From Methanobrevibacter sp. (lineage in GTDB: Archaea > Methanobacteriota > Methanobacteria > Methanobacteriales > Methanobacteriaceae), in contig JAGCLR010000230.1 of assembly GCA_017646885.1 (NCBI GenBank), forward strand, positions 73,954 through 137,953: a stretch of 64,000 nucleotides of DNA, in the 5' to 3' direction. Shown piece after piece: positions 1-64,000 of the stretch; positions within the stretch are counted from its first letter, which is position 1, and each line of letters begins with the position of its first letter. The position numbers and the translations under genes are program-made. Below the pieces are notes generated by a model. It was given only the letters and a program-made list of their open reading frames with translations. It had not been told where the DNA came from and ran no database searches.

Positions 1-17
1 TATTTTTTATTTTGCGC

Positions 18-63
18 AAAATAAAAAATTGGGGATAAGAGTAATACACTCTTATCCCCAATT
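18..63 (-). terminator. Terminator after the last tail gene of the window
   Basis: Perfect 14-bp stem (29-42 with 48-61) followed on the minus strand by a run of U (23-28). It ends leftward transcription from the promoter at 664-692. Confidence 0.9.
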
Positions 64-106
64 ACTCCTATATATCTTTAAAAATAGGATGGATTAATAA
101 ATTTAA

Positions 107-631
107 TTAGCCCAATTTAGTCAGAACCTGCTTAATCAAATCCATGTTATCTGGATCTGCTAACTTATTATAAATATTTGTAGCATCTAAATTCATGCTA
201 TCATAATCGTTGGTAATATTATCAAGAATACCCAATACAGAATTACGATAAGTATAAATTGCCTCAATACTATCTTCAACACCAGAAACAATTTCATGAT
301 ATTCCTCTTCAGGAATTGCTCTGAACACTTCACAAGCAAATCCAGAAGAGATCAACATATCATAAAGTTTAGTTGGGTCTTCCTTTTGCTTTTCTGTAAA
401 GTTAATATTAGTATAAGCATACATAATTTCAAGTGTAGTAAATACACTAACCTTTACAGGATTAGAAAAATTATTTTCATCATGAGCTGAATTAATTACA
501 TTACCAATTAACTCTAATTTATCATTGACAGGTAAATACTACTTTACTTCAATAATTTGCCCATTAAATTCAATATCTTTAACATCTTGATTCACTTTTA
601 AACCAAGTTTAGTTAAACTAACTTTTGCCAT
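107..631 (-). CDS. Tail-region protein, candidate tail assembly chaperone (174 aa)
   Basis: Acidic soluble protein starting at ATG 631 behind GGAGG. One in-frame TAG lies near residue 31, inside IEVK-TAG-YLPV, so a standard-code reading would show only residues 70-174. No catalytic motif is visible. Its place after the tail tube and the next tail gene, just before where a tape-measure gene is expected beyond the window, suggests a tail assembly chaperone or similar; that is inference from order. It has its own promoter and a strong terminator, so it can be expressed alone. Confidence 0.75.
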
Positions 632-663
632 TTGACTAACCTCCTTTAACTCTTCTTATTTAT

Positions 664-692
664 ATTATAACATATTTTCTTGGCTTTGTCAA
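664..692 (-). promoter_or_regulatory. Promoter for the gene at 107-631
   Basis: Minus strand: -35 TTGACA (692-687), 17-bp spacer, -10 TATAAT (669-664). The -35 overlaps the stop region of the preceding gene. Confidence 0.85.
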
Positions 693-693
693 A

Positions 694-1710
694 TTAATGC
701 TAAAATCTATATTTTATTTTAGTAACATTTTTATTTTTTGACGACTGTCTAGAATAAAAAGACGCAAAACCACTTTGTGTTAAAATTTCATCCTAAATAA
801 TTTGTTTAGTGCTTTTTACAATAATTTTCTTTGCTGAAGGATTATTATAAAATAAGAAACGAGAATAATTCTACATAACTATTTCTCCAGCATCATTAAT
901 TGCTGATTGACCGTAACCAGTCAAAGCATAAATCTAAAAAATATGTTCTAAATGTGACATTACATTTTCATCAGGGAGCATTGTTTTTTTTATAAAATAA
1001 TTTTCATATAACTAAGAGGCAACACTTTTAGAAACTCTTTTTAACTATGGAATAACTGCTAAATAAGCTTTTCTTCTATTTACATTTTCCAATTTAACTT
1101 CAAAATTATTATAGTTCTTTACAGATGCCGTTAAACCAATTAATTTAGAAGCCTATTCACTCCAAGCTCCTTCAAATGACAATGAAGATGTATCTATATC
1201 GGTTTTTCCTTTTCTTAAAGCGAAGCGCATATGTGAATTATCAGAAACTAATTTCTATTGAGATTTTTCAACTAATTCAACCATTTTTTCTGGAATAGTG
1301 ACTGTGGCTAAATCATCAGCTTTTATAATTGATTTAGGGTCTTTTAGTTTTTTAACCATTTCAGCTGCCGCAATTTCCTCTAAATCATTAATATTTGCTA
1401 ATAGAATTTCTTCTAATAAAGTCGCAAAAGCTTCTTCTCCTCGTTCACCAATCTTTTCTTTCTTAGTATCTGTAAATAATTCTATTAAATCAGAATTCGT
1501 TTTTAATTTGTCTAATAAATCTTTACGCAAAACATTTGTAAGAATTTCAAAAGCATTATTATCAAAATCACTGTCTTGCTAATATACTACATAATTAAAA
1601 AAAAGCTCTAATTCTTTTGCCAACTAAACATCTTCTTTTACTGCAAATTGAGTCTATAATTTTTTATGAATATTATCTAACTATTTACTTAAATCAATAT
1701 ATCGAGCCAT
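694..1710 (-). CDS. Tail-region protein of unknown function with 12 recoded TAG codons (338 aa)
   Basis: Runs in one frame from ATG 1710 (AAAGGAG upstream) to TAA 694-696 if TAG is sense. The twelve in-frame TAGs make it the most TAG-rich gene here; the only long TAG-free stretch is residues 61-151. AT-rich codons, charged helical protein, no recognised domain, no signal peptide or membrane segment. It follows the tail tube gene and its terminator, so a minor tail or tail assembly role is likely but unproven. Confidence 0.8.
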
Positions 1711-1742
1711 AATTTATTACATCTCCTTTCTCTCCTTAAAAA

Positions 1743-1779
1743 CAAAAATAAGGGGAGAGATATTTCTATCTCTCCCCTT
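1743..1779 (-). terminator. Terminator after the tail tube gene
   Basis: 13-bp perfect stem (1750-1762 with 1767-1779), 4-nt loop, then a U-rich tract on the minus strand. Confidence 0.9.
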
Positions 1780-1798
1780 TAAATTTTATAAGTTTTTA

Positions 1799-2734
1799 TT
1801 ATTCAGATACAGGACGATAAACGATACCGTCTTCGTCAACCAAGTCCTGAGAAGCAGTAACAATACGCTTCAATTCAGTGGTCTCAGAACCAGCGGTAAT
1901 AATCTGGATTGCTGCGAGAACCTTCTTGGTCTTATCAAAACGAGTGTAATCTGGGAAAGCATCCATAGTAAAGGTGAAGGTAGAAGGATCACCAGAGGAT
2001 GCCATGGTAAAGTTGAAGTTGGACTGAATCTTGCAGTTAGGAATGATGAACTCTGCAGGCATGTCAACACCGTTAGTGTCACGGAAGAGAGTGGAAGCCT
2101 CAAGATAGTAGTTACCACCGAACTTATCGGGAGTAATCTCAATCTGCTGAGCGCCAGAAGTTCTCTTTACATAATAGTCAACGAGAACAACACAACCCTC
2201 ATGGAACTTCTGCAAATCGTCAGTATTCTTTAAAGTAATCTTCTTGCCTTCAACTGTCTCAGGAATATAAGGCTCAGTAACAACTTCGCCATTCTCCATA
2301 AGCATTACATAAATAAAATCTTCGCCGTTAGCATCATAAGGAACCTCTTTAAGAGTAATCTCAACCTTAGTGATACCAGCTTCTTCGCTGCCAGTTACAA
2401 CAACTTCATCAGTTTGCTCAGTTGTATGAACCATAATTGGCTTTTCAACAGCATCGATAAGACCAGCACCAGAAAGAATCATGAAGCCGGCTGGAGAGAT
2501 AAGTGCATCTTCCATAGTGAAAGTAACGGTTCTCTCACCTTCCCAAGCGACTAAACGAGAGTTACCACGACCACCCTGTGCATAAACAGTGGTAGCAGCG
2601 CCTTCCATGCTAGAAGTCTTCAAAGTATCAAAATAAATAACTGGCTCATTTTTATAGAAAATCTTGTTGCCGATTTTTTGAGCAGCCTTTGCCTTTAAAA
2701 CGACATCACAAATTTCACGAACACCAAATTTCAT
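1799..2734 (-). CDS. Tail tube / major tail protein (311 aa)
   Basis: Beta-rich protein beginning MKFGVREICDVV, with a long mixed-strand middle and an ordered C-terminus; size and position between head-connector genes and minor tail genes fit a tail tube protein. Codons are strongly biased to C-ending and G-ending forms typical of very abundant proteins, and there is no in-frame TAG, unlike its neighbours. Start ATG 2734 follows AGGAGG. A terminator directly downstream separates it from the next genes. The family is recognised from general features only; an equally abundant non-tail virion protein is the alternative. Confidence 0.7.
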   Translation of the reverse strand: MKFGVREICDVVLKAKAAQKIGNKIFYKNEPVIYFDTLKTSSMEGAATTVYAQGGRGNSRLVAWEGERTVTFTMEDALISPAGFMILSGAGLIDAVEKPIMVHTTEQTDEVVVTGSEEAGITKVEITLKEVPYDANGEDFIYVMLMENGEVVTEPYIPETVEGKKITLKNTDDLQKFHEGCVVLVDYYVKRTSGAQQIEITPDKFGGNYYLEASTLFRDTNGVDMPAEFIIPNCKIQSNFNFTMASSGDPSTFTFTMDAFPDYTRFDKTKKVLAAIQIITAGSETTELKRIVTASQDLVDEDGIVYRPVSE

Positions 2735-2753
2735 CGTGTCATTTCCTCCTTAA

Positions 2754-3479
2754 TTAATGAATATTTTTCATCCAATTGTCAGGTTTAGAATCTGGTTTAG
2801 CACCAGCTAAACGAGATCGAATATCAATATCCCAGTTAATATACAATGTATATCTTTCAACTAAATCAAATAACTAATACACCGTTAAATCCATACAATC
2901 TTGCAATGACATTGAATGGAGTCCAACAGTTAGCGTAGAAATATATTGAGAAAATATGCTTGACTACGTTTCACCGCGTTCTTCAGCAACACGCTATCTA
3001 CCTCGCATCAATTTCTCAGCAATTTCTCTTGCTTTAGCATCAACTGGATTGAAAGTTTGTTGGTCCATTGGACCTGATTTTGAACAAAAAACAAGTTTTA
3101 TTATTTCCTACAAATATTCAAAATTACTCTCATCAACCAAGATTTGCCCACCTTCCAAAGTAAACACTATGGCGCGTGGAGTAAACATTATTTTATATTT
3201 CGGAAAAATTAAGGAAAGTAAGGTCTAAACCGCTTGCTTTTTTTCCCATCCTTGTTTTTCTTTCATTATCATCATAAATATTTGAAAATTATTACTATTA
3301 CGTAGAAGAGTTTCGTCCTAAGAAATCATATTTTTATTAACGCTTAAAGTTTGAACAGCTTGAAAAAATTCTTTTTCTCCCATTAAAGCTATTTCTTTTA
3401 TAGTTGGCTAATGTAAAATTAACTAACATTCAATAACGGGAATATCTGTTCCACACATTAATGCCAATCTTAAATCCAT
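2754..3479 (-). CDS. Tail-region protein, 241 aa, eight recoded TAG codons
   Basis: Continuous frame from ATG 3479 to TAA 2754-2756 only if TAG is translated: eight in-frame TAGs spread over the gene, so no standard-code reading frame exceeds about 70 codons. Mostly alpha-helical, hydrophilic, no known motif. ATG overlaps the stop of the preceding gene (TAATG), indicating translational coupling. It sits immediately upstream of the tail tube gene. Role unknown, probably connector or tail assembly. Confidence 0.8.
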
Positions 3480-4072
3480 TATTCATCCTCGGCATTAAAA
3501 ATAGCATTAAAATTATTTTCAAAACTCTCCTAATAATTTGGGTTTGCCATTGGAGATTTATCTTCTTCTCCATGAATAGCTGAATACATTAAACACAGTC
3601 CAGCATATTCATCTGTTAAAATCATTTGACTAGCTCCTAAAAATTGTAAAGTACCAATACCACTCAAATGATTATTATTTAACATTGAATCTATTTCCGC
3701 CGCAATACGATAAGGTCTTAATAAACCATCATTAAGAGACCATTGGTCAAAATGACAAATAATATCAAATTCAATAACATTGTCTCTAAATTCTGGATTT
3801 GTCGCATTCGGAGTAAAATTATCAAAACTAATAATAATATAGTTTAATACGTCATTATCGATATAAAGTTTTGGAACCAATTTAATATTTTTACCGTATA
3901 AACTATTTTCTTCTGCTTGAGTAAGTTTAGGCTTAGATAAGCAATCTTTAGAAGTGTAATATAATAACTTTTTTAAAGATTCATTTTTTGTCATATATTT
4001 AATAATAATATTTAAATCTTTTTCAATAGACAAAAAACTAGATTTTGGATATTTGTAACTTTCAATCTTCAT
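3479..4072 (-). CDS. Candidate tail completion/terminator protein (197 aa)
   Basis: One in-frame TAG at residue 181 (PNY-TAG-ESFE) extends the protein by 17 residues to TAA 3479-3481. The region around residues 75-150 (beta strands with DIICHFDQW and a following RIAAEIDSML helix) resembles the small alpha/beta fold of tail terminators, and the position between connectors and tail tube agrees. Assignment is by context and secondary structure impression. Start ATG 4072 follows AAGGAGG. Confidence 0.7.
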
Positions 4073-4083
4073 AATAGTCCTCC

Positions 4084-5193
4084 TTAAAATAAAGATTCAA
4101 CAACTATAGTTTTGAAATCATAAGGACCATAAGATAAATTGAACTATCCGCTGTAAGAAGATTCCCATGTAATTTCAATAGTATAATCATCAATTTTATT
4201 AAATTTAACAGGTAAATCTTTTTTATCTACGCCCCAAGTATATACCTCGTCGGCAACAGGCTTGTAAGTGTAAATATATTTTTGATGCGGTCTAATAAAA
4301 CCGTCTCCAGAAATTCTGACCTTATCATTCTTTCTTTCAGCAGAGAATTGCTGCTAAGTAATTTCAGATTTAACAAGGCCTAATTCTAAATTATCTTCAT
4401 CTTTATTAGCATAATATTCAACTGCATTAATTTCAATAATTCCAGCCATACTAATAGAATCAACAGCTTCAACTCTCCAACAAATTAAATCAGCTGTATC
4501 TAATGAAGTAATATAAAATTTAGCATATCTTTTAAAGTATTTAACTGTATCTTCATTTTTAGGCATTAATATATTTAAAGAATGGTTTGGAGTATCTACA
4601 CTAATACCATGTTTTTGAATAAAATTAATTTTTGTTTCTACTGGACCGCGAATTGCCGCATAAGTGTTTTTAATTTCGCCATCTTCATCCATCCAAGAGA
4701 TACTAAAAGAACACTTTCTAATATCCCCTCTAAAATATGCCAGTTCAGTTAAATCTTGTAAATAAATTAACCAATGAGTATTTGTATTAACCCATTCAAA
4801 AACGTCTCCTGGTTTATATCCAGACTCAAATCCGATTGAAATAATTTTATCATCATAATCTTGTTTTAATTTATTTGGATTAATTAAAGCTCTTTGAACA
4901 GGCTCTTCTCCGCCAATTAAATTCAAACTATCTTGATAATGTTTTTTTACTAAAGCTCCTTGATAAGAATAATACAAAGCCCTCTAAAAAGATTTGTATT
5001 TATCTCTTATCATACGATCTTGTTGTGGCTCGCCACCGCGATATTCTAGGCGCTAAGCCATATTATTAACTCCATCTCTAAAAAAAGCATGACGGTCATT
5101 ATTTTTAACAATTCTTCTTTTATAAGCTTCAAAAACATTAGAGTCATACTTTTTATTGCTAGCTATAACACTAAAAGATTCACTATTATTCAT
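4084..5193 (-). CDS. Virion structural protein, neck/baseplate region (369 aa)
   Basis: Runs from ATG 5193 to TAA 4084-4086 through four in-frame TAGs (near residues 48, 71, 280 and 351). The C-terminal 90 residues look like a small beta-sandwich (repeated short beta strands, VYTWGVDKKDLPVKF). The start overlaps the stop of the upstream small gene by 8 bp. No enzyme motif. A structural role is inferred from its place between head-completion and tail genes. Confidence 0.75.
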
Positions 5194-5485
5194 TTTTTAA
5201 CTCCTATAAAAGATTAATAGCGTCAAATACTGTCTTTCTATAGATATTAAAATTAATATCAACAACTTTTAACCCTTCTAATTTTGAAAGCAACTAAAGA
5301 AAAAGCGGTTTAAATGAAAATATTTCATTCAAACCGGCAATTTCTATAATTACACTATCCAACTATTTTTCCCAATTTTCATTATGTTCTTTCATTGGAA
5401 TTAATTTCCACATTTGATTAATTAAACGAATTAACTGTTTATTTAAAACTTCATCGTTAATATCAAATCCATATTTAGTTGTCAT
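5186..5485 (-). CDS. Small connector-region protein (99 aa, three TAG codons)
   Basis: ATG 5485 overlaps the end of the upstream gene; TAA at 5186-5188 overlaps the next start. Three in-frame TAGs in 99 codons hide it from standard-code gene finding. Leucine and isoleucine-rich helical protein, no known domain. Overlaps on both sides support translation as part of the head-to-tail operon. Confidence 0.75.
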
Positions 5486-6089
5486 ATACATAAGGTTCAT
5501 TATTGAGAGCAGAATTTTCTCTTAATACAGACCAATTAGATCTATACTCTCCGCTATCAATAATTTTTCTCCTTTTATATAATCTTTGCATATGTAAAGA
5601 CTGTCTACGACATTCTGTCTATAACGCAAGCAATTTACTTAAATGATTTGCCTGAGAAGTAAATTTAAAATCAGGACCACTATATTTCATTCTCGTATTT
5701 TCAATAGAAGTAACTTGACGTTGAAGCCAAGCTTCCATCATAAGAATAGCAATAATATTTTCTTCTTCAGCTGTTAGTTCACAACCAAAAGTAGAGCAGT
5801 CTATAAGCACTTTTGGTGGAGCATCTGGATTAACGATTTCATCATTAAAATCATTCCAAATAACACCAATTAAAAAGTCTTCTGGTTTTAATTCATTCTC
5901 ATCAATAATTTTCATATTGACTGTATAATCATATAAATTTTTTCGTGGAAATTCAAAACCGGGAAGTGAATTAATTAAAAGTCGTTGAATATCTTTCAAA
6001 GTGTCCTCTGGAGTTAATTCAACATACATATCATCAGTAATTTTACCAAGAAAGCGATTATATATTGTTGCAAATTTAGTACCTTCCAA
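5475..6089 (-). CDS. Candidate head-tail adaptor (204 aa)
   Basis: TTG start at 6089 with GGAGG 8 bp upstream. One TAG at residue 157 (LLAL-TAG-TECRRQ) links the body to a basic C-terminal tail of 47 residues rich in Arg/Lys, ending at TAA 5475-5477. Size, helical content and position after the capsid genes suit a head-completion or adaptor protein; no specific family is recognised. Confidence 0.7.
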
Positions 6090-6117
6090 ATTGGCAACCT
6101 CCTTTCTTGAAATTTAA

Positions 6118-6702
6118 TTACTTGGCAGTAGTTTCTTCTTTCTTCTCAGTAGTAACTACATTATATTTAGGAGCGGTTCTACGTCCAGCGGGAACCTCTT
6201 CCTTCTTAACTCTACGCTCTCCAGAAGTCTTGAGAATAGTATCTTGGCCGTCATCTTCCTTTTCTTCCATTGTATGCTTTAATGCTGCAGCAGCATCAAA
6301 ACCAGTCTTAGCTTTAAGAGCATTGACCTTCTGGAAATCTGTCATAGGCAAAGTAACGCTTAACTTCTTGATTAAATCAATAACACCTGGAGGTGCGAAA
6401 TCAAGACAATCTAAAAACTCGTCGATGGAACCATTCATCATTAACTTAGCAATATCCTGCTCGCTCATATGATATTCAGGTTGTGGATTTAAACCAACTT
6501 TAGCAATAGCTTCTTGCTCCATAATCTGAAGGAAGTTGGATAAAATAGCCATTCCACCGGGACGATAAGTGAGCTTTTCAAGCTCTTCAGCGCTGATTTC
6601 TTTAATCTCACCTGGAGCAAAACTTCTACGAATTCCCATATCTGGAATCTTATAACAAGCAACACCAGCGCTTCTATTCTTAACTTTATACATTGTACTC
6701 AT
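6118..6702 (-). CDS. Hypothetical virion-associated protein (194 aa)
   Basis: Starts MSTMYKVKNRSAG; N-terminal 60 residues look like a small beta domain, followed by a helical segment and a charged Lys/Glu-rich, probably disordered C-terminus (from about residue 150). C-ending codons and absence of TAG suggest high expression like the capsid gene upstream. It follows the capsid terminator, so it may depend on readthrough. Confidence 0.7.
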   Translation of the reverse strand: MSTMYKVKNRSAGVACYKIPDMGIRRSFAPGEIKEISAEELEKLTYRPGGMAILSNFLQIMEQEAIAKVGLNPQPEYHMSEQDIAKLMMNGSIDEFLDCLDFAPPGVIDLIKKLSVTLPMTDFQKVNALKAKTGFDAAAALKHTMEEKEDDGQDTILKTSGERRVKKEEVPAGRRTAPKYNVVTTEKKEETTAK

Positions 6703-6730
6703 TTCTTTATATCTCCTTTTTCACAAATAA

Positions 6731-6765
6731 GAAAAAGGGGAGTAGGGGAATACCCCTGCTCCCCT
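6731..6765 (-). terminator. Terminator after the major capsid gene
   Basis: Stem 6736-6748 with 6753-6765 (one mismatch), loop of 4, followed on the minus strand by UUUUUC. Confidence 0.85.
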
Positions 6766-6791
6766 CTAATTATATAAATTATTCGGTTAAA

Positions 6792-7895
6792 TTAATTCTT
6801 GCCGTAGGCCTGAACTTCATAAATGTAAGCGGAAGAATCCCACTTAGAACCAACCAAGTCATACTGGCCAGCCAAGCTCAAGTCAACGAAAGCGCAGATG
6901 TTGTTAGCCAACAAAGCAGTAACGCCAACCTTCTCATAAACCTGAATCTCACGGCTACGGTCCTTGTTAACATACTCGTCAACAATAGCGCCACCCTCGA
7001 AAGCGATCTTAACAGGCTTGCTGTCAGCGCCGGATGGAATGATATAGCAGTAACCAGGATCGATTACCTTACGAGTATTGGACTCGTCCTCAAGACCCTG
7101 AGGAAGAATGATAACCTTGCGACCCTTGTAGGTAGCGAGGTGACCAGTGTTCCAAAGCTCTTGCTTCATGGACTCGGTGTATCTCCAACCCTCATTAGGA
7201 ACCATCTTAACTGCGAACTCATAGGTGCAGTAGATAGAAGGCTCACCATAAGCGGAAGCGATAACGAGAAGACGATCAAACTCTTCCTCGTCAAAGTCAT
7301 CAGCAACAACAATGTTAGCAGGAGGCAACTGGTTAACAGCAGCCTTCAAAGCATGGCCAACTTCCTTAAAGATAAGCTCGTCCATACCTTCCATGACAAT
7401 AGCGGTAACTTCAGCGAAGTCAACACGACCATCAAGGAACTCTTCGAAGCCGATCTGAGCAGCTCCGCCGATGGCAGAGGTGCGGACTTCGAAGCTCTCA
7501 GCCTCGTTGTAACCAAGCTTAAATACTTCATAAATACCAGCAAGGCCAACACGAGTGATGAACTGCTTAGCACGGCTACGGCTATCTCTCTTACGACGGA
7601 AGATAGGCTTGTCGCCCTGCTTGAAGGTCTTAGTCTCGGCAAACTGCATGTAAGCCTGCTCAACCTTCTTAGGAAGGATTTCATTGATAGTCTCTTCAAT
7701 CAAAGAGAAAATCAAATTCTTGTTCTCACGATATAAAGAATAAGTACCAGCGTACTCGTTAAGCTCCTTACGGAGAGTCTCATTCAACTGGTCATAGCTG
7801 AAGGACTGATCACCATAACTATAAGAAACGGGAGCAGTAGGATCAGCCTTAGCAACTTGCTTCATTAAAGCAACTAAATTAGCTCTATCTAACAT
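6792..7895 (-). CDS. Major capsid protein, HK97-like fold (367 aa)
   Basis: Forms the head shell. Recognisable HK97-type pattern: N-terminal helical arm (residues 1-90), basic loop with RRKRDSRSRA near 100-110, spine helix, A-domain with AFEGGAIVDEYVNKDRS near 310-330 and a C-terminal Tyr/Gln tail. Very strong codon bias toward abundant-protein codons, no TAG. It lies downstream of portal and protease candidates and is followed by a terminator, the classic order. Start ATG 7895 with AAAGGAG. Confidence 0.85.
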   Translation of the reverse strand: MLDRANLVALMKQVAKADPTAPVSYSYGDQSFSYDQLNETLRKELNEYAGTYSLYRENKNLIFSLIEETINEILPKKVEQAYMQFAETKTFKQGDKPIFRRKRDSRSRAKQFITRVGLAGIYEVFKLGYNEAESFEVRTSAIGGAAQIGFEEFLDGRVDFAEVTAIVMEGMDELIFKEVGHALKAAVNQLPPANIVVADDFDEEEFDRLLVIASAYGEPSIYCTYEFAVKMVPNEGWRYTESMKQELWNTGHLATYKGRKVIILPQGLEDESNTRKVIDPGYCYIIPSGADSKPVKIAFEGGAIVDEYVNKDRSREIQVYEKVGVTALLANNICAFVDLSLAGQYDLVGSKWDSSAYIYEVQAYGKN

Positions 7896-7912
7896 TATAC
7901 TTCTCTCCTTTC

Positions 7913-8752
7913 TTAAGCGATACGCATTAACTTAACGCCCTTCTGATGATCGGGCATGGTATAAACTTTAACAACCTGCCACTTCATGTCGCCCTCAGCA
8001 ACCTCAAGGATGCCCTTAGCGCCAGGAGTGAGCACATCGCCAACCTTCAAAGTCTCACGGTCAGCATTAATCATATTGGTAGTGAAAATATCACCAACAT
8101 TGGTCTTGTAAACACGAGGAACCATAGCGGTGCCAGCAGGCATCATCTTTTCCTTGTAATCCTTAATCTTCATGAAGAGTCTCTTAGAAACTTCGTCAAG
8201 ACCAGGAGCATTAACATCAGTCATTTCCTCATAGTAATCATAAACCTTAGAAGCAACAGAATAGTCAGGAGCAGGATGCTCAGCATCAGCCTGAATCCAC
8301 TTCTTGTTTACCTCATCATAAACCAACTCGCCAGCAAGAGTCTCAAATTCGCCAGTGGCAGCATTGAAACGCTCACGCTTGCCCTGCAAGAAGCGAGTAG
8401 GACCATACATTTCCTGAGCAACAGTACCATCCATTGGGCTGTAAACACGAGCCTGATAGTTACCCTTAATCATTGCGAACTCGCAATCTCTCTGGAAATC
8501 TCTGTAAAGCTTAGTCTCGTTGTAAACCAACATCCACTCGCCAGCGCCAGTGAAGTTGACAACTTCGTTCATATAGTCGTACTTAACAAACTGACCCTGC
8601 TCGAGGATCTCAATATCAGCAGCAGCAGGCAACTGAGCATAAATCTGACCAGTGTACTGAGCAGACAAATGATTAGGCTCGACCTGACCAAATCCAACTT
8701 CAGGATAGGTAGCCTGAGACTGAATACGACTCTTTAAAAAATCTGTAATCAT
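7913..8752 (-). CDS. Abundant head protein, candidate capsid decoration protein (279 aa)
   Basis: Directly upstream of the capsid gene (17-bp gap), same highly biased codons and no TAG, so expected in high copy number in the virion. Sequence is beta-rich with KVGDVLTPGAKG near the C-terminus. Decoration or cement protein is the most likely role; a second shell protein is possible. No family is recognised with certainty. Confidence 0.6.
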   Translation of the reverse strand: MITDFLKSRIQSQATYPEVGFGQVEPNHLSAQYTGQIYAQLPAAADIEILEQGQFVKYDYMNEVVNFTGAGEWMLVYNETKLYRDFQRDCEFAMIKGNYQARVYSPMDGTVAQEMYGPTRFLQGKRERFNAATGEFETLAGELVYDEVNKKWIQADAEHPAPDYSVASKVYDYYEEMTDVNAPGLDEVSKRLFMKIKDYKEKMMPAGTAMVPRVYKTNVGDIFTTNMINADRETLKVGDVLTPGAKGILEVAEGDMKWQVVKVYTMPDHQKGVKLMRIA

Positions 8753-8784
8753 CTTAGATTGTCCTCCTTAATAGTATTTTTTAA

Positions 8785-10392
8785 TTACATGGACTTAGCA
8801 GTCTCGCGAAGAGACTTAACCCATGCTGGAACATTAGCGTCGTCATCATTATCATTTAAATTATAGACAGTAGGTGCGCCATTGTTCTTATTATTTTCGT
8901 CAAGGTCGAAACTTACCTTGTTGCGAACACAAATAATAGAAAGCTTAGCTTCAATATCGTCAATAGAATAAGTATCAATATTAGCGATAACATCAGCCTT
9001 ATCATCATCGGAAAGCATATAGAACTGGTCAATCATGTTCTGCTTATCCTTCTTTTCAGCTGCGAGCTTGAACTCCTTAAGAGGTTCAATCTCAGCCTTT
9101 AAATTCTCATGCTCAGTTTCAAGAGCACTAAACTTTGCCTCAAGCTCTTCATACTGAGCCTTCAATTCGGCATACTCAACGACTTCTTCAAGATTATACT
9201 TCTTCTTGTCGCATTCACATTCGTCCTTAGGCTTGCCACACTTAGAGCACTTCTCTTCTTTTTCACACTCGCACTCATCCTTTGGCTTACCACAGTCAGG
9301 ACACTTTTTATCGTCGTCTGAATCATCTTCAGATTTCTTATCGGTAGTTTTACCTTCTTTGTCCTCTTCTTCTTCCTTTTTCTTCTTAGCATACTCAGTC
9401 TCAAACTCTTCAACAGCGTCAAGAGCAAACTGAGGCTCTTCGGCAGGAGTATAGGACTTAGTAACTTCAATTAAGGTGTCAGAAGGAACAAAACCAGCAT
9501 CTTCAGTAAGAGCAAAATTTAAGCGATAATATTTCATATCGGAACGGCTCTGAAGAACAGCAAACTTCTGTCCATTATCTTCGAAGATACCTTCAATACG
9601 ATAAACGGAACAGTAGCAATTCTGAACATCAGGATAAGCCTTTTCAATATGACTGTAGAGAGCGCTCCACAAAGTATCGCCAATTTCAACTGCATATCTT
9701 GTAAACACTTCTTTGGCTCCTCCTTCTTTTAAATATTCTTTAAGTTCATTCATCATAGAGAACAGCTGATTCTTAAAGCTGTCATCAAAAGAGAACTCAA
9801 GCTTTGTAATTTGGGAGCCTTCAAAGCAAGGTTCGCAGTCATCTCCTAAAATACAAAGTTTTGAGACTATTGCCTCATTAATAATAAAAAACTATGGTTT
9901 TCCATTATCATCTTTTGTCCATGTCGCATCTAAATAATTTTCAGAAAGTTCCATAGACTGATTATTTCCCTTGTCAATAATTCTTTGACTTTCGGGATAT
10001 TGTCCTGTCCAAATATAACCCTCTGTCATTAGATACTCGCGTTCATTTACGTCATCGTCTAAAAATTTCTAAAACCAAACCTTAGCATTCATATCAACGA
10101 AGCCATAAGGTCTTGTTGTGTCTTTAATTTTAAATTCACCATTAGAAATATCAATTACACGGTTATGCTCTTCAAAGTCTTCTTTGGCTTCATTATAATA
10201 TCCAACAATTGGACTGCCGGGCAAACTATTTGCCATTTGAGTAGCTACTTCTTTGGTAATAATACTTCTGTTGCGATTAGGGTCTTCACCAACATAACAG
10301 ACCTTAATCTGACACTTAGAAATTAAAGGGTTGACAGGAGTTACATTAATAAACTCACAAGGTGTATTTAATTTAATACTTGTATGTCTCAT
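8785..10392 (-). CDS. Candidate capsid protease/scaffold fusion (535 aa)
   Basis: Read through two TAGs (after MNAKVWF near residue 108 and in NGKP-TAG-FFII near residue 166) to TAA at 8785. The N-terminal ~230 residues are globular; residues 330-460 hold a highly acidic stretch, a tandem Cys motif (CPDCGKPKDECECEK and CSKCGKPKDECECDKK), and a coiled coil; the C-terminus is disordered. Globular protease followed by acidic coiled-coil scaffold between portal and capsid is the usual arrangement. The tandem Cys repeats are unusual for a scaffold and may bind metal. Catalytic residues cannot be named with confidence. Confidence 0.6.
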
Positions 10393-10402
10393 AATATCCT
10401 CC

Positions 10403-12055
10403 TCAGCTCATAGATTCCTTATTTTTAATTGTTTTTTCACTCTTTTGGTCATCAGCCTTTTCAGGTCTTCCGGCCGTTTTTGATTCCGCAGGATTTTTCT
10501 TCGTTCCTGAATTATTTTGAGAATTAGAAGACCCACTTGAATCTTTTTTACCCAAAATATCTTCGCCATTTAATGTAGAACTCATTAATGGAGGAATCAT
10601 AATTTCACTCAAATGTAATACCTCATTTTCAAAATGAGCAGTATTAAGAATAAAACTTTGAGAATGTCCAAGAGCGATTTGTGGTAACATTTTAGAATAA
10701 CCAAGCTGAGTATGCTCCTTGTAAAGTTTAGATAATGCTTGATAATTATATTGGGTAGTTTCTAAGAAATAAATCTTAAAATTATATTTTTTACTATTAG
10801 TATTTTTTCTCTTAATAACTCTATCCATTAACATATTAAACTATAACAAAAGATTTCTTACAGTAGATTCATCATTTAAAATGGACTTCTCAAGAGATAA
10901 ATTACCATCAGTATTAAAAACATTTTTAGAAATACCTAAATTGTTATAGACAGTTCTTTCCACTTTCTCCAAGTCATCTTGACTTGCTGTAGTATTCTTG
11001 TCAGACAAATCAATAGAATCAACATCAGTAAAAGTAGTTAAAACGTCTACACCAATAGCACGACGCAACATTTCAACTGCGTTATTATGAATATCTCTGG
11101 CTTCATCAACGTCAAAAATCAAATCGCCATTTTTATCCATAGGCAGCTTTTGAACAATAATCTTCAAAAGCTTCTACATTTGTTTGCGTCTATCCAAATC
11201 TTGTGCGGCATCCAAATCCAACATAGCAGGAATTGAATTTACAAAAATTGGAACATCGCTACCTTTAAAATTAAATTTAACAGTATTGTTTGGGTCCAGT
11301 AGATACCAACCAGAGTTTGTTAAACTAGTTCCAAAAGGTCTGCTACTATCTTCTGTATCAACAAGCTTACCTTGCTTGTATAACATATATCCTTTAGCAA
11401 ATTCCTCTGGAAATAATTTGAGAACTTTCATTCTGTATGCCACATTAGGAATAGAATCAAAGAATCTCATATTAAATTCAATTGCGGGATTTGTTCCAAC
11501 AAAATATCTTGAACGGCAATAATCAACTGGCAATTGCTGAATAACCAATCCATCTGGACTATCAATCATATATCCATAATAACAACCATTCTTAATGACT
11601 TCAAGAGCAATATCTCCGCATAATTTCTTCAAATAAGAATTATCTAAATAATTTAAAACTTTAGAGAAATCTTTTAAAATCTTATCTTCTTTAGTTGATT
11701 CATCATATACTTCTGGAACAACATACCAATCGTATCTATATAAATAAGCAAAATAATCACAAACACGTTGATACATACCACTTACTTTATAGAATAAATT
11801 TGAAATTCTTCTAAGCTCTTTATAATCATCATTGGCCAAAGCGTGTAAAATCATAGCTTTATTAATACCATTGTACTTTGGCAAATCGGCATTATAAGAA
11901 CCTAAATTTAAAATTGCGTCATCAAGACTCTTAGGACCAACCTTAATCTTACGATAAGCAAGTGGGTCCTCAACATCTTGATAACTATAGGTGCTACCAA
12001 ATAAGTCAAAACCTTTGCTATGGACTTCTTCAGAGCGAGTCATTTTAGTATCCAA
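10403..12055 (-). CDS. Portal protein (550 aa)
   Basis: Dodecameric DNA-entry channel of the head. TTG start at 12055 behind AAGGAGGTGG. Two TAGs (after RRKQM near residue 294 and VRNLLL near 405) divide the frame into three pieces that join into a normal 550-residue portal. Typical portal features: N-terminal helix set, conserved core NGCYYGYMIDSPDGLV near residue 160, long central helices, and a low-complexity Ser/Lys-rich C-terminus. Located between terL and the protease candidate. Confidence 0.8.
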
Positions 12056-12070
12056 AATCCCACCTCCTTC

Positions 12071-12427
12071 TTAATATCCAGCAAGTTTCATTATATAATC
12101 ATAAGAAATCAAGTTCTCGTCGGTATATGGGATTTCAATTAACTTGAAATCATGTAAAGCACAAAATCTACGCTTTTGATTGTCATTGTATTGCTACTGA
12201 TAGAAACCACGTTTTCCACCAAACTTTTGGCTTGGCTCATAATGTTGTTTTCCTTGATATTCAATGATAAAATCAATTCTACCATCATCATCAAAAACAA
12301 CAAAATCAAATCTTAAAGGTCGGCCATTTGGACTTCTTAAATCTGGAAAGATATATTCCATCTTAAAATTCAATTCCGCTTCTTTTAAAATTTCTTCAAT
12401 TTTAATTTCGCCTCTTGAAGCTCGCAT
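12071..12427 (-). CDS. Small Vsr-like / PD-(D/E)XK endonuclease (118 aa)
   Basis: Motif LRFDFVVFDDDG then IDFIIEYQGKQHYEP is the Asp...Glu-x-Gln pattern of Vsr-like and homing endonucleases of the PD-(D/E)XK fold. One TAG (FYQ-TAG-QYND) adds the last 40 residues, which contain the helix that usually completes the fold. Inserted between terL and portal with its own ribosome binding site, it looks like a free-standing homing endonuclease or a DNA repair nuclease. Confidence 0.7.
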
Positions 12428-12439
12428 GTCCTAACCTCC

Positions 12440-14200
12440 TTATCTACCCGCAGAATAGAATGCCCATTCTTTAGCATTAAATTTCTTTTTACGCTTCTTA
12501 GACTCTTCTTCTTGTTTTATATAATATAATCCGTATTCAAAAGCAGAAAATTTATCCTTACGAATACCTCTATTAGCTTGCTTCAGAATAATATTTACAC
12601 CCTCATTTTCTTCACGAAGGTTCATCATTTCCTCTTTTAATATGGAAGTTAAGGTGAATGGTTTTAAATATTCTGCCCTTTCTTCAGGCTTCATATTTTG
12701 ACCAACTTTAGTATTTAACAATTTTTGTTTAGCAACACGTTCATCAATTAAGAATTTCACTTTTCCAGAAGATAGATTAGAACGAGCAATAGTATGAGCT
12801 TCTGTATTAATTGGCGCACTTGCCTTAATTAAATAAAGCGCATCTTGCTCGGTATTATTAGTTCTATACTTCTTATATTCTTGTGCGGCATCTTCTTGAG
12901 TGCCGCCATAGACGCCAAAATCGGGCATGATTTCTAAAGTGTCGGGATTAACTTGAGGCTTAACCATAAAGTCAACTAAACCAACACCCAAACCATTTGC
13001 GTCAATAACAATGCGCCTAGCCTTATATTCATAATATAAACGCTTTAATTTAATAGCCTAATCCTCAAAGTGTTCATCAGTAAGAGTGTAAATATTAACT
13101 AAGCTCTTAATAGCAGAACCTTGTGGCTGAGGAGTAACTTTAAATACACAAACAACAGTATCGCATCCCTTACGTCCAACGTCCGCGGCAAGTATATAAT
13201 ATGCTGCTTTACTTGAACGACCGGAAGCTTCATATTCAGGCTAATTCAAAATACGATTTCTGTTAAAAGTATCAGAATTGAAGAATGCATCTTCAACTGT
13301 GCCAGACCAACGAGATTCATATTCTCTTTCAAATGAAGCCTCATTATAAGTGCCTTCATTCTTCTGGTCTGTAATAAATGTTTTCTGTTGTAATCCAACT
13401 GCAACTGGAGTTCGCCACGTTCCACCCAACACCATACAGCGGTCAGGCTGAGTAATCATACGAACAAGCAGACCAATTAATCGGTCATACGGATAAGTTC
13501 CTTTATATCCTGCGGTTGTAATATAGATTTGACTCTTATTAACAGGCTCATTCTCTCGAGTAGTGCCATCTTTAGCTCTACGAGGAATTGCCATAACAGG
13601 AATAATAACTTCACGAAGGATGGCATCATCGATGCCCACACATTCTTCCATTAGACCGCCATGTCTACGCTGACCACGAGTGCTTTCTCTAGCGGCAAGG
13701 TTATCTAGCTAAGAGCCATTTTTAAAAACATACTTAACTCGGTCCTTACCCTCCATAGTTTTGCCTCGTCCCCAGTCAATTTCTCTTTTAAAATTAGGGA
13801 TTAAAGAACAAATTTCCTAAACTTTATCATGTAGAATGCTAGCACCCTGCTCTTTACCGCCAGAAGTAACAAACAGATGTGCTCCTGGATATAAAATACA
13901 ACGCACCATCAATGCCATAACCGATAAGAAAGATTTTGAATAAGCTCGGGGGAATACTGCGTATACATATTGATAACGCATAACACTTCTTAAAAATACT
14001 CTTTGATAGAAGTAGAATTTAAACTCTCCTTCTTTTGGCTCATTGAATCCTCTTACCATAAAGTCAACAAACATATCTGGATATTCACGCCAAAAGGCAG
14101 CATACTAACGCACTATTGGCAATGCTGCTTCTACACGTTCTTGTGATAAACCGATTTTCTTTTTAGAGGTGGATAGATTTAATAAATCTTGTAATGCCAT
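12440..14200 (-). CDS. terL: Terminase large subunit (586 aa)
   Basis: ATP-driven DNA packaging motor and nuclease. With five TAG codons read as sense it is one frame from ATG 14200 to 12440, the normal length for TerL. Deviant Walker A FPRAYSKS at about 83-90, Walker B GGLMEE at about 181-186, nuclease acidic motifs ILAADVGRKG near 335-345 and IVIDANG near 397. The five TAGs fall at VR-TAG-YAAF, KV-TAG-EICS, GS-TAG-LDNL, LN-TAG-PEYE and ED-TAG-AIKL. Start overlaps the TAA of the upstream gene. This is the strongest single proof that TAG is translated. Confidence 0.93.
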
Positions 14201-15381
14201 TACAAATCTAACCCTTTTATAATTTCTTCTAAATCTTGCTCAGATTCTTCTTCTAAAAAATCATTAAAGTCGTTAAAATCTTCATCCTTTAAAGATTTTT
14301 CAATATCCTCTAAATCAATGTTATCATCATCAACAATATCGGTTTCTTGATTATTTTCAGCGTCCTCATCTTCTTTTTGAATTTGCTTCAAAGCTTGCTC
14401 AACCATGTTACTCAAGTTAGTTTCCTCTTCAATTAATGTACGAGTATATCTCTACATATCTTGGATGGTTAAATCAACTTTATCATTTGGTTGGTCAATA
14501 TAAAAACGTTCAATATAACCTTGTCTCTCACATAGTTCAATCAATTCGCCAACTGAATCAACAAACTCGCCAGTTTCAGCTTTATTCTGGGCAGCAGTAA
14601 ATTTACCAGACTTCATAAGACTGTCGTAAACTTTTGACATCTTCTGGAACCCTTCGACATCACCCATGTCAATTAACTGGTTAGCCTTCAAAGATGTTTT
14701 ACAAACAAGCTTCAATGTATCAATATGTCCGGCGCCCTGAATATCATAAGAACTCATCATTTCTTCATAGAGCTATTCAAGCTTAACCCACTCTTCTGGC
14801 TTATAAGCTTTGCCCCATTTTAATCTTAAATAAGTTCTATCTTCATCAGTTAAATCAATATCCATGTCATCGCCACCGGCCTGCTGAGCAAAATAATCTT
14901 CAACAACTGGTTCGGCATACACGGGTTCTTTAAATCCTTCTTCTGGAATGATAATCTTTTTTGCCTCTTGAGCCATAGTGATTTCAGCAGCACTATAACC
15001 TTGACGCTTCATAGCTTGCTCTAATTTATTATCGGCAAGCTCTTGTAAAAATTCAGTATCCTTCCATCTATATTCTTTATATTGTTTAAGTTTCATTTTT
15101 GACAAATATCTACCTAAGATTGTCATGCCCGTTACCTTGGAAGGGTCGCGCGCGTAAGACTCTAATAATTTGCTCCATTCATCTGGAACATAAGGAACAT
15201 CACATTCCTGTAAAATCCAAATATAAGTCTCAGGCTTCCAGTTATCAACATGCATTGAAATACATTTTTTACAAGTGTCTAATTTGCCTTCTGGATACTT
15301 AGCTAAATTGGTAGACCCATAAAACTAATCAGCACTCATAGTTCTATTACATTTTTTACAATAATATTGCTGTTCAGCCAT
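14200..15381 (-). CDS. Packaging-region zinc-finger protein (393 aa)
   Basis: Three TAGs join three segments into a single frame from ATG 15381 to TAA 14200. N-terminus carries a Cys4 zinc motif (CKKCNRTMSADQFYG ... CKKC, residues 8-45). Middle is helical; C-terminal ~70 residues are very acidic (DDDNIDLEDIEKSLKDEDF). It sits directly upstream of terL with a 1-bp overlap. A small terminase subunit or packaging accessory role is inferred from position. Confidence 0.75.
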
Positions 15382-15425
15382 AAAAATTACCTCCTTAATA
15401 TTTTAATAAAAAATCCTAACCGGTA

Positions 15426-16481
15426 TTAAACACTTTTGGTTTTACTATTACGGCATTTTTTACAAATGGAATAGAAACCATCTTTACTAGTTTTATTCTT
15501 ACTAAAATATTTATTATGAGCCAATTTAATCTGACCACAGCGACTACATCTTTTATATTTTCCTTTTTCCTGCTCACGATAATACCAATCAAGATATTCA
15601 TCTTCGGCAGCCGACGCAATTAATTTAGGAATCTTTTTGCGCCATAAACTTGAAATATATTCAAGACTATGTTTGATTCCAAACTCTTCTTGTAAAATTT
15701 CTTGAATTTGAATATTTTGTAATCCATCAACTTTACATTCAACAATCTTTTCATATAAGGGATATTCTTGTAATGCTACATCCGCAATCTTATCAAATGA
15801 ATCCATTAAATAATACAAGTCATTATCAAACTAGTCGTATGAATCTTGTTTTAATCGGCAGTAATTACATAAGATAGCTGAGCAAACTGCGGGGTCCAGC
15901 AAACTAATTCCCTCAGGGATAGGATAACCATCTTCATCAAAACGATGAGTTTTATCTGGCAACATAATCTAATGCTTAGAGCGAGTAAGCTTATTCGGCA
16001 CAAGAGGACGACGATAAGCGTTCTTAATAATGTACTAGTCTTTGCGCATTTCAATTAGCGCCTTCTTAATAATAAATGCGTCTTTCCCTTCGGTAACTTT
16101 TAATTTTGCTTCCCATAAATTAATGGCTTCTCTCAACTATCTTAAAGGTTCAATTTCTTCTAAATCTTTTTTAGTAATTGTAACTTTTGGCTAAAAAATT
16201 GTATTCTTATTATTTTCACTAATTAAATTATAAATTCCATCTTCTCCATTTTCAAGCTAGGAAACAAGACCTTCAAAAGACGTTTCGCGTTTATTAACTG
16301 TCATCATTCGGTTTTCAGTTAATATTTTGCGCTCCTTTTTCTCTTGTTTCTCCATGCAAAGAACCAAGTAATCTGCTAAAATTTCCAAATACTTTTCGTT
16401 GGGAGCAGGGTCCTCAGCTAGAATCTGCTACACCAACTAGACTCTTTCCTCCGGAGATTCTAAAGTGTAATCTAATTTCAA
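15426..16481 (-). CDS. Packaging-region zinc-ribbon protein, small terminase candidate (351 aa)
   Basis: First gene of the late operon. TTG start at 16481 after AGGAGGTGA; eight TAG codons before residue 222. C-terminal half has a helix-turn-helix-like segment (GLQNIQIQEILQEEFGIK, then SLEYISSLWRKKI) and a Cys4 ribbon CSRCGQ ... CKKCRN (residues 305-345). DNA-binding plus position before terL makes it the better small-terminase candidate of the two upstream zinc proteins. Confidence 0.75.
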
Positions 16482-16510
16482 ATAGAAATTCACCTCCTAA
16501 GTCTAGAACT

Positions 16511-16539
16511 ATTATAACAAAAATTTTGGGCAAAGTCAA
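16511..16539 (-). promoter_or_regulatory. Late-operon promoter (leftward)
   Basis: -35 TTGACT (16539-16534), 17 bp, -10 TATAAT (16516-16511), 30 bp before the TTG start at 16481. It is back to back with the rightward promoter at 16545. Confidence 0.85.
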
Positions 16540-16544
16540 ATTTT

Positions 16545-16573
16545 TTGACAAAACTTAAAAAAAATGTTATAAT
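16545..16573 (+). promoter_or_regulatory. Promoter of the folD operon (rightward)
   Basis: -35 TTGACA 16545-16550, 17 bp, -10 TATAAT 16568-16573. The two divergent -35 boxes are only 5 bp apart, so the promoters probably compete. Confidence 0.9.
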
Positions 16574-16605
16574 TTTTATATAAGAAAAGTAAAAGGAGTA
16601 TTAGT

Positions 16606-17004
16606 ATGATTGTCGCTATTTGTATACTAGGAGGCTTGCTATTACTTTCAATATTTGTTATTGGAGTATTATGGTACGCACTCGGCAAATTAATGGATGA
16701 ATATATAGAAAAAAATCCAAAAGAAATGATGGGATATTATTTTAAACATTACGCAGAAGAATCATATCCTTGTACTCTTTTACTTGCTATTAAAGAAGGA
16801 GCAGATTTTGATGGTTCAATATATGATTTCTCAAAATACGAAGAAAGTAATATTATTGGATTAACTGAATATAAAACTACAACTGAGTCAAACGGCAAAT
16901 ATGAAGATTACGATGGAGAACCTATTACTGCTCTGCTACCCAATCAAAAAATTTATAAAATGAAGGATGGTAGTTATACATGGGATTTCCGCAATCTTTT
17001 ATAA
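16606..17004 (+). CDS. Membrane-anchored protein (132 aa)
   Basis: One N-terminal transmembrane helix (residues 2-27, ICILGGLLLLSIFVIGVLW) then an acidic soluble domain. First gene of the operon, AAAGGAG upstream of ATG 16606. No domain recognised. Confidence 0.75.
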   Translation: MIVAICILGGLLLLSIFVIGVLWYALGKLMDEYIEKNPKEMMGYYFKHYAEESYPCTLLLAIKEGADFDGSIYDFSKYEESNIIGLTEYKTTTESNGKYEDYDGEPITALLPNQKIYKMKDGSYTWDFRNLL

Positions 17005-17213
17005 CACCAATTTTATGGTGTATTTTATCAATTGTTTCAAGTTTGGATTATATTCCTTACGCGAAACAATTAAAAGGTTTAGACTTATTTGTATTTTTTC
17101 TAGTATTTATGATTGGTGGTCCAATTTTCGCAGCGAACACCATTCTTACTACTCTATTGGATTGTATTCTTCCGGAGGGATGGGACGATAATGATTTTAA
17201 CCAAAAATATTAA
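16980..17213 (+). CDS. Small membrane protein (77 aa)
   Basis: Two hydrophobic segments (about residues 7-22 and 33-60). Overlaps the preceding gene by 25 bp and folD by 23 bp, consistent with coupled translation. Function unknown. Confidence 0.6.
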   Translation: MGFPQSFITPILWCILSIVSSLDYIPYAKQLKGLDLFVFFLVFMIGGPIFAANTILTTLLDCILPEGWDDNDFNQKY

Positions 17214-18021
17214 AGACTACTGTGCGGAACGCAAAACCGCAATTAAAGATGTAATTAGAAGAGATTTTTCTGATTTCGTAAAAAAGCCTACTTTGGCAGT
17301 ATTCCAAGTCGGCAATGTAGAAGCTTCGACAAGATATATTCGTAATAAGAAAAAAGATTGCGAAGAAGTTGGAATTAAATTTGAGTGGTATTATTTTCCA
17401 GAAGAGATTACCACTGAAGAACTTGTTCAAGAAATTAAAGATTTAAATGATTATGTAGATGGTCTAATTGTTCAGATGCCATTACCTGACCATATTGATG
17501 AAACGGCAATTAAATTGGCAATTAATCCTATGAAAGATGTGGACGGCTTCCATCCTGCCAGTCGCTTTAAGCCATGTACTCCTTCTGGAATTGTAGATTA
17601 TTTAACCAATGGTTGTAATTATGATTTTGAAGGAAAGAACGTTACCATTTTCGGCAGAAGTGAAATTGTTGGCAGACCATTGGCAGATATGCTTCTGAAG
17701 CTTGATGCTACAGTTACTTTGTGCCATTCAAAAACAAGAAATATCTGGGACCATATTAGTACAGCAGATTTAATTGTTACAGCAGTCGGCAAAGCAGGAT
17801 TTTTAAATTGTTATGCAATTCATTGTCCTGTTGTAGATGTTGGTATTAATTTTGACGAAAACGGCAAACTCGTTGGAGATTGTTTTAATACTGAGCATAG
17901 AGATGTGACGCCAGTACCTGGCGGTGTTGGACTCCTTACAAGAGTCGCTCTATTGGAGAATACATTGCTTGCCGCTCAGCTAAGGAGAGTTGAAGATGAA
18001 CAACGCAATAGTTGTAAGTGA
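17191..18021 (+). CDS. folD: FolD: methylene-THF dehydrogenase/cyclohydrolase (276 aa)
   Basis: Bifunctional cytosolic enzyme interconverting 5,10-methylene-THF and 10-formyl-THF, feeding purine synthesis and formyl-Met-tRNA formation. Family motifs are intact: YIRNKKKDCEEVGI with the catalytic Lys near 47, VDGLIVQMPLP, PMKDVDGFHP, PCTPSGIVDYL, the NADP-binding GRSEIVGRPLADML and the C-terminal VTPVPGGVGLLTRVALLENT. Length is that of bacterial FolD. ATG 17191 chosen because it follows GGAGGG; longer reading into the upstream gene lacks homology. Probably supports nucleotide supply or initiator-tRNA formylation during infection. Confidence 0.93.
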   Translation: MILTKNIKDYCAERKTAIKDVIRRDFSDFVKKPTLAVFQVGNVEASTRYIRNKKKDCEEVGIKFEWYYFPEEITTEELVQEIKDLNDYVDGLIVQMPLPDHIDETAIKLAINPMKDVDGFHPASRFKPCTPSGIVDYLTNGCNYDFEGKNVTIFGRSEIVGRPLADMLLKLDATVTLCHSKTRNIWDHISTADLIVTAVGKAGFLNCYAIHCPVVDVGINFDENGKLVGDCFNTEHRDVTPVPGGVGLLTRVALLENTLLAAQLRRVEDEQRNSCK

Positions 18022-18445
18022 AACTGGATGGAAAGCAATGGGCTTTTCATCAGATTTTAAGAAGTATGCTCGTGAGAAGGGTATTAGAGACCCCTTTGAA
18101 GTCAGTCAAAGACTTTTTGCTAAAAGAATAAAAAGAAATGAAGACGGCAGCGCAACTGTTAGAATTGAACAAGATGAAAACGGCAAAATTTTGCCGGACC
18201 CTGAAGAGCCTACTCGCGCAGAGAAGGACGCTTATATTATGATGCGTGATGAGTATATTGCACGTAGAGTTTTTGCCGAAATTGGCTATGAGGCATTTTT
18301 AGATTACACGGTTCCGGGCAGAACTTATGACATTAGTTTTTTGAGAGATGAACTATTTCCTTGTGAATCTCTTGATGAGCAATGCTCTATGTTTTGTCCT
18401 AAGTATGCCGAATGTCCCTATAAAGAGGGATGGGGTCTGGAATAA
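17996..18445 (+). CDS. Unknown protein with C-terminal Cys cluster (149 aa)
   Basis: Overlaps the end of folD by 26 bp. ATG 17996 is 7 nt from AAGGAGA and preferred to the TTG at 17990. Residues 123-143 carry four Cys (CESLDEQCSMFCPKYAEC), spacing compatible with a metal or Fe-S site. No recognised family. Confidence 0.7.
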   Translation: MNNAIVVSETGWKAMGFSSDFKKYAREKGIRDPFEVSQRLFAKRIKRNEDGSATVRIEQDENGKILPDPEEPTRAEKDAYIMMRDEYIARRVFAEIGYEAFLDYTVPGRTYDISFLRDELFPCESLDEQCSMFCPKYAECPYKEGWGLE

Positions 18446-18469
18446 ACGAACGGAGGAACGGGAAACGGC

Positions 18470-18658
18470 ATGGATACAATTATTGGTGAAGGTCTGATTG
18501 CTATTGGAAAGGCAATTAGTGGAATTGCTTCGGCATGGGCTACTATTTATGTAGTGGGAATCGACACGAAGACATTTTTGATTTACACTGGTCGTGCGAC
18601 AGCCGACCAGCTGAAAGATTGGTTTGACTTTGGATTTAAAAGAAAGGGCGGACTATAA
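18470..18658 (+). CDS. Small protein with hydrophobic N-terminus (62 aa)
   Basis: Gly/Ala/Ile-rich hydrophobic N-terminal half (IIGEGLIAIGKAISGIASAW) could insert in the membrane; C-terminus basic. TAATG overlap with the next gene shows coupling. Confidence 0.65.
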   Translation: MDTIIGEGLIAIGKAISGIASAWATIYVVGIDTKTFLIYTGRATADQLKDWFDFGFKRKGGL

Positions 18659-18912
18659 TGAATAAGATTATTGGAGCTACCATTGGTACGGCTTTGATTG
18701 CTGGAACACTGATTATTGGCTATTTGGATTATAACACAAGTAAATATGTTTGTAATAAGTGCGGAAAAGAGTATAGACCCACTCCTATGAGATGGGTAGC
18801 TGGTGTACATGTTCCTACTCGTAGACACATGAAGTGCCCTCAGTGTGGAGAGTGGGGATGGCATAAAAGAATCTTTGACTGGGATTTGGATGCCTCCGAT
18901 TACGCAGATTAA
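18658..18912 (+). CDS. Membrane-anchored zinc-ribbon protein (84 aa)
   Basis: N-terminal membrane helix (residues 5-24), then CNKCGKEYRP ... CPQCGEWG, a four-Cys zinc ribbon, and a short acidic tail. Last gene of the folD operon. Partner unknown. Confidence 0.75.
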   Translation: MNKIIGATIGTALIAGTLIIGYLDYNTSKYVCNKCGKEYRPTPMRWVAGVHVPTRRHMKCPQCGEWGWHKRIFDWDLDASDYAD

Positions 18913-19615
18913 GGATGGGACCCATTCTCGTAAAAATCCCGGAAATAGGGGTAGGGGTGGGTCTCTATATTTTCTCCGTCATCTGAAATCTAAAAATGTC
19001 TCTGGGATTGTTGTGCCCAGAGCAAAAGAAATTACATTGTTAAATTTTTTGTCGTCCCGAAAACGACCCCCCCTTGCCGAGTTTATTACAAAAAAACATC
19101 CCAGCAAAAATAAAAAGTCTGTTGTCCGCTCGCAGGGGGCACCTCCCTCTTCCTGTAATGCTAGCCTTGTACACAATAGCTTAAGGCACGTGCTCGGCTC
19201 GGCACCGGGCGTGGCGAGCCGATTTTATCGCAAAGAGGAAGCCCAGCTAATTTCTTTCACGCACTAAAGCGCTAAAGAAAGTTGGTCAATGTCCCGAATC
19301 TACTAAACTTTAACACGCTAAAGCACTAGTGTGTTAACACTTTAACCATTTAAAGCGTAGCAGTTTAACGAGTTAAAGTACTATAGTTTAACGAATTAAA
19401 GCGTAACAGTTTAACGAGTTAAAGCGGCGAAGTTTGTTAAAAATTTAACACTCTTTCACACAGTAAAGTGATGAAGCGCGATTGTTAAAAATTTAACACT
19501 CTTTAGTATACTAAAGTAGTTAATTGTGTGTAATGTACTAACTTACACACTTTAGCACAGTAAAGAGATAAAGAAAAAAGCTTTTGTGCAAAATGACGAA
19601 AGTGTAAAAAAGGTG
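18913..19615. repeat. Non-coding region with 23-bp iterons and A/T palindromes
   Basis: No gene seen. Three copies of a 17-mer (19362-19378, 19385-19401, 19408-19424) start exactly 23 bp apart, and a 23-nt sequence TTGTTAAAAATTTAACACTC+TTT occurs at 19434-19456 and 19482-19504. Short CTAAAG/CTTTAG boxes fill the rest. The left part (18950-19250) is GC-rich without repeats. The layout suits a replication origin or an operator array; which one cannot be told from sequence. Confidence 0.6.
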
Positions 19616-19644
19616 TTGACAAGAGAGCCAAGAGGTGCTATACT
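19616..19644 (+). promoter_or_regulatory. Early promoter for the gene at 19684
   Basis: TTGACA 19616-19621, 17 bp, TATACT 19639-19644. Confidence 0.85.
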
Positions 19645-19683
19645 GTAAGTACAGTAAAGGAAAGAACAAAGGAGGATAACTCA

Positions 19684-19788
19684 ATGACTACTCTCATCAA
19701 CATCTTCTGTGCCATCGGTATCGCAGGCATCATCTTCTTCGCTGGTGCTTTCGTCTATGTCATCAAGGAGACCAGACCTCTCAAGTAA
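19684..19788 (+). CDS. 34-aa single-span membrane peptide
   Basis: Almost entirely one transmembrane helix (IFCAIGIAGIIFFAGAFVYV), short basic tail. Strong promoter, AAAGGAGG ribosome site and C-ending codons argue that this tiny frame is real. A GC stem (19772-19781 with 19788-19799) follows the stop. Confidence 0.7.
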   Translation: MTTLINIFCAIGIAGIIFFAGAFVYVIKETRPLK

Positions 19789-19829
19789 GAGGGGTCTGGA
19801 CAAACAATAAAACAAAGGAGATAGATACT

Positions 19830-20231
19830 ATGAAGAATAAAGAGTTTGTGTGGGACACCTACAATGTGACTTGGCTGGTTGCTACTATCGTTTGCTCCCT
19901 GCTGTTTGGCTTCCTTGGCTGGTGCCAGGGCGCTAACACCTACAAGAACGCTGAGCCAGTAGTCAAGTATGTGGAAGTAGTCAAGGAGGATGCCTTTGAT
20001 ACATCTGTCATTGAGCAGGAATGGTGCGGTGGCTTCACTGATGGCACTATCCGCATGGTCGGCGCATGGTGGTACGCTGATAGTGTGGTAGAGGATGAGC
20101 AGGGTCAGCTGTGGGGTATTGATGTACCTGTGACCAACGAGGACTTCCTGCTTCTGTGGATTGCCGACAACAACACACCCAACAACACAACCGATGACAT
20201 CATCATCAAGACATGGAGAGAGGCTTACTAA
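19830..20231 (+). CDS. Membrane-anchored protein (133 aa)
   Basis: Transmembrane helix at residues 13-33 then a Trp-rich acidic soluble domain (FTDGTIRMVGAWWY). Shares the promoter at 19616 with the preceding peptide; own GGAG site. Ends in a terminator. Confidence 0.75.
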   Translation: MKNKEFVWDTYNVTWLVATIVCSLLFGFLGWCQGANTYKNAEPVVKYVEVVKEDAFDTSVIEQEWCGGFTDGTIRMVGAWWYADSVVEDEQGQLWGIDVPVTNEDFLLLWIADNNTPNNTTDDIIIKTWREAY

Positions 20232-20245
20232 GCCTCTCTTTTTTG
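20217..20245 (+). terminator. Terminator
   Basis: 10-bp stem overlapping the stop codon (20217-20226 with 20230-20239), then six U. Confidence 0.9.
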
Positions 20246-20342
20246 TGTGTCGAGTTAGTCACCGCTAACGGGCGCCAGCGCCCTGACTTCACCAGACTAA
20301 AGTGCTAAAGAAAAAAAATTACAAAAACTTTGTAAAAAACTC

Positions 20343-20371
20343 TTGACAAAAACCTCCCGAAATGGTATACT
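20343..20371 (+). promoter_or_regulatory. Early promoter for the gene at 20421
   Basis: TTGACA 20343-20348, 17 bp, TATACT 20366-20371. A CTAAAGTGCTAAAG box lies 33 bp upstream (20297-20310). Confidence 0.85.
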
Positions 20372-20420
20372 ACAATCACAAGGAAGAGATAACAACATCC
20401 AATAGAAAGAGGTAACAACT

Positions 20421-20642
20421 ATGATGACTATGAACAACATCCGTGAGAACTACAAGGGCTACACTCTGATGGCTATTGACAACTGCGACTTCTACTGGGA
20501 AGAGTTCATGGGCAGCTGGTCTGCCGTTGGTGAATACGGCTGGAATGCTGATGATGCCGACATTGAGCGCGCAGGTATTGACCGCGTGAGCGTGGATGAG
20601 GGCGACAAGATTGTTTACATCTACCTCAATGACCAGCCTTAA
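20421..20642 (+). CDS. Early protein (73 aa)
   Basis: Small acidic protein rich in Trp/Tyr/Asp, no motif. Monocistronic between its own promoter and the next. ATG at 20421, 20424 or 20430 could be used. Confidence 0.7.
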   Translation: MMTMNNIRENYKGYTLMAIDNCDFYWEEFMGSWSAVGEYGWNADDADIERAGIDRVSVDEGDKIVYIYLNDQP

Positions 20643-20668
20643 AAAATAAAAAATCTTTCACAAAGGGG

Positions 20669-20697
20669 TTGACAACCCAACCCCTTTGTGGTATACT
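20669..20697 (+). promoter_or_regulatory. Early promoter with hairpin around the -35
   Basis: TTGACA 20669-20674, 17 bp, TATACT 20692-20697. An inverted repeat (CAAAGGGGTTG ... CAACCCCTTTG) spans -35 and spacer. Confidence 0.85.
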
Positions 20698-20728
20698 ACA
20701 ATCAGAAAGAACAAGGGAGGACACCTCA

Positions 20729-21013
20729 ATGAAAGATTACATCATCACCAACACCAACACTCGCAACACTCTGCTCCGCTACTTGCGTGCTTACCGCACC
20801 ACCATTCTCCGCTACAAAGAGAATTCCCGCACTTGGAAGACCGTAGCTACTTGGGAGCGTTACTGGAAAGAGATGAACGCTTTGGAAGACATGATTGACA
20901 GCATCATCGCTCTGCGTGAGGCTTACGGCTTCAAGACTGATGAGCGTACTATCGCAAGCTATGAGAACGCACAGGAAATGCGCTATACTGTCACTGTTAA
21001 TTACGCACCTTAA
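20729..21013 (+). CDS. Early basic protein (94 aa)
   Basis: Arg/Tyr-rich helical protein (LRYLRAYRTTILRYKENSR), possibly nucleic-acid binding. ATG 20729 follows GGGAGG. No family recognised. Confidence 0.75.
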   Translation: MKDYIITNTNTRNTLLRYLRAYRTTILRYKENSRTWKTVATWERYWKEMNALEDMIDSIIALREAYGFKTDERTIASYENAQEMRYTVTVNYAP

Positions 21014-21041
21014 AAAAAATAAAAAACTTTTCACAAAGGGC

Positions 21042-21070
21042 TTGACAAAGCAAGTCCTTTGTGGTATAGT
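21042..21070 (+). promoter_or_regulatory. Early promoter with hairpin around the -35
   Basis: TTGACA 21042-21047, 17 bp, TATAGT 21065-21070, embedded in CACAAAGGGCTTG/CAAGTCCTTTGTG. Confidence 0.8.
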
Positions 21071-21121
21071 ATAATCAGAAAGAGGGAAGAACAATCCCAA
21101 CAAAGTAAAGGAGAAAAAATT

Positions 21122-21280
21122 ATGAAGTACAGAGTTTACAACGAGCAGAACTACAGCGAGCGCATGGGTGGTTACTTCTACACCTACTTCCGCACCAAGA
21201 AAGAGGCTATTGCCCACGCTGAAAAGATTGGTAATGCTACCATCGAGCGCAAGGTCTGCACCACTTGGGTTGTCTGCTAA
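21122..21280 (+). CDS. Early protein (52 aa)
   Basis: Aromatic-rich N-terminus (YNEQNYSERMGGYFYTYF) and a Lys/Glu helix. Own promoter and terminator. Confidence 0.7.
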   Translation: MKYRVYNEQNYSERMGGYFYTYFRTKKEAIAHAEKIGNATIERKVCTTWVVC

Positions 21281-21297
21281 AGCGGACAACCTTTTCT
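21268..21297 (+). terminator. Terminator
   Basis: 10-bp stem 21268-21277 with 21282-21291, then UUUUCU. Confidence 0.85.
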
Positions 21298-21394
21298 CTA
21301 TGTGCCGAGTTAGTCGTGACTAACCGAGCGACCCCTAACTTTCACGCGCTAAAGTGCTAAAGAAAAAAATTTGCGAAAAATGTGAAAAAAACTA

Positions 21395-21423
21395 TTGACA
21401 AAAACATCCCGAAATGCTATACT
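21395..21423 (+). promoter_or_regulatory. Promoter of a short leader RNA
   Basis: TTGACA 21395-21400, 17 bp, TATACT 21418-21423. No gene follows before the next promoter at 21513; CTAAAGTGCTAAAG lies at 21349-21362. Confidence 0.8.
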
Positions 21424-21512
21424 AATAATGTCAAGAGGGAAAGGTTAGTAAACTCCCAAAGTGGCAGGTGCTTCACCTCAAGAAAATTTCTTGGAAAAAG
21501 TTTAAAAACCTC

Positions 21513-21541
21513 TTGACAAATAACACTTCATGTGTTATACT
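21513..21541 (+). promoter_or_regulatory. Promoter of the 21.5-kb non-coding RNA
   Basis: TTGACA 21513-21518, 17 bp, TATACT 21536-21541. Confidence 0.85.
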
Positions 21542-21547
21542 TAATAC

Positions 21548-21862
21548 ATAAATTAAATAAAGAATTCACTGCTGAATTGGTTGTGTAAAGCCGGTAAAAC
21601 TCGCAAGAGTAAGTTCCCCATTAGAGGGTTCTTAAATCCACAAGATGGAGAGCGAAAATAGTTCACACAATCGCAAGGTAATAAAACTCGCAAGAGTATA
21701 AATCCCTATGATGGGTTATAAATCCAAAATGTACGCAGGGCAATAAGTCGGTATCTAATGTAAAGCACTACGCAATAAGTCCTCTCGACGCAGCGCACAC
21801 AGTTCAGCTGATACATACCAGAACCATTAAACAGCAAGAGTTTAATGGTTCTGATTTTTTTT
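21548..21862 (+). ncRNA. Structured non-coding RNA of about 310 nt
   Basis: Bounded by a consensus promoter and a perfect 14-bp terminator stem (21820-21833 with 21840-21853) with a long U tract; no frame in it has a start with a ribosome site. It contains two tandem modules (near 21597 and 21687), each a GNRA hairpin ACTCGCAAGAGT followed by a C3-4/G3 hairpin and AAATCCA. The 5' part pairs GTTGTGT with a later ACACAATC. Function unknown. Confidence 0.75.
21820..21862 (+). terminator. Terminator of the non-coding RNA
   Basis: 14-bp perfect stem, 6-nt loop, T8. Confidence 0.92.
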
Positions 21863-21881
21863 ATTTTTTTTAAAAAAACTA

Positions 21882-21910
21882 TTGACAAACGCATCCAGTA
21901 GTGCTATACT
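21882..21910 (+). promoter_or_regulatory. Early promoter for the gene at 21958
   Basis: TTGACA 21882-21887, 17 bp, TATACT 21905-21910. Confidence 0.85.
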
Positions 21911-21957
21911 ATAATCAGAAAGAACGAAACAAACCAATCCAAAAGGAGATAATAACT

Positions 21958-22122
21958 ATGAAGACTATCGGCAAGACTATCGTGACTATCATCTGCGCCA
22001 TCAACATTCTGTTCTGCGCTTGGGCATTCGCTTCTTGGTGTGATGTGGTTGCTGATAACTGCGACCCCAATCCCGTTCACAGCGAGTACAATCTGTTCGT
22101 GATGATGACCGAAAATAATTGA
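21958..22122 (+). CDS. Small membrane or exported protein (54 aa)
   Basis: Hydrophobic helix at residues 8-27 (VTIICAINILFCAWAFASW) followed by an acidic tail with two Cys. Could be a signal anchor. GGAG before ATG 21958. Confidence 0.7.
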   Translation: MKTIGKTIVTIICAINILFCAWAFASWCDVVADNCDPNPVHSEYNLFVMMTENN

Positions 22123-22130
22123 AAAAGGGG

Positions 22131-22159
22131 TTGACAAACTCAACCCCATCTATTATAAT
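22131..22159 (+). promoter_or_regulatory. Early promoter with hairpin around the -35
   Basis: TTGACA 22131-22136, 17 bp, TATAAT 22154-22159, inside AGGGGTTGA/TCAACCCC. Confidence 0.85.
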
Positions 22160-22192
22160 AAAGACAACAAAACAAAGAAAGAGGTAATTAAA

Positions 22193-22402
22193 ATGGCAAA
22201 GCGTAAGAATCAGAAGAACTCCTACATCGCAGTTGGTACTGATGGCAAGATGTTTTCTATCACCGCTCCCAACGCAAAGACTGCACGAGTGGTCGCACAG
22301 AATAGCGCAACTCCTATCGCAAGTTGTCAGCGAGTGTTTAAGCGCGGTGGTGATCTGGGTAAGCAGGTCATGCGCAAGAGTGACATTTTTGCTTGCTGGT
22401 AA
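22193..22402 (+). CDS. Early basic protein (69 aa)
   Basis: Lys/Arg-rich ends with a small beta-like middle (YIAVGTDGKMFSITAPNAKTA). Possibly nucleic-acid binding; no family. Confidence 0.7.
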   Translation: MAKRKNQKNSYIAVGTDGKMFSITAPNAKTARVVAQNSATPIASCQRVFKRGGDLGKQVMRKSDIFACW

Positions 22403-22421
22403 AAAATCTTCCATAAAGGGG

Positions 22422-22450
22422 TTGACAACACGACCCCTTTATGATACAAT
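22422..22450 (+). promoter_or_regulatory. Early promoter with hairpin around the -35
   Basis: TTGACA 22422-22427, 17 bp, TACAAT 22445-22450, inside CATAAAGGGG/CCCCTTTATG. Confidence 0.85.
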
Positions 22451-22480
22451 AAGGATAACAAAACAAGGGAGGCAACTCAC

Positions 22481-22786
22481 ATGAAAATCAATCTGAATGA
22501 CTGGACTTACATCGGTAAATACAATCACGCTGCTAAGTGGCTCCGACCCCTCTGCGAATACAAGCTGATAGAAGAGGACAGCGGTAACTTCCGCAGAGAA
22601 CAGCGAATCGGCTTCATTGCCTACGCTATCATCTGTATTCCTGTTCACATCCTTCAGGCTCTGTATTGTATGTGGGACGGCGGTCTGAAAGAGTTTGAAT
22701 GGCAGGGTCGCTTCCTTGGCTATGACACTCTGGTGCGTGAAAGCGAATCTTGGAAAAAGGCAAAAGAAATTTACGAAAGGGGTTGA
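22481..22786 (+). CDS. Early membrane-associated protein (101 aa)
   Basis: Hydrophobic segment at residues 44-62 (GFIAYAIICIPVHILQALY) between charged parts. Its stop codon TGA (22784-22786) lies inside the -35 TTGACA of the next promoter. Confidence 0.72.
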   Translation: MKINLNDWTYIGKYNHAAKWLRPLCEYKLIEEDSGNFRREQRIGFIAYAIICIPVHILQALYCMWDGGLKEFEWQGRFLGYDTLVRESESWKKAKEIYERG

Positions 22787-22811
22787 CAAAACCCCTTTCT
22801 TCTGTTATACT
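22783..22811 (+). promoter_or_regulatory. Early promoter overlapping the upstream stop codon
   Basis: TTGACA 22783-22788, 17 bp, TATACT 22806-22811; hairpin GAAAGGGGTT/AACCCCTTTC across it. Confidence 0.85.
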
Positions 22812-22842
22812 ATAATCACAAAGAACAAAGGAGCTGACTTCC

Positions 22843-23064
22843 ATGAGAGAAATGAATTATACCTATCGCATCCTTGACCTGCTGAAAGCTTATCCTAATG
22901 GCCTGCGCCTTCGCTCTATCGGCGCAAAGCTGGGTGTGTGGCATCCCTCTCTGGCAAAGGACATTGCCGAACTGGAGCGCAAGGGTCAGGTCATCGGCAT
23001 TCTCCACCGCGACATGGCAAACATGGAACAGTATTACATCTGGAAAATTTCAAAAAGGGGTTGA
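22843..23064 (+). CDS. Winged-helix-like DNA-binding protein (73 aa)
   Basis: Pattern of a small wHTH: ILDLLKAYPNGLRLRSIGAKLG then AKDIAELERKGQVIGI recognition helix and a short wing. Likely early transcription regulator. Its TGA stop lies inside the next -35. Confidence 0.7.
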   Translation: MREMNYTYRILDLLKAYPNGLRLRSIGAKLGVWHPSLAKDIAELERKGQVIGILHRDMANMEQYYIWKISKRG

Positions 23065-23089
23065 CAACAACCCCTTCCCATGGTATAAT
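23061..23089 (+). promoter_or_regulatory. Early promoter overlapping the upstream stop codon
   Basis: TTGACA 23061-23066, 17 bp, TATAAT 23084-23089; inverted repeat AAGGGGTTG/CAACCCCTT. Confidence 0.85.
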
Positions 23090-23119
23090 AAATACAACAA
23101 AAGAAAAGGAGATGTTCCT

Positions 23120-23296
23120 ATGATTAAGACTCGTAGACTGCCGACCAACATCATCGTTAATGAAATCATGTGGGCACGCCCCACGGTTATTCACCTATTC
23201 GGCAAATACTTTTGGGATGGGGATTATAAAAAGCTCCTCATTGGTGACAAGACCCTCAAACAGCACTGGGCTAAATACCACAAATTAATTGATTGA
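23120..23296 (+). CDS. Early protein (58 aa)
   Basis: Small basic helical protein, no motif. ATG 23120 behind AAAGGAGA. Confidence 0.7.
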   Translation: MIKTRRLPTNIIVNEIMWARPTVIHLFGKYFWDGDYKKLLIGDKTLKQHWAKYHKLID

Positions 23297-23302
23297 AAGG
23301 GG

Positions 23303-23331
23303 TTGACAAACCCTTTTCTGTCTGGTATAAT
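23303..23331 (+). promoter_or_regulatory. Early promoter with hairpin around the -35
   Basis: TTGACA 23303-23308, 17 bp, TATAAT 23326-23331; AAAGGGGTT/AAACCCTTTT overlaps it. Confidence 0.85.
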
Positions 23332-23361
23332 AAAGGTACAAAAAACAAAGGAGTTGTTACT

Positions 23362-23553
23362 ATGAAGACTTACCTGTGCGACTACAGCGTGGCTACTTTC
23401 TCCACCATTGAGGCTATTGTGGAAGGTGCATTCCCCGAGGCGGTGGTCAGATGTGAAGATGTGAACGAGGATTTCTTTGAAGCTCACATCTATTTCGCCG
23501 ATGACCTAGACATGCTGGATGACATTATGGCGGAATTTGTTTGGGAAGATTAA
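23362..23553 (+). CDS. Early acidic protein (63 aa)
   Basis: Ferredoxin-like alternation (TYLCDYSVATFSTIEAIVEGAF ... FFEAHIYFADDLDMLDDIMAEF cannot be assigned further). Strongly acidic; could be an inhibitor of a host DNA-binding protein, which is speculation. Confidence 0.7.
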   Translation: MKTYLCDYSVATFSTIEAIVEGAFPEAVVRCEDVNEDFFEAHIYFADDLDMLDDIMAEFVWED

Positions 23554-23571
23554 AAAATCTTCCCAAACCAC

Positions 23572-23600
23572 TTGACAAATCCAGTAGCCTGTGGTATACT
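23572..23600 (+). promoter_or_regulatory. Early promoter for the gene at 23632
   Basis: TTGACA 23572-23577, 17 bp, TATACT 23595-23600; preceded by TCTTCCCAAA/TTTGGGAAGA arms around the upstream stop. Confidence 0.85.
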
Positions 23601-23631
23601 TTAGATACAATAAAGGAAAGGAATTGATACT

Positions 23632-23856
23632 ATGATGAAGAAATACAAGGTTTGCGGTTTCTCCGCTCTGATGGATGCCGAGATGAACACCAACGACACC
23701 GAACAGGCAAGCGACCTGTTTGAAACCATGATGAACAGCGACTGCTACTATCGTGGTTATGTCATGGACAACAATACCGGCGAGGTCTACTGCCACTTTG
23801 ATAAAGAGGTGGACGGCAACGGCATAAAGACCACTTATTGGACTGCGTTCGCGTGA
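23632..23856 (+). CDS. Early protein (74 aa)
   Basis: Mixed alpha/beta acidic protein, no motif; ATG 23632 or 23635. Ends at a terminator. Confidence 0.7.
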   Translation: MMKKYKVCGFSALMDAEMNTNDTEQASDLFETMMNSDCYYRGYVMDNNTGEVYCHFDKEVDGNGIKTTYWTAFA

Positions 23857-23872
23857 GCGCAGTCCTTTTTTG
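23840..23872 (+). terminator. Terminator
   Basis: 8-bp stem GGACTGCG (23840-23847) with CGCAGTCC (23858-23865) and T6. Confidence 0.85.
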
Positions 23873-23886
23873 TGCAATTTTACCAA

Positions 23887-23962
23887 TTGACTTTTCGCAC
23901 GCGCGCCCACGGCCCAGGCGCGCGTTATTTCTATTATAACATACTATACGCAATTTTGTCAA
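23887..23962. promoter_or_regulatory. Palindrome/promoter cassette 1
   Basis: GC palindrome CGCGCGCC (23900-23907) / GGCGCGCG (23917-23924) between a rightward -35-like TTGACT (23887-23892, no -10) and a full leftward promoter: TTGACA 23962-23957, 18 bp, TATAAT 23938-23933. Confidence 0.7.
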
Positions 23963-24006
23963 GACTTCTAGCAGAAATTTTTATTTTTTTATTTTTCCCA
24001 AAACGC

Positions 24007-24035
24007 TTGACTTCTACGGACGGCTGTGCTATACT
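24007..24035 (+). promoter_or_regulatory. Early promoter for the gene at 24067
   Basis: TTGACT 24007-24012, 17 bp, TATACT 24030-24035. Confidence 0.82.
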
Positions 24036-24066
24036 TAACTCAACAAATGAAAGAGAGGTAAGCACC

Positions 24067-24387
24067 ATGAAAATGAACATGACCTATCACGCAAGAGAGG
24101 AGCGCATTGACCGTCTAACCGCCATCATTGACTGTCTGGGTGACATTGGAGAAGTTATCCTTGAAACCCCTTCTGCAACTCATGTTGGCTCTATCTGTTG
24201 TTTGACCACTCTTGGAGTGATTATCGTAAAGAGCCAGTATAATGGAGTAATTATTACTGGTTACATGGCTTCTATGGACCAAGTTATGGCTATGTTTTAT
24301 TCCGCAGGTTTTAAGGGCGTCCCCCATCATCTTAAGCGGAGAGTTTCTTATAATAACAGAACTTACGCTTTTTTAAGAGAAATTTAA
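24067..24387 (+). CDS. Early protein (106 aa)
   Basis: Hydrophobic middle (VGSICCLTTLGVIIVKSQYNG) flanked by basic ends; may be membrane associated or have a buried beta sheet. No family recognised. Confidence 0.7.
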   Translation: MKMNMTYHAREERIDRLTAIIDCLGDIGEVILETPSATHVGSICCLTTLGVIIVKSQYNGVIITGYMASMDQVMAMFYSAGFKGVPHHLKRRVSYNNRTYAFLREI

Positions 24388-24396
24388 AAAAAAGTA

Positions 24397-24425
24397 TTGA
24401 CAAACCACTCAACCTATGGTATCAT
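24397..24425 (+). promoter_or_regulatory. Early promoter for the HAD-like gene
   Basis: TTGACA 24397-24402, 17 bp, TATCAT 24420-24425. Confidence 0.75.
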
Positions 24426-24456
24426 TAAGATACAAAAAGGAAAGGAAGTAAAGATT

Positions 24457-24906
24457 ATGAAAAAGATGAACATCACCATTAACTTTGACATGGACGGCAC
24501 GATTGCTGACCTCTACGGCGTTGAGAACTGGCTGGAAATGCTGATTGCTGAAGATACCACCCCTTACGCAGAAGCCATTCCCCTGCTCCGCCTGTCCGCA
24601 CTTGCCAAGCGTCTGAACAATCTCCAGAAGCAGGGCTACCAGCTTGCGGTTATCTCTTGGCTCTCCAAGAGCGGAAGCGATGCCTACAATGAAGCCGTGA
24701 CTGCGGTCAAGCTGAACTGGCTGGCTCAGCACCTGCCGAGCGTGAACTGGGACAGAATTACCATCGTCCCTTACGGCACTCCGAAGCAGAACTTCTGCGA
24801 AAATCCTCTTGACATTCTGTTTGACGATGAAGCCAAAAACCGCGACAACTGGACAGGCAGAGCCTACGATGTGCAGAACATCATGGAAATCCTCAGAACT
24901 TTCTGA
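24457..24906 (+). CDS. HAD-superfamily hydrolase-like protein (149 aa)
   Basis: Motif I FDMDGTIADL (residues 9-18) with both catalytic Asp, motif II Ser in LAVISWLSKSG, and motif IV ILFDDEAKN (residues 123-131). Size fits small phosphatases such as 5'(3')-nucleotidases or HAD phosphatases of phages. Probable cytosolic phosphatase; substrate unknown. Confidence 0.82.
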   Translation: MKKMNITINFDMDGTIADLYGVENWLEMLIAEDTTPYAEAIPLLRLSALAKRLNNLQKQGYQLAVISWLSKSGSDAYNEAVTAVKLNWLAQHLPSVNWDRITIVPYGTPKQNFCENPLDILFDDEAKNRDNWTGRAYDVQNIMEILRTF

Positions 24907-24925
24907 GGATTTTCAAAAAAACTTA

Positions 24926-24954
24926 TTGACAAACGCTCTGAAATGTGCTATACT
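24926..24954 (+). promoter_or_regulatory. Early promoter for the gene at 24986
   Basis: TTGACA 24926-24931, 17 bp, TATACT 24949-24954. Confidence 0.85.
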
Positions 24955-24985
24955 TTAATTACAGTAAAGGAAAGGAATTGATACT

Positions 24986-25279
24986 ATGAAAAACGCTATT
25001 GAGATGGGTCAGATTGCCGCTAATGCCAACGAGGTTAAGGCAAACCGCCGCAAGGAAAAAGCTCTGAAAGTCTTGCATGATTCCATCTATCCGGAAATGC
25101 TGAAAGCTGCAAATGATGGTGATTATCAGATTAAGTATCAACTGTGCGCTGATACTGACCGCGAGACTGTCATGGCTGAACTGCTTGAGGCCGGCTATGA
25201 AGTCAGCAAGTCTGGTTATACTCTGAAAATTAGTTGGTTTCAGCAGATGATTGACGCTTCTCTTGGTAAAAATAAATGA
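24986..25279 (+). CDS. Early protein (97 aa)
   Basis: Helical Ala/Lys-rich N-terminus then a compact alpha/beta tail (LLEAGYEVSKSGYTLKISW). No family. Confidence 0.72.
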   Translation: MKNAIEMGQIAANANEVKANRRKEKALKVLHDSIYPEMLKAANDGDYQIKYQLCADTDRETVMAELLEAGYEVSKSGYTLKISWFQQMIDASLGKNK

Positions 25280-25281
25280 GA

Positions 25282-25311
25282 AAAATCACCCAATTTTTGG
25301 GTGATTTTTTT
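25282..25311 (+). terminator. Terminator
   Basis: AAAATCACCCAA / TTGGGTGATTTT stem with T7. Confidence 0.9.
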
Positions 25312-25325
25312 GTACATTTTGCCTA

Positions 25326-25421
25326 TTGACAAATCCAAAAGTATGTGATAAAATTGGCGGCGCGCTGACGGTCCTGGCGCGCCGAATTTTCCATTATACC
25401 ACCTCGCCAGCAATTTGTCAA
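25326..25421. promoter_or_regulatory. Palindrome/facing-promoter cassette 2
   Basis: Rightward TTGACA 25326-25331, 17 bp, TAAAAT 25349-25354; palindrome CGGCGCGC (25358-25365)/GCGCGCCG (25377-25384); leftward TTGACA 25421-25416, 17 bp, TATAAT 25398-25393. Both promoters point into the palindrome. Confidence 0.8.
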
Positions 25422-25559
25422 TAGGCAAATTGAACAAATTTTGGGTCCCTCTCGTTCCCGAAATTGTGCACATTGCACAATGTCCTCCAGTAGTGGACAG
25501 TTTCATACGCTAAAGTGTTAAAGCGAAAATCTTTGTGCAATTTGATGAATAAATTTTGC

Positions 25560-25588
25560 TTGCAATCTGTCTGCCGATGTGCTATACT
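25560..25588 (+). promoter_or_regulatory. Promoter of a short leader RNA
   Basis: TTGCAA 25560-25565, 17 bp, TATACT 25583-25588; CTAAAGTGTTAAAG box at 25510-25523. The RNA would end at the TTGAAAAA/TTTTTCAA hairpin near 25665-25682. Confidence 0.7.
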
Positions 25589-25701
25589 ATAAGAGAAGTG
25601 AGGGGCTGGTAAAGCTCGCAACGAAATCCTGTCGAGTGCGTAAGGAAGTCAAGGTACACAAAAGGTTGAAAAAAGTTTTTCAAAAAGTTTTGAAAAAGGT
25701 C

Positions 25702-25730
25702 TTGACAATCCCCACTTCATCTGCTATAAT
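25702..25730 (+). promoter_or_regulatory. Promoter for the exonuclease gene
   Basis: TTGACA 25702-25707, 17 bp, TATAAT 25725-25730. Confidence 0.85.
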
Positions 25731-25788
25731 AGGTAATGTCAGTAGGGGAAACGATGGTAAACCCCACAGACGGAAAGGAATTGATATT

Positions 25789-26487
25789 ATGAATAAGATT
25801 GACTATCGTCACCACTTTATTGCTGTGGTTGACACCGAAACCGCCAACACTCTTGTTGACGATAATGGCAAAATGGACATGAGTTCCGTTCTGCCCTACG
25901 ATGTAGGCTATTGCATCATGGACACCAAAGGTCGAGTAATGGTTGAGCGTTCTTTTGTTAACTCTGACATTTTCAACCATGAAGCCGAGCTGATGCAATC
26001 CGCATACTATGCCAAGAAAATTCCCCAGTATCTTGCCGACATTGAAAGCGGAAAGCGTGTGGTTGCTAATACCTACGAAATCCGCAAGGCTCTGCTTGCT
26101 GACATGGCTTTGTATCGTGTTCATGAGGTCTGCGCCCACAATGCACGATTTGACTTGACCGCTTTAAATAACATTCAGCGGTGGACTACTAAAAGCAAAT
26201 ACCGCTTCTTCTTCCCCTATGGCACGGAGATTTGGGACACCATGAAGATGGCGCGAGATGTGATACACAAAATGCCCACCTATCGCAAGTTCTGCGAGGA
26301 AAACGGCTTTTTGACTAAAAACGGCAGACTTTCCGCAACTGCCGAAAACCTTTACCGCTTCATCATCAAAGACCCCACTTTTGAGGAAAGCCATACTGGT
26401 TTGGAAGATGTGCAGATTGAGCGTGAAATCTTCCTTTACTGCATGAAGCAACACAAGAAGATGCGGAAAGGCTTGTGGGAAAAGTAA
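25789..26487 (+). CDS. DnaQ-like DEDD 3'-5' exonuclease (232 aa)
   Basis: Exo I VVDTETAN (residues 13-20), Exo II CAHNARFDLTAL (near 115-126), Exo III HTGLEDVQIEREI (near 203-215) with His four residues before Asp: the DEDDh pattern of DnaQ/RNase T-like enzymes. Two-metal exonuclease on DNA or RNA, cytosolic. Stand-alone, so either proofreading partner, RNase T-like trimming enzyme (tempting given the many tRNAs) or nucleotide salvage. Confidence 0.85.
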   Translation: MNKIDYRHHFIAVVDTETANTLVDDNGKMDMSSVLPYDVGYCIMDTKGRVMVERSFVNSDIFNHEAELMQSAYYAKKIPQYLADIESGKRVVANTYEIRKALLADMALYRVHEVCAHNARFDLTALNNIQRWTTKSKYRFFFPYGTEIWDTMKMARDVIHKMPTYRKFCEENGFLTKNGRLSATAENLYRFIIKDPTFEESHTGLEDVQIEREIFLYCMKQHKKMRKGLWEK

Positions 26488-26532
26488 CCCACAAGCCACC
26501 GCAAAAAAGTTGAAAAACTTTGAAAAAAACCC

Positions 26533-26561
26533 TTGACAAATTCGCTTCTATCCCTTATAAT
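26533..26561 (+). promoter_or_regulatory. Early promoter for the gene at 26644
   Basis: TTGACA 26533-26538, 17 bp, TATAAT 26556-26561. Confidence 0.85.
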
Positions 26562-26643
26562 AATAAATGTAAAGAGGACAACACCTCTTACAGAATAAAT
26601 CAAAGACAGGTTCAAGTCTCTAAAACCGAAAGGAATTGATACT

Positions 26644-27000
26644 ATGAAGAAGATGACCAAGCGTGAGAAGTTTGAGATGCTGATGGCTATCTCCGAGGTT
26701 AACTCCAACCCCGTTCTGTCCGAGTTCATCACCCACGAGCTGGAGCTGCTGGCGAAGAAGAACACCAGCGAGAAGAAGCCCACCGCAGTCCAGGTGGCAA
26801 ATGAGGGTCTGAAGCAGACCATCATGGATGTGCTGACCGAGAATGGCGGTCTGATGACCGTGACCGACATTCAGAAGTCCTGTGAGGAGCTGTCCGAGCT
26901 GTCCAATCAGAAGGTCACTGCTCTCATCCGTCAGCTCAAGGAAGACGGCAAGGTTGAGAAGGTCGAGGACAAGCGCAAGTCCTATTTCAAGGCGGTTTAA
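26644..27000 (+). CDS. Winged-helix regulator family, copy 1 (118 aa)
   Basis: N-terminal conserved KKMTKREKFEMLMAI and ELELLAKKNTSEKKPT, then a wHTH (TVTDIQKSCEELSELSNQKVTALIRQLKEDGKVEKV). Paralogues at 29793 and 47834. Probably DNA-binding transcription regulator. Very regular, C/G-ending codons suggest strong early expression. Confidence 0.8.
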   Translation: MKKMTKREKFEMLMAISEVNSNPVLSEFITHELELLAKKNTSEKKPTAVQVANEGLKQTIMDVLTENGGLMTVTDIQKSCEELSELSNQKVTALIRQLKEDGKVEKVEDKRKSYFKAV

Positions 27001-27032
27001 CCGCCAAAAGTCAAGGGGGAAGAAATTCCCCC

Positions 27033-27061
27033 TTGACAAACCCTTTTTAATCTGATAGAAT
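27033..27061 (+). promoter_or_regulatory. Early promoter for the gene at 27088
   Basis: TTGACA 27033-27038, 17 bp, TAGAAT 27056-27061; preceded by AAGGGGGAA/TTCCCCCTT. Confidence 0.75.
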
Positions 27062-27087
27062 AGTATCAGAAAGGCAAGGTGATACCA

Positions 27088-27450
27088 ATGAGCAAGCAAG
27101 TTGAAGCACTCCGCAAGTTAGGCTTAACCGATGCGGAAATCCAGCAGGTGTTGGAAGATGACAAGCGGATTGACAAAGGCGAGAAACTGTTTGAGTTGTC
27201 TGCCGAACAGGAAAAGGCAAGCAAGCAGGCAAGACAGGCTGACCGCAAACCTACTGTCTACAAGTTGGACAACACCGCAGGCAAGCGAAGCAAGAAAGAG
27301 GATAAAGACAAGGCAGATTTGCTTGGTGCGATGTTCAACGCAATTTTGCCGATGTGCGACACCTACGAAGTCGCAAACAGTGAGCGTGAATTTTCTTTCA
27401 CCTATCATGGAAGAAAATTCAAGGTTGTGCTATCCGCCCCCCGTAGTTGA
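27088..27450 (+). CDS. Partner protein of the duplicated module, copy 1 (120 aa)
   Basis: N-terminal LRKLGLTDAEIQQVLEDDKRIDKGEKLFEL is shared with the protein at 30255; basic linker (PTVYKLDNTAGKRSKKE) and a small C-terminal beta domain. The pair with the upstream winged-helix gene is repeated at 29.8-30.7 kb. Function unknown; perhaps a two-component regulator. Confidence 0.78.
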   Translation: MSKQVEALRKLGLTDAEIQQVLEDDKRIDKGEKLFELSAEQEKASKQARQADRKPTVYKLDNTAGKRSKKEDKDKADLLGAMFNAILPMCDTYEVANSEREFSFTYHGRKFKVVLSAPRS

Positions 27451-27466
27451 GGGGCGGATTTTTTTG
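27432..27466 (+). terminator. Terminator
   Basis: ATCCGCCCC/GGGGCGGAT stem with T7. Confidence 0.88.
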
Positions 27467-27490
27467 TGCATTTTGACGAAAAAGTTTTTC

Positions 27491-27584
27491 TTGACATTTC
27501 CAAAAGAATGTGGTAAAATGGCCGGCCGCCAACGCACGCTGCGGCCGAAATTTCAATTATACCCCAATCCCAGCAATTTGTCAA
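27491..27584. promoter_or_regulatory. Palindrome/facing-promoter cassette 3
   Basis: Rightward TTGACA 27491-27496, 17 bp, TAAAAT 27514-27519; palindrome CGGCCGC (27523-27529)/GCGGCCG (27541-27547); leftward TTGACA 27584-27579, 17 bp, TATAAT 27561-27556. Confidence 0.8.
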
Positions 27585-27629
27585 GAGAAAAATCGAAAAT
27601 TTTCTAAATAATTATTTTTCCCAAAACGC

Positions 27630-27657
27630 TTGACAAATTCCAGTAGTGTGGTATAAT
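27630..27657 (+). promoter_or_regulatory. Early promoter for the gene at 27678
   Basis: TTGACA 27630-27635, 16 bp, TATAAT 27652-27657. Confidence 0.8.
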
Positions 27658-27677
27658 TTACTCAAGAGGTGAGGATA

Positions 27678-27863
27678 ATGAATAAATACTATACAATTGA
27701 ATGGTCTGGCGAGAATCCTTGGGGTGGTTACTATTCTGACCGCAGACGCTTTGAAGCTGATGAAAAAGCTAAAATGGACATGTTCATTTTTGACCTTTCT
27801 CGCAAGGAAGGCATTACCAAAATTTGGAAAAGCACCATTGAAGAATTTGATTTTGACTATTGA
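27678..27863 (+). CDS. Early protein (61 aa)
   Basis: Acidic/aromatic small protein. Stop TGA (27861-27863) is inside the following -35. Confidence 0.68.
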   Translation: MNKYYTIEWSGENPWGGYYSDRRRFEADEKAKMDMFIFDLSRKEGITKIWKSTIEEFDFDY

Positions 27864-27888
27864 CAAATTCCAATAGAAGTGGTATACT
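27860..27888 (+). promoter_or_regulatory. Early promoter overlapping the upstream stop codon
   Basis: TTGACA 27860-27865, 17 bp, TATACT 27883-27888. Confidence 0.85.
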
Positions 27889-27918
27889 TTAGATACAAAG
27901 AACAAAGGAGCGTTAAAC

Positions 27919-28236
27919 ATGGCAGAGTTTTGGATGTGTTTCGGTGTAATGGGACTGGTTGGAGTTCCTGCCATTTTACTGTTTGCCCTTGGTGGTGCTG
28001 ATGCGGTTCATAGAATAGGTGGTTCGGCTATGGTGTTAGCCTTTTGGCTGTTGATTTCGGTTGCGATGGTTGCCGAAGCGAAGTGGGATGCTGAAACATG
28101 GAACAACGGCATTTGCTCCGTGTGTGAGGGTGAATACAAGTTCAGCGGTGCGACTAAATACCGCACTTCTCATCACTATTATTACACCTGCGACAACTGC
28201 GACCATACCATTGAATTAAATTCTTTGATGAAATAA
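27919..28236 (+). CDS. Membrane protein with zinc ribbon (105 aa)
   Basis: Two transmembrane segments (residues 4-25 and 34-52), then CSVCEGEYKF ... CDNCDHT, a Cys4 ribbon on the C-terminal side. Same plan as the protein at 18658. Confidence 0.75.
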   Translation: MAEFWMCFGVMGLVGVPAILLFALGGADAVHRIGGSAMVLAFWLLISVAMVAEAKWDAETWNNGICSVCEGEYKFSGATKYRTSHHYYYTCDNCDHTIELNSLMK

Positions 28237-28247
28237 TGGAAAAGGGG

Positions 28248-28276
28248 TTGACAAACCCCTTCTCCTATGGTATACT
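28248..28276 (+). promoter_or_regulatory. Early promoter with hairpin around the -35
   Basis: TTGACA 28248-28253, 17 bp, TATACT 28271-28276; AAGGGGTT/AACCCCTT overlaps it. Confidence 0.85.
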
Positions 28277-28303
28277 TTAGATACAACAAAGGAGATGAGT
28301 TGA

Positions 28304-28582
28304 ATGAAATTAAAGAAAAATGAACGACTGTTTAACTATGAAGGTCGTAGATTTAAGGTTACTGTAAAGCCCAACGGCATTTCCGGTATGGCTTGCGCTT
28401 TCGTAGAAGAGTTCCGCCCCAAGGCAAAAATCTTCAAGTGGAAGTGGCATGATAGCTTCGACTTTTGGATTGATGACTATGAGAGCATTGAGGATGGCGC
28501 TCGTACCATGGTGGCTAAAGTCCTGTCCGCTGAAAAGGACGCTTTGGAACTCCGAAAAAAATGGCAAGAGTTTGAAAATTAA
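28304..28582 (+). CDS. Early protein (92 aa)
   Basis: Beta-rich N-terminus (RFKVTVKPNGISGMACAFV), Trp cluster (FKWKWHDSFDFW), C-terminal helix. No family. Confidence 0.72.
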   Translation: MKLKKNERLFNYEGRRFKVTVKPNGISGMACAFVEEFRPKAKIFKWKWHDSFDFWIDDYESIEDGARTMVAKVLSAEKDALELRKKWQEFEN

Positions 28583-28585
28583 CTA

Positions 28586-28614
28586 TTGACAAATTTTTAA
28601 AAATTTGTTATAAT
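28586..28614 (+). promoter_or_regulatory. Early promoter for the gene at 28646
   Basis: TTGACA 28586-28591, 17 bp, TATAAT 28609-28614. Confidence 0.85.
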
Positions 28615-28645
28615 TATTATAGAAAATAAGAAAGGGATTGATACT

Positions 28646-29122
28646 ATGGATTATCAGTTTTTGCTCGTATTCGTTGGCTTGTCCATCGTCAATGTGGTTT
28701 TCTCTACCATCCGCTCTATCGTTACTATCAGCGGCAGTAAAGCCGTGGCAAGTTTGATTTCCGGCGGTTACTTCGCATTTTACAATGTAATGATGATTTA
28801 CACGGTTGCCGATTTCCCCATGTGGCAGAAGTGCGTGATTACTTTTGTGTGTAATGTGGTCGGCGTGTGGTTCGTCAAGTGGGGCGAGGAAAAGGCACGC
28901 AAGGACAAGCTATGGAAAGTGGAAGCAACTGTCAAGCCTTGTGAGTTTGAAGCAATCAAGACTTATTGCGAAGTTGCCGACCTACCTTTCTCTTACATTG
29001 ACATTGACAAATACATGCTGTTTAACTTCTACTGTGCAACACAGAAAGAAAGTGCTATCGTGAAAGACCTTTTGGACAAGCACAACGCAAAGTATTTTGT
29101 CACCGAAAGCAAGACCCTGTAA
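28646..29122 (+). CDS. UPF0316/DUF5698-like membrane protein (158 aa)
   Basis: Three transmembrane helices (residues 4-25, 35-57, 62-82) with the IVNVVFSTIRSIVTISGSK pattern of the YebE/UPF0316 family, then a soluble DUF2179-like alpha/beta domain (CEFEAIKTYCEVADLPFSY). Function of the family is unknown; in cells the soluble domain may sense a ligand. Confidence 0.68.
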   Translation: MDYQFLLVFVGLSIVNVVFSTIRSIVTISGSKAVASLISGGYFAFYNVMMIYTVADFPMWQKCVITFVCNVVGVWFVKWGEEKARKDKLWKVEATVKPCEFEAIKTYCEVADLPFSYIDIDKYMLFNFYCATQKESAIVKDLLDKHNAKYFVTESKTL

Positions 29123-29130
29123 AAAGGGTC

Positions 29131-29159
29131 TTGACTTTCTCCTCAACCTGTGCTATAAT
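29131..29159 (+). promoter_or_regulatory. Early promoter for the gene at 29195
   Basis: TTGACT 29131-29136, 17 bp, TATAAT 29154-29159. Confidence 0.82.
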
Positions 29160-29194
29160 AAAGACAATCCAAGAGAAAGAAAGGTATTGATACT

Positions 29195-29332
29195 ATGAAG
29201 AAGATTATCGTCTGCGAGAAGAATCCTACTGCCGCTTGCTACTACAAGATTCTGCGATTCCTGCTTGAGCACGCAACTCGTAAGGAAATCGAAGGGTATC
29301 TGGATGAACTGGAAAATGATTTTGAGCAGTGA
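29195..29332 (+). CDS. Early protein (45 aa)
   Basis: Short helical protein (ILRFLLEHATRKEIEGYLDEL); AAAGG ribosome site and own promoter support it. Confidence 0.65.
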   Translation: MKKIIVCEKNPTAACYYKILRFLLEHATRKEIEGYLDELENDFEQ

Positions 29333-29351
29333 AAACTGCTCAAAATTTTGT
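29320..29351 (+). terminator. Terminator
   Basis: TTTTGAGCAGT / ACTGCTCAAAA stem spanning the stop codon, U-rich tail. Confidence 0.82.
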
Positions 29352-29363
29352 TTATTTTAACTA

Positions 29364-29460
29364 TTGACAAATTGCCGAAAATGTGATACAATTGCGCGGC
29401 CCGCGCACGACCAACGCGGGCCGAAATTCCATTATACCACAGGGCCAGCATTTTTGTCAA
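29364..29460. promoter_or_regulatory. Palindrome/facing-promoter cassette 4
   Basis: Rightward TTGACA 29364-29369, 17 bp, TACAAT 29387-29392; palindrome CGGCCCGCG (29397-29405)/CGCGGGCCG (29415-29423); leftward TTGACA 29460-29455, 18 bp, TATAAT 29436-29431. Confidence 0.8.
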
Positions 29461-29518
29461 TAGTTTTTTTATACAAATTTACACATTATTTTTTCCCGTA
29501 TTTTGTACATTCTACCTA

Positions 29519-29742
29519 TTGAAATCCATGCGCCTATCTGCTATACTATAATTGTTCCAAGGGAGGGCGACCTCTCAAGGCTCAAAAAAAACTTTGAAAA
29601 AGTTAAAAAAAGGGCTTGACAAACCCAACCTCCCATGGTATAATGAGAATGTACCAAGGGAGAGGAAATGGAAAGGCTCTCAAAAAAAACTTTAAAAAAG
29701 TTGAAAAAAAGTCTTGACAAACCGCCAACCCTGTGGTACAAT
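29519..29742 (+). promoter_or_regulatory. Three stacked promoters for the gene at 29793
   Basis: TTGAAA 29519/TATACT 29542-29547; TTGACA 29616/TATAAT 29639-29644; TTGACA 29714/TACAAT 29737-29742, each with 17-bp spacing. Between them lie two similar leaders starting CAAGGGAG and ending in AAACTTT/AAAAAGTT hairpins. Confidence 0.8.
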
Positions 29743-29792
29743 AAAGATACAAAAAGGGTAGCGACCTACCGCCAAAGAAAGGAATTGATACT

Positions 29793-30146
29793 ATGAAGAA
29801 GATTACTAAGCGTGAGCGTTTTGAGTCCCTGCTGACCCTGTCCCAGGTTCAGGCTGACCCCGGCATGGTTGAGTTTATCAATCACGAGTTGGAGTTGCTC
29901 GCCAAGAAGAACTCTTCCGAGAAGAAGCCTACCGCTCAGCAGGTGGCTAACGAAGCCATCAAGCAGGCTATCGTGGATGGTATGGAGCGTGACCACTTCT
30001 ACACCATCACCGACATTCAGAAGAATGTCCCCGAGTGTGCCGAACTGTCCAACCAGAAGATTACCGCTCTGGTTCGCCAGCTGAAAGAGGACGGTCTGGT
30101 GGTCAAGACCGAGGATAAGCGCAAGTCTTATTTCTCTCTGGCTTGA
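29793..30146 (+). CDS. Winged-helix regulator family, copy 2 (117 aa)
   Basis: Close paralogue of 26644-27000 (KKITKRERFESLL, ELELLAKKNSSEKKPTA, LSNQKITALVRQLKEDGLV, KRKSYF). Probably a DNA-binding early regulator; the triple promoter implies high or tightly timed expression. Confidence 0.8.
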   Translation: MKKITKRERFESLLTLSQVQADPGMVEFINHELELLAKKNSSEKKPTAQQVANEAIKQAIVDGMERDHFYTITDIQKNVPECAELSNQKITALVRQLKEDGLVVKTEDKRKSYFSLA

Positions 30147-30194
30147 GCCGTGCCGAGTGGGGGAAGAAATTCCCCCACTCCCCAAAATTGGGGG

Positions 30195-30223
30195 TTGACA
30201 AACTCCCTCCCATGTGATACAAT
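30195..30223 (+). promoter_or_regulatory. Early promoter for the gene at 30255
   Basis: TTGACA 30195-30200, 17 bp, TACAAT 30218-30223. Confidence 0.82.
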
Positions 30224-30254
30224 GGTTACAGTAAAGGAAAGGAGTTGACCCCAA

Positions 30255-30656
30255 ATGGCAAAGCCTACAAAGTCCCAGTTGGAAGCCATGCGCAAACTGG
30301 GCATGACCGAGGAAGAGATTGCCGATGTTATCAAGAGTGACGAGGCAATCGACAAGGGTGAAAAGCTCTTTGAGCTGACCGCTGAACAGGAGAAAGCCAG
30401 TAAACAGGCGCGCAATTCCGGCACACGCAAAGCACCCACGGTCTATAAACTGGACAACGCAGAGGGCAAGCGAAGCCGTAAGGAAAACCCCACAAAAGCG
30501 GGAATTATCGCAGAAATCGCCAAGTTTTTGGCAGAAAATAGCGAAAATGCTTGCGAAAATGTGGAAATCACCAACAAAGAGCGACAGATTGCGTTCAAAA
30601 TTGGTGAAAATGCCTACGAACTGACCCTTGTGCAGAAGCGCAAGCCGAAAAACTGA
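30255..30656 (+). CDS. Partner protein of the duplicated module, copy 2 (133 aa)
   Basis: Paralogue of 27088-27450 (LEAMRKLGMTEEEIADVIKSDEAIDKGEKLFEL; PTVYKLDNAEGKRS). C-terminal half has diverged. Ends at a terminator (30661-30688). Confidence 0.78.
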   Translation: MAKPTKSQLEAMRKLGMTEEEIADVIKSDEAIDKGEKLFELTAEQEKASKQARNSGTRKAPTVYKLDNAEGKRSRKENPTKAGIIAEIAKFLAENSENACENVEITNKERQIAFKIGENAYELTLVQKRKPKN

Positions 30657-30657
30657 A

Positions 30658-30688
30658 TAAAACCGCCCTTAATTGGGCGGTTTTCTTA
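30658..30688 (+). terminator. Terminator
   Basis: AACCGCCC/GGGCGGTT stem with TTTTCTT. Confidence 0.88.
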
Positions 30689-30707
30689 AAAAAATTCAAA
30701 AAATCTA

Positions 30708-30736
30708 TTGACAAACCACAAACCTTGTGCTATAAT
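30708..30736 (+). promoter_or_regulatory. Early promoter for the gene at 30797
   Basis: TTGACA 30708-30713, 17 bp, TATAAT 30731-30736. Confidence 0.85.
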
Positions 30737-30796
30737 AGCCTTACAGTTAAGGAAGCGATGGCAAGCCTTAATTGAACTTTGAAAGGAATTGATGTT

Positions 30797-31477
30797 ATGA
30801 AAATCACTATGTTCGCAACGATGTCCGAGGTTCGAGAGTTCACCAACAGCACCGAGTATTCTTTCCACGATGTAAATCTGGCTCAGATTTACGCTCTGTA
30901 TGAGATGGCAGGTTGGACACGCTCCATGATTGCCAACCATCTGGGCTATGCGGTCAGTACAGTTTCCACCAAGAGACATTACATGTGGGATTATGCAGAA
31001 CTGGCCGAGTTCCTGTTCGGCGATGGGGATTCTGTCGAGGTGGTCGAAGTTGAGAAAGTGACCGTTGCGGTTGAACCTGCTACTCTGTACCGCCGTTTTA
31101 AGGACGGCAGACCTGCGGTGGCTATGGAGTTCATGCCTGAGTGTGGCGCAAACATCAAGGACGGACAGGCGGTTTATTTCTTCAAGTTCTACAACGAAAC
31201 CACTTTGGAGTTCAACAAGGTTGGCACTTCTGCCAAGGATGTGGTTACCCGTCTGCGTGATGAAATTGGCGAGTATTCCAAAAAGTTTGACATTCGCCGT
31301 GTGGAGATTCACCGCATTTTGAATTGCGGAAACCGCCCTGCTGAGGGAGCAGAAAGCGCCCTGCGTGCCGAACTGATTCGACAGTATCCCAATGCTTTCC
31401 GCAAGAATGACCGATTTTTCGATGTGGACATTGACCCCAAGGTTTTCGATGAAATCATGCGAGGGTATTTTGGTTAA
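30797..31477 (+). CDS. HTH protein with GIY-YIG-like C-terminal domain (226 aa)
   Basis: Residues 27-60 form a resolvase/sigma-like HTH (LYEMAGWTRSMIANHLGYAVSTVS). The C-terminal half (FFKFYNETTLEFNKVGTSAK, then DVVTRLRDEIGEY and AESALRAELIRQYPNAF) resembles GIY-YIG or T5orf172-type nuclease folds, with the first Tyr pair replaced. Could be a regulator or endonuclease; catalytic residues are not certain. Confidence 0.6.
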   Translation: MKITMFATMSEVREFTNSTEYSFHDVNLAQIYALYEMAGWTRSMIANHLGYAVSTVSTKRHYMWDYAELAEFLFGDGDSVEVVEVEKVTVAVEPATLYRRFKDGRPAVAMEFMPECGANIKDGQAVYFFKFYNETTLEFNKVGTSAKDVVTRLRDEIGEYSKKFDIRRVEIHRILNCGNRPAEGAESALRAELIRQYPNAFRKNDRFFDVDIDPKVFDEIMRGYFG

Positions 31478-31485
31478 AATGCACA

Positions 31486-31520
31486 AAGTCACTTCCCTTT
31501 TGTGGGAAGTGACTTTTTTG
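31486..31520 (+). terminator. Terminator
   Basis: 12-bp stem AAGTCACTTCCC/GGGAAGTGACTT with T6. Confidence 0.92.
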
Positions 31521-31534
31521 TATAAAATTACCTA

Positions 31535-31630
31535 TTGACAAAATTAAAAAACTGTAGTATAATCGGCGGCCCCTTCACGTGCGCGCGGGGCCGAATTTTC
31601 AGTATACTACAACCTCTACCAATTTGTCAA
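31535..31630. promoter_or_regulatory. Palindrome/facing-promoter cassette 5
   Basis: Rightward TTGACA 31535-31540, 17 bp, TATAAT 31558-31563; palindrome CGGCCCC (31567-31573)/GGGGCCG (31587-31593); leftward TTGACA 31630-31625, 18 bp, TATACT 31606-31601. Confidence 0.8.
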
Positions 31631-31675
31631 GAGAAAAGTTGAAAATATTTTTTTTAATTATTTTTCCCAAAATGC

Positions 31676-31704
31676 TTGACTTCCTGTGGGATGTGTGGTA
31701 TATT
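31676..31704 (+). promoter_or_regulatory. Early promoter with long structured leader
   Basis: TTGACT 31676-31681, 17 bp, TATATT 31699-31704. Confidence 0.75.
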
Positions 31705-31709
31705 AGTAT

Positions 31710-31890
31710 TACAAAAGGCGAGGGAACGGCAAAGCCGAAGTGGTGTGACCCACGAGAGTCAGTAAGACCGATTCCCCATGACCCGACCGCACGGTCGCTC
31801 CGTTGTGCGGTATACAAATGTGAACCAATCCCGAGGGTGTATTAGGGACTAGGCGGAGTGAAACCCAGCTAATTTTTAAAAGGAAGTGTA
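31710..31890 (+). ncRNA. Structured 5' leader (about 180 nt)
   Basis: No gene inside. Hairpins ACGGCAAAGCCG, a long arm with CCGCAC...GTGCGG, and a GAGTCAGTAAGACC stretch reminiscent of a B12 box. May be a cis-regulatory RNA for the next gene; no known riboswitch is firmly matched. Confidence 0.4.
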
Positions 31891-31894
31891 TACT

Positions 31895-32113
31895 ATGAAA
31901 GAAAAACTGATTAAACTGTGGGAGCGCAAAGAGCGTTACATCGAGGATGCTACCGAACTGAAGAGCCGTGAAACCTTCTTCTCTCAGGCTTTCGGTGCAT
32001 TAGAAATGGCGCTTGCCATGATTGACAACTGGGAGCAGGAAGATGAACTGATTGCCCTGTGGAATGACGAATGGAAAGCAAGATTGGAGGAGAAAGTTTA
32101 TGGGAACCTGTGA
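31895..32113 (+). CDS. Early helical protein (72 aa)
   Basis: Charged, Trp-containing helices (LIKLWERKERYIEDATELK). ATG 31895 after AGGAAG. Overlaps the next gene by 14 bp. Confidence 0.7.
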   Translation: MKEKLIKLWERKERYIEDATELKSRETFFSQAFGALEMALAMIDNWEQEDELIALWNDEWKARLEEKVYGNL

Positions 32114-32342
32114 GCGTATTAACTGTGGTTACTACTGGAAAGAGGAGTGGGAGGACTTCCCCTCCTGTAAGTTCCACGGCTTCGGCCCTGCGCCCTGTGA
32201 GGTTGACGATGAATACGGCGAGGATGAGGAGGATGAAAACCCCAGTTGCGCCACCTGCGGAAATGCCGACCAGGATACCACCGACAAGGTGGCCTGCTGT
32301 AACTGTTGCGAGGATTACAGCTTCTATACGAGAGCCTTTTGA
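32100..32342 (+). CDS. Cys-rich acidic protein (80 aa)
   Basis: Ten Cys (CERINCGYY, SCKFHG, CATCG, CCNCCED): likely binds zinc. Strongly acidic middle. Terminator overlaps its end. Confidence 0.72.
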   Translation: MGTCERINCGYYWKEEWEDFPSCKFHGFGPAPCEVDDEYGEDEEDENPSCATCGNADQDTTDKVACCNCCEDYSFYTRAF

Positions 32343-32359
32343 GGCTCTCGTTTTTTTTG
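32329..32359 (+). terminator. Terminator
   Basis: ACGAGAGCC/GGCTCTCGT stem with T8, overlapping the stop codon. Confidence 0.9.
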
Positions 32360-32373
32360 TGCGGTTTTACCTA

Positions 32374-32442
32374 TTGACAAGCCAGCCTCAATGTGGTATA
32401 ATAGTAGTGGGTCAACGGGCCCTCGACGGCAGGCAGGGCCCG
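32374..32442. promoter_or_regulatory. Palindrome cassette 6 (one-sided)
   Basis: Rightward TTGACA 32374-32379, 17 bp, TATAAT 32397-32402, then palindrome CGGGCCCT (32416-32423)/AGGGCCCG (32435-32442). No leftward promoter follows. Confidence 0.7.
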
Positions 32443-32568
32443 ATTTCCCGACCGGACACCCCATATGCAATTTTTCAAATACTTCTAGCGACTTTTCATA
32501 TACGCCCGGTTTTCCCGTAAAGTACCTGGCCCCGCCGGACCGACCGGTTCGCCATATGCGCTCTTAAT

Positions 32569-32652
32569 TTGACATATGTTAAAAAATATGTTATTATATT
32601 AAAAAAAGACTTTTTTAAACGGCTTGACTTTTATAAAAAAATATGTTATAAT
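32569..32652 (+). promoter_or_regulatory. Two tandem promoters before a possible small RNA
   Basis: TTGACA 32569-32574/TATTAT 32592-32597 and TTGACT 32624-32629/TATAAT 32647-32652, both 17-bp spaced. The 15-mer CCGACCGGTTCGCCA occurs on each side (32540-32554, 32672-32686). Confidence 0.75.
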
Positions 32653-32658
32653 GAGATA

Positions 32659-32775
32659 GAGAAGTGAGGGGCCGACCGGTTCGCCAATAAATCTCAGAAA
32701 AACGAAACTCTCCCTTGCTCTTTGATATGAGCTAGGGTATTCCAGAAGCCAAAATTTCGGGCTTTTATTGCCTCA
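32659..32775 (+). ncRNA. Possible small RNA
   Basis: Between the promoter at 32624 and a weak AGCC/GGCTTTTATT hairpin (32748-32771). GTGAGG near its start can pair with CCTCAC at 32771-32776. No reading frame with a ribosome site. Confidence 0.4.
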
Positions 32776-32806
32776 CCTTACTCTATATTCAGGCGAAGAA
32801 ATTTGC

Positions 32807-32835
32807 TTGACATTTTCAAAAAAATATGTTATAAT
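32807..32835 (+). promoter_or_regulatory. Promoter for the gene at 32866
   Basis: TTGACA 32807-32812, 17 bp, TATAAT 32830-32835. Confidence 0.85.
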
Positions 32836-32865
32836 TATTATAGAAAATCAAAGGAGGACATATAT

Positions 32866-33285
32866 ATGTTTGATGAAAAGACTATTCTCGCTAGACTGCA
32901 GAACGGCGAGGATGCTCAGTCTATCGCTAATGAGATGGCTGACATGATTAATAAGGCTAATAAGATGTATGCTGACGAGCTGGCCAAGGCCGAAGAGGCT
33001 AAGCGTGCTGAGGAGCGTAAGAAGGCTCTGGAGCTCCAGAAGACAGCAGACCTACAGGATATTCTGGACCAGTTCGCTGCTTGGTTCCAGGAGTACTACA
33101 ACATTGATGCCGGCGACGAGTTGAAGGCTGAGTCTGTCTTGGAGGTTATTGATGGTCTCCAGGAGTATATGGATGCTCTTAAGGGTCTTGAGATGGCATT
33201 CGGCAAGAAGCCTGCCGTTAAGGTAGTCAAGAAGGCTAGCGCAGACGATACAATTAACCAGTTCTTAAAGCAGATGGGCTGGTAA
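32866..33285 (+). CDS. Coiled-coil protein (139 aa)
   Basis: Long Ala/Glu/Lys helix (residues 25-70, ADELAKAEEAKRAEERKKAL) then an acidic alpha domain and basic C-terminus. AAAGGAGG before ATG 32866, strong codon bias, terminator after. Function unknown. Confidence 0.75.
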   Translation: MFDEKTILARLQNGEDAQSIANEMADMINKANKMYADELAKAEEAKRAEERKKALELQKTADLQDILDQFAAWFQEYYNIDAGDELKAESVLEVIDGLQEYMDALKGLEMAFGKKPAVKVVKKASADDTINQFLKQMGW

Positions 33286-33290
33286 ATAAG

Positions 33291-33326
33291 AAAAAACCCT
33301 AGGATGAAAATCCTAGGGTTTTCTTT
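33291..33326 (+). terminator. Terminator
   Basis: AAAACCCTAGGAT/ATCCTAGGGTTTT stem, U-rich tail. Confidence 0.9.
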
Positions 33327-33425
33327 TTAGCGATGACGGTGACGGGAAAATGGTTCTGGGTGTCTGGGACCGGTCGGGCCACCACTCACTCCTCATTTAT
33401 CACATTTTTCTCAACCTCTTATATT

Positions 33426-33833
33426 TTATGCTTCCAGTAGAGCAAAAAACTGGTCAACTACAGTAGAATATTTGCCGAAATCGATATCCTGCTTCACAAG
33501 CTCTTCATACGAAGCAACGGTCATTTGACCCTCTTGAGTCGCTTTAACCTCTTCAACAAACTTCTTATCCCACATACTATTCCCTGCCGTAAAAGTTAAC
33601 TTCTTCTCATCACTAGTATTAATCTTTACTTCAACATAATAAGGCTGCTCATCATATCTATCTTTAACATGAGTGCCATCATAAGTGCCAATAATCTTAT
33701 TCTTCTACACCATTATTCCATCAATAATGAAAATCTGCTTACCATTATCATTACCTCTATCATAACAGTCCTTCCACTCTACATTAGTACAAGTATAGCA
33801 AGGAACACCATTATATTTACCAATGTTTTTCAT
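33426..33833 (-). CDS. Hypothetical protein with one recoded TAG (135 aa)
   Basis: Frame from ATG 33833 to TAA 33426-33428 through one TAG (IMV-TAG-KNKI, residue 44). Begins MKNIGKYNGVPCYTC; beta-rich N-terminus, helical C-terminus. Behind AAAGGAAA and a leader with repeated GAAATGAAAA. Not visible as one frame in the standard code. Confidence 0.75.
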
Positions 33834-33907
33834 TTCATTTTTCCTTTCCGATTTTCATTTCATTTTTTGAAATCGAATTTTCATTTCATTTTTCATAATT
33901 AAATTAT

Positions 33908-33936
33908 AACATATTTAATTTGAATTTTCAAATGAA
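33908..33936 (-). promoter_or_regulatory. Leftward promoter for 33426-33833
   Basis: Minus strand TTGAAA then 17 bp then TATAAT just upstream of the leader; box coordinates good to a few bases. Confidence 0.65.
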
Positions 33937-34059
33937 TATTACAAAAGGTTCCCTCGCTTTATCTCCCAAGGCGCGGAGCGCCCAATTAAATTTTCGTACG
34001 GGCGAAGCACGTACAAAATTTACCCATTTTACATTAACATTATCATTTACATTAACATT

Positions 34060-34495
34060 TACATTGTTTTTGTTTTTTTTGTTTTTTTGGTATTTTGGTA
34101 AACATTTACTTTTGTTTGTAAAATCTTTGGTAAAAATGTTTGTACGGTAAATGTTTACCAAAAACCTTATGAAAATGTTTGTAAAAATGTTTGTACGATT
34201 TTCAAATGAAAATTAGAATTTGCTCCATAGATCGTCCTTATCGGCTTCAGTTTTTACAAACGAATCGGCTTCCTACAAAATTACCAAATTTTCGTTTTTT
34301 GTACTTTTTGTTTTTTGGTAAACATCTATTTTTGTTTGTACACTTTTTGGTAAACATTCAGAATTTTGGTAAAATGTTTGTACGGGCGACTCATCGGGAA
34401 TTCTTGGTGTTCCGTTCTACAAAGAATTTGTTTGTACGTTGGTAAAACTGTTTGTATTTTGGTAAACATCTAAATTTTTTGGTAAAATTGCCGTT
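34060..34495. repeat. Iteron-like repeats TTTGGTAAACAT / GTTTGTACG
   Basis: At least six GGTAAA(C/A)AT and six (A)TGTTTGTACG-type units in either order, spaced irregularly, some as direct pairs (34170-34198). They partly overlap the extended frame of the HTH gene, whose product might bind them. Confidence 0.65.
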
Positions 34496-34917
34496 TCGGT
34501 GCCTCTCTACTGCATCAACTCTGGATATTGCGTACGGATTAGTCCCATACGGTAGCTGACAGTTTGCTGGGAAATGTGTAGTCTTTCGGCAATCTCTTTC
34601 TGTTTCATACCCTTTTGAAGCATTTCGGCAATCTCATCGAGCTTCATATCTTTTATCTTCTTGTTCTTTGAACCTTCTTTTCTATTCTCATATCTCTGAA
34701 CATTATGGTCATTAATAACTTTTGCCGGGGCCAGTAGCATATCAATCATCGCATCATCAGAGCTAATCTAACCAGTTAATACCAGTTCAATTGCCGAAAT
34801 CGCTAATTCGCCCGCCATATCGGGGTCAACAGCATACATTTTCTTGACTTGTTCAAATACACTACTCATAATTACGCCGCTACTTCTAACTTCCACATCA
34901 TTGAAACATTCAATCAT
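34213..34917 (-). CDS. HTH protein with repeat-encoded C-terminus (234 aa, four TAG codons)
   Basis: ATG 34917 overlaps the preceding stop (ATGATTGA). Residues 95-137 hold an HTH of sigma-region-4/response-regulator type (MLQKGMKQKEIAERLHISQQTVSYRMG). Three TAGs (one right after the HTH domain) and a fourth further on extend the frame through 98 codons of a repetitive stretch encoding VYQ-N/K-T and VQT units, to TAA 34213-34215. The extension may be real or may be the chance reading of an iteron array; the HTH domain is certain. Confidence 0.6.
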
Positions 34918-35101
34918 TGTAGCGACCTCCTCCCAATAAAGCATCAAATGCTTTTAAGAAGTCAGGAGTTTCTTCATATACCCAGCAATTAAAGCGTGGA
35001 TTATTTGGATTCTTCATTTCCACTAATGGAACGAATCCTTGTGTTTGAAGTGCGATATGCATCTTCAATGAATAAATAATTTTTACATTTTGATTTGACA
35101 T
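34910..35101 (-). CDS. DUF5659-like protein (63 aa)
   Basis: KIIYSLKMHIALQTQGFVPLVE then NPNNPRFNCWVYEETPDFLKAFDALL matches the short DUF5659 pattern of phage and Firmicutes proteins. Function unknown. Middle gene of a three-gene leftward operon of DNA-binding proteins. Confidence 0.75.
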   Translation of the reverse strand: MSNQNVKIIYSLKMHIALQTQGFVPLVEMKNPNNPRFNCWVYEETPDFLKAFDALLGGGRYND

Positions 35102-35116
35102 TTTGGTAAGCTCCTT

Positions 35117-35257
35117 TTAATTATTTTCAGTTTGATTTGCGATGAACTCTTTTATCGCACGACGAACAACTTGAGATACACTCAAATCATTCTCCTTCGC
35201 AAACTCTTGTAGAGCTTCCTTCTCTGTCTCTTCAATTCTAATTGAAATAGTTGCCAA
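35117..35257 (-). CDS. Ribbon-helix-helix (CopG-like) DNA-binding protein (46 aa)
   Basis: TTG start at 35257 behind AGAGGTGA. ATISIRIEETEKEAL strand-helix, then SVSQVVRRAIKEFI second helix: typical RHH repressor. Probably controls this small operon or nearby promoters. Confidence 0.82.
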   Translation of the reverse strand: MATISIRIEETEKEALQEFAKENDLSVSQVVRRAIKEFIANQTENN

Positions 35258-35368
35258 GATAATTCACCTCTTTCAATATTACTTGAAAATACAGACAAAT
35301 ACATTTACTTACTTTGTCCTACACAGTCTAAATAAAAAATATTAAAAATCCAATTAAATACAACTCAA

Positions 35369-35397
35369 TTGATTTTTAATAAAAAATATGTTATTAT
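35369..35397 (+). promoter_or_regulatory. Middle promoter for the operon at 35432
   Basis: TTGATT 35369-35374, 17 bp, TATTAT 35392-35397, followed by the TATATGTAAAG tract common to this promoter class. Confidence 0.8.
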
Positions 35398-35431
35398 ATA
35401 TATGTAAAGTAAAGAAGGAAAGGTGATAAAT

Positions 35432-35725
35432 ATGGGACGAATTCTCTCCGCTAAAGATAAAGCATTCCAGCAGGAAAGACAGCGTCTGATGAAACAGGCT
35501 GAGTCTTATCGCCAACTCGTTATTACACGAGACGGTCAGCTCTATGAGAAAGATAAGAAAATTGCCGAATTGGAGAAAAAGGTTGCCGATTTACATAAAC
35601 AGATTGAAGACCATTTTCATATGACACCCGAGCAGTTTGATGAGCATATTCATAGAGATATGCGAGGCATCGAAGCTATTGAATATTTACGCGCCATGAC
35701 TGGCAGATTTGGAGGTATGTACTAA
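35432..35725 (+). CDS. Coiled-coil protein (97 aa)
   Basis: Heptad pattern at residues 40-60 (LYEKDKKIAELEKKVADLHKQI). First of six overlapping genes to 37361, all reading with TAATG-type coupling. Confidence 0.75.
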   Translation: MGRILSAKDKAFQQERQRLMKQAESYRQLVITRDGQLYEKDKKIAELEKKVADLHKQIEDHFHMTPEQFDEHIHRDMRGIEAIEYLRAMTGRFGGMY

Positions 35726-36063
35726 TGTCTAGTTATCCGTTTGCTTTTTCCGTTGTTGTCTATCACGGCTACAATAAAGATACTGGCGAATCCAGTTATC
35801 ATCGTCAGCAGGGCATGGGATTTGCCGATTCCTTCGCTCATGCAGCCGGAATTCTTGAAAATTATTATGGCTCTGAACTGATTAATATTCAGAGACTGGA
35901 GCTGTTTGAAGAATCTAACCTGATTCTGATGCCTCAGGCCTGTATCAATGAGTACAAGCGTCGTGAAGATAGCGCGAATTATGAGGATGTATCCAAGCCT
36001 TGTAATGTAGAAGGACATCTTTTCTGTGAGATGAACCAGGAGGCAAATGTAAGTGAGTGTTGA
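35725..36063 (+). CDS. Hypothetical protein (112 aa)
   Basis: Alpha/beta, begins SSYPFAFSVVVYHGYNKDTGE; starts in the stop of the previous gene. No family recognised. Confidence 0.75.
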   Translation: MSSYPFAFSVVVYHGYNKDTGESSYHRQQGMGFADSFAHAAGILENYYGSELINIQRLELFEESNLILMPQACINEYKRREDSANYEDVSKPCNVEGHLFCEMNQEANVSEC

Positions 36064-36349
36064 TTATACCGCAGTAATTGCCCGAGGCTTTCTCATTGAC
36101 GAATGTCCTTACGGTAAGCTTCCCGACGAGTTCATTGACGAATGGGTCATTGATTTTGATTGCTATAATGAGCATCCTGGTTACCTTGTCGGTTATTATA
36201 TCAAACAGGTTTGCCCTCTAGGCGTTCCTTATGAAGTTGGACATACTCAAGGCGACCCTCTGTGGGATATGCTTCTGACAGAAGCTTGTAATAATATCAA
36301 TTTTCCGGTCGGAGAGATTAAAACCTATTTTGGAGTGAGAGTATCATGA
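36053..36349 (+). CDS. Hypothetical protein (98 aa)
   Basis: GTG start at 36053, overlapping the upstream gene by 11 bp. Acidic, aromatic; no motif. Confidence 0.7.
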   Translation: MSVDYTAVIARGFLIDECPYGKLPDEFIDEWVIDFDCYNEHPGYLVGYYIKQVCPLGVPYEVGHTQGDPLWDMLLTEACNNINFPVGEIKTYFGVRVS

Positions 36350-36744
36350 CAATGCAATGCGAAACCTGTTCTCGACAGACTCAACAGCAAGTTCTTGCTC
36401 CAGACGGAGATTTATGGCATATTCTTTGCCCCAATTGTGCCGATCAGCTTAACTCTTGCGGTTTTTGTAAGAATGCTGGTAAATGTGATTTCGAGACGAA
36501 TCCCTCGTCATTGCCAAAATTCGTTCAAAAACAAATCCGTCAGGGAAATATGATTTCCGTCATGACAGTTAAGAACCCCGAAAGAATTCGCCAAACTTGC
36601 CAAAATGGCTGCCCTTGTTATGACAGCGAATTTGAATGTATGAGGGAATTTTATTACTGTGAAAGGATTGATCACATCTATGATGGAAGCAAAGCCTTCA
36701 CTTCACGAGACAGTGATGAAGTTCATAGCGAGATTCACGAATAA
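36346..36744 (+). CDS. Cys-rich zinc protein (132 aa)
   Basis: Two Cys clusters: CETCSRQ ... CPNCADQLNSCGFCKNAGKC (residues 5-47) and CQNGCPCYDSEFEC near 85-98. Likely binds two or more zinc ions. Confidence 0.75.
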   Translation: MTMQCETCSRQTQQQVLAPDGDLWHILCPNCADQLNSCGFCKNAGKCDFETNPSSLPKFVQKQIRQGNMISVMTVKNPERIRQTCQNGCPCYDSEFECMREFYYCERIDHIYDGSKAFTSRDSDEVHSEIHE

Positions 36745-37042
36745 CGGCAAACGACAAGAAGTGATTGACACTTTCAGTTGCGGATGTTGCTACTGGTTTG
36801 CCGATATACTGTGGAATCGCTTTACTTTAGATACAGAAGAATGCACTGTGTTATATGACCCCATCATCAATCATTGGGCTTGCCAGATTGATGGCATTGT
36901 CTATGACATTACTGGCGTCATCACGAGTGATGAATATCGGTGGGAGCCTTGGTTTGAATTCCAATACAAAGACGAGCTTCTGACGAAACGCCTTTATCGA
37001 GATTGTATTAACTTTGGAGGAGAAGAAAATGGCATGGTTTAA
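36680..37042 (+). CDS. Papain/transglutaminase-like protein candidate (120 aa)
   Basis: SCGCCYWFADILWNRF followed by DPIINHWACQIDGIVYDITG presents Cys, His and Asp in the order of a thiol protease or transglutaminase-like triad. Overlaps the previous gene by 65 bp; ATG 36680 preferred. Activity is inferred from the motif only. Confidence 0.62.
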   Translation: MMEAKPSLHETVMKFIARFTNNGKRQEVIDTFSCGCCYWFADILWNRFTLDTEECTVLYDPIINHWACQIDGIVYDITGVITSDEYRWEPWFEFQYKDELLTKRLYRDCINFGGEENGMV

Positions 37043-37361
37043 GATTTTTGCCGGAATGAGCGGTTCGTTCGGTGGAGCCCAGTATCATGGCACTTATGAA
37101 TACATTGACGAGGATGAAGCCATGGCTGATGCTTACCTCAAGGCAGAGGAAGAGTATCAGTCTTATGAAGGCTGTCACGGCATTATGTCTCCCTCTGATG
37201 TTGAGGAAGACCTGCGAGATTCCGGCTTCATTGACGACGATATGACCGATGATGAAGTCGCCGATATGGTTGATTGTTATTATCGGGAGGAGATTGAGAG
37301 CTGGATTAGTTATTACGTCCAGCCCGCAACCGGTCCCAATGATACCAGTCATGACGACTGA
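37029..37361 (+). CDS. Acidic hypothetical protein (110 aa)
   Basis: ATG 37029 behind GGAGGAG. Very acidic (DIDEDEAMADAYLKAEEEY-like helix). Its end overlaps the end of the convergent minus-strand gene by 13 bp. Confidence 0.72.
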   Translation: MAWFKIFAGMSGSFGGAQYHGTYEYIDEDEAMADAYLKAEEEYQSYEGCHGIMSPSDVEEDLRDSGFIDDDMTDDEVADMVDCYYREEIESWISYYVQPATGPNDTSHDD

Positions 37362-37927
37362 TTAATCGCCCAAGGAATAATATTACAGCCAATTAGATTT
37401 CCAATAGTAGTTGGAATTAAGACCCAATAATCGCTAAAGTGTAAGCATCCCATGTGTAGATAGAACATATCTGCTACACAATGATTGAAGCCACACACAA
37501 TAAAGATTCCAACAGGCATCATAGCATAAAATGGATTGCCGTTCGTGAATTGCCAGGTTTTTACCGCCATGAACATCAGCATTCCGCAGAAGATGCCGTA
37601 AATGAGATTGACGAAAAAGCCGTTAGCAAGCCTAACTGCTACAATTTCCATGGCTTTATTGGATAGTTCTATACCTCTTGGTGTAAGTAATAACATAAGC
37701 GCCATTCCAAGAGTACCGATAAAGTTTCCAATCCAAATTTCTAAAAGTTTGCCGGGTGTGATTTCCTTGGTGGCTAGCAGTCCAGCTTTTCCGGTGAATA
37801 ACTCTAACTTCAAACATAAGATAGTTAGAAGACCCATTGAAAAGAGAAGTGCTCCCTCTAATCCACTGAGAGTGAGATAGATGATGCCTCCAATGGCAAT
37901 CATCATGCCCGCTACAATAGATAGCAT
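37349..37927 (-). CDS. FNT-family (formate/nitrite-like) channel (192 aa)
   Basis: Six hydrophobic segments. GLEGALLFSMGLLTILCLKLELFTGKAGLLA near residues 25-55 matches the FNT signature (GLG..FSLGL...LFTG), and residues 95-125 hold the second half pattern (LANGFFVNLIYGIFCGMLMF) with a late NHCVADMFYLHMG. Slightly short for FNT (usually about 260 aa). Expected pentameric inner-membrane channel for small anions. Start ATG 37927 follows AAAGGAG. Confidence 0.72.
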   Translation of the reverse strand: MLSIVAGMMIAIGGIIYLTLSGLEGALLFSMGLLTILCLKLELFTGKAGLLATKEITPGKLLEIWIGNFIGTLGMALMLLLTPRGIELSNKAMEIVAVRLANGFFVNLIYGIFCGMLMFMAVKTWQFTNGNPFYAMMPVGIFIVCGFNHCVADMFYLHMGCLHFSDYWVLIPTTIGNLIGCNIIPWAINQSS

Positions 37928-37945
37928 ACGTTTCACTCCTTTCGT

Positions 37946-37975
37946 ATATATAAATATTGTAACATAAATAATCTG
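37946..37975 (-). promoter_or_regulatory. Leftward promoter for the FNT gene
   Basis: Minus strand TTGATT, 17 bp, TACAAT just upstream of the AAAGGAG site; box positions good to a few bases. Confidence 0.75.
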
Positions 37976-38000
37976 TAAAATCAAATGGAGGATTTTTAAT

Positions 38001-38306
38001 ATGAAGAAGATGTTCGCCGTTTTGCTGACCCTATGCGTTATGTGTGCCAGCCTCGCCGGCTGTGGTAATATGGCTCTGCTTGACCCTGGTAACTTTACTT
38101 TCCGTCATATCCACACCGACACCTATCACGACCCTATGTGTTTTACCATTGAGAAGTGGTGGGATAATTCTACGGGTGTTGAAGTAAAGACTAAGGAATG
38201 CGGCACTCTCTATTTTAGCGAGGGTGATTATGTGATGGTTGAGAACGCAAAGGATTGTCCCTACTGCGATGGAGGTGCCATTGACCCCGCAACTCCTCTG
38301 AAGTAA
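38001..38306 (+). CDS. Lipoprotein (101 aa)
   Basis: Signal peptide KKMFAVLLTLCVMCASLAGC with lipobox LAGC (lipid Cys at residue 21), then a 75-residue Cys-containing domain (CPYCDGG near the end). Surface-anchored; superinfection exclusion is one typical role of phage lipoproteins, not shown here. Confidence 0.82.
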   Translation: MKKMFAVLLTLCVMCASLAGCGNMALLDPGNFTFRHIHTDTYHDPMCFTIEKWWDNSTGVEVKTKECGTLYFSEGDYVMVENAKDCPYCDGGAIDPATPLK

Positions 38307-38318
38307 GGAGGAAATAGC

Positions 38319-38423
38319 ATGATTGGCTTAATCCTTTTATATACGGGAATTGGCCTTATTGCGTATCTCTTTATTGTAGCTATAGTAGCTTTTATTGCTT
38401 GGCTTATTAATAAATTATTTTAA
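38319..38423 (+). CDS. 34-aa membrane peptide
   Basis: Single transmembrane helix (GLILLYTGIGLIAYLFIVAI). GGAGG before ATG 38319, in operon with the lipoprotein. Confidence 0.7.
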   Translation: MIGLILLYTGIGLIAYLFIVAIVAFIAWLINKLF

Positions 38424-38432
38424 GGAGATTTT

Positions 38433-38636
38433 ATGGACTTTCAAGCTCTTTCTCCTCATATGTGCGGACATACTAATCACACCCCTCTAATTTATTATTA
38501 TGATGATGACTGGGGAGTTACTGGTTCAAAAGTCTGGTATAAAGGTAGTGATGGAAAATCTCACGAGGGAGAATTAACTGTTTGCCTTGATTGTGGTTTT
38601 GTTTTTGTAAGACAGAATGACAATGATATAAAGTGA
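38433..38636 (+). CDS. Small zinc-site protein (67 aa)
   Basis: CGHTNH near residue 11 and CLDCGFVF near 51 make a split zinc site. GGAG upstream; terminator downstream. Confidence 0.7.
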   Translation: MDFQALSPHMCGHTNHTPLIYYYDDDWGVTGSKVWYKGSDGKSHEGELTVCLDCGFVFVRQNDNDIK

Positions 38637-38640
38637 GTTT

Positions 38641-38701
38641 AAAGAGACCTTATGGAGAACATAAGGTCTCTTTTGATTTTTTATAAAAATTATGTTATAA
38701 T
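38641..38701 (+). promoter_or_regulatory. Fused terminator-promoter
   Basis: Terminator stem AAAGAGACCTTAT (38641-38653)/ATAAGGTCTCTTT; its U tract is the -35 TTGATT (38673-38678) of a middle promoter with TATAAT 38696-38701. Confidence 0.85.
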
Positions 38702-38743
38702 ATATATGTAAGTTAAAGGAAGAAGAAAAAAGGAGTTGTTACT

Positions 38744-39004
38744 ATGGAACGAGATATGAAGTGGCATATCTACAATATGGAACATGAGCCTCTGTGTTGG
38801 GATGACAAGGCTCTAGAGTTTGATTTCGCAGAAGATGCTCACGATTTCCTGCGCGATGTGGATGAACTCATGATTCTTGAGAGCGCTATCGTCGTTCAGG
38901 ATATTCTCTTTTATGATGGTGGTTATATCAATGCCACTGACCTGCGCATTCAGTTTGATGATGAAACTGGAGAAGAAATTCTCATGAAGATGGAGGAGAG
39001 ATAA
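38744..39004 (+). CDS. Acidic hypothetical protein (86 aa)
   Basis: Alpha/beta, strongly acidic. First gene of an operon reaching 40734. No family. Confidence 0.75.
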   Translation: MERDMKWHIYNMEHEPLCWDDKALEFDFAEDAHDFLRDVDELMILESAIVVQDILFYDGGYINATDLRIQFDDETGEEILMKMEER

Positions 39005-39005
39005 T

Positions 39006-39194
39006 ATGGCTAAGGTTATGAATTGGGAGAAGGCAGCAAAGTTCTGCGAGGAGACTTTCGGCACTTTCGTTGATTGGGAAGAGCGATTCTTTATCTGCCC
39101 CGAGTGTGATGACCCTGTTTATGAGTGTGATTTCCCTGACCATGGCTGGTACTCCTGCCCTGTGTGTGAGACTTATTGGGAGGATATCGAATGA
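39006..39194 (+). CDS. Zinc-ribbon protein (62 aa)
   Basis: CPECDDPVYECDFPDHGWYSCPVC: four-Cys ribbon at residues 31-54. Confidence 0.78.
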   Translation: MAKVMNWEKAAKFCEETFGTFVDWEERFFICPECDDPVYECDFPDHGWYSCPVCETYWEDIE

Positions 39195-39364
39195 GAGAAA
39201 TTGTTATTTCTGAAGATGTCATTCGAGGCTATAACTGGTTTGTTTATGCCAAAGAAGTGCTTCTTGATTGCGGACATAGTTCTGATAGATTTCAAGCGTT
39301 TAAAGAGGCTTGCGCCGCATATGATAAAAATTCTACCCCAAGCTGGAGTGAAAGTGAGTGGTAA
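39191..39364 (+). CDS. Hypothetical protein (57 aa)
   Basis: ATG 39191 overlaps the previous stop (ATGA). No motif. Confidence 0.65.
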   Translation: MREIVISEDVIRGYNWFVYAKEVLLDCGHSSDRFQAFKEACAAYDKNSTPSWSESEW

Positions 39365-39391
39365 AAATTGGAAAAATTTAAGAAGTTCTTT

Positions 39392-39547
39392 ATGAGTTAT
39401 TTAGAGATAAGCTTTGTTTTATTTCTGCTTGCTTCTTATGCAATTCCTTTTGCTTATTTCTGTGAAACTTGTATTTGGGAGCCTATGTTAATTTATTTTA
39501 TCACCGTCCCTATGGGCTTTGCCTATTTAGAAACTTACTATTTGTAA
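39392..39547 (+). CDS. Membrane protein (51 aa)
   Basis: Two hydrophobic helices (residues 5-25, 32-45). An in-frame TTG at 39368 could be the start; the ribosome site is weak for both. Confidence 0.55.
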   Translation: MSYLEISFVLFLLASYAIPFAYFCETCIWEPMLIYFITVPMGFAYLETYYL

Positions 39548-39558
39548 GGAGGTAATAT

Positions 39559-39837
39559 ATGACATACCAGGAGGTTGCACAGAATCTTATTAACCTTTAT
39601 GCTCATTATGTAGAGGTTTGCACTGCCAATGAAGAGAATTATGATGATTTCTCTGAAGAAATCACTATTGCCGTTGAGGCTCTTCTCATTCGTGCTGACC
39701 AGGAGCGGATAAAGGAAATGGAAAGAGCTACTATTTCTCATTTATCTGCCGTAGCTCCAGCTCCCAATCCTTATGTTCAGGGTATTTTGGACCAGGAAAT
39801 GGCTTTTGATAATCATTTTAGAATAGGAGATATTTAA
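39559..39837 (+). CDS. Helical hypothetical protein (92 aa)
   Basis: AAGGAGG before ATG 39559. Mostly alpha-helical, acidic. TAATGG overlap with the phosphoesterase gene. Confidence 0.75.
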   Translation: MTYQEVAQNLINLYAHYVEVCTANEENYDDFSEEITIAVEALLIRADQERIKEMERATISHLSAVAPAPNPYVQGILDQEMAFDNHFRIGDI

Positions 39838-40571
39838 TGGCTATTCAGGGCTTGTATAAAATTTTTGACCACTGGCATCAGGAAGGTACCCTGTGGATTT
39901 TTTCTGATCCTCATTTCGGGGATGATGATTTAACTACAGGTATTCACAATCGTCCTTCTGCCGCTGATATTGCTCAGCGTATCAATGCCAAGTGTGGTCG
40001 TAAGGATACTCTGATCTGTCTTGGAGACGTTGGCGACGTAGAGTATGTTAAACTGCTTCGTGCGAAGCGAAAGATTCTCATTTGCGGCAACCACGACGAC
40101 GGCCGCACCAATTATGAACGTCAGACTTGGACTGAAATCTTTGACCAGACTTATTATCAGCGAGAGGATGCTCTGCTTGAAATGAAGCGTAAGTATCCCA
40201 ATTGCCGTTACACTATTTCTGAGGGTTACCAGCTCCATTCTCCTTTTGAGTATTGGCAGGTAACTGCTGATAATATGCTCTTTGATGAGGTCTATGAGGG
40301 GCCTTTGATGATTGCCGAGAAGCTTATTCTTTCCCACGAGCCTGTTGATGTACCCTGGGCATATAATATTCACGGACATGACCATCAGGGTCATAAGCGC
40401 AAGAATCATACCAATGTTTGTGTTGATGTAACCGGTTACCAGCCTATCAACATGAATCAGTGGATGAAGTCCGGAGCAATGGCTCATGTTGAAACTATTC
40501 ATCGTGATACTATTGATAAGGCAACTGTGCGCAAAAAGAAGCGTGGAGGTAAAAAGATTGGTGAACGATAA
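39837..40571 (+). CDS. Calcineurin-like metallophosphoesterase (244 aa)
   Basis: All metal-site motifs are present: FSDPHFGD (residues 22-29), GDVGD (near 63), GNHDD (near 82), ILSHEP (near 165) and HGHDHQ (near 180). Phage members act on cyclic phosphates, RNA ends or DNA. Basic C-terminal tail (RKKKRGGKKIG) may bind nucleic acid. With the permuted tRNAs nearby, an RNA-end role is an attractive guess only. Confidence 0.88.
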   Translation: MAIQGLYKIFDHWHQEGTLWIFSDPHFGDDDLTTGIHNRPSAADIAQRINAKCGRKDTLICLGDVGDVEYVKLLRAKRKILICGNHDDGRTNYERQTWTEIFDQTYYQREDALLEMKRKYPNCRYTISEGYQLHSPFEYWQVTADNMLFDEVYEGPLMIAEKLILSHEPVDVPWAYNIHGHDHQGHKRKNHTNVCVDVTGYQPINMNQWMKSGAMAHVETIHRDTIDKATVRKKKRGGKKIGER

Positions 40572-40734
40572 GACTGGAGAAATCATTGAAACCATTAAAG
40601 ATGGTAAAATGAACCGAGTGTTTTCTTGTTGTGGAACAGATTTTACTCAGCTAACAATGTGGATGACTCCGAAGTATTGTCCTGAGTGTGGAGCAAAGAT
40701 TCTAAAAATGAATAAAGCATGGAAAACCAAATAA
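40558..40734 (+). CDS. Small zinc-ribbon protein (58 aa)
   Basis: FSCCGTDF ... YCPECGAKI: zinc ribbon. TTG 40558 (8 nt after GGAGG) or GTG 40561. Confidence 0.7.
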   Translation: MVNDKTGEIIETIKDGKMNRVFSCCGTDFTQLTMWMTPKYCPECGAKILKMNKAWKTK

Positions 40735-40740
40735 ATAAAC

Positions 40741-40795
40741 AAGCCTCCTAGTTTCTAGGAGGCTTTTTGATTTTTTATAAAAAATATGTTATAAT
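40741..40795 (+). promoter_or_regulatory. Fused terminator-promoter
   Basis: Stem AAGCCTCCTAG/CTAGGAGGCTT, whose U tract forms -35 TTGATT (40767-40772); TATAAT 40790-40795. Confidence 0.85.
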
Positions 40796-40828
40796 ATATA
40801 TATAAGGTAAAGAAAGGAATTGATACAG

Positions 40829-41038
40829 ATGTTGTTTTGGGAAGTGCGGTTTAAGCATACTATTGAAGATGATGAGGGTTATCCGTTCCAAAAGAATGAA
40901 GAGCCTAATTTCTTTGGAACCATGGAAGAGTGTATGGCGTATGCGCTCGCTCAGTCTCATTTGAATATTTCTAATGTGGAATTCACCAGACGCTCTCTGG
41001 GGACGTGGAAGGAAAAAATTACTCTGAATGAATCCTGA
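40829..41038 (+). CDS. Hypothetical protein (69 aa)
   Basis: Beta-alpha small protein; AAAGGAA before ATG 40829. Heads an operon to 42915. Confidence 0.7.
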   Translation: MLFWEVRFKHTIEDDEGYPFQKNEEPNFFGTMEECMAYALAQSHLNISNVEFTRRSLGTWKEKITLNES

Positions 41039-41054
41039 TAAGGAGGCTATAATT

Positions 41055-41420
41055 ATGGAGAACTTCTATAAGATTAACACCGCCGGTCGGTATTTTGTTC
41101 CTCTTCACCCTCGTCATAACTATGGTTTTATTTCTTTTGTTTGTAGTTCCGATACACCTCATATGGTTGAATGCGTTTTGGAGCCTTATGAGTTCTCCGA
41201 ATTTAATTATAAGCTATATGCCGTTCCTGCCGACCCCGAGCTGCGCGAGGTCTTCGGTCGTGAGTGTTATTATACTTCTGACTTCTCTGGTTCTGTGAAA
41301 TCTGGTCATATCATTGAAAAGACTTCTGATGATATGCGGGTTGTGCCTATGCGCGGTGCCGAGCACCTGTGCGGTAACGCATATCTGATTCATGATTTTG
41401 AAACTATTATTGGAGGTTGA
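41055..41420 (+). CDS. Hypothetical protein (121 aa)
   Basis: Beta-rich; AAGGAGG before ATG 41055; no motif. Confidence 0.75.
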   Translation: MENFYKINTAGRYFVPLHPRHNYGFISFVCSSDTPHMVECVLEPYEFSEFNYKLYAVPADPELREVFGRECYYTSDFSGSVKSGHIIEKTSDDMRVVPMRGAEHLCGNAYLIHDFETIIGG

Positions 41421-41424
41421 TACT

Positions 41425-41703
41425 ATGTTTAGCATCCAGGATATTGAGCGTATGAGCACCAATGAAATTAACGCTCTGGTTAGTGAGTGTAAAACTGAGC
41501 TGGAAAAGCGTTCTAACGCTCGTCGTAACGAACTAATTCAGGCCGTTTGTGATACTATGAACCTGCTTCATAAAGAATTTCCCATGGTTGAACTTCGTAT
41601 TGGGCATCAGTGCCCTGAGTGTGCTCTAGATGACGACTTTGATGCCATGGAATATTTCTGTGGCGGCAAGTCTATGGGTATTGAAGATTTCTATGTTTGG
41701 TGA
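41425..41703 (+). CDS. Hypothetical protein (92 aa)
   Basis: N-terminal coiled-coil (EINALVSECKTELEKRSNARRNEL) then CPECALDD. Possibly metal-binding. Confidence 0.75.
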   Translation: MFSIQDIERMSTNEINALVSECKTELEKRSNARRNELIQAVCDTMNLLHKEFPMVELRIGHQCPECALDDDFDAMEYFCGGKSMGIEDFYVW

Positions 41704-41714
41704 GGAGGTTCCAA

Positions 41715-41900
41715 ATGAAGAAGACTCTGATTTCTTATGCCGATTGGCAAAAATTGGAAAAAGCCTTAATGGATGCCCGAGTCGGCTATGAGGTTATCTT
41801 TGATGACCACAATGGCACTGCTGAAATGATTATTGACGTTCAGCAGATTGGTGTATATCGTTATGAAACCCCTATGATGAATGAGGAGGTAACTATTTAA
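41715..41900 (+). CDS. Hypothetical protein (61 aa)
   Basis: GAGGAGG before ATG 41715; alpha/beta; TAATGG overlap with next gene. Confidence 0.72.
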   Translation: MKKTLISYADWQKLEKALMDARVGYEVIFDDHNGTAEMIIDVQQIGVYRYETPMMNEEVTI

Positions 41901-42379
41901 TGGCAATTCGTAAGAGTGCTAAGATTATTGTAGAGCTGGACCGACTCGGCTATGAACAGTCTAAATATTTCATTGGCACTGAAGACGAAGTGCTTGCCGA
42001 AGCTCATGACTGGATGCATAGCATCGCTCTTCAGTTCATTGACGAGAATGACATTGAAGACCCTTTTGAGCAGGACTTGATTATTGATTGTGCTTCTCAT
42101 ACTATTGTGTGGGATGAATGGGATATTACTCCTATTATCATGTTTGCTGTTTATGAAAATGATACCCAAGATCCCGTATTTGGCATTTATACCACTCGTG
42201 CCGACGCAGAAGAAGCTATTTTAACTGAATGTGAGACATTCGCATATGAAGTCATGATGACTGATGACCCCGAAGATGTTATTGGCTGTGATGAATGGGA
42301 TTGGCATTATGATTATAAATGGCTTATGCGGGATGCTGGCAGAACTTTTAGCATCCAGGAAGTTCCTGTGTATATCTAA
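41900..42379 (+). CDS. Acidic hypothetical protein (159 aa)
   Basis: Acidic and Trp-rich (CDEWDWHYDYKWLM). No family recognised; a DNA-mimic-like charge is noted. Confidence 0.75.
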   Translation: MAIRKSAKIIVELDRLGYEQSKYFIGTEDEVLAEAHDWMHSIALQFIDENDIEDPFEQDLIIDCASHTIVWDEWDITPIIMFAVYENDTQDPVFGIYTTRADAEEAILTECETFAYEVMMTDDPEDVIGCDEWDWHYDYKWLMRDAGRTFSIQEVPVYI

Positions 42380-42390
42380 GGAGGAATCTA

Positions 42391-42915
42391 ATGATTATTC
42401 CTATTTTTATGATTGGTGCTATTCCCGTTCTTTTATACTGGAATCATAAGGAATGGGGGCTAGACTTCGGCAGTGTCGCCTTCTCTATCTTTGTTGGACC
42501 TATCATTGGTTTTTTCCTCGGCGCCATGGTAATGGCAACAGGTAATTTTATTCTGTCCACTCTGCCAGAAGACACAAGAGTTATTGAGATTTGTGGGGAT
42601 GAAAATATTATCGCATTGAGAGATAATTTTCAGGTTAATGGAACTGCTTTTGTTTTCACCTCTGTCGTAGATGAAAATTTGAAATATTCTTTCCTTTATG
42701 AAACCGATATGGGAATTAAATCTCATAGCGTAAATGCTGACCATTCTTATATTAAATATATTAATGCCGGTGAAACTCCTCACGTTCAGCGTTGGAAAGA
42801 AGTATCTACTAATAAGTTTTTTAACTGGTTTTTTATGCCCGGGGCTTCTCATTGGACTTTCTATCTACCTGAGGGGTCTGTCATTGAAAATACTTACGAA
42901 GTAGATTTAGAGTAA
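42391..42915 (+). CDS. Membrane protein with extracytoplasmic domain (174 aa)
   Basis: Two transmembrane helices (residues 1-17 and 28-52, ending HKEWGLDF then GPIIGFFLGAMVMATG), a 70-residue soluble part, and a hydrophobic end. Function unknown. Confidence 0.72.
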   Translation: MIIPIFMIGAIPVLLYWNHKEWGLDFGSVAFSIFVGPIIGFFLGAMVMATGNFILSTLPEDTRVIEICGDENIIALRDNFQVNGTAFVFTSVVDENLKYSFLYETDMGIKSHSVNADHSYIKYINAGETPHVQRWKEVSTNKFFNWFFMPGASHWTFYLPEGSVIENTYEVDLE

Positions 42916-42918
42916 CCA

Positions 42919-42980
42919 AAAAGCCCTTGTGCGTAAAGCATAAGGGCTTCTTTGATTTTTTATAAAAAATATGTTATAAT
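42919..42980 (+). promoter_or_regulatory. Fused terminator-promoter
   Basis: Stem AAGCCCTTGTGC/GCATAAGGGCTT; the following U tract carries TTGATT (42952-42957); TATAAT 42975-42980. Confidence 0.85.
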
Positions 42981-43025
42981 AAATTATAAGGTTAAGAAAG
43001 AGATAAAAACAAAGGAGTTGTTACT

Positions 43026-43298
43026 ATGCTTGGTAATACGAAGTTTCACCCCTCCTTCATTGAAGACGAAATCTACGAGATGATGGATGATTACATTGTG
43101 GGTTCTGACACCTACGAAGAGGGTTTAGTCAGCGCTGTGACTGACTTCCTCACCAACTACGCTCCTGTTGTTGAGTGGAATCTGGCTTGTTCCGAGTGGC
43201 CTAATTGTTCCGGCGGAGTTTGCTATGTCTCTTGGATTGAGAATGGTCATCTCCATATGATTGGCTTTGATTATAAGAAGGAGGGTGAGTGGCTGTGA
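43026..43298 (+). CDS. Hypothetical protein (90 aa)
   Basis: Acidic N-terminus and CSEWPNCSGGVC; own middle promoter; no motif. Confidence 0.75.
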   Translation: MLGNTKFHPSFIEDEIYEMMDDYIVGSDTYEEGLVSAVTDFLTNYAPVVEWNLACSEWPNCSGGVCYVSWIENGHLHMIGFDYKKEGEWL

Positions 43299-43558
43299 AG
43301 TATTACCTGGTTACTACTTACACCTGCTATTGTGGTGAACATTTTTATCACTATGTAGCAATTCCAGAAGATGAATCTCCCTGTGATGAAAAGTGGGCTG
43401 ACCTGTTCTATGGCTGGGTCGCCGATGACGCTGCCGAATGGTGGGATGAGCAGTCCGAGGAAGAGTATGATAACTACGATGACTACATTTCCGAATGTGG
43501 TTATGATATTGAGGAAATTTCCGAAGAAGAGTATCGGAGAGACTGCGGAAAGGAGTAA
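43295..43558 (+). CDS. Very acidic hypothetical protein (87 aa)
   Basis: GTG 43295 (9 nt after AAGGAGGG) overlaps the previous stop. Run of Asp/Glu/Tyr (EEEYDNYDDYISE); possible DNA mimic. Confidence 0.68.
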   Translation: MKYYLVTTYTCYCGEHFYHYVAIPEDESPCDEKWADLFYGWVADDAAEWWDEQSEEEYDNYDDYISECGYDIEEISEEEYRRDCGKE

Positions 43559-43561
43559 AAT

Positions 43562-44287
43562 ATGCCTGTTGCAAAGTCTTATGCTGAACTGGAAATCGTT
43601 GGCGATGTGTTCGTTTCTTCCGGTCGTCAGTATGTGAATGTTAAGATGAAGTCTGGCAAGCTGAAGACTGTTCGTTGGTATTCTGACGCAGAGTATCGGA
43701 AGATGTATCCTGAAGTGGTTGCCGTTGCTCGCTCTGCCGACCCTTTCTCCAAGAGTCAGAAGGAAGTCCTTGGTTTTACCAAGGGTTATATCACTATCTT
43801 TAAGGGCGATACCTATGCGGAAGTTGATTGGTTCCGAGCTTCCATCGCTCGCTATACTCGTTGGTGGGGTTGGTATATCATCTCTACTGAGGAAGTACCT
43901 ACCGATTTGCCAGAGGGCATCACTCCCATTCAGCTTCCTTGGGAAGTGGTTGGCCAGGAGGATGGTAATCTGAGGCCTGAGCATCTGGTTAAGGAAGCTG
44001 TTGAGTCCATCATTTATGATGAGTCTGAGTCTGAATTCCAGGGTGCTATTGGTGAGCGTCTAGATCTATATCTGACTGTTGAGCGAACCATTGAGCTGGA
44101 TGGTTCTTATGGTCGTTCTACTATGCACATCATGCGTGATGATTGCGGTAATCTGTTTGTTTGGACTACCGCTTCCAAAAGCTGGTCCGCAGGCACTGAG
44201 CATCATATCAAGGGTACTGTGAAAGACCATCGCAAGTATAGAAACGAGTGCCAGACTGTGCTTACTCGCTGTCTGGAAGTTAAGTAA
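43562..44287 (+). CDS. OB-fold-like hypothetical protein (241 aa)
   Basis: C-terminal TMHIMRDDCGNLFVWTTASK ... HHIKGTVKDHRKYRNECQTVLTRC has the strand pattern of an OB-fold seen in nucleic-acid proteins of Firmicutes phages. N-terminal domain unknown. Possibly ssDNA or RNA binding. Confidence 0.65.
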   Translation: MPVAKSYAELEIVGDVFVSSGRQYVNVKMKSGKLKTVRWYSDAEYRKMYPEVVAVARSADPFSKSQKEVLGFTKGYITIFKGDTYAEVDWFRASIARYTRWWGWYIISTEEVPTDLPEGITPIQLPWEVVGQEDGNLRPEHLVKEAVESIIYDESESEFQGAIGERLDLYLTVERTIELDGSYGRSTMHIMRDDCGNLFVWTTASKSWSAGTEHHIKGTVKDHRKYRNECQTVLTRCLEVK

Positions 44288-44292
44288 CTTCT

Positions 44293-44321
44293 TTGATTTT
44301 TCATAAAAAATATGTTATAAT
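44293..44321 (+). promoter_or_regulatory. Middle promoter for 44352 operon
   Basis: TTGATT 44293-44298, 17 bp, TATAAT 44316-44321. Confidence 0.85.
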
Positions 44322-44351
44322 ATTTATATAAGATAAAGGAGAAGTGATAAT

Positions 44352-44534
44352 ATGTTTGATGATTTGTTTCTCGCTTATGCGAAACATGAGCAGGAGAAGG
44401 AAGATGTCATTCAGATGATTCTTGCTGGAGCAAGAAATGGAGATAATCATTTGTCGTTCCAACTTGATGACGACTTCTCTGATGAAGATATTGAATATAT
44501 CAAGGAAGAAGTCTGCCGAAGACTTATGAGGTGA
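44352..44534 (+). CDS. Hypothetical protein (60 aa)
   Basis: Acidic helical protein; overlaps or abuts the next start. Confidence 0.7.
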   Translation: MFDDLFLAYAKHEQEKEDVIQMILAGARNGDNHLSFQLDDDFSDEDIEYIKEEVCRRLMR

Positions 44535-44536
44535 AT

Positions 44537-45853
44537 ATGATAGATTATCGTTATTCCCAGTCTGAGTTTGATACATTGCTTTTCCAGTTTCGGAGTGCAA
44601 TTGAATGCGGTGAATATACCGAAAAAATTCCATATGAAACTTGGAGAAAGCTGAAAAAGCTCGCTGGACCTTTTGTAATTGAATATGAATCTCCGTTTGT
44701 GCGGATTAAGAGTTGTTTTATCTGTATAGATGGAACTGAAACTTGGGATACTGTTTATTCCGCAAAGACTTATGATTGGGGTTTTGGTCGCTTCTTCTAT
44801 GATGAAGTTATTAAGAAGGAGCGGAACAAAGATATGACACTTAATTCTGCAAATAGCGCAACTTTTACTTGTAATACCGCAGATATTAATCGTAATGTAT
44901 GGGATCAGTTGACTGGCACTTCTATTGATACCGCCACACTTGAGACTAAGGCGGATTATATGAGCTATTATGATTATGATAGTGATAGTACCACTGGCTG
45001 TCCTAATTATGGCACTACTACCAATCATACCATTAAGATTAATGGTGACTCTCTATCCAGTAATTCTCTTTATATAACTAAAGATGACTACAATGGCATC
45101 TGGGGAGGCGCTGGAACCGCAGTAACAAATATTTCTACCATTGGTGACCGAGTTAATGTGCTTGAAAGCCAGATGGAACAGCTGATGAATGAAAATAAAA
45201 AGGAGAATGACACTATGATGAAGGGTATCAATTTTGATTTCGGTCCTTGCGGCAATACTGTCCGTCTGTCTATGTATGGCATGGCTATCCAGAATATCTC
45301 CGGTGAGTGGGTGAGCTATAACCCTGATTCTCGTGAGATTATCAATGTTGATGTATTCAACATGGCTGATGGCGGCAAGTATATGTACAAGATGCCTGTG
45401 GCAATTGCCGACGTCAAGGAGGGCGACATTGTCATCCACAACCGCGTTCCCATGTTCGTGACTGCCATTAACGAGAATGGCACTTTTGAGGTGACTGATG
45501 TTCGTGCTGGCGAGACCAAGAACATCATTCCTACTCGCAATATGTTTGGCTTTAACTTTATGACCAAGGTTGTGAGCCTGTTCGGCGCATTTACTGACGC
45601 GCCCACTGCCGATCAGCCTTTCGGTAATATGCTGCCTTTCCTGATGATGGGTGACAATAAGGATATTGACCCTATGATGATGTTCTTCATGATGGGTCAG
45701 GGCGGCACTAATGTCATGGCTAACCCTATGATGATGTATTTCATGATGAAGGATAATAAGGATTTTGACCCCATGCTGATGTTCATGATGATGAACCAGA
45801 ATCACACCTGCAACTGCGGCAAGCATGTTGAGAAGCCTGACGTTCAGAAGTAA
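44537..45853 (+). CDS. Three-part fusion protein with Met-rich tail (438 aa)
   Basis: Part 1 (1-98) is a small alpha/beta domain; part 2 (100-225) is Ser/Thr/Asn-rich ending in a coiled coil (VNVLESQMEQLMNENKKEND); part 3 (228-438) is a beta domain with a tail of MMM-rich repeats (MLPFLMMG, DPMMMFFMMG, ANPMMMYFMM, DPMLMFMMMN). Strong internal ribosome sites precede ATG 44835 and ATG 45216, so parts 2 and 3 may also be made alone. Function unknown. Confidence 0.7.
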   Translation: MIDYRYSQSEFDTLLFQFRSAIECGEYTEKIPYETWRKLKKLAGPFVIEYESPFVRIKSCFICIDGTETWDTVYSAKTYDWGFGRFFYDEVIKKERNKDMTLNSANSATFTCNTADINRNVWDQLTGTSIDTATLETKADYMSYYDYDSDSTTGCPNYGTTTNHTIKINGDSLSSNSLYITKDDYNGIWGGAGTAVTNISTIGDRVNVLESQMEQLMNENKKENDTMMKGINFDFGPCGNTVRLSMYGMAIQNISGEWVSYNPDSREIINVDVFNMADGGKYMYKMPVAIADVKEGDIVIHNRVPMFVTAINENGTFEVTDVRAGETKNIIPTRNMFGFNFMTKVVSLFGAFTDAPTADQPFGNMLPFLMMGDNKDIDPMMMFFMMGQGGTNVMANPMMMYFMMKDNKDFDPMLMFMMMNQNHTCNCGKHVEKPDVQK

Positions 45854-45872
45854 CCTTTCTCCCTCTATAAAG

Positions 45873-45928
45873 CTCTCTGTTTAGCAGCAGAGAGCTTTTT
45901 TGATTTTTTATAAAAAATATGTTATAAT
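45873..45928 (+). promoter_or_regulatory. Fused terminator-promoter
   Basis: Stem AAAGCTCTCTG/CAGAGAGCTTT with U tract carrying TTGATT (45900-45905); TATAAT 45923-45928. Confidence 0.85.
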
Positions 45929-45971
45929 ATATATGTAAGGTAAAGAAAGAGGGAAAAGGAGTTGTTGCCAA

Positions 45972-47738
45972 ATGCTTATTGAGAGAATTAGTTCTGAAGA
46001 GCTGGGCATGATGGATACTTGGCGCAGATGGAATGCGTGGAATGAAGAGTCCACCAATCGTAAAGGTCATTATGCCCCGATGGCCAGTATTCTTCATGAA
46101 TGGGACCTTCGTAAAAGTGAATACCTTGCTAAGATGTTTGGTGACGCTCTGATGATGACCAAGCATATTGATTATCAGAAGTCCTATGAAGAGCTTCAGA
46201 ATGAACTGAGCGACATGATGCGACCTGGGGCTTGTTGCGGTCGCGCCGGTCGTAATGGTTATGAATTTTTCCGGAATTGGAATAAGTTTATTTATGACAG
46301 TTATAATCATTTTAATGATAACCAGCTTGATGGTTTAAATCGTTTAATGAGCGATGATTGTCTTATCAATAACACTTATGATGGCTATTCTTTTGAGGTT
46401 ACCCGGCGAGATGGAAAGCCTTTCCGAGTAAATCGTGGCTGTAAAACTTCTAAGACTCTCGGTAAGTTAGCAGATATTTTTGACATTCCTGGTTGGGAAG
46501 ATTTCCGAATCTGCCATTCTCAGATTCTGAATCAAAAAGCTTTGGGTGGCAATCTGACGATTTCCATTCATCCTCTTGACTATATGACTATGAGCGATAA
46601 CTCCTATGGTTGGGAGAGTTGTATGTCTTGGGAGAAAGAGGGTGGCTATCGACAGGGTACTGTTGAGATGATGAATTCCAGAAGTGTAGTTATCGCCTAT
46701 CTGGCTGGAGATGACCAGATGCGTATTGATGATGACTATTGGAATAGCAAGAAATGGCGTCAGCTGTTTATTGTTGACCATAATCTTATTGCCGGTGTTA
46801 AGGACTACCCTTATCATAATGAAACCCTCGGTCTGGAAGTTGTTAAATGGCTTAAAGAGTTGGCCGGCGAAAAGCTTGGTTGGCACTATGAAGATATTAT
46901 TCCTTATGAGTTTGATGGGAAGAAAATTCATCTGGATTATTTACCAGAAGAGAAGAATGATTTTTCTTTGGACATTGCCACTGGTGCCATGTATAATGAC
47001 TTCGGCTGTCTGGATTATCACTGGATGTGTTTTTCAATTGATATTGACCCCGATGAAATTCGTGGTTCTAATAACTCTGGCTGGTGTAATACCTATTTGC
47101 TGGTTCATTATAGTGGAACTTCTCAATGTATGATTTGCGGTGAGCTTGACCCTGACTTTGAGGATGAATCTTGTCTGGCTTGCCAGGATTGTCAGGAGCG
47201 ACGTCGCTGTGATTGTTGTGGAGAAGTTGTATCTGAGACTTGGTGTGTTGATGGCGTAGACCTTTGTGAGTATTGTTGGGACAACCGTGTGTATGAATGC
47301 GCTGCGTGCGGAGAAAATCATTATGATGAGAATATGACCCCCATCCATATTATTCCTCGCTTGACCATTAGAGAGCAGAATGAATTGAGAAAGACTTGGT
47401 TTGATCATAATGGTTATTGGTGTTGTGGTTTTGCTAATAGTAAGGAAGATTTGGATGATGCTGAGTTCAATCTTTATCATGAACATCATCCCAGCGCTTG
47501 GATTTGTGCTGATGATAAAACTTGCTTGGAAAAGCTCGTAGAGATGTATCTGAAGCCCGGCGAGCGTCCTCATCTGAGAGAGTGGCGCTGGACCAAGGAG
47601 ATCTGTGTGTATCTGGACCAGTTGAATGAAGATGGAATTAATCTTATGGCCTGGGGTTATGAGAATGATAACGAGGGCTACATCAACAGCTTTGGCCGTC
47701 ATGAGATTAGTCCTACTAGATTCATTGAGCTTCTTTGA
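45972..47738 (+). CDS. Large zinc-cluster protein (588 aa)
   Basis: Central block LTISIHPLDYMTMSDNSYGW, then CMSWEKEGGYRQGTVEMMNS is shared with the protein at 51201. Residues 385-450 hold a dense Cys array (CMICGELD, CLACQDCQERRRCDCCGE, CEYCWDNRVYECAACGE), likely three zinc sites. A large phage family without known activity; may bind nucleic acid or ribosome-associated targets. Confidence 0.78.
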   Translation: MLIERISSEELGMMDTWRRWNAWNEESTNRKGHYAPMASILHEWDLRKSEYLAKMFGDALMMTKHIDYQKSYEELQNELSDMMRPGACCGRAGRNGYEFFRNWNKFIYDSYNHFNDNQLDGLNRLMSDDCLINNTYDGYSFEVTRRDGKPFRVNRGCKTSKTLGKLADIFDIPGWEDFRICHSQILNQKALGGNLTISIHPLDYMTMSDNSYGWESCMSWEKEGGYRQGTVEMMNSRSVVIAYLAGDDQMRIDDDYWNSKKWRQLFIVDHNLIAGVKDYPYHNETLGLEVVKWLKELAGEKLGWHYEDIIPYEFDGKKIHLDYLPEEKNDFSLDIATGAMYNDFGCLDYHWMCFSIDIDPDEIRGSNNSGWCNTYLLVHYSGTSQCMICGELDPDFEDESCLACQDCQERRRCDCCGEVVSETWCVDGVDLCEYCWDNRVYECAACGENHYDENMTPIHIIPRLTIREQNELRKTWFDHNGYWCCGFANSKEDLDDAEFNLYHEHHPSAWICADDKTCLEKLVEMYLKPGERPHLREWRWTKEICVYLDQLNEDGINLMAWGYENDNEGYINSFGRHEISPTRFIELL

Positions 47739-47763
47739 TTTTTATAAAAAAAAATGTTATAAT
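47735..47763 (+). promoter_or_regulatory. Middle promoter for the gene at 47834
   Basis: TTGATT 47735-47740, 17 bp, TATAAT 47758-47763. It overlaps the stop TGA of the upstream gene. Confidence 0.82.
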
Positions 47764-47833
47764 ATATATGTAAGGTAAAGGAAGAAAGCCTTACGAAATC
47801 AAAAAATATTTTATTAAGAAAGGTTTGTGTATT

Positions 47834-48232
47834 ATGGAGAAGATTACTAAGCGCGAGATGTTTGAGGCTATTATTGCTCTGGCTACTGATGGTGAGATGA
47901 AGTATGAGGCTGAGGCTTTCGTTAACTTCTGCGAGAATGAGATTGCCCTGCTGGATAAGAAGGCTGCTAAGGCTAAGGAGCGTGCCGCTACCAAGAAGGC
48001 TGAGGGTGACGAGCTGACTGAGGCTGTTCGTGCCGCTATGAGCACTGAGGAGTTTGAGCCTATCGCTGATATCGCCGCTCGTATTGAGGGCGAGGATGTC
48101 ACCGTGGCTAAGGTCCAGTATCGTCTGACCCAGCTGGTTAAGAATGGTGAGGCCGAGAAGGAGCAGATTACTGTTTCCGGTGGCGAAGGCCAGAAGTCTC
48201 GTAAGATTATGGCTTACAAGCTGATTGGCTGA
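47834..48232 (+). CDS. Winged-helix regulator family, copy 3 (132 aa)
   Basis: Begins MEKITKREMFEAIIAL as in copies at 26644 and 29793; Ala/Lys/Glu linker, then a diverged wHTH (PIADIAARIEGEDVTVAKVQYRL) and basic end. Strong codon bias. Confidence 0.8.
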   Translation: MEKITKREMFEAIIALATDGEMKYEAEAFVNFCENEIALLDKKAAKAKERAATKKAEGDELTEAVRAAMSTEEFEPIADIAARIEGEDVTVAKVQYRLTQLVKNGEAEKEQITVSGGEGQKSRKIMAYKLIG

Positions 48233-48278
48233 GATAGGCTTCCTAAATATGTCTGGTCAGGTAATGACATAGACTATT

Positions 48279-48316
48279 CTAAGTGGCTCTCTTAATTGAG
48301 AGCCACTTTTTCTTTA
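48279..48316 (+). terminator. Terminator
   Basis: AAGTGGCTCTC/GAGAGCCACTT stem with U tail. Confidence 0.9.
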
Positions 48317-48396
48317 ATCTGCTCCGGCCGGCCTTGGTCGCACCTTCCGACATGTCAAAAGCAAAAGAGCATTTAGAATTTTTTGTCGAAAAAACA

Positions 48397-48440
48397 GAAA
48401 AAGGCTGATATGCATAAAAAATACATATCAGCCTTTTAAA
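48397..48440 (-). terminator. Terminator of the beta-helix gene
   Basis: AAGGCTGATATG/CATATCAGCCTT stem with U tract on the minus strand. Confidence 0.9.
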
Positions 48441-48441
48441 A

Positions 48442-49170
48442 TCATTCTGCGACAACAGTAAAGATGCCGTCTTCTTCAATAACCTTATAACCAGGAGCAA
48501 CAAAGTTGCCTTCTTCAGCCTCCATGGGGTTAAATCCATGGAACTTTCCGCCTTTAACAACAATATTAGCAGTTTCACGACTATTATTTTTAATGTTTAA
48601 AGTCCACTGAGGAGTTTCACATTTGAATTCTCCACCAAGAATTTCAACTTGACCATTGTTAGAAGCATAAATTAAATCATAATGGTCGCTATCTTCTGGT
48701 GAGTGAGCGCCAACGTTAGTAAAATAACCATTTTTAATAACAACTTTTCCATTATCTGTTGCCCAAACAGCCATACTCCAGCCGCTCTTATCCAAACCAT
48801 TAATAATACCATTGCCGTCTAAAGTTAAAGTTCCTTCAACAACTTTAAATACGCCATCACCAACAGTATCCTCAGAAATGGTAAGCTCACCATTATTAGT
48901 GATAGTGGTATCAGTTGAAATAACAAAAGCGGTAGGTGCGTCAATAGATTCAGTAATAGTAATATTACCACCATTTGCGATAGCTTCAGTCAATTCTTCT
49001 AAAGATTTAACAGATAATACTTCAGCAGCAATTTCAGTTAAAACGCCAGCTTCGAGCATAATGTACATTTTATTCTCCTCTGGCTTAAAAATCATGCTAC
49101 CAATTTCAACAGTAGCTAAATCTTCTTCGTTAATAAGATATGAATGTTTTCTTGTAGTAACGATCATCAT
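48442..49170 (-). CDS. Right-handed beta-helix protein (242 aa)
   Basis: Residues 70-215 show short repeating strands (TDTTITNNGELTISED, GTLTLDGNGIINGL, GKVVIKNGYFTNV, GQVEILGGEF, ANIVVKGGKF) typical of a parallel beta-helix. Such proteins decorate heads or form receptor-binding fibres and depolymerases; no catalytic residues seen. No TAG, high-expression codons, terminator after: probably a structural protein placed in the early arm. Confidence 0.75.
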   Translation of the reverse strand: MMIVTTRKHSYLINEEDLATVEIGSMIFKPEENKMYIMLEAGVLTEIAAEVLSVKSLEELTEAIANGGNITITESIDAPTAFVISTDTTITNNGELTISEDTVGDGVFKVVEGTLTLDGNGIINGLDKSGWSMAVWATDNGKVVIKNGYFTNVGAHSPEDSDHYDLIYASNNGQVEILGGEFKCETPQWTLNIKNNSRETANIVVKGGKFHGFNPMEAEEGNFVAPGYKVIEEDGIFTVVAE

Positions 49171-49258
49171 TTTGAAACACTCTCCTTTCTTCTAAATATT
49201 AAAATTGTTTAAATTAATATTTTTATTTTTGGCCAATCTAAATTTATAATGCTTCAAC

Positions 49259-49287
49259 TTGACTTTTATTAAATTATATGTTACAAT
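49259..49287 (+). promoter_or_regulatory. Promoter for the gene at 49309
   Basis: TTGACT 49259-49264, 17 bp, TACAAT 49282-49287. Confidence 0.8.
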
Positions 49288-49308
49288 ATAATAAAGGAGT
49301 GTGATAAA

Positions 49309-50091
49309 GTGAAATATTGTTTATCTGCTCGTCAGCCAGATAGTGTTTTGAAGAAAGCTGATGAAATTAAAATTGAATTACGAGATTATAGAGCAATTCC
49401 TGATTATATTGATAAGTATCCAGATAAAGTATTAATTCTTGAAATGGAAAATGAATTACCAGAAAAATTTAATTGGGAACTAATTGAAATGTATAGTAAA
49501 AAGCATATTAATTTCTATTGTGCTACTGCTAATAAAAATCAAATGATTGAATGCCATTTAAGAGAGATTAAATATTATTATAGATATGTAATTACATCTT
49601 TTTATGAGTTAGAAGCATTAAAGAATTTAAATGTAGCATATGTTTTAATCGGCGCTCCTCTTATCTTTGATTTAAAGAATGTTGCTCGCTATGGCATTCC
49701 AGTTAGAGCAATTCCTAATATGGCATATGAGCCTTATTTAGACCATGCTGATGGCATTTGCGGCGGATGGATTCGTCCAGAAGATACAGACAAATATGGA
49801 GAATATATTTCTGTATTTGAATTTTATGCTCCAAAGAAATTGGAGAAAGAAGCTACTTTATATCATGTATATGCCGAAAATGGTAAGTGGCCCGGCAATT
49901 TAAATCTTCTTATTGATTTTCTTGGTGTTGATGCTAATAATCAAGCTATTTTTGATGAAGAGAATTTTGCCGAAACTAGAATGAACTGTAAGCAACGCTG
50001 TATGTCAACCGGCACATGCCATTATTGCGTTGAACAGATTAAATTTATTGACACAATTTATAAATACCGCAATAAAAAGAGAGAAAATTGA
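49309..50091 (+). CDS. TIM-barrel-like hypothetical protein (260 aa)
   Basis: Alternating strands and helices (KVLILEMENE, NFYCATANK, YVITSFYELEALKNL, AYVLIGAPLIFDL, PVRAIPNMAYEPYLD) as in a barrel; C-terminal Cys group (CKQRCMSTGTCHYC) may hold a metal cluster. A-ending codons unlike its neighbours suggest separate origin. U32-peptidase-like or radical enzyme alternatives cannot be settled. Confidence 0.65.
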   Translation: MKYCLSARQPDSVLKKADEIKIELRDYRAIPDYIDKYPDKVLILEMENELPEKFNWELIEMYSKKHINFYCATANKNQMIECHLREIKYYYRYVITSFYELEALKNLNVAYVLIGAPLIFDLKNVARYGIPVRAIPNMAYEPYLDHADGICGGWIRPEDTDKYGEYISVFEFYAPKKLEKEATLYHVYAENGKWPGNLNLLIDFLGVDANNQAIFDEENFAETRMNCKQRCMSTGTCHYCVEQIKFIDTIYKYRNKKREN

Positions 50092-50116
50092 TTTTTTATT
50101 TAATTTATGATATAAT
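50088..50116 (+). promoter_or_regulatory. Middle promoter for the peptidase operon
   Basis: TTGATT 50088-50093, 17 bp, TATAAT 50111-50116; the -35 overlaps the upstream stop codon. Confidence 0.82.
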
Positions 50117-50158
50117 ATTTATATAAAGAAAAGTATATATCATAAGGTGGTGCGTTGA

Positions 50159-51229
50159 TTGAAAACTCTAAATCAGCAAGAGCTGAAATCTATTGAACAG
50201 TTTTTTCAGCTCAAGCAACCTCAGTTGCTGAAAGCTATGAAGCATTATTTGAATTCTAAATATGAGAAGGTTATTGCGACTAAGCAGTATTTGATTGCCG
50301 TTGGTGATATTCCGGTCGGACTGGTGGCCCATCTTGATACAGTTTTTAAGAATCCACCTGATAATATTTTTTACGATAGAGTGAAGAATGTTATGTGGAG
50401 TCCTGAAGGTCTTGGTGCTGATGATAGAGCTGGTGTATATGCTATTGTTCAAATTTTAAAGTCTGGTCTTCGCCCCACTATTATCTTTACCACTGATGAA
50501 GAGCGCGGTTGTATTGGTGCCGACGCCCTAGTAAAGGATATTCCGCAGGCAGTTACTTCTTTGAAGTATATCATTCAGCTTGATCGCCGTGGAGCCAACG
50601 ATTGCGTCTTTTATGATTGTCATAATTCTGATTTTGACGCATATGTTGAATCTTTTGGATTTGTAACCAATTTCGGCAGCTTTTCTGATATTAGCTCTAT
50701 TTGCCCCCGATGGGGTGTAGCAGGTGTTAATCTGTCTATTGGATATTACAATGAGCATTCTGTTTCTGAAGTCCTGTGTGTTGGGCAAATGTTTGATACC
50801 ATTCAGAAAGTAAAGAAAATGCTTGAATGCGCAGAAAATGCTCCGAGTTTTGAGTATATTGAAGGATTCTCTTATTCCAAGTGGTTTAAGAAATATGCTG
50901 CCGCGCATCCAGAAGAAGATGATGATGATTTTGGCTGGGACCCTTCTTATGGCATCAGCAAGGCTGATTGGGCAAGATTTATGGAGCCTCAAATTAAATG
51001 TAATGATTGTAAAACTTGGGACTATGATTATAATCTTTTTCCCACTAAGACTGAAGATGGAAAAACCATCTTCTTGTGTTCTGATTGTGTAAGTAATCAT
51101 AAGCACCTTCATTGGTGTAAAACTTGTGGAGAGCCATTCATTGATAAGTCTCTCCCTAAAGGCAAGATTTATCAATGTAAAGACTGTAGAGGTAAAATGA
51201 ATGACGACACCAAATCTCAGCAAAATTAA
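50159..51229 (+). CDS. M20/M42-like metallopeptidase with zinc ribbon (356 aa)
   Basis: Di-zinc hydrolase motifs: VGLVAHLDTVF (near 60), GLGADDRAGVYA (near 85), TTDEERGCIGA (near 115), QLDRRGANDC (near 142) and a late GYYNEHSVSE (near 202). C-terminus has a Cys8 double ribbon (CNDCKTW ... CSDC, CKTCGEP ... CKDC). Peptidase cleaving small peptides or another amide; the ribbon may direct it. TTG start behind AAGGTGG. Confidence 0.8.
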   Translation: MKTLNQQELKSIEQFFQLKQPQLLKAMKHYLNSKYEKVIATKQYLIAVGDIPVGLVAHLDTVFKNPPDNIFYDRVKNVMWSPEGLGADDRAGVYAIVQILKSGLRPTIIFTTDEERGCIGADALVKDIPQAVTSLKYIIQLDRRGANDCVFYDCHNSDFDAYVESFGFVTNFGSFSDISSICPRWGVAGVNLSIGYYNEHSVSEVLCVGQMFDTIQKVKKMLECAENAPSFEYIEGFSYSKWFKKYAAAHPEEDDDDFGWDPSYGISKADWARFMEPQIKCNDCKTWDYDYNLFPTKTEDGKTIFLCSDCVSNHKHLHWCKTCGEPFIDKSLPKGKIYQCKDCRGKMNDDTKSQQN

Positions 51230-52652
51230 AGAGGATTTTGATAAAGTAATTCAATATTCTCAGCAAATTCCTAATCCAAAAACCGAGCGGTTATTTGATG
51301 TTTGGTGGGAATGTAAGAAGGACTTTATTGATTTATTCGGAGGGAAATATATTTATGAATTTCCCTATAAAATTTCTTTTGATTTAAGCGCAAAAGAAAA
51401 GCATGATAGAGTGATTAGATTTGCCGGACAGGTAGAGAGCACATATGGCTATTCTCAATTGGCTGAGTTTATTGAAAAGCAAGAAGAGGGTTTTTTCAAA
51501 AATTTAACCGTTGAAGATTATATCATGTGGAGTGGTAAAGTTATTAAAAAAGGCACTAAACTGGTTAAAGCATTCAAGAATTTTATTAAGAATGAGAAAA
51601 GTCTTACTGACATTCAGAATGAAGCCAGTAGAATTATCCAAGAGGATAAGATTGAAGGTACTCTGTGTTTATCTGTTCATCCTTTGGATTTCTTGTCTTT
51701 GAGTGAAAATACATATAATTGGCGTTCTTGTCACTCTCTTGATGGCGAGTATCGTGCCGGTAATCTGTCTTATATGATGGATAAGCATACAATTGTTTGT
51801 TATCTTAAGGGCGCTGACAATGTTAATTTACAGGCCTTTCATCCAGATGTAAAGTGGAACTCTAAAAAGTGGAGAGTTCTTCTGTACATTTCCAGTGATT
51901 GGAATATGATTTTCGCCGGTCGACAGTATCCTTTTGAGTCTAAGACCGGTATGGATATTGTATTGAGAGAAGTTTTGCGAGATGTAGGAATTGCCAAGAA
52001 AGATAATAAGAATAATGGTTTCCGCCAGTCTTGTTGGACAGACTGGAACAATACTTTAATTTCAAAGTGCGAGTTAAGCAACGGAGTTAAAATTGATTTT
52101 GAATCTCCATATGTTCCAGTAGGTGGGCATCTGATTGAATTAGATAAATTGTTTGCCGATGGTATTGGAGCAAAGAATTATAATGATGTACTTTACTCTT
52201 CTTGCTATAAGCCTATTTACGCATTTAAGTATATGACTTATCCTTGGGATGTAGAGCCTGGCGGAGTCCCGATGACCGTTAAGGGAAAGACTGCTTTTAA
52301 CATTGGTGGTTTTACTTATTGTTTGTGGTGTGGTGAGAAAGAGTGCCTCACAGGTGCCGAAACAATGATGTGCGAAAAGTGTGAGTTGGAACATGGTACA
52401 TCTGAAAATGATTTGTTTACAACTTGTGACAATTGTGGCAGGCGCATTTATACCGATGATTCATATGCGGTTGGTGATGATAATGTTTGTCAGCATTGCT
52501 TTGATAAGTATACTCGTCATTGCGATTGCTGTGAAGAAGTTGTATATGATGATTAGATTTGTTATCATGAAGGAACTCAGCAATATGTTTGTAAATATTG
52601 TTATGAAGAATTAAATGAAATGAATGAAAAGGAGTATTCTATTTATGGCTAA
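51201..52652 (+). CDS. Large zinc-cluster protein, second copy, with one recoded TAG (483 aa)
   Basis: LCLSVHPLDFLSLSENTYNW, then SCHSLDGEYRAGNL matches the block in 45972-47738. Cys clusters follow (CLWCGEKEC, CEKCELEHG, CDNCGRR, CQHC, CDCCEE). TAG at 52554-52556 (VVYDD-TAG-ICYHEG) continues in frame through CKYC, completing the last zinc finger, to TAA 52650-52652. This shows TAG readthrough also on the plus strand. Overlaps the peptidase gene by 29 bp. Confidence 0.8.
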
Positions 52653-52968
52653 GGGCGCAGTTGCAAAGGAAAATGTTACCAAAATTCTTGCCGAGGCATT
52701 CGGTAATAACTTTATTGGTGAATATGACAAGAAAATTTATGTATGGGCAAATGATGGCGGAGAAATGGTTCAGATTGCCATGTCTTTAACTTGCCCCAAG
52801 AATCCTATCCAGGTAGATACTTCTGTAACTACTACTTCTGGAGACTGGGATTTTAGTGACAATCCTAAGATTAACACTACCGTAGCTGTAGCGAATGCTG
52901 CTCCCGCTGAAATTACTGCGGAAGAGAAGGCAAATATCGCAGATTTGATGGCAAAACTTGGATTGTAA
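52645..52968 (+). CDS. Hypothetical protein (107 aa)
   Basis: ATG 52645 (AAGGAG 10 nt upstream) overlaps the end of the zinc protein. Beta-rich N-terminus and a Thr/Asp segment, C-terminal helix EEKANIADLMAKLGL. Confidence 0.75.
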   Translation: MAKGAVAKENVTKILAEAFGNNFIGEYDKKIYVWANDGGEMVQIAMSLTCPKNPIQVDTSVTTTSGDWDFSDNPKINTTVAVANAAPAEITAEEKANIADLMAKLGL

Positions 52969-52970
52969 TT

Positions 52971-53567
52971 ATGTGTTATTAGTATAATTTTTTTGAAATT
53001 CAAGATGCTTTTTTAAAATTTGCGGATAAATATTCAATTTCAGAAGAATCTAAATAGTAGTTTTTTGAAGAAATACTGCCAAAAATTTATTTATTTGCAG
53101 AAAAAGAAATTCCACTTTCTTTTACATTTAAAAAAATTAATGAGGGTATGCGTAAAGAGGTTTATATTTTTTCAGATTTTGTTATTAAAATAACAAATAA
53201 AGAAGAAATTGAAGCTGAAAAAAAGAGAAAAAATTCTAGTAATTTTTAGGATAGTATTTTCTTAGACTATTTTTGTATTAATTTGCCAAATAAAATAATT
53301 AATAATTATAATAGTCAATTACATTTAGCTTATGTAGATTGTATAGTTTTATAGAAAAAAATTATAACTTTTGAAAAAAAAATATTAAAAGATAGAGCTG
53401 AAAATAAAAGGTTAATAATCAATAAAAATTGGCTTTTAAAATTTATTGATTTAAATTACAAGGAATCAGAAAAAGACTTGATTACTAAATTTTTATTTGA
53501 GCTTGATATTTCAAATAATAATATAGGTTATGATGAAAATGGTAATCCTATATTATTTGATTGGTAA
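52971..53567 (+). CDS. Hypothetical protein with five recoded TAG codons (198 aa)
   Basis: Starts 2 bp after the upstream stop (ATG 52971), contains TAG at codon 4, a TAG-TAG pair near codon 29, and two more, and ends TAA 53565-53567. Completely missed in the standard code. Sequence KEVYIFSDFVIKITNKEEIE and HLAYVDCIVL recall strands and helices of protein-kinase-like folds, but no catalytic residues are sure. Very AT-rich. Confidence 0.75.
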
Positions 53568-53577
53568 AAATTAAAAT

Positions 53578-53606
53578 TTGACATTTTTCAAAAAATATGT
53601 TATTAT
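53578..53606 (+). promoter_or_regulatory. Promoter of tRNA-Trp
   Basis: TTGACA 53578-53583, 17 bp, TATTAT 53601-53606. Confidence 0.8.
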
Positions 53607-53652
53607 AAATTATAAAGTTAAGAAAGGTAATAAAAAGTTACCTTTCTTATAT

Positions 53653-53726
53653 AGGGGTTTGGTGCAATGGTAGCATGCCGGTCTCCAAAATCGTTGATGG
53701 GGGTTCGAATCCCTCAACCCCTGCCA
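53653..53726 (+). tRNA. tRNA-Trp(CCA)
   Basis: Acceptor AGGGGTT/AACCCCT, anticodon loop CTCCAAA, encoded CCA. Confidence 0.92.
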
Positions 53727-53737
53727 AATACTCTTTT

Positions 53738-53766
53738 TTGATTTTTTATAAAAATTATGTTATAAT
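53738..53766 (+). promoter_or_regulatory. Middle promoter for the gene at 53831
   Basis: TTGATT 53738-53743, 17 bp, TATAAT 53761-53766. Confidence 0.85.
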
Positions 53767-53830
53767 ATTTATAGAAAGTTAAGGAAGAGGTAATTTTAAC
53801 TTTCAACATTTTCCAAAAGGAGACGATACT

Positions 53831-54157
53831 ATGGAAAAGCGTTATTTTGAGAAGCCCACACAGGTTTGTTTCTGGGAGGGAGAGGATTGGAATGCTGGTA
53901 TCGCATTCGGTAGCAACATTATTTGTGGTTGCTGCGGCGGAGTAATTGATATTGACGAAGTCTATGAGTTCGCTCCTGACGAAATCGCTAATCCTATTGT
54001 CTGGTTTGAAAATTGGGTTGACATCCAGGATGAAATCGCTGGTGATGGTTGGCCCGAGAATCCTTTTGATGATTATCCTTCTGATGAAGAAATGTGTGAG
54101 ATGGAAGCATATTATTTCGCTGATTTAAAGGATAAGTCTCTGGACGAAGTTGATTAA
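53831..54157 (+). CDS. Acidic Cys-containing hypothetical protein (108 aa)
   Basis: IICGCCGGVIDIDEVYEF resembles a compact zinc knuckle; acidic C-terminus. AAGGAG upstream. Confidence 0.75.
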   Translation: MEKRYFEKPTQVCFWEGEDWNAGIAFGSNIICGCCGGVIDIDEVYEFAPDEIANPIVWFENWVDIQDEIAGDGWPENPFDDYPSDEEMCEMEAYYFADLKDKSLDEVD

Positions 54158-54159
54158 AG

Positions 54160-54359
54160 AATAAAAATTCTTTTTTATATATACCATCTTCTTCTGCAAC
54201 AGCGGAGGCGGTATATGCGACAGCGGATGGAGTCGTTAAAAACTGGCCGGTTAGGTTTGTTAGGGTAAAGCCGAATCTTAGGACCAAAAACCCACTAGGT
54301 GGTTGCCGTTGACCCACCAACCTCAATCAAAAACGGCAGTTCCAAATAAAAAATCTTTT
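54160..54359 (+). other. Spacer without gene
   Basis: No frame or tRNA. Several short hairpins (CCACTAGGTGG at 54292-54302; a longer pairing of ACGGCAGT with upstream TGCCGTT). Possibly processed structured RNA. Confidence 0.3.
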
Positions 54360-54388
54360 TTGATTTTTTCAAAAAAATATGTTATAAT
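54360..54388 (+). promoter_or_regulatory. Middle promoter for the permuted tRNA-Pro
   Basis: TTGATT 54360-54365, 17 bp, TATAAT 54383-54388, then ATGTAAGGTAAAG as in other middle promoters. Confidence 0.85.
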
Positions 54389-54406
54389 ATATATGTAAGG
54401 TAAAGA

Positions 54407-54543
54407 AAGACGATTACAGCAATTTTTCTTTTATGATAATGCTTGGGGTGCCGGAGGTCACAGGTTCAAGTCCTGTCACCACTCCCACATGAGTGGTGTA
54501 GCTCAGTTGGTTAGAGCGCCGTAAATATCAAAAAAGTCGTCTT
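54407..54543 (+). tRNA. Circularly permuted tRNA-Pro(GGG) in RNA frame A
   Basis: Order is 3' half (54441-54487, with T-arm ACAGG/CCTGT, acceptor strand CACCACT, C73 and CCA), a 4-nt CATG, then 5' half (54492-54521: acceptor AGTGGTG, D-arm GCTC/GAGC, CCG). Joined between positions 29 and 30 they make a perfect anticodon stem CCGGC/GCCGG with loop TTGGGGT, anticodon GGG. The outer frame pairs AAGACGA (54407-54413) with TCGTCTT (54537-54543); CAGCAA at 54417-54422. Confidence 0.75.
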
Positions 54544-54688
54544 GTTTATTTGGTAGGTCGTTTAAGGCAAGACCACCACCGTTGATGCGAGGTGGAATTA
54601 AGTCGGAGGAGTAGTTCTTTGTGAGAGTGAAAGACCGATGAATGATGTTGGTATCAAATCCAACCCTATCGCCATTAAAAAATCTTTC

Positions 54689-54717
54689 TTGATTTTTTAA
54701 AAAAAATATGTTATAAT
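54689..54717 (+). promoter_or_regulatory. Middle promoter for tRNA-Asn and following tRNAs
   Basis: TTGATT 54689-54694, 17 bp, TATAAT 54712-54717; next such promoter is at 57093. Confidence 0.85.
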
Positions 54718-54893
54718 ATTTATGTAAGGTAAAGAGATAAGGAATTCCTTTTTGAAAGTGAGACCACACAATCTACCATTGCCTGTGGTGAGCGAGTATG
54801 AGACTGAGACTTATCTTACAGGAGGTCAATGTAGCGGAAGTCTGGTGGTAGCAGTTACGACCGAGCATCAAGAACCTGTACCTTACACGATTT

Positions 54894-54969
54894 GGCCCTA
54901 TAGCTCAGTTGGTAGAGCAATCGGCTGTTAACCGATGTGTCGCAGGTTCGAGCCCTGCTGGGGCCGCCA
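54894..54969 (+). tRNA. tRNA-Asn(GTT)
   Basis: Acceptor GGCCCTA/TGGGGCC, anticodon arm ATCGG-CTGTTAA-CCGAT, encoded CCA. A 170-nt leader of unknown structure precedes it. Confidence 0.93.
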
Positions 54970-55119
54970 TGAGAGGTCTTTAAGGTATTGGCGCGTTGAC
55001 CTCTTTAAAAAAACACACGCATACCGAGGTTTAATGTGTATGAGTTTCTCGTAAATATAAACCATACCGGGTCGGTTAGCGCACCTGTGAATACCCGTAA
55101 ATAAAAGCGCATTTCTTTT

Positions 55120-55202
55120 GCCGAATTGGTGGAATTGGCAGACACGCTAGACTTAGGATCTAGTACTTCGGTGTAAGAGTTCGAGTCTCTTATTCGGCAC
55201 CA
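55120..55202 (+). tRNA. tRNA-Leu(TAG)
   Basis: Acceptor GCCGAAT/ATTCGGC, anticodon arm CTAGA-CTTAGGA-TCTAG, long variable arm, CCA. Reads CUA/CUN. Confidence 0.93.
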
Positions 55203-55355
55203 ATTGTAAGATAGAGGCATACGCGGACACCATGCCGATGGTCTTGATTCTTACCGTGCCCTCACGTTAGCAGGGTGTTTGTTCAGGCAACTACACTCAA
55301 TAAGTAGCCTGCGGTGGTTGGTGACTCCATCAGTACATAAATAAGTCACATATAT

Positions 55356-55442
55356 GCGGCTATGTTGGAATTGGTAGACAAGCAAGCTTGAGGTGCTTGT
55401 GCTCGCAAGGGCGTATGGGTTCGACTCCCATTAGCCGCACCA
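55356..55442 (+). tRNA. tRNA-Leu(GAG)
   Basis: Acceptor GCGGCTA/TAGCCGC, anticodon arm CAAGC-TTGAGGT-GCTTG, long variable arm, CCA. Confidence 0.9.
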
Positions 55443-55528
55443 GGAAGTTGTGAGCGTATAAGACTATAAACTCTCAGTCGTTCAAATCCTAGGTGAACGC
55501 ATATTAAGCTCCAATAGGAGCAAAATAT

Positions 55529-55605
55529 GGCTCCGTAGTTCAGTTGGTCAGAACGCCTGCCTGTCACGCAGGAGGTCGACGGTTCGAGCCCGTTCGGAGT
55601 CGCCA
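55529..55605 (+). tRNA. tRNA-Asp(GTC)
   Basis: Acceptor GGCTCCG/CGGAGTC, loop CTGTCAC, CCA. Confidence 0.93.
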
Positions 55606-55608
55606 TTC

Positions 55609-55679
55609 TCGGGTATGGTCTAGGTAGGAGGACGCTTGCCCTTTAAGCAAGAGACCTTGGTGCAACTCCAAGTCCTGAT
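55609..55679 (+). tRNA. tRNA-Lys(TTT), irregular acceptor
   Basis: Starts 4 nt after tRNA-Asp. D-stem GTCT/GGAC, anticodon arm CTTGC-CCTTTAA-GCAAG, T-loop TGCAACT. Acceptor pairs only with a one-base bulge and no CCA is encoded; may need host repair or be inactive. Confidence 0.6.
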
Positions 55680-55682
55680 GAA

Positions 55683-55753
55683 TTTCCATTAGCTCATTAG
55701 TAGAGCATCATACTTATAATATGAAGAACTGGGTGCAAGTCCTAGATGGAACG
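55683..55753 (+). tRNA. tRNA-Ile(TAT)
   Basis: Acceptor TTTCCAT/ATGGAAC (1:72 mismatch), anticodon arm TCATA-CTTATAA-TATGA, T-loop TGCAAGT, no CCA. A T34 anticodon for AUA is rare in bacteria. Confidence 0.75.
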
Positions 55754-55856
55754 AGTGAAGACCACCAATCGTTAAAAAGGTGGAGGTTTAGTGACGCTGC
55801 TATTCCAAAAATGCCGCCTCGGGGATGATAGTCCGAGGAAAGGAAATGCGATATTT

Positions 55857-55932
55857 GGGCCTGTAGCTCATTTGGGAGAGCATCCGCCTTGCAAGCGGAA
55901 GGTAGTGGGTTCGACTCCCATCAGGTCCACCA
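55857..55932 (+). tRNA. tRNA-Ala(TGC)
   Basis: Acceptor GGGCCTG/CAGGTCC, loop CTTGCAA, CCA. Confidence 0.93.
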
Positions 55933-56058
55933 TTAGGAGAATCCGAAAAATAAAGAATGTGGAGCGGCAGTTACGGACCTTGTGAGGTGGCCACCAAGAG
56001 TCAAGGTAGTGGACGGCAGTAGGCAGATGCGGATTAGTTGCGACCTCCTAATTTATAT

Positions 56059-56126
56059 GTGCCAGTAGCTTAAAGATAGAGCGACTGCTGAGGCAGGGGA
56101 TGTGGGTTCAACCCCCTCTTGGTACA
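56059..56126 (+). other. tRNA-like RNA with collapsed anticodon arm
   Basis: Acceptor GTGCCAG/TTGGTAC, D-arm GCTT/GAGC, T-arm GTGGG-TTCAACC-CCCTC, but the anticodon arm is CTGC-TGAG-GCAG with a 4-nt loop, so no anticodon can be read. No CCA. Confidence 0.55.
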
Positions 56127-56403
56127 AAACCACTTATCGCCAGATGGATATATTAGATTAGACATAATATTAATGAGGTGCGATAAGTAATGGAGAAATT
56201 TTGTTGAAATAATTTTCCGCTCCTTAAATGGAAAAAATATTTCGGTTCGGTTATCCGCCCCCAGCCTTAAAGCGGTGGATACGTCAGTGGTCGGCGTAGG
56301 GACACCCCAGTCTTGTGGGTTAAGAAAGACAGCTCTGGAATTCGTGCGACAAGACGAACCCACTGATGCTGGTGCCTTGGGAACAAGGGAATGCGTTTTA
56401 TTT

Positions 56404-56488
56404 GCCCGAGTGATGGAATTGGTAGACGTGCCTGACTCAAAATCAGGTGGCTTCGGCCGTGCGGGTTCGAGTCCCGCCTTGGGCACCA
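56404..56488 (+). tRNA. tRNA-Leu(CAA)
   Basis: Acceptor GCCCGAG/CTTGGGC, anticodon arm CCTGA-CTCAAAA-TCAGG, long variable arm, CCA. Confidence 0.93.
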
Positions 56489-56753
56489 TAAAGGTAGGTG
56501 TGCTTACCTTGTGTCTTGCGACTAACGAAGATGCACACAGAACCCGTTTCTTCTCCACGGAGGTTCGCAAGCTAAAGCGAGAAGCGTCCAGAGACTGGTT
56601 GCAAACAGTCTTTGGGATTACGATAAAGTCGCCTTGAGAACTATCTTTTAAAAGAAACTATTTGCCATAATAGTCAATAAATGGTAAGGTTGGCGCTGTG
56701 AAAGTTAAATGCGTCCGAGTGTAGAGCGAAGGTTGGTCGCTACACATCTAATA
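56489..56753 (+). other. Spacer without gene
   Basis: About 265 nt, no frame with a ribosome site, no complete tRNA. Contains AGAGACTGG...CAAACAGTCTTTG and other weak stems; content unknown. Confidence 0.3.
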
Positions 56754-56756
56754 TGC

Positions 56757-56836
56757 TGGATTCGTATAATGGAAGTACATGCAGGCCCGCTGAATGCGTT
56801 GCGGGAGGAGACAGTTCGATTCTGTCATTCAGCCCC
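56757..56836 (+). other. tRNA-like RNA with oversized anticodon arm
   Basis: Acceptor GCTGGAT/ATTCAGC with C73 and CCA, D-arm GTAT/GTAC, T-arm GACAG/CTGTC are intact, but the anticodon arm is CCCGC with a 10-nt loop and GCGGG, preceded by extra bases. No readable anticodon. Confidence 0.55.
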
Positions 56837-57092
56837 AGTGGCGTCGGTTATATATAGGTACCGAAATGCCGAATAATCAAAGAGAGTGTTCTCCTTAGTA
56901 GTATTCTAGAACGCGAACGGATAATATAACTCTCCGCCATGCCAATGCCGTTTCTCGGTCCTGGAATCGGCTAGCCAAAAGCTTAAGATGCCATAGAGGG
57001 GTGTGTAAAATCACACAAATCTCGCTACGAGGTTTCGGATTGAGAAATCGCTATGGTTTACCGGTCGGCTAGACGGGCAACGGCAATCTTTC
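56837..57092 (+). other. Spacer without gene
   Basis: About 255 nt between tRNA-like RNA and promoter; stems such as GTGTGTAAAATCACAC near 57001. Ends with GGCAACGGCAATC. No frame. Confidence 0.3.
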
Positions 57093-57121
57093 TTGATTTT
57101 TTATAAAAATTATGTTATAAT
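57093..57121 (+). promoter_or_regulatory. Middle promoter for 57148
   Basis: TTGATT 57093-57098, 17 bp, TATAAT 57116-57121. Confidence 0.85.
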
Positions 57122-57147
57122 ATTTATAGAAAGTGAGGGAGAAATAA

Positions 57148-57249
57148 ATGTTTGACGATTTTGATACTCAAATCCAGTCCGATGAACGTGAGTGGGAATT
57201 CCTGGAACAGTGTAAAGCTATGGAGGGATTTTATGGAGAAGAAGATTGA
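57148..57249 (+). CDS. Small acidic protein (33 aa)
   Basis: MFDDFDTQIQSDEREWEFLE...; own promoter and GAGG site; overlaps the next gene by 17 bp. Confidence 0.62.
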   Translation: MFDDFDTQIQSDEREWEFLEQCKAMEGFYGEED

Positions 57250-57397
57250 CAAACGGATTTTTAAGAAGTCGCCTGAAGAGCTGGAACAGTATATGCAGTT
57301 CAAGCGTCGTGGCTCTCGTGTAGAGTCCAAAAAGGGAAAAGGCTCTTATAATCGTAAACCTAAGCACAAGAATGATATGTATCGGGATTGTGCTTAA
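57233..57397 (+). CDS. Small basic protein (54 aa)
   Basis: Lys/Arg-rich (RRGSRVESKKGKGSYNRKPK); GGAGG before ATG 57233. Likely RNA or ribosome binding, by charge only. Confidence 0.68.
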   Translation: MEKKIDKRIFKKSPEELEQYMQFKRRGSRVESKKGKGSYNRKPKHKNDMYRDCA

Positions 57398-57400
57398 TAT

Positions 57401-57478
57401 CGCCTGTTCGACGAAATGGCTTAAGTCGCCACCCTCTCAAGGTGGAGGTTATGGGTTCGAGTCCCATACAGGTGACCA
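57401..57478 (+). tRNA. tRNA-Glu(CTC)
   Basis: Acceptor CGCCTGT/ACAGGTG, anticodon arm CCACC-CTCTCAA-GGTGG, CCA. Confidence 0.9.
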
Positions 57479-57714
57479 GGTAGACACCAATACACGAATG
57501 CTACGGCGTGTCTAGCATAGCGGCCCACCAACAGACTGACTATGTAAAAAGTTCGTGAGATATAAGATGGATGATGTTGGCACTCTCCATCGCCTTCTTT
57601 GCCACAAGGACGTGGCCCTCCGACAGACCGCGAGGATAGAACAGTACCAGGTCGCGAAAAATTCCGGCTATAAAAATAACTGGGAGCCGTACAAAAAGAA
57701 GAGTTATCGTATTT

Positions 57715-57788
57715 AATCTCGTAGCTTAATTTAAAGCAACTGCCGATTCGTGTAGGAGTATGTGGGTTAAATCCCTCCGAGATTGACA
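57715..57788 (+). other. tRNA-like RNA with abnormal anticodon loop
   Basis: Perfect acceptor AATCTCG/CGAGATT, D-arm GCTT/AAGC, anticodon arm CTGC-(8 nt)-GTAG without a U33 pattern, T-arm irregular, ends GACA instead of NCCA. The 230 nt before it hold no gene. Confidence 0.5.
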
Positions 57789-57816
57789 GGGCATTCTACT
57801 TGCCTCCATTTGTTTT

Positions 57817-57866
57817 GACCAGATGAAAATATCGGAAATAATCCTACCGAGGCGTCTGGTTTTTTC
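57817..57866 (+). terminator. Terminator-like hairpin
   Basis: ACCAGATG with CGTCTGGT, inner CGG/CCG, then T6, directly before tRNA-Glu. Confidence 0.65.
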
Positions 57867-57941
57867 GGCCCCTTAGTCAAGCGGCTAAGACGCCGCCCTT
57901 TCACGGCGGAGGCAGGAGTTCGATTCTCCTAGGGGTCACCA
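57867..57941 (+). tRNA. tRNA-Glu(TTC), first copy
   Basis: Acceptor GGCCCCT/AGGGGTC, anticodon arm CCGCC-CTTTCAC-GGCGG, CCA. Confidence 0.93.
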
Positions 57942-57977
57942 CTTCCCACCAGGAAGTCATGCATCAAATTTATTTTT

Positions 57978-58035
57978 AGACGGATTCAGCAATTTGTTAT
58001 TTACATATTATGCTTGAAATGTGAAATAACCGTCT
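57978..58035 (+). ncRNA. RNA frame B, no tRNA payload
   Basis: AGACGG (57978-57983) pairs with CCGTCT (58030-58035); CAGCAA 57987-57992; payload is a hairpin TTATTTACAT/ATGTGAAATAA with an ATTATGCTTGA loop. Confidence 0.6.
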
Positions 58036-58044
58036 AGTTAATTT

Positions 58045-58120
58045 GCTCTGTTCGACAAGCGGCCTAAGTCATCGCCCTTTCACGGCGAAGTCACGGGTTC
58101 AAATCCCGTACAGAGTACCA
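58045..58120 (+). tRNA. tRNA-Glu(TTC), second copy
   Basis: Acceptor GCTCTGT/ACAGAGT, anticodon arm TCGCC-CTTTCAC-GGCGA, CCA. Confidence 0.9.
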
Positions 58121-58232
58121 TATCCTAAACAAGGAGGACTTTGCTTATGATTGTATCTATGAAATTCGCTCCGGAGGATAGTCCAATCGGCTGATTGGGT
58201 TCCCGGGCATGAACTGAAACTGCCCTTTATTT

Positions 58233-58309
58233 GCCCGTATAGTTCAGTTGGTTAGAACGCTCCCCTCATAAGGGAGAGGTCGATGGTTCAAATCCATCTA
58301 TTGGCACCA
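58233..58309 (+). tRNA. tRNA-Met/Ile2(CAT)
   Basis: Acceptor GCCCGTA/TATTGGC (one mismatch), arm CTCCC-CTCATAA-GGGAG, CCA. Elongator Met or lysidine-modified Ile cannot be told apart. Confidence 0.85.
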
Positions 58310-58310
58310 T

Positions 58311-58387
58311 TGCGGAGTAGAGAAGTGGACTATCTCGCTATCCTCATAAGTTAGAAATCGCAGGTTCGAATCCTGTCTCCGCAACCA
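58311..58387 (+). tRNA. tRNA with CAT anticodon (Met/Ile2)
   Basis: Acceptor TGCGGAG/CTCCGCA, arm CTATC-CTCATAA-GTTAG with one mismatch, CCA. Confidence 0.8.
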
Positions 58388-58464
58388 CGCGGGGTGGAGC
58401 AGTTGGTAGCTCGTCTGGCTCATAACCAGAAGGTCGTTGGTTCGAATCCAACCCACCGCAACCA
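58388..58464 (+). tRNA. tRNA-fMet(CAT)
   Basis: Begins CGCGGGGTGGAGCAG as bacterial initiator tRNA, with C1-A72-type mismatch and loop CTCATAA; one extra acceptor base compared with the usual form. CCA encoded. Fits with phage folD, which feeds formylation. Confidence 0.82.
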
Positions 58465-58470
58465 TAATTA

Positions 58471-58587
58471 AAGACGCACACAGCAATCTTTTCTATTTAG
58501 AAAAAATTTAGCTCATTTGGTAGAGCAATTGTCTGTTAAACAATGTGTAGTTGGTTCAATTCCAACAATCTTTTCTTTATGCGTCTT
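58471..58587 (+). tRNA. tRNA-Asn(GTT)-like in RNA frame C
   Basis: Frame stem AAGACGCA (58471-58478)/TGCGTCTT (58580-58587), CAGCAA 58481-58486. Payload 58502-58574 is an unpermuted tRNA: D-arm GCTC/GAGC, arm ATTGT-CTGTTAA-ACAAT, T-arm GTTGG-TTCAATT-CCAAC, acceptor AAAAATT/AATCTTT with one mismatch, no CCA. Confidence 0.6.
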
Positions 58588-58602
58588 GTATTTACTACCA
58601 AT

Positions 58603-58679
58603 GGCCCGGTAGCTCAGTTGGTAGTAGCAGTGGACTGAAAATCCACGTGTCGGCGGTTCAAGTCCGCCCTGGGCCACCA
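58603..58679 (+). tRNA. tRNA-Phe(GAA)
   Basis: Acceptor GGCCCGG/CTGGGCC, arm GTGGA-CTGAAAA-TCCAC, CCA. Confidence 0.92.
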
Positions 58680-58980
58680 CTAAATAATTTTTCATACGCA
58701 TTCCCCTTTTAATAATGCTGAAAGATTATTAAAGAACCACAAATGAAGATCCGTATCCATTAGATTGATTCCTTTCCTTGATTGTTTTTTCTTTGCTTTC
58801 TACTTTCATTTACGGCTTGGCGGATACGGCTGTGGGATGCCATTCTTTCTATATATTTTAAAGTATATAGAAACAAAAGACTACATCTGGAGCGAGTCTT
58901 TTACATCTAGGCGAGACCAAAATCGCTTGTTTTTCTACGCTTCAGTTTTTCATTTGATTATTTAAAAAGGAGATTTGAAT

Positions 58981-59247
58981 ATGCATATTGTCAGTTCGGC
59001 TATTAAGTTCAGAGAAACATCCAATAGTCCATATTGGCATATCATTTGCGGCAAACGACACTGTGACTGCTATGAGACGATGTTTAATCATCAATTCACT
59101 CATGATAGAAATAGTGAAGTTCAAGGTTTTCTAACTGATACAAATCAGTTTGTTAACCGCTACGAGGCTGCGGAGATTGCTTACAATGCAAATCAAATCT
59201 CACAGCCTCTTTCTATTTTATATAGTGAAGATGTCTGGCCTGAGTAA
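58981..59247 (+). CDS. Conserved phage protein (88 aa)
   Basis: AAGGAG before ATG 58981. C-terminal VQGFLTDTNQFVNRYEAAEIAYNANQI matches a short pattern found in many large phages. Residues HIICGKRHCDCYETM carry Cys/His that may bind metal. Function unknown. Confidence 0.75.
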   Translation: MHIVSSAIKFRETSNSPYWHIICGKRHCDCYETMFNHQFTHDRNSEVQGFLTDTNQFVNRYEAAEIAYNANQISQPLSILYSEDVWPE

Positions 59248-59256
59248 TCAGTATAT

Positions 59257-59347
59257 GGAGTGGTACCCAAGAGGCTAAAGGGGCTCCCCTGCTAAGGGAG
59301 TAGGCGCAGAGATGCGTGCGAGGGTTCGAATCCCTCCCACTCCGCCA
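59257..59347 (+). tRNA. tRNA-Ser(GCT)
   Basis: Acceptor GGAGTGG/CCACTCC, arm CTCCC-CTGCTAA-GGGAG, long variable arm, CCA. Confidence 0.93.
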
Positions 59348-59474
59348 GTGGCGAGTAGTATGGGCCGAGGCCTGGAAGGCTGAAAGCAAGAGGATTACCA
59401 GCATCGCCATAGATATTCGTAAGGATATCGGGTGTCGCTAATAGACCGACAATCAATAAAGTCTATTATTATAT

Positions 59475-59564
59475 GGAGGGGTCGCATAGCCTGGTCGAGT
59501 GCACCGGTCTAGAAAACCGGAGACCCGCAAGGGTCCGTGGGTTCGAATCCCACTCCCTCCGCCA
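59475..59564 (+). tRNA. tRNA-Ser(AGA)
   Basis: Acceptor GGAGGGG/TCCCTCC, arm CCGGT-CTAGAAA-ACCGG, variable arm GACCCGCAAGGGTC, CCA. A34 is uncommon for bacterial tRNA-Ser. Confidence 0.85.
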
Positions 59565-60031
59565 TGCCCTGTTAGTCGGGTGCCAAATAGACTAAACCAG
59601 TCGGGTACACTAGCAAATACTTGCTTTACGGCGCGAGTAGGAGTATCCAGCCGTATTGAGTGCGTAGCCCAAATGGTTAAGAGGCGACGGAATAAAAAGC
59701 CGTTATAGTGTAGGGATACCTAATCCTACCGCATGTAGTCCTAACAATCTTGCAAGCCTATGCCACAGCAGTAAGCTCAAACCGCAAGATTTCTGAACAA
59801 ACGCATAAAATCCAGCGCTCTATGACTTAAAGTACGAAGTGGGATGACAACCCCCAGAAATGAGACATAGTTTTTGGTTATTGCTCAGTATTTGCTATCT
59901 ATTGGACTCGTCATTCAAGAAATAGTAAATACGAAGGTATGTAGATTGTACCTGCCTAAGCTAGCTCTGGCTAACTAAGTGGCTATTAAAAGCAATCCGC
60001 TAGGCGTGCTCATAGCGAAAGTACGCAGCAT
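59565..60031 (+). other. Spacer with one degenerate tRNA-like sequence
   Basis: Near 59659-59734 a tRNA-like fold (GTGCG/CGCAT acceptor remnant, D-arm GCCC/GGC, ACGGA-ATAAAAA-GCCGT) has an AAA anticodon at best and no CCA. The rest shows repeated AGCTAGC-like stems but no gene. Confidence 0.35.
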
Positions 60032-60106
60032 GCTGGCGTGGCTCAATGGCAGAGCAGCTGATTTGTAATCAGCAGGTTGCAGGTTCGACTCCTGTCGCCA
60101 GCTCCA
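60032..60106 (+). tRNA. tRNA-Thr(TGT)
   Basis: Acceptor GCTGGCG/CGCCAGC, arm GCTGA-TTTGTAA-TCAGC, CCA. Confidence 0.93.
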
Positions 60107-60245
60107 TCGTTACTCCGCTAGGGCGGATAAATCATTCCAAAACCTGAGAGCACTTATTCTACGCGTGCGGTCGTACGGCAACGCATGGGCGGGACTCCTC
60201 AGTTAGTGAGTTTGATGGCAGGGTTCGAATCCCGGTAACGAACCA
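60107..60245 (+). other. 139-nt tRNA-like RNA without anticodon arm
   Basis: Acceptor TCGTTAC (60107-60113) and GTAACGA (60235-60241) plus A, CCA frame a molecule with D-arm-like CTC-AGTTAGT-GAG and a normal T-arm AGGG-TTCGAAT-CCCG, but an insertion of about 75 nt with its own hairpins and no anticodon arm. Confidence 0.5.
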
Positions 60246-60403
60246 ACTGACACGACTGCTGAAGTGTCGCGGTCCAGGATTTTATCCGAATGTTAGTCCG
60301 CCGTCTTTTGGTATGTATATATTATCACACGAGGAAGGCTCTGGCTGAGTGTGTGTTTGAAGTAAGCAGACGCCAAAAGGAAAGATACGAAAACTCTTTA
60401 TAT

Positions 60404-60481
60404 GGTGGGTGTAGTTCAGCTGGCTAGAACGCCAGATTGTGGCTCTGGAGGTCGCCGGTTCGAGTCCGGTCATCCACCCCA
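60404..60481 (+). tRNA. tRNA-His(GTG)
   Basis: G-1 opposite C73, acceptor GTGGGTG/CATCCAC, arm CCAGA-TTGTGGC-TCTGG, CCA. Confidence 0.92.
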
Positions 60482-60487
60482 TTACAT

Positions 60488-60564
60488 GCCCTGGTAGTTT
60501 AATAGGTGAAAACGGGCGACTTATAATCGCTTGTTGGTGGGTTCGACTCCCCCTCGGGGTACCA
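60488..60564 (+). tRNA. tRNA-Ile(TAT), second copy
   Basis: Acceptor GCCCTGG/TCGGGGT, D-stem GTTT/AAAC, arm GGCGA-CTTATAA-TCGCT, CCA. Confidence 0.85.
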
Positions 60565-60569
60565 TCAAC

Positions 60570-60634
60570 AGACCCTTACAGCAATTTATTGCCGAAAAGG
60601 CTCCACTCTGCTAAAGTGATATGAAATTGGGTCT
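60570..60634 (+). ncRNA. RNA frame D with tRNA-Ser-like arms
   Basis: AGACCC (60570-60575)/GGGTCT (60629-60634), CAGCAA 60579-60584. Payload: AATTT/AAATT stem around a D-like hairpin GCC-GAAAA-GGC and an anticodon-like arm CACT-CTGCTAA-AGTG (would read GCT, Ser). No T-arm. Confidence 0.5.
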
Positions 60635-60671
60635 AGATTGTAATGATTATAAGTTAGGTGGTGAAAACCCA

Positions 60672-60827
60672 ATGGGAAATGTTCCTGTGAGTTGCGTCAC
60701 TTGTCCATATGAATCTAGTTGTAATACTGCTTTTAACTTTGAAGATTGCCATTTTTATTATATGAGACGAGAAAAATCCTCTTTAAAGGCGCAATTAAAA
60801 AATCTTTTTGGTAAGTTATTTAAATAA
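60672..60827 (+). CDS. Cys-rich small protein (51 aa)
   Basis: CVTCPYESSCN ... C: zinc-site-like; basic C-terminal helix. Start ATG 60672 chosen (TAGGTGG upstream); a longer reading would run into frame D. Confidence 0.68.
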   Translation: MGNVPVSCVTCPYESSCNTAFNFEDCHFYYMRREKSSLKAQLKNLFGKLFK

Positions 60828-60844
60828 TACTTGCCATTATATTT

Positions 60845-60921
60845 GCCCCAGTAGCTCAGTAGGATAGAGCAACCGCCTTCTAAGCGGTAGGTCGGGGGTT
60901 CGAATCCCTCTTGGGGTGCCA
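60845..60921 (+). tRNA. tRNA-Arg(TCT)
   Basis: Acceptor GCCCCAG/TTGGGGT, arm ACCGC-CTTCTAA-GCGGT, CCA. Confidence 0.92.
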
Positions 60922-60925
60922 ATTT

Positions 60926-61000
60926 GGCAAGGTAGCCAAGTGGTAAGGCGCCAGCCTGCAAAGCTGCGTATCGTGAGTTCAAATCTCACCCTTGCCTCCA
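60926..61000 (+). tRNA. tRNA-Cys(GCA)
   Basis: Acceptor GGCAAGG/CCTTGCC, loop CTGCAAA, CCA. Confidence 0.92.
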
Positions 61001-61003
61001 CAT

Positions 61004-61080
61004 GTCCCCTTAGCTTAGCTGGACAAAGCGTGCGGCTACGAACCGCAAGACCGGGAGTTCGAATCTCTCAGGGGATACCA
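61004..61080 (+). tRNA. tRNA-Arg(ACG)
   Basis: Acceptor GTCCCCT/AGGGGAT, arm TGCGG-CTACGAA-CCGCA, CCA. Confidence 0.92.
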
Positions 61081-61135
61081 GCGGATTAAAACTTTCCGGA
61101 AAGTCGGGGCTTCATGAACCCCGTATCCGCAACCA
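61081..61135 (+). other. 55-nt mini tRNA-like RNA
   Basis: Acceptor GCGGAT/ATCCGC and an ACCA end enclose only two hairpins, ACTTTCC/GGAAAGT and CGGGG-(9 nt)-CCCCG whose loop holds TTCATGA, a T-loop-like sequence. No D or anticodon arm. Confidence 0.5.
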
Positions 61136-61144
61136 AAAAATTAT

Positions 61145-61173
61145 TTGACATTTTTAAAAATTTATGTTATAAT
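61145..61173 (+). promoter_or_regulatory. Promoter for tRNA-Ile(GAT)
   Basis: TTGACA 61145-61150, 17 bp, TATAAT 61168-61173; transcription start only ~12 nt before the tRNA. Confidence 0.85.
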
Positions 61174-61192
61174 ATTTATATAAATTAGATAT

Positions 61193-61269
61193 TGTTCCTT
61201 AGCTCAGATGGTTAGAGTACACGACTGATAATCGTGAGGTCCTGGGTTCGATTCCCAGAGGGACAACCA
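61193..61269 (+). tRNA. tRNA-Ile(GAT)
   Basis: Acceptor TGTTCCT/AGGGACA, arm ACGA-CTGATAA-TCGT, CCA. Confidence 0.92.
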
Positions 61270-61274
61270 AATAT

Positions 61275-61350
61275 CCGGGTGTGGCGCAGATGGTAGCGCG
61301 CGTGATTTGGGATCACGAGGCCCAGAGTTCGAACCTCTGCACTCGGACCA
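61275..61350 (+). tRNA. tRNA-Pro(TGG)
   Basis: Acceptor CCGGGTG/CACTCGG, arm CGTGA-TTTGGGA-TCACG, CCA. Confidence 0.92.
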
Positions 61351-61412
61351 AGCTCTTTGAAGCGCACGGAAGTATAATCTTTGGAACCGAAACAAAATCA
61401 AAGATATAATTT

Positions 61413-61601
61413 AAGACTCATTACAGCAAACATATCAATTCTTGTAAAAAGAAATTGGTATAACTGTTCATTTCCGTTCAAGGTACTAACTGGGATAGGT
61501 GATGTAAATAGTTATGTTTAAGAGGTTTGAAGTTGGCTTTATAGAGAGGATAAACAGAAAGTCAATTTACTCTAGGTCCTGTTAAAATCCTTATGAGTCT
61601 T
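61413..61601 (+). ncRNA. RNA frame E with ~165-nt unknown payload
   Basis: AAGACTCA (61413-61420)/TGAGTCTT (61594-61601), CAGCAA 61424-61429. Payload starts with a strong hairpin ATATCAATTC/GAAATTGGTAT and has no gene or recognisable tRNA arm set. Confidence 0.5.
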
Positions 61602-61636
61602 GGGCTTTTAAAAATAATTAACATGAATATAAATTA

Positions 61637-61768
61637 AAGACGCTTGCAGCAATCCTTCTTTTACAGAAGATTGCAGGTTCGAATCCTGTAAAAGCTGCTT
61701 TAAGCTTTTTGGCGGAATTGGTTTACGCGTTTGACTTAAAATCAAATTATTTTTGTTTTAGGCGTCTT
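61637..61768 (+). tRNA. Circularly permuted tRNA-Leu(TAA) in RNA frame F
   Basis: 3' part first: T-arm GCAGG-TTCGAAT-CCTGT (61673-61689), acceptor strand AAAAGCT (61690-61696); six bases; then 5' part: acceptor AGCTTTT (61703-61709), Leu-type D-arm, anticodon arm TTTGA-CTTAAAA-TCAAA (61730-61746), anticodon TAA. The break is in the variable arm. Frame stem AAGACGC (61637-61643)/GCGTCTT (61762-61768), CAGCAA 61647-61652. No CCA encoded. Confidence 0.75.
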
Positions 61769-61776
61769 GTTCTTTT

Positions 61777-61805
61777 TTGATTTTTTAATAAAAATATGTT
61801 ATAAT
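61777..61805 (+). promoter_or_regulatory. Middle promoter for 61839
   Basis: TTGATT 61777-61782, 17 bp, TATAAT 61800-61805. Confidence 0.85.
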
Positions 61806-61838
61806 ATTTATAGAAAGTTAAGAAAGGAATTGATATTT

Positions 61839-62087
61839 ATGACAAAGAAGAAAGTTTTCTCTGAAAAGGAAATGGCTCTGATGGAAGCTATGGAGGCTCG
61901 TGAAGAGCTGAAGCGAGTGCGTGAACTGTTCAATTGGGCGATTGATGAGTATTTTGAAATCGCCAATATGGAACTCACTATCGCACAGCTGAAGTATGAA
62001 GTTTCTGTGAAAAAAGTCATGATGCTTTGTCGTGATGGCGAGAATCTGCCTCAAATGAATGCCATTACAGTCCATTATCCTTACTAA
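61839..62087 (+). CDS. Helical hypothetical protein (82 aa)
   Basis: Long charged helix (ALMEAMEAREELKRVRELFNW) and second helix; AAAGGAA before ATG 61839. Co-transcribed with tRNA-Val. Confidence 0.72.
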   Translation: MTKKKVFSEKEMALMEAMEAREELKRVRELFNWAIDEYFEIANMELTIAQLKYEVSVKKVMMLCRDGENLPQMNAITVHYPY

Positions 62088-62089
62088 AT

Positions 62090-62165
62090 GCGGGGTTAGC
62101 TCAGCTGGTAGAGCACATGCCTTACAAGCATGGGGTCGGGGATTCGAGCTCCTCACTCCGCACCA
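62090..62165 (+). tRNA. tRNA-Val(TAC)
   Basis: Acceptor GCGGGGT/ACTCCGC, arm CATGC-CTTACAA-GCATG, CCA. Starts 2 nt after the upstream stop codon. Confidence 0.92.
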
Positions 62166-62274
62166 CAAGACATATACAGCAAATTACACAAACTGTGTGT
62201 TGTTGGTTCAAGTCCAACTATCTCGCCTTTGGGGTATCGAACAATGGGTAGTTCAACAGAAATAATGTGTCTTG
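62166..62274 (+). tRNA. Circularly permuted tRNA-like RNA in frame G, identity unknown
   Basis: 3' part: CTGT, T-arm GTTGG-TTCAAGT-CCAAC, acceptor strand TATCTCG (62219-62225); CCTT; 5' part: acceptor TGGGGTA (62230-62236, seven pairs incl. GU), D-arm GAAC/GTTC, ACAG. Break lies in the anticodon arm (ACAG/CTGT); the flanks give no clear anticodon. Frame stem CAAGACA (62166-62172)/TGTCTTG (62268-62274), CAGCAA 62177-62182. Confidence 0.6.
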
Positions 62275-62281
62275 TATGTAT

Positions 62282-62355
62282 TGGGGATTCGTATAATGGT
62301 AGTACACAGGACTTTGACTCCTATGGTGGGAGTTCGATTCTCTCATCCCCAGCCA
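62282..62355 (+). tRNA. tRNA-Gln(TTG)
   Basis: Acceptor TGGGGAT/ATCCCCA with U1-A72 and G73 (GlnRS identity), loop CTTTGAC, CCA. Confidence 0.9.
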
Positions 62356-62377
62356 CCATAAGAATGAGGTAATAAAA

Positions 62378-62566
62378 ATGTATATTTGTCCAACTTGTTG
62401 TGAAGAATTTGAAAAGGAAGAAGTTCTTGTTAAACATTTTCTAAAATGTTGGAAAGAAAAAAATCTATGTCATAAATCAAAGTCTGCTCCTCGTAGTGAA
62501 GATATTAATACGAGAGAAGTTAATGAAGATGTTATGAATTTTTTCGCCTCTTTCCAAAAGGAGTAA
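62378..62566 (+). CDS. Zinc-finger protein (62 aa)
   Basis: CPTCCEEF ... HFLKC: C2HC-type finger at residues 4-24, then a basic/acidic tail. Co-transcribed with flanking tRNAs. Confidence 0.75.
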   Translation: MYICPTCCEEFEKEEVLVKHFLKCWKEKNLCHKSKSAPRSEDINTREVNEDVMNFFASFQKE

Positions 62567-62569
62567 AAT

Positions 62570-62923
62570 ATGCAGGAAATAATGGTTAAAACTCATCTTA
62601 TTATTACTGATATTCATGAAGAATATCATATGAATTGGTGTGGAAAGCTTTTTGATGCCAAGCCAGCTTTAAATGAAGATGGTATACCTATGTTTGCTAT
62701 TATTGGCAGTAAAAGTCGTATGGAAATTAGTACAATTAACATGAATTATCTTGAAAATTGTGCTAAAAGATTAACTTATCCAAAAGGCAGAGGTGCTGTT
62801 TCTGTTGATAAAGCATACATTTATATTAAAGAAGTTGGCGGTCATGAAAAACTTTTGGGTATTTTAACTCATAAGCGAGTAAAAAGTTTTGCTCCAATGC
62901 ATGATAAGATTGGATATCGTTAA
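62570..62923 (+). CDS. Hypothetical protein (117 aa)
   Basis: AAAAGGAG before ATG 62570. Beta-rich with a middle FAIIGSKSRMEISTINM. Next to the Gln and suppressor tRNAs; a link to them is unproven. Confidence 0.72.
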   Translation: MQEIMVKTHLIITDIHEEYHMNWCGKLFDAKPALNEDGIPMFAIIGSKSRMEISTINMNYLENCAKRLTYPKGRGAVSVDKAYIYIKEVGGHEKLLGILTHKRVKSFAPMHDKIGYR

Positions 62924-62926
62924 GAT

Positions 62927-63000
62927 ACCGGATTAGTCTAATGGCAAAACGGCAGACTCTGACTCTGCATTTGGTGGTTCGACCCCATCATCCGGTGCCA
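62927..63000 (+). tRNA. tRNA-Gln(CTG)
   Basis: Acceptor ACCGGAT/ATCCGGT, A1-U72, G73; arm GCAGA-CTCTGAC-TCTGC, anticodon CTG, CCA. Confidence 0.9.
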
Positions 63001-63076
63001 TCCCCCTTAGTATAACGGTTAGTACAGCGGGCTCTAACCCCGCGGGTGTTGGTTCGACTCCGAACAGGGGGTGCCA
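63001..63076 (+). tRNA. Amber-reading tRNA, anticodon CTA (Sup-CTA, probably Gln-charged)
   Basis: Directly follows tRNA-Gln(CTG). Arm GCGGG-CTCTAAC-CCCGC gives anticodon CTA, which pairs with UAG. D-arm GTAT/GTAC, T-loop TTCGACT, acceptor TCCCCCT/AGGGGGT, G73, CCA. Unpaired U1-U72 and G73 match GlnRS preference for a weak first pair. The T-stem has one bulged base. It supplies the sense reading of TAG seen throughout the late genes. Confidence 0.82.
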
Positions 63077-63926
63077 AGGCATTACGGACAGAAATCGTAT
63101 GTAAGTCCTCTTTGTCTTTCCAGTAGGAAGTAGGATTAGAAGTGTCCATCTTTTAAAGAGTGGTCCGCGGTTTAGTACTATACCTTTGGTCGTAAAAGAC
63201 ACGCTACTGGCGTTTGCGGTCAACGACAAACCGCTTTAAGCAACCAAGATAGAAACCCTCCGGTGAATAGCCCTGGTGGTTGCGATTTCGACTAATTCTA
63301 TCATGAACTTTTAAAATTTTGCATCTTGGTGAAGAGTGGATACCACCATGCCAAGAACTTACCCTCACTTCGGGAAGAGAGAATCGGGTTTATAGACGAT
63401 AGCCTATAATTCCTGTAAGGCTTAATGTAGTGATACATTTTGACTACGCACGAATGTGTGTCTCACGGGTAGGTGTGCAAACATAGTCGCATTTAAAAGC
63501 ACTGTCTCATCGCTTCCGCAATAGACGCCCCTGTGGGGAATAAGCCTTGTTAGGGATTAGTTGGTGACTGTTCCAAACCAAGGTACACCAATAAGGAAGT
63601 TTGCGTTGATGCCATAGTAATATGGATATAAGATGAGGTTGTGGTACGAGTAGCCCAATCGCAAATAACAATAATGCTATTTGGTGTAGATATAATAGTT
63701 TACAATTCTGAATGGCGGGTGAAAGTTATAGGTAATCATTCCTATATAGGATTTGGCAGATAAGAGCCACTGGGGATTAACCCAGACAACAGGATAGCTT
63801 ATCAGCTGGGGCAAGAAGTTAGAGGTCGCTCCTCGAAGCTCAGACTTGTCTCCCTATTGGCTGAAAATAAATGAAGACTAAACAGTTTGTATGGCGAAGG
63901 TCAGCAAAATTTTAAGGGTTATATAT
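63077..63926 (+). other. 850-nt region without gene
   Basis: No frame with a ribosome site on either strand and no complete tRNA. Many local stems (CGGTTTGTCG-like, GGGAAGAGAG/CCCTCACTTC). Looks like continuous structured RNA between tRNA genes. Confidence 0.35.
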
Positions 63927-63998
63927 CTGTCGGTCGTCTAAAAATAAGACACGGACTTGTACTACCGGATGTGGGTTTGAGTCCCACCTGGCAGGCCA
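63927..63998 (+). tRNA. tRNA with irregular anticodon arm (Thr(TGT)-like)
   Basis: Acceptor CTGTCGG/CTGGCAG, D-stem GTCT/AGAC, T-arm GTGGG-TTTGAGT-CCCAC, G73, CCA. The anticodon stem needs one bulged A; loop CTTGTAC then gives TGT. Confidence 0.5.
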
Positions 63999-64000
63999 TG

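What the first reader, a model, noticed from the sequence alone, without database searches (positions are those of the whole stretch)
54407..62274. Seven copies of one RNA frame that carries tRNA payloads
Seen: A 54407, B 57978, C 58471, D 60570, E 61413, F 61637, G 62166. Each has 5' AGAC(N)-stem, then CAGCAA 3 to 4 nt later, a payload, and the complementary (N)GTCT strand. Stem bases covary between copies (GA/TC, GG/CC, GCA/TGC, CC/GG, TCA/TGA, GC/GC, A/T). Payloads differ: permuted tRNAs, normal tRNA, armless RNA, hairpin, unknown. This is compensatory evidence for a real, undescribed RNA element, perhaps a ribozyme, ligation or cargo module.
Basis: partly seen in the sequence, partly recalled or inferred. 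Interest (0 to 1): 0.93.

Follow-up and report, generated by a model that had tools for sequence, protein, structure and literature searches.

The report
Phage Y RNAs carrying tRNA mimics
Seven predicted small RNAs in this phage share one conserved end-to-end handle around varied, mostly tRNA-like pieces, and they are likely the partner RNAs (Y RNAs) of a Ro60-like ring protein whose gene is found with the same handle in related phages and in gut bacteria.

Summary
Seven copies (A-G) have a 6-bp end stem (AGACNN/NNGUCU), unpaired CAGCAA and a 3' WG; all seven CAGCAA words of the array lie in them. The element is not unique: 242 copies, the window's seven included, lie in 120 of 130 records and 108 in 78 bacterial loci. 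Of 103 bacterial stretches with a copy, 74 hold a DUF2828-type gene, 74 of 74 on the same strand, the RNA usually just upstream; 34 hold RtcB. DUF7788 is in 37 of 40 frame-bearing phage records. The predicted structure of one member matches Ro60 over the whole chain. Known bacterial Ro60 partners are Y RNAs: an end stem plus a permuted tRNA-like domain. Rfam's YrlA aligns in register with copy G, below its cut-off. So the frame is best read as the Ro-binding handle of a Y-RNA-like family, the payloads as tRNA mimics; binding and function are inferred. The ribozyme idea is unsupported; 'cargo module' is close. New: the CAGCAA handle, the DUF2828 partner, arrays of different mimics in one phage, copies holding only an anticodon-like hairpin. 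Splicing of the permuted tRNAs is unproven but not excluded.

The parts
54408..54544 (+). Copy A: handle around a permuted tRNA-Pro-like body (T arm 54460-54476, D arm 54501-54517); anticodon GGG if the halves are read joined
57978..58037 (+). Copy B: handle around a plain hairpin
58472..58588 (+). Copy C: handle around an unpermuted tRNA-Asn(GUU)-like body (ARAGORN 58502-58575)
   Evidence: two-sided change at stem pair 5 against L033
60570..60636 (+). Copy D: handle around an anticodon-type stem-loop (CUGCUAA, Ser GCU)
   Evidence: two-sided change at stem pair 5 against L033
61414..61602 (+). Copy E: 189-nt copy with unknown payload; 173 of 190 positions identical in the relative L013
61638..61769 (+). 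Copy F: handle around a permuted tRNA-Leu(UAA)-like body, opened between anticodon arm and variable-arm hairpin; YrlA matches weakly and out of register with the handle (61645-61760, 20.6 bits)
   Evidence: tRNA reading by eye
62168..62274 (+). Copy G: handle around a permuted tRNA-like body; Rfam YrlA aligns in register (62167-62276, positions 1-114 of 114, 26.1 bits)

Best explanation
The seven copies are likely Y-RNA-like scaffold RNAs: the shared handle (6-bp AGACNN/NNGUCU end stem plus the unpaired CAGCAA) is predicted to bind a Ro60-like DUF2828-DUF7788 ring protein, and the tRNA bodies or anticodon hairpins inside are predicted to be tRNA-mimic docking arms. Shown: the handle, its covariation, its spread, the permuted-tRNA layout, and its association with a gene of predicted Ro60 fold. 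Inferred: transcription, binding, and that the docked mimics steer the ring (with RtcB or Rnl ligases, or host PNPase) towards tRNAs and tRNA fragments during infection, by analogy with the Ro60-Y RNA-PNPase machine (RYPER) of Deinococcus. No splicing step is needed: the handle takes the place of the tip of the anticodon arm, as in YrlA. The window's own Ro-like gene is not in these 64 kb; in the relative G002 it lies about 9 kb downstream of the counterpart of copy G, which would be past the window's end.
Against: No binding or expression data. YrlA scores stay below Rfam's gathering score (26.1 against 69); the model also matches stretches of tandem ordinary tRNAs, and its matches to F and to the LeBron copy are out of register with the handle's 5' strand. 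TROVE itself (PF05731) hits only 1 of 40 records. 29 of 103 bacterial stretches, 3 of 40 phage records and 46 of 80 protein-fetched viral loci (strict words) lack the partner or the copy; 12 of 80 lack it also under the relaxed descriptor. Payloads B and E are not tRNA-like. Anticodon sequence is kept in many copies, more than a mere handle needs. The window itself holds no DUF2828.
Confidence: 0.82

Rival explanations
1. The frame is an intron-like handle: an unknown nuclease and an RNA ligase remove it and join the two tRNA halves, so these are permuted genes for working tRNAs.
For: Joining restores a 5-bp anticodon stem and 7-nt loop with U33 and R37 in 41 of 67 permuted copies (swapped tails mean 9.3, max 14). 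Ligase-family matches in 28 of 40 records, weak ones counted. In the window ARAGORN lists no Pro-GGG or Leu-UAA tRNA.
Against: 26 of 67 give no complete arm in this test, copy G among them (the script does not handle copies opened beside the variable arm, such as L030 or L051); the joins lie at several different positions; hairpin-only copies have nothing to join; bacterial copies and YrlA lie beside Ro-like genes; pairing of 27-29 with 41-43 is also expected without splicing.
Confidence: 0.1
2. Decoys: the handle-borne tRNA bodies and anticodon hairpins soak up host anticodon nucleases, with or without the Ro-like protein.
For: Anticodon-like loops in 34 of 92 short copies (shuffles mean 9.6, max 16) and 65 of 120 T-loop copies (mean 23.6, max 38). 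PMC7790460 (passages) suggests the YrlA tRNA-like domain may competitively inhibit an anticodon nuclease.
Against: 58 of 92 short copies show no such loop; does not by itself explain the handle or the Ro-like gene. Compatible with the best explanation as a sub-function.
Confidence: 0.25
3. Self-cleaving or self-ligating ribozyme.
For: Unpaired CAGCAA and covarying stem.
Against: Conservation is equally explained by protein binding; no Rfam ribozyme family among the matches; association with a gene of predicted Ro60 fold.
Confidence: 0.02

Closest known systems
[quoted passage not shown]
   Same: End stem of 6 bp, T arm then closed acceptor hairpin then D arm (consensus printed), gene beside a Ro60-type protein and RtcB
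   Different: Scores below the family cut-off; handle bulge holds CAGCAA where YrlA has AUGCU; partner is DUF2828-DUF7788; several copies per phage; some copies keep anticodons or are anticodon hairpins only
Mycobacteriophage LeBron gp53 locus (relatives annotated 'Ro-like RNA binding protein')
   Same: Same handle beside the same protein family; one copy matches the YrlA model over its full length (39.8 bits, E 2.6e-5), though shifted at the handle's 5' strand
   Different: Three handle copies just downstream of the gene rather than an array of seven; stems GAGCGC, GGACUC, GGUCAC
Ro60/Rsr (1yvr, 2nvo; phage phiLo Ro60 9l5y)
   Same: Whole-chain fold match for a predicted model, vWA-type domain with invariant DxSxSM
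   Different: 10-16% identity in the structural alignment; separate Pfam families
Permuted tRNA genes of algae and archaea (recalled)
   Same: 3' half before 5' half
   Different: No evidence of excision; handle tied to a Ro-like gene

Membership tests
Bacterial Y RNA (description in PMC8394870, passages) | Stem formed by the 5' and 3' ends | tested here: met
   6-bp P1 in 7 of 7; covariation
Bacterial Y RNA | tRNA-like domain with D, T and acceptor arms | tested here: inconclusive
   Seen in A, F, G (permuted) and C (unpermuted); not in B, D, E. Of 213 distinct copies 78 were called permuted tRNAs
Bacterial Y RNA | Gene near a Ro60 orthologue | tested here: met
   DUF2828-DUF7788 with predicted Ro60 fold; not TROVE by Pfam (1 of 40)
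Bacterial Y RNA | Binds the Ro protein | not testable with these tools
   -
Bacterial Y RNA | Length 90-150 nt | tested here: inconclusive
   A, C, F, G 107-137 nt; B 60, D 67; E 189
Rfam RF02553 YrlA | Score at or above gathering cut-off 69 bits | tested here: not met
   G 26.1, F 20.6; LeBron copy 39.8
Ro60 (TROVE) for the partner | Ro60 fold over the whole chain | tested here: met
Ro60 (TROVE) for the partner | TROVE profile PF05731 | tested here: not met
   Pfam calls DUF2828 and DUF7788 on 5 of 5 members tested; PF05731 in 1 of 40 records
Spliced permuted tRNA gene | Ligated mature tRNA | not testable with these tools
   Join test only: 41 of 67

The most novel reading that the evidence does not exclude
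The CAGCAA handle and its Ro60-like ring form an RNA jig that holds split, inside-out tRNAs so that a phage or host ligase joins them into working tRNAs, making this the first permuted-tRNA maturation system of viruses and showing what Ro60-RtcB operons do.
Probability: 0.1. Interest if true: 0.93.

Novelty: new variant of a known kind. Interest (0 to 1): 0.68.

Why it matters
Phage Y RNAs are known in principle, but this gives a sequence-level handle (CAGCAA) that finds them by the hundred, ties them to a domain of unknown function whose predicted fold is Ro60, and reveals phages that carry a whole panel of them with different tRNA identities. DUF2828 proteins occur in 672 of 50,697 phage records, including phages of B. 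subtilis and E. coli K-12, so what a Y RNA with an anticodon does becomes directly testable. DUF2828 is also named in plant papers (listing only), while PMC4726728 (2015, passages) says no candidate Y RNA was known in plants; that is an untested lead.

Tried and rejected
Self-splicing reading: I first read the permuted tRNAs as spliced and looked for exon joins (output by eye, by script). The joins exceed chance but do not need splicing, so this is kept only as a rival. ROOL RNA as partner: ROOL is in the window but in only 8 of 40 frame-bearing records. TROVE as partner: 1 of 40. RNA ligase as the common factor: PF09414 in 26 of 40 (15 over cut-off; some matches lie in 640-680 aa frames that look like NAD DNA ligases), PF09511 in 3, RtcB in 2, so not universal. 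Window DNA 44,531-52,600 against phages: no near match; the fetched Phass-1 stretch has no frame. Sequence search of the L183 protein in PDB found nothing meaningful. One search used wrong locus names below L100 and is superseded (only its window rows are used). Bacterial scan hits in Thalassotalea, Colwellia, Octadecabacter and Burkholderia lack DUF2828 in their stretch and are probably chance.

Full report
OBSERVATION. The window is part of a phage genome with a tRNA array (30 tRNAs by ARAGORN) and a ROOL RNA. Each has AGACNN, 3-4 further bases, CAGCAA, a payload, NNGUCU and then U/A-G. All 7 of 7 CAGCAA words between 53,601 and 63,400 on the + strand belong to a copy. AGAC..CAGCAA occurs 8 times against 0.67 expected.

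SPREAD. A strict descriptor found 242 copies, 213 distinct, in 120 of 130 records, the window's seven included; scrambled control words found 0.1 on average, at most 3. Those loci were fetched by the motif, so the count is biased. A fairer test is: in 80 viral loci fetched by their DUF2828 protein (the best 80 of 533; the query alignment came from proteins at motif-bearing loci), 66 strict copies lie in 34 loci, all on the strand of the gene, against 0.25 (max 5) for controls. Without the 14 loci that overlap motif-fetched ones, 36 copies lie in 20 of 66, none antisense. With any stem sequence allowed, 254 copies lie in 68 of the 80 loci (224 sense, 30 antisense) against 38.1 (max 64) for anagrams, so part of the relaxed set is background.

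STRUCTURE. Among 213 distinct copies CAGCAA starts at offset 9 in 200 (the exact words were demanded by the descriptor). In 63 candidates chosen without demanding the variable pairs, pairs 5 and 6 are standard in 61 and 59, above every one of 1000 shuffles, and pairs 7-9 are not paired above shuffles, so the stem is 6 bp. Between the window and its relative G002, copies C and D show two-sided changes at pair 5. In seven cultured phages that I picked the stem sequence differs (P100 GGAAUC, LeBron GAGCGC and GGACUC, EF1 AGAAUC, S13 GGAUGC, dune GACCAA and GACCGU, FADO and BcoS-136 AGACAC and AGGCAC) while CAGCAA and the following WG were held fixed in the search; 7 of 7 loci have relaxed copies, 32 in all against 3.8 (max 8) for anagrams; S13 has a single one.

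PAYLOADS. Of 213 distinct copies 78 were called permuted tRNAs and 67 of those also gave a D arm (copy F is not among the 67). Order is T arm, acceptor 3' strand, short linker, acceptor 5' strand, D arm; by eye the opening lies in the anticodon stem, in the loop at 33|34, or, for Leu-like ones, before the variable arm. A rough regex on 120 T-loop copies gave 57 permuted, 26 in normal order and 37 undecided. Joining the halves gives a full anticodon arm in 41 of 67 against 9.3 (max 14) with swapped tails. Of 243 non-redundant viral copies, 92 are short without a T loop, and 34 of those hold an anticodon-like hairpin against 9.6 (max 16); 65 of 120 copies with a T loop do against 23.6 (max 38); in the remaining 31, 10 do against 7.4, not above chance.

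KNOWN KIND. PMC8394870 (passages) describes bacterial Y RNA as an end stem that holds Rsr plus a tRNA-like domain that binds PNPase, in some bacteria within an RNA repair operon with rtcA-rtcB. PMC7790460 (passages) describes rsr-yrlBA-rtcBA. Rfam's YrlA aligns in register with copy G, below the cut-off, and over its full length, but shifted at the handle, with F and a LeBron copy; stretches of tandem tRNAs in the array also draw weak YrlA matches, so G's match alone would be weak evidence. PMC12282133 (passages) suspected Y RNAs and an Rsr-like protein in Listeria phage CKA15; PMC7824862 and PMC7765460 (passages) mention Ro/TROVE proteins in jumbo phages. Chen et al. [quoted passage not shown] PMC12282133 cites it for Y RNAs in bacteria and mycobacteriophages. 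Searches 'permuted tRNA'+phage, DUF2828, Y RNA with phage terms, Rsr, YrlA, Ro-like/DUF7788 and CAGCAA with Y RNA or DUF2828 listed no paper whose title or abstract start describes this handle; beyond the passages named I read none of them.

VERDICT. A Y-RNA-like family with its own handle and a DUF2828-type Ro-like partner gene; binding and role inferred. New variant of a known kind.

Noticed in passing
window 63301-63922: ROOL RNA (348 bits) right after the tRNA array; ROOL present in 8 of 40 frame-bearing phage records, so not tied to the frame
   Followed up: partly
window 53725-53784, 54347, 54676, 57080, 61132, 61764: Six similar AT-rich stretches (72-95% identity; TTGA...TATGTTATAAT) that look like repeated promoters inside the tRNA array
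   Followed up: no
window 63002-63072: ARAGORN tRNA with CUA anticodon called Pyl, a possible amber suppressor
   Followed up: no
window 61414-61602: Copy E payload is unidentified yet 91% identical in the relative L013: perhaps a separate conserved RNA
   Followed up: partly
L167, L171, L174, L182, L208, L229 (Butyrivibrio and kin): Bacterial copies carry tRNA-like bodies in normal order followed by a GC-rich hairpin before the 3' handle strand; L171, L208 and L213 get no ARAGORN call
   Followed up: partly
L208:3377-4363, with homologues in L171, L213 and others: A WYL-domain protein gene is divergently placed next to the RNA-DUF2828-RtcB operon; possible regulator
   Followed up: no
window 45972-47738 and 51201-52556: Two proteins of the same unknown phage family (phrog_18912) lie upstream of the array
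   Followed up: no
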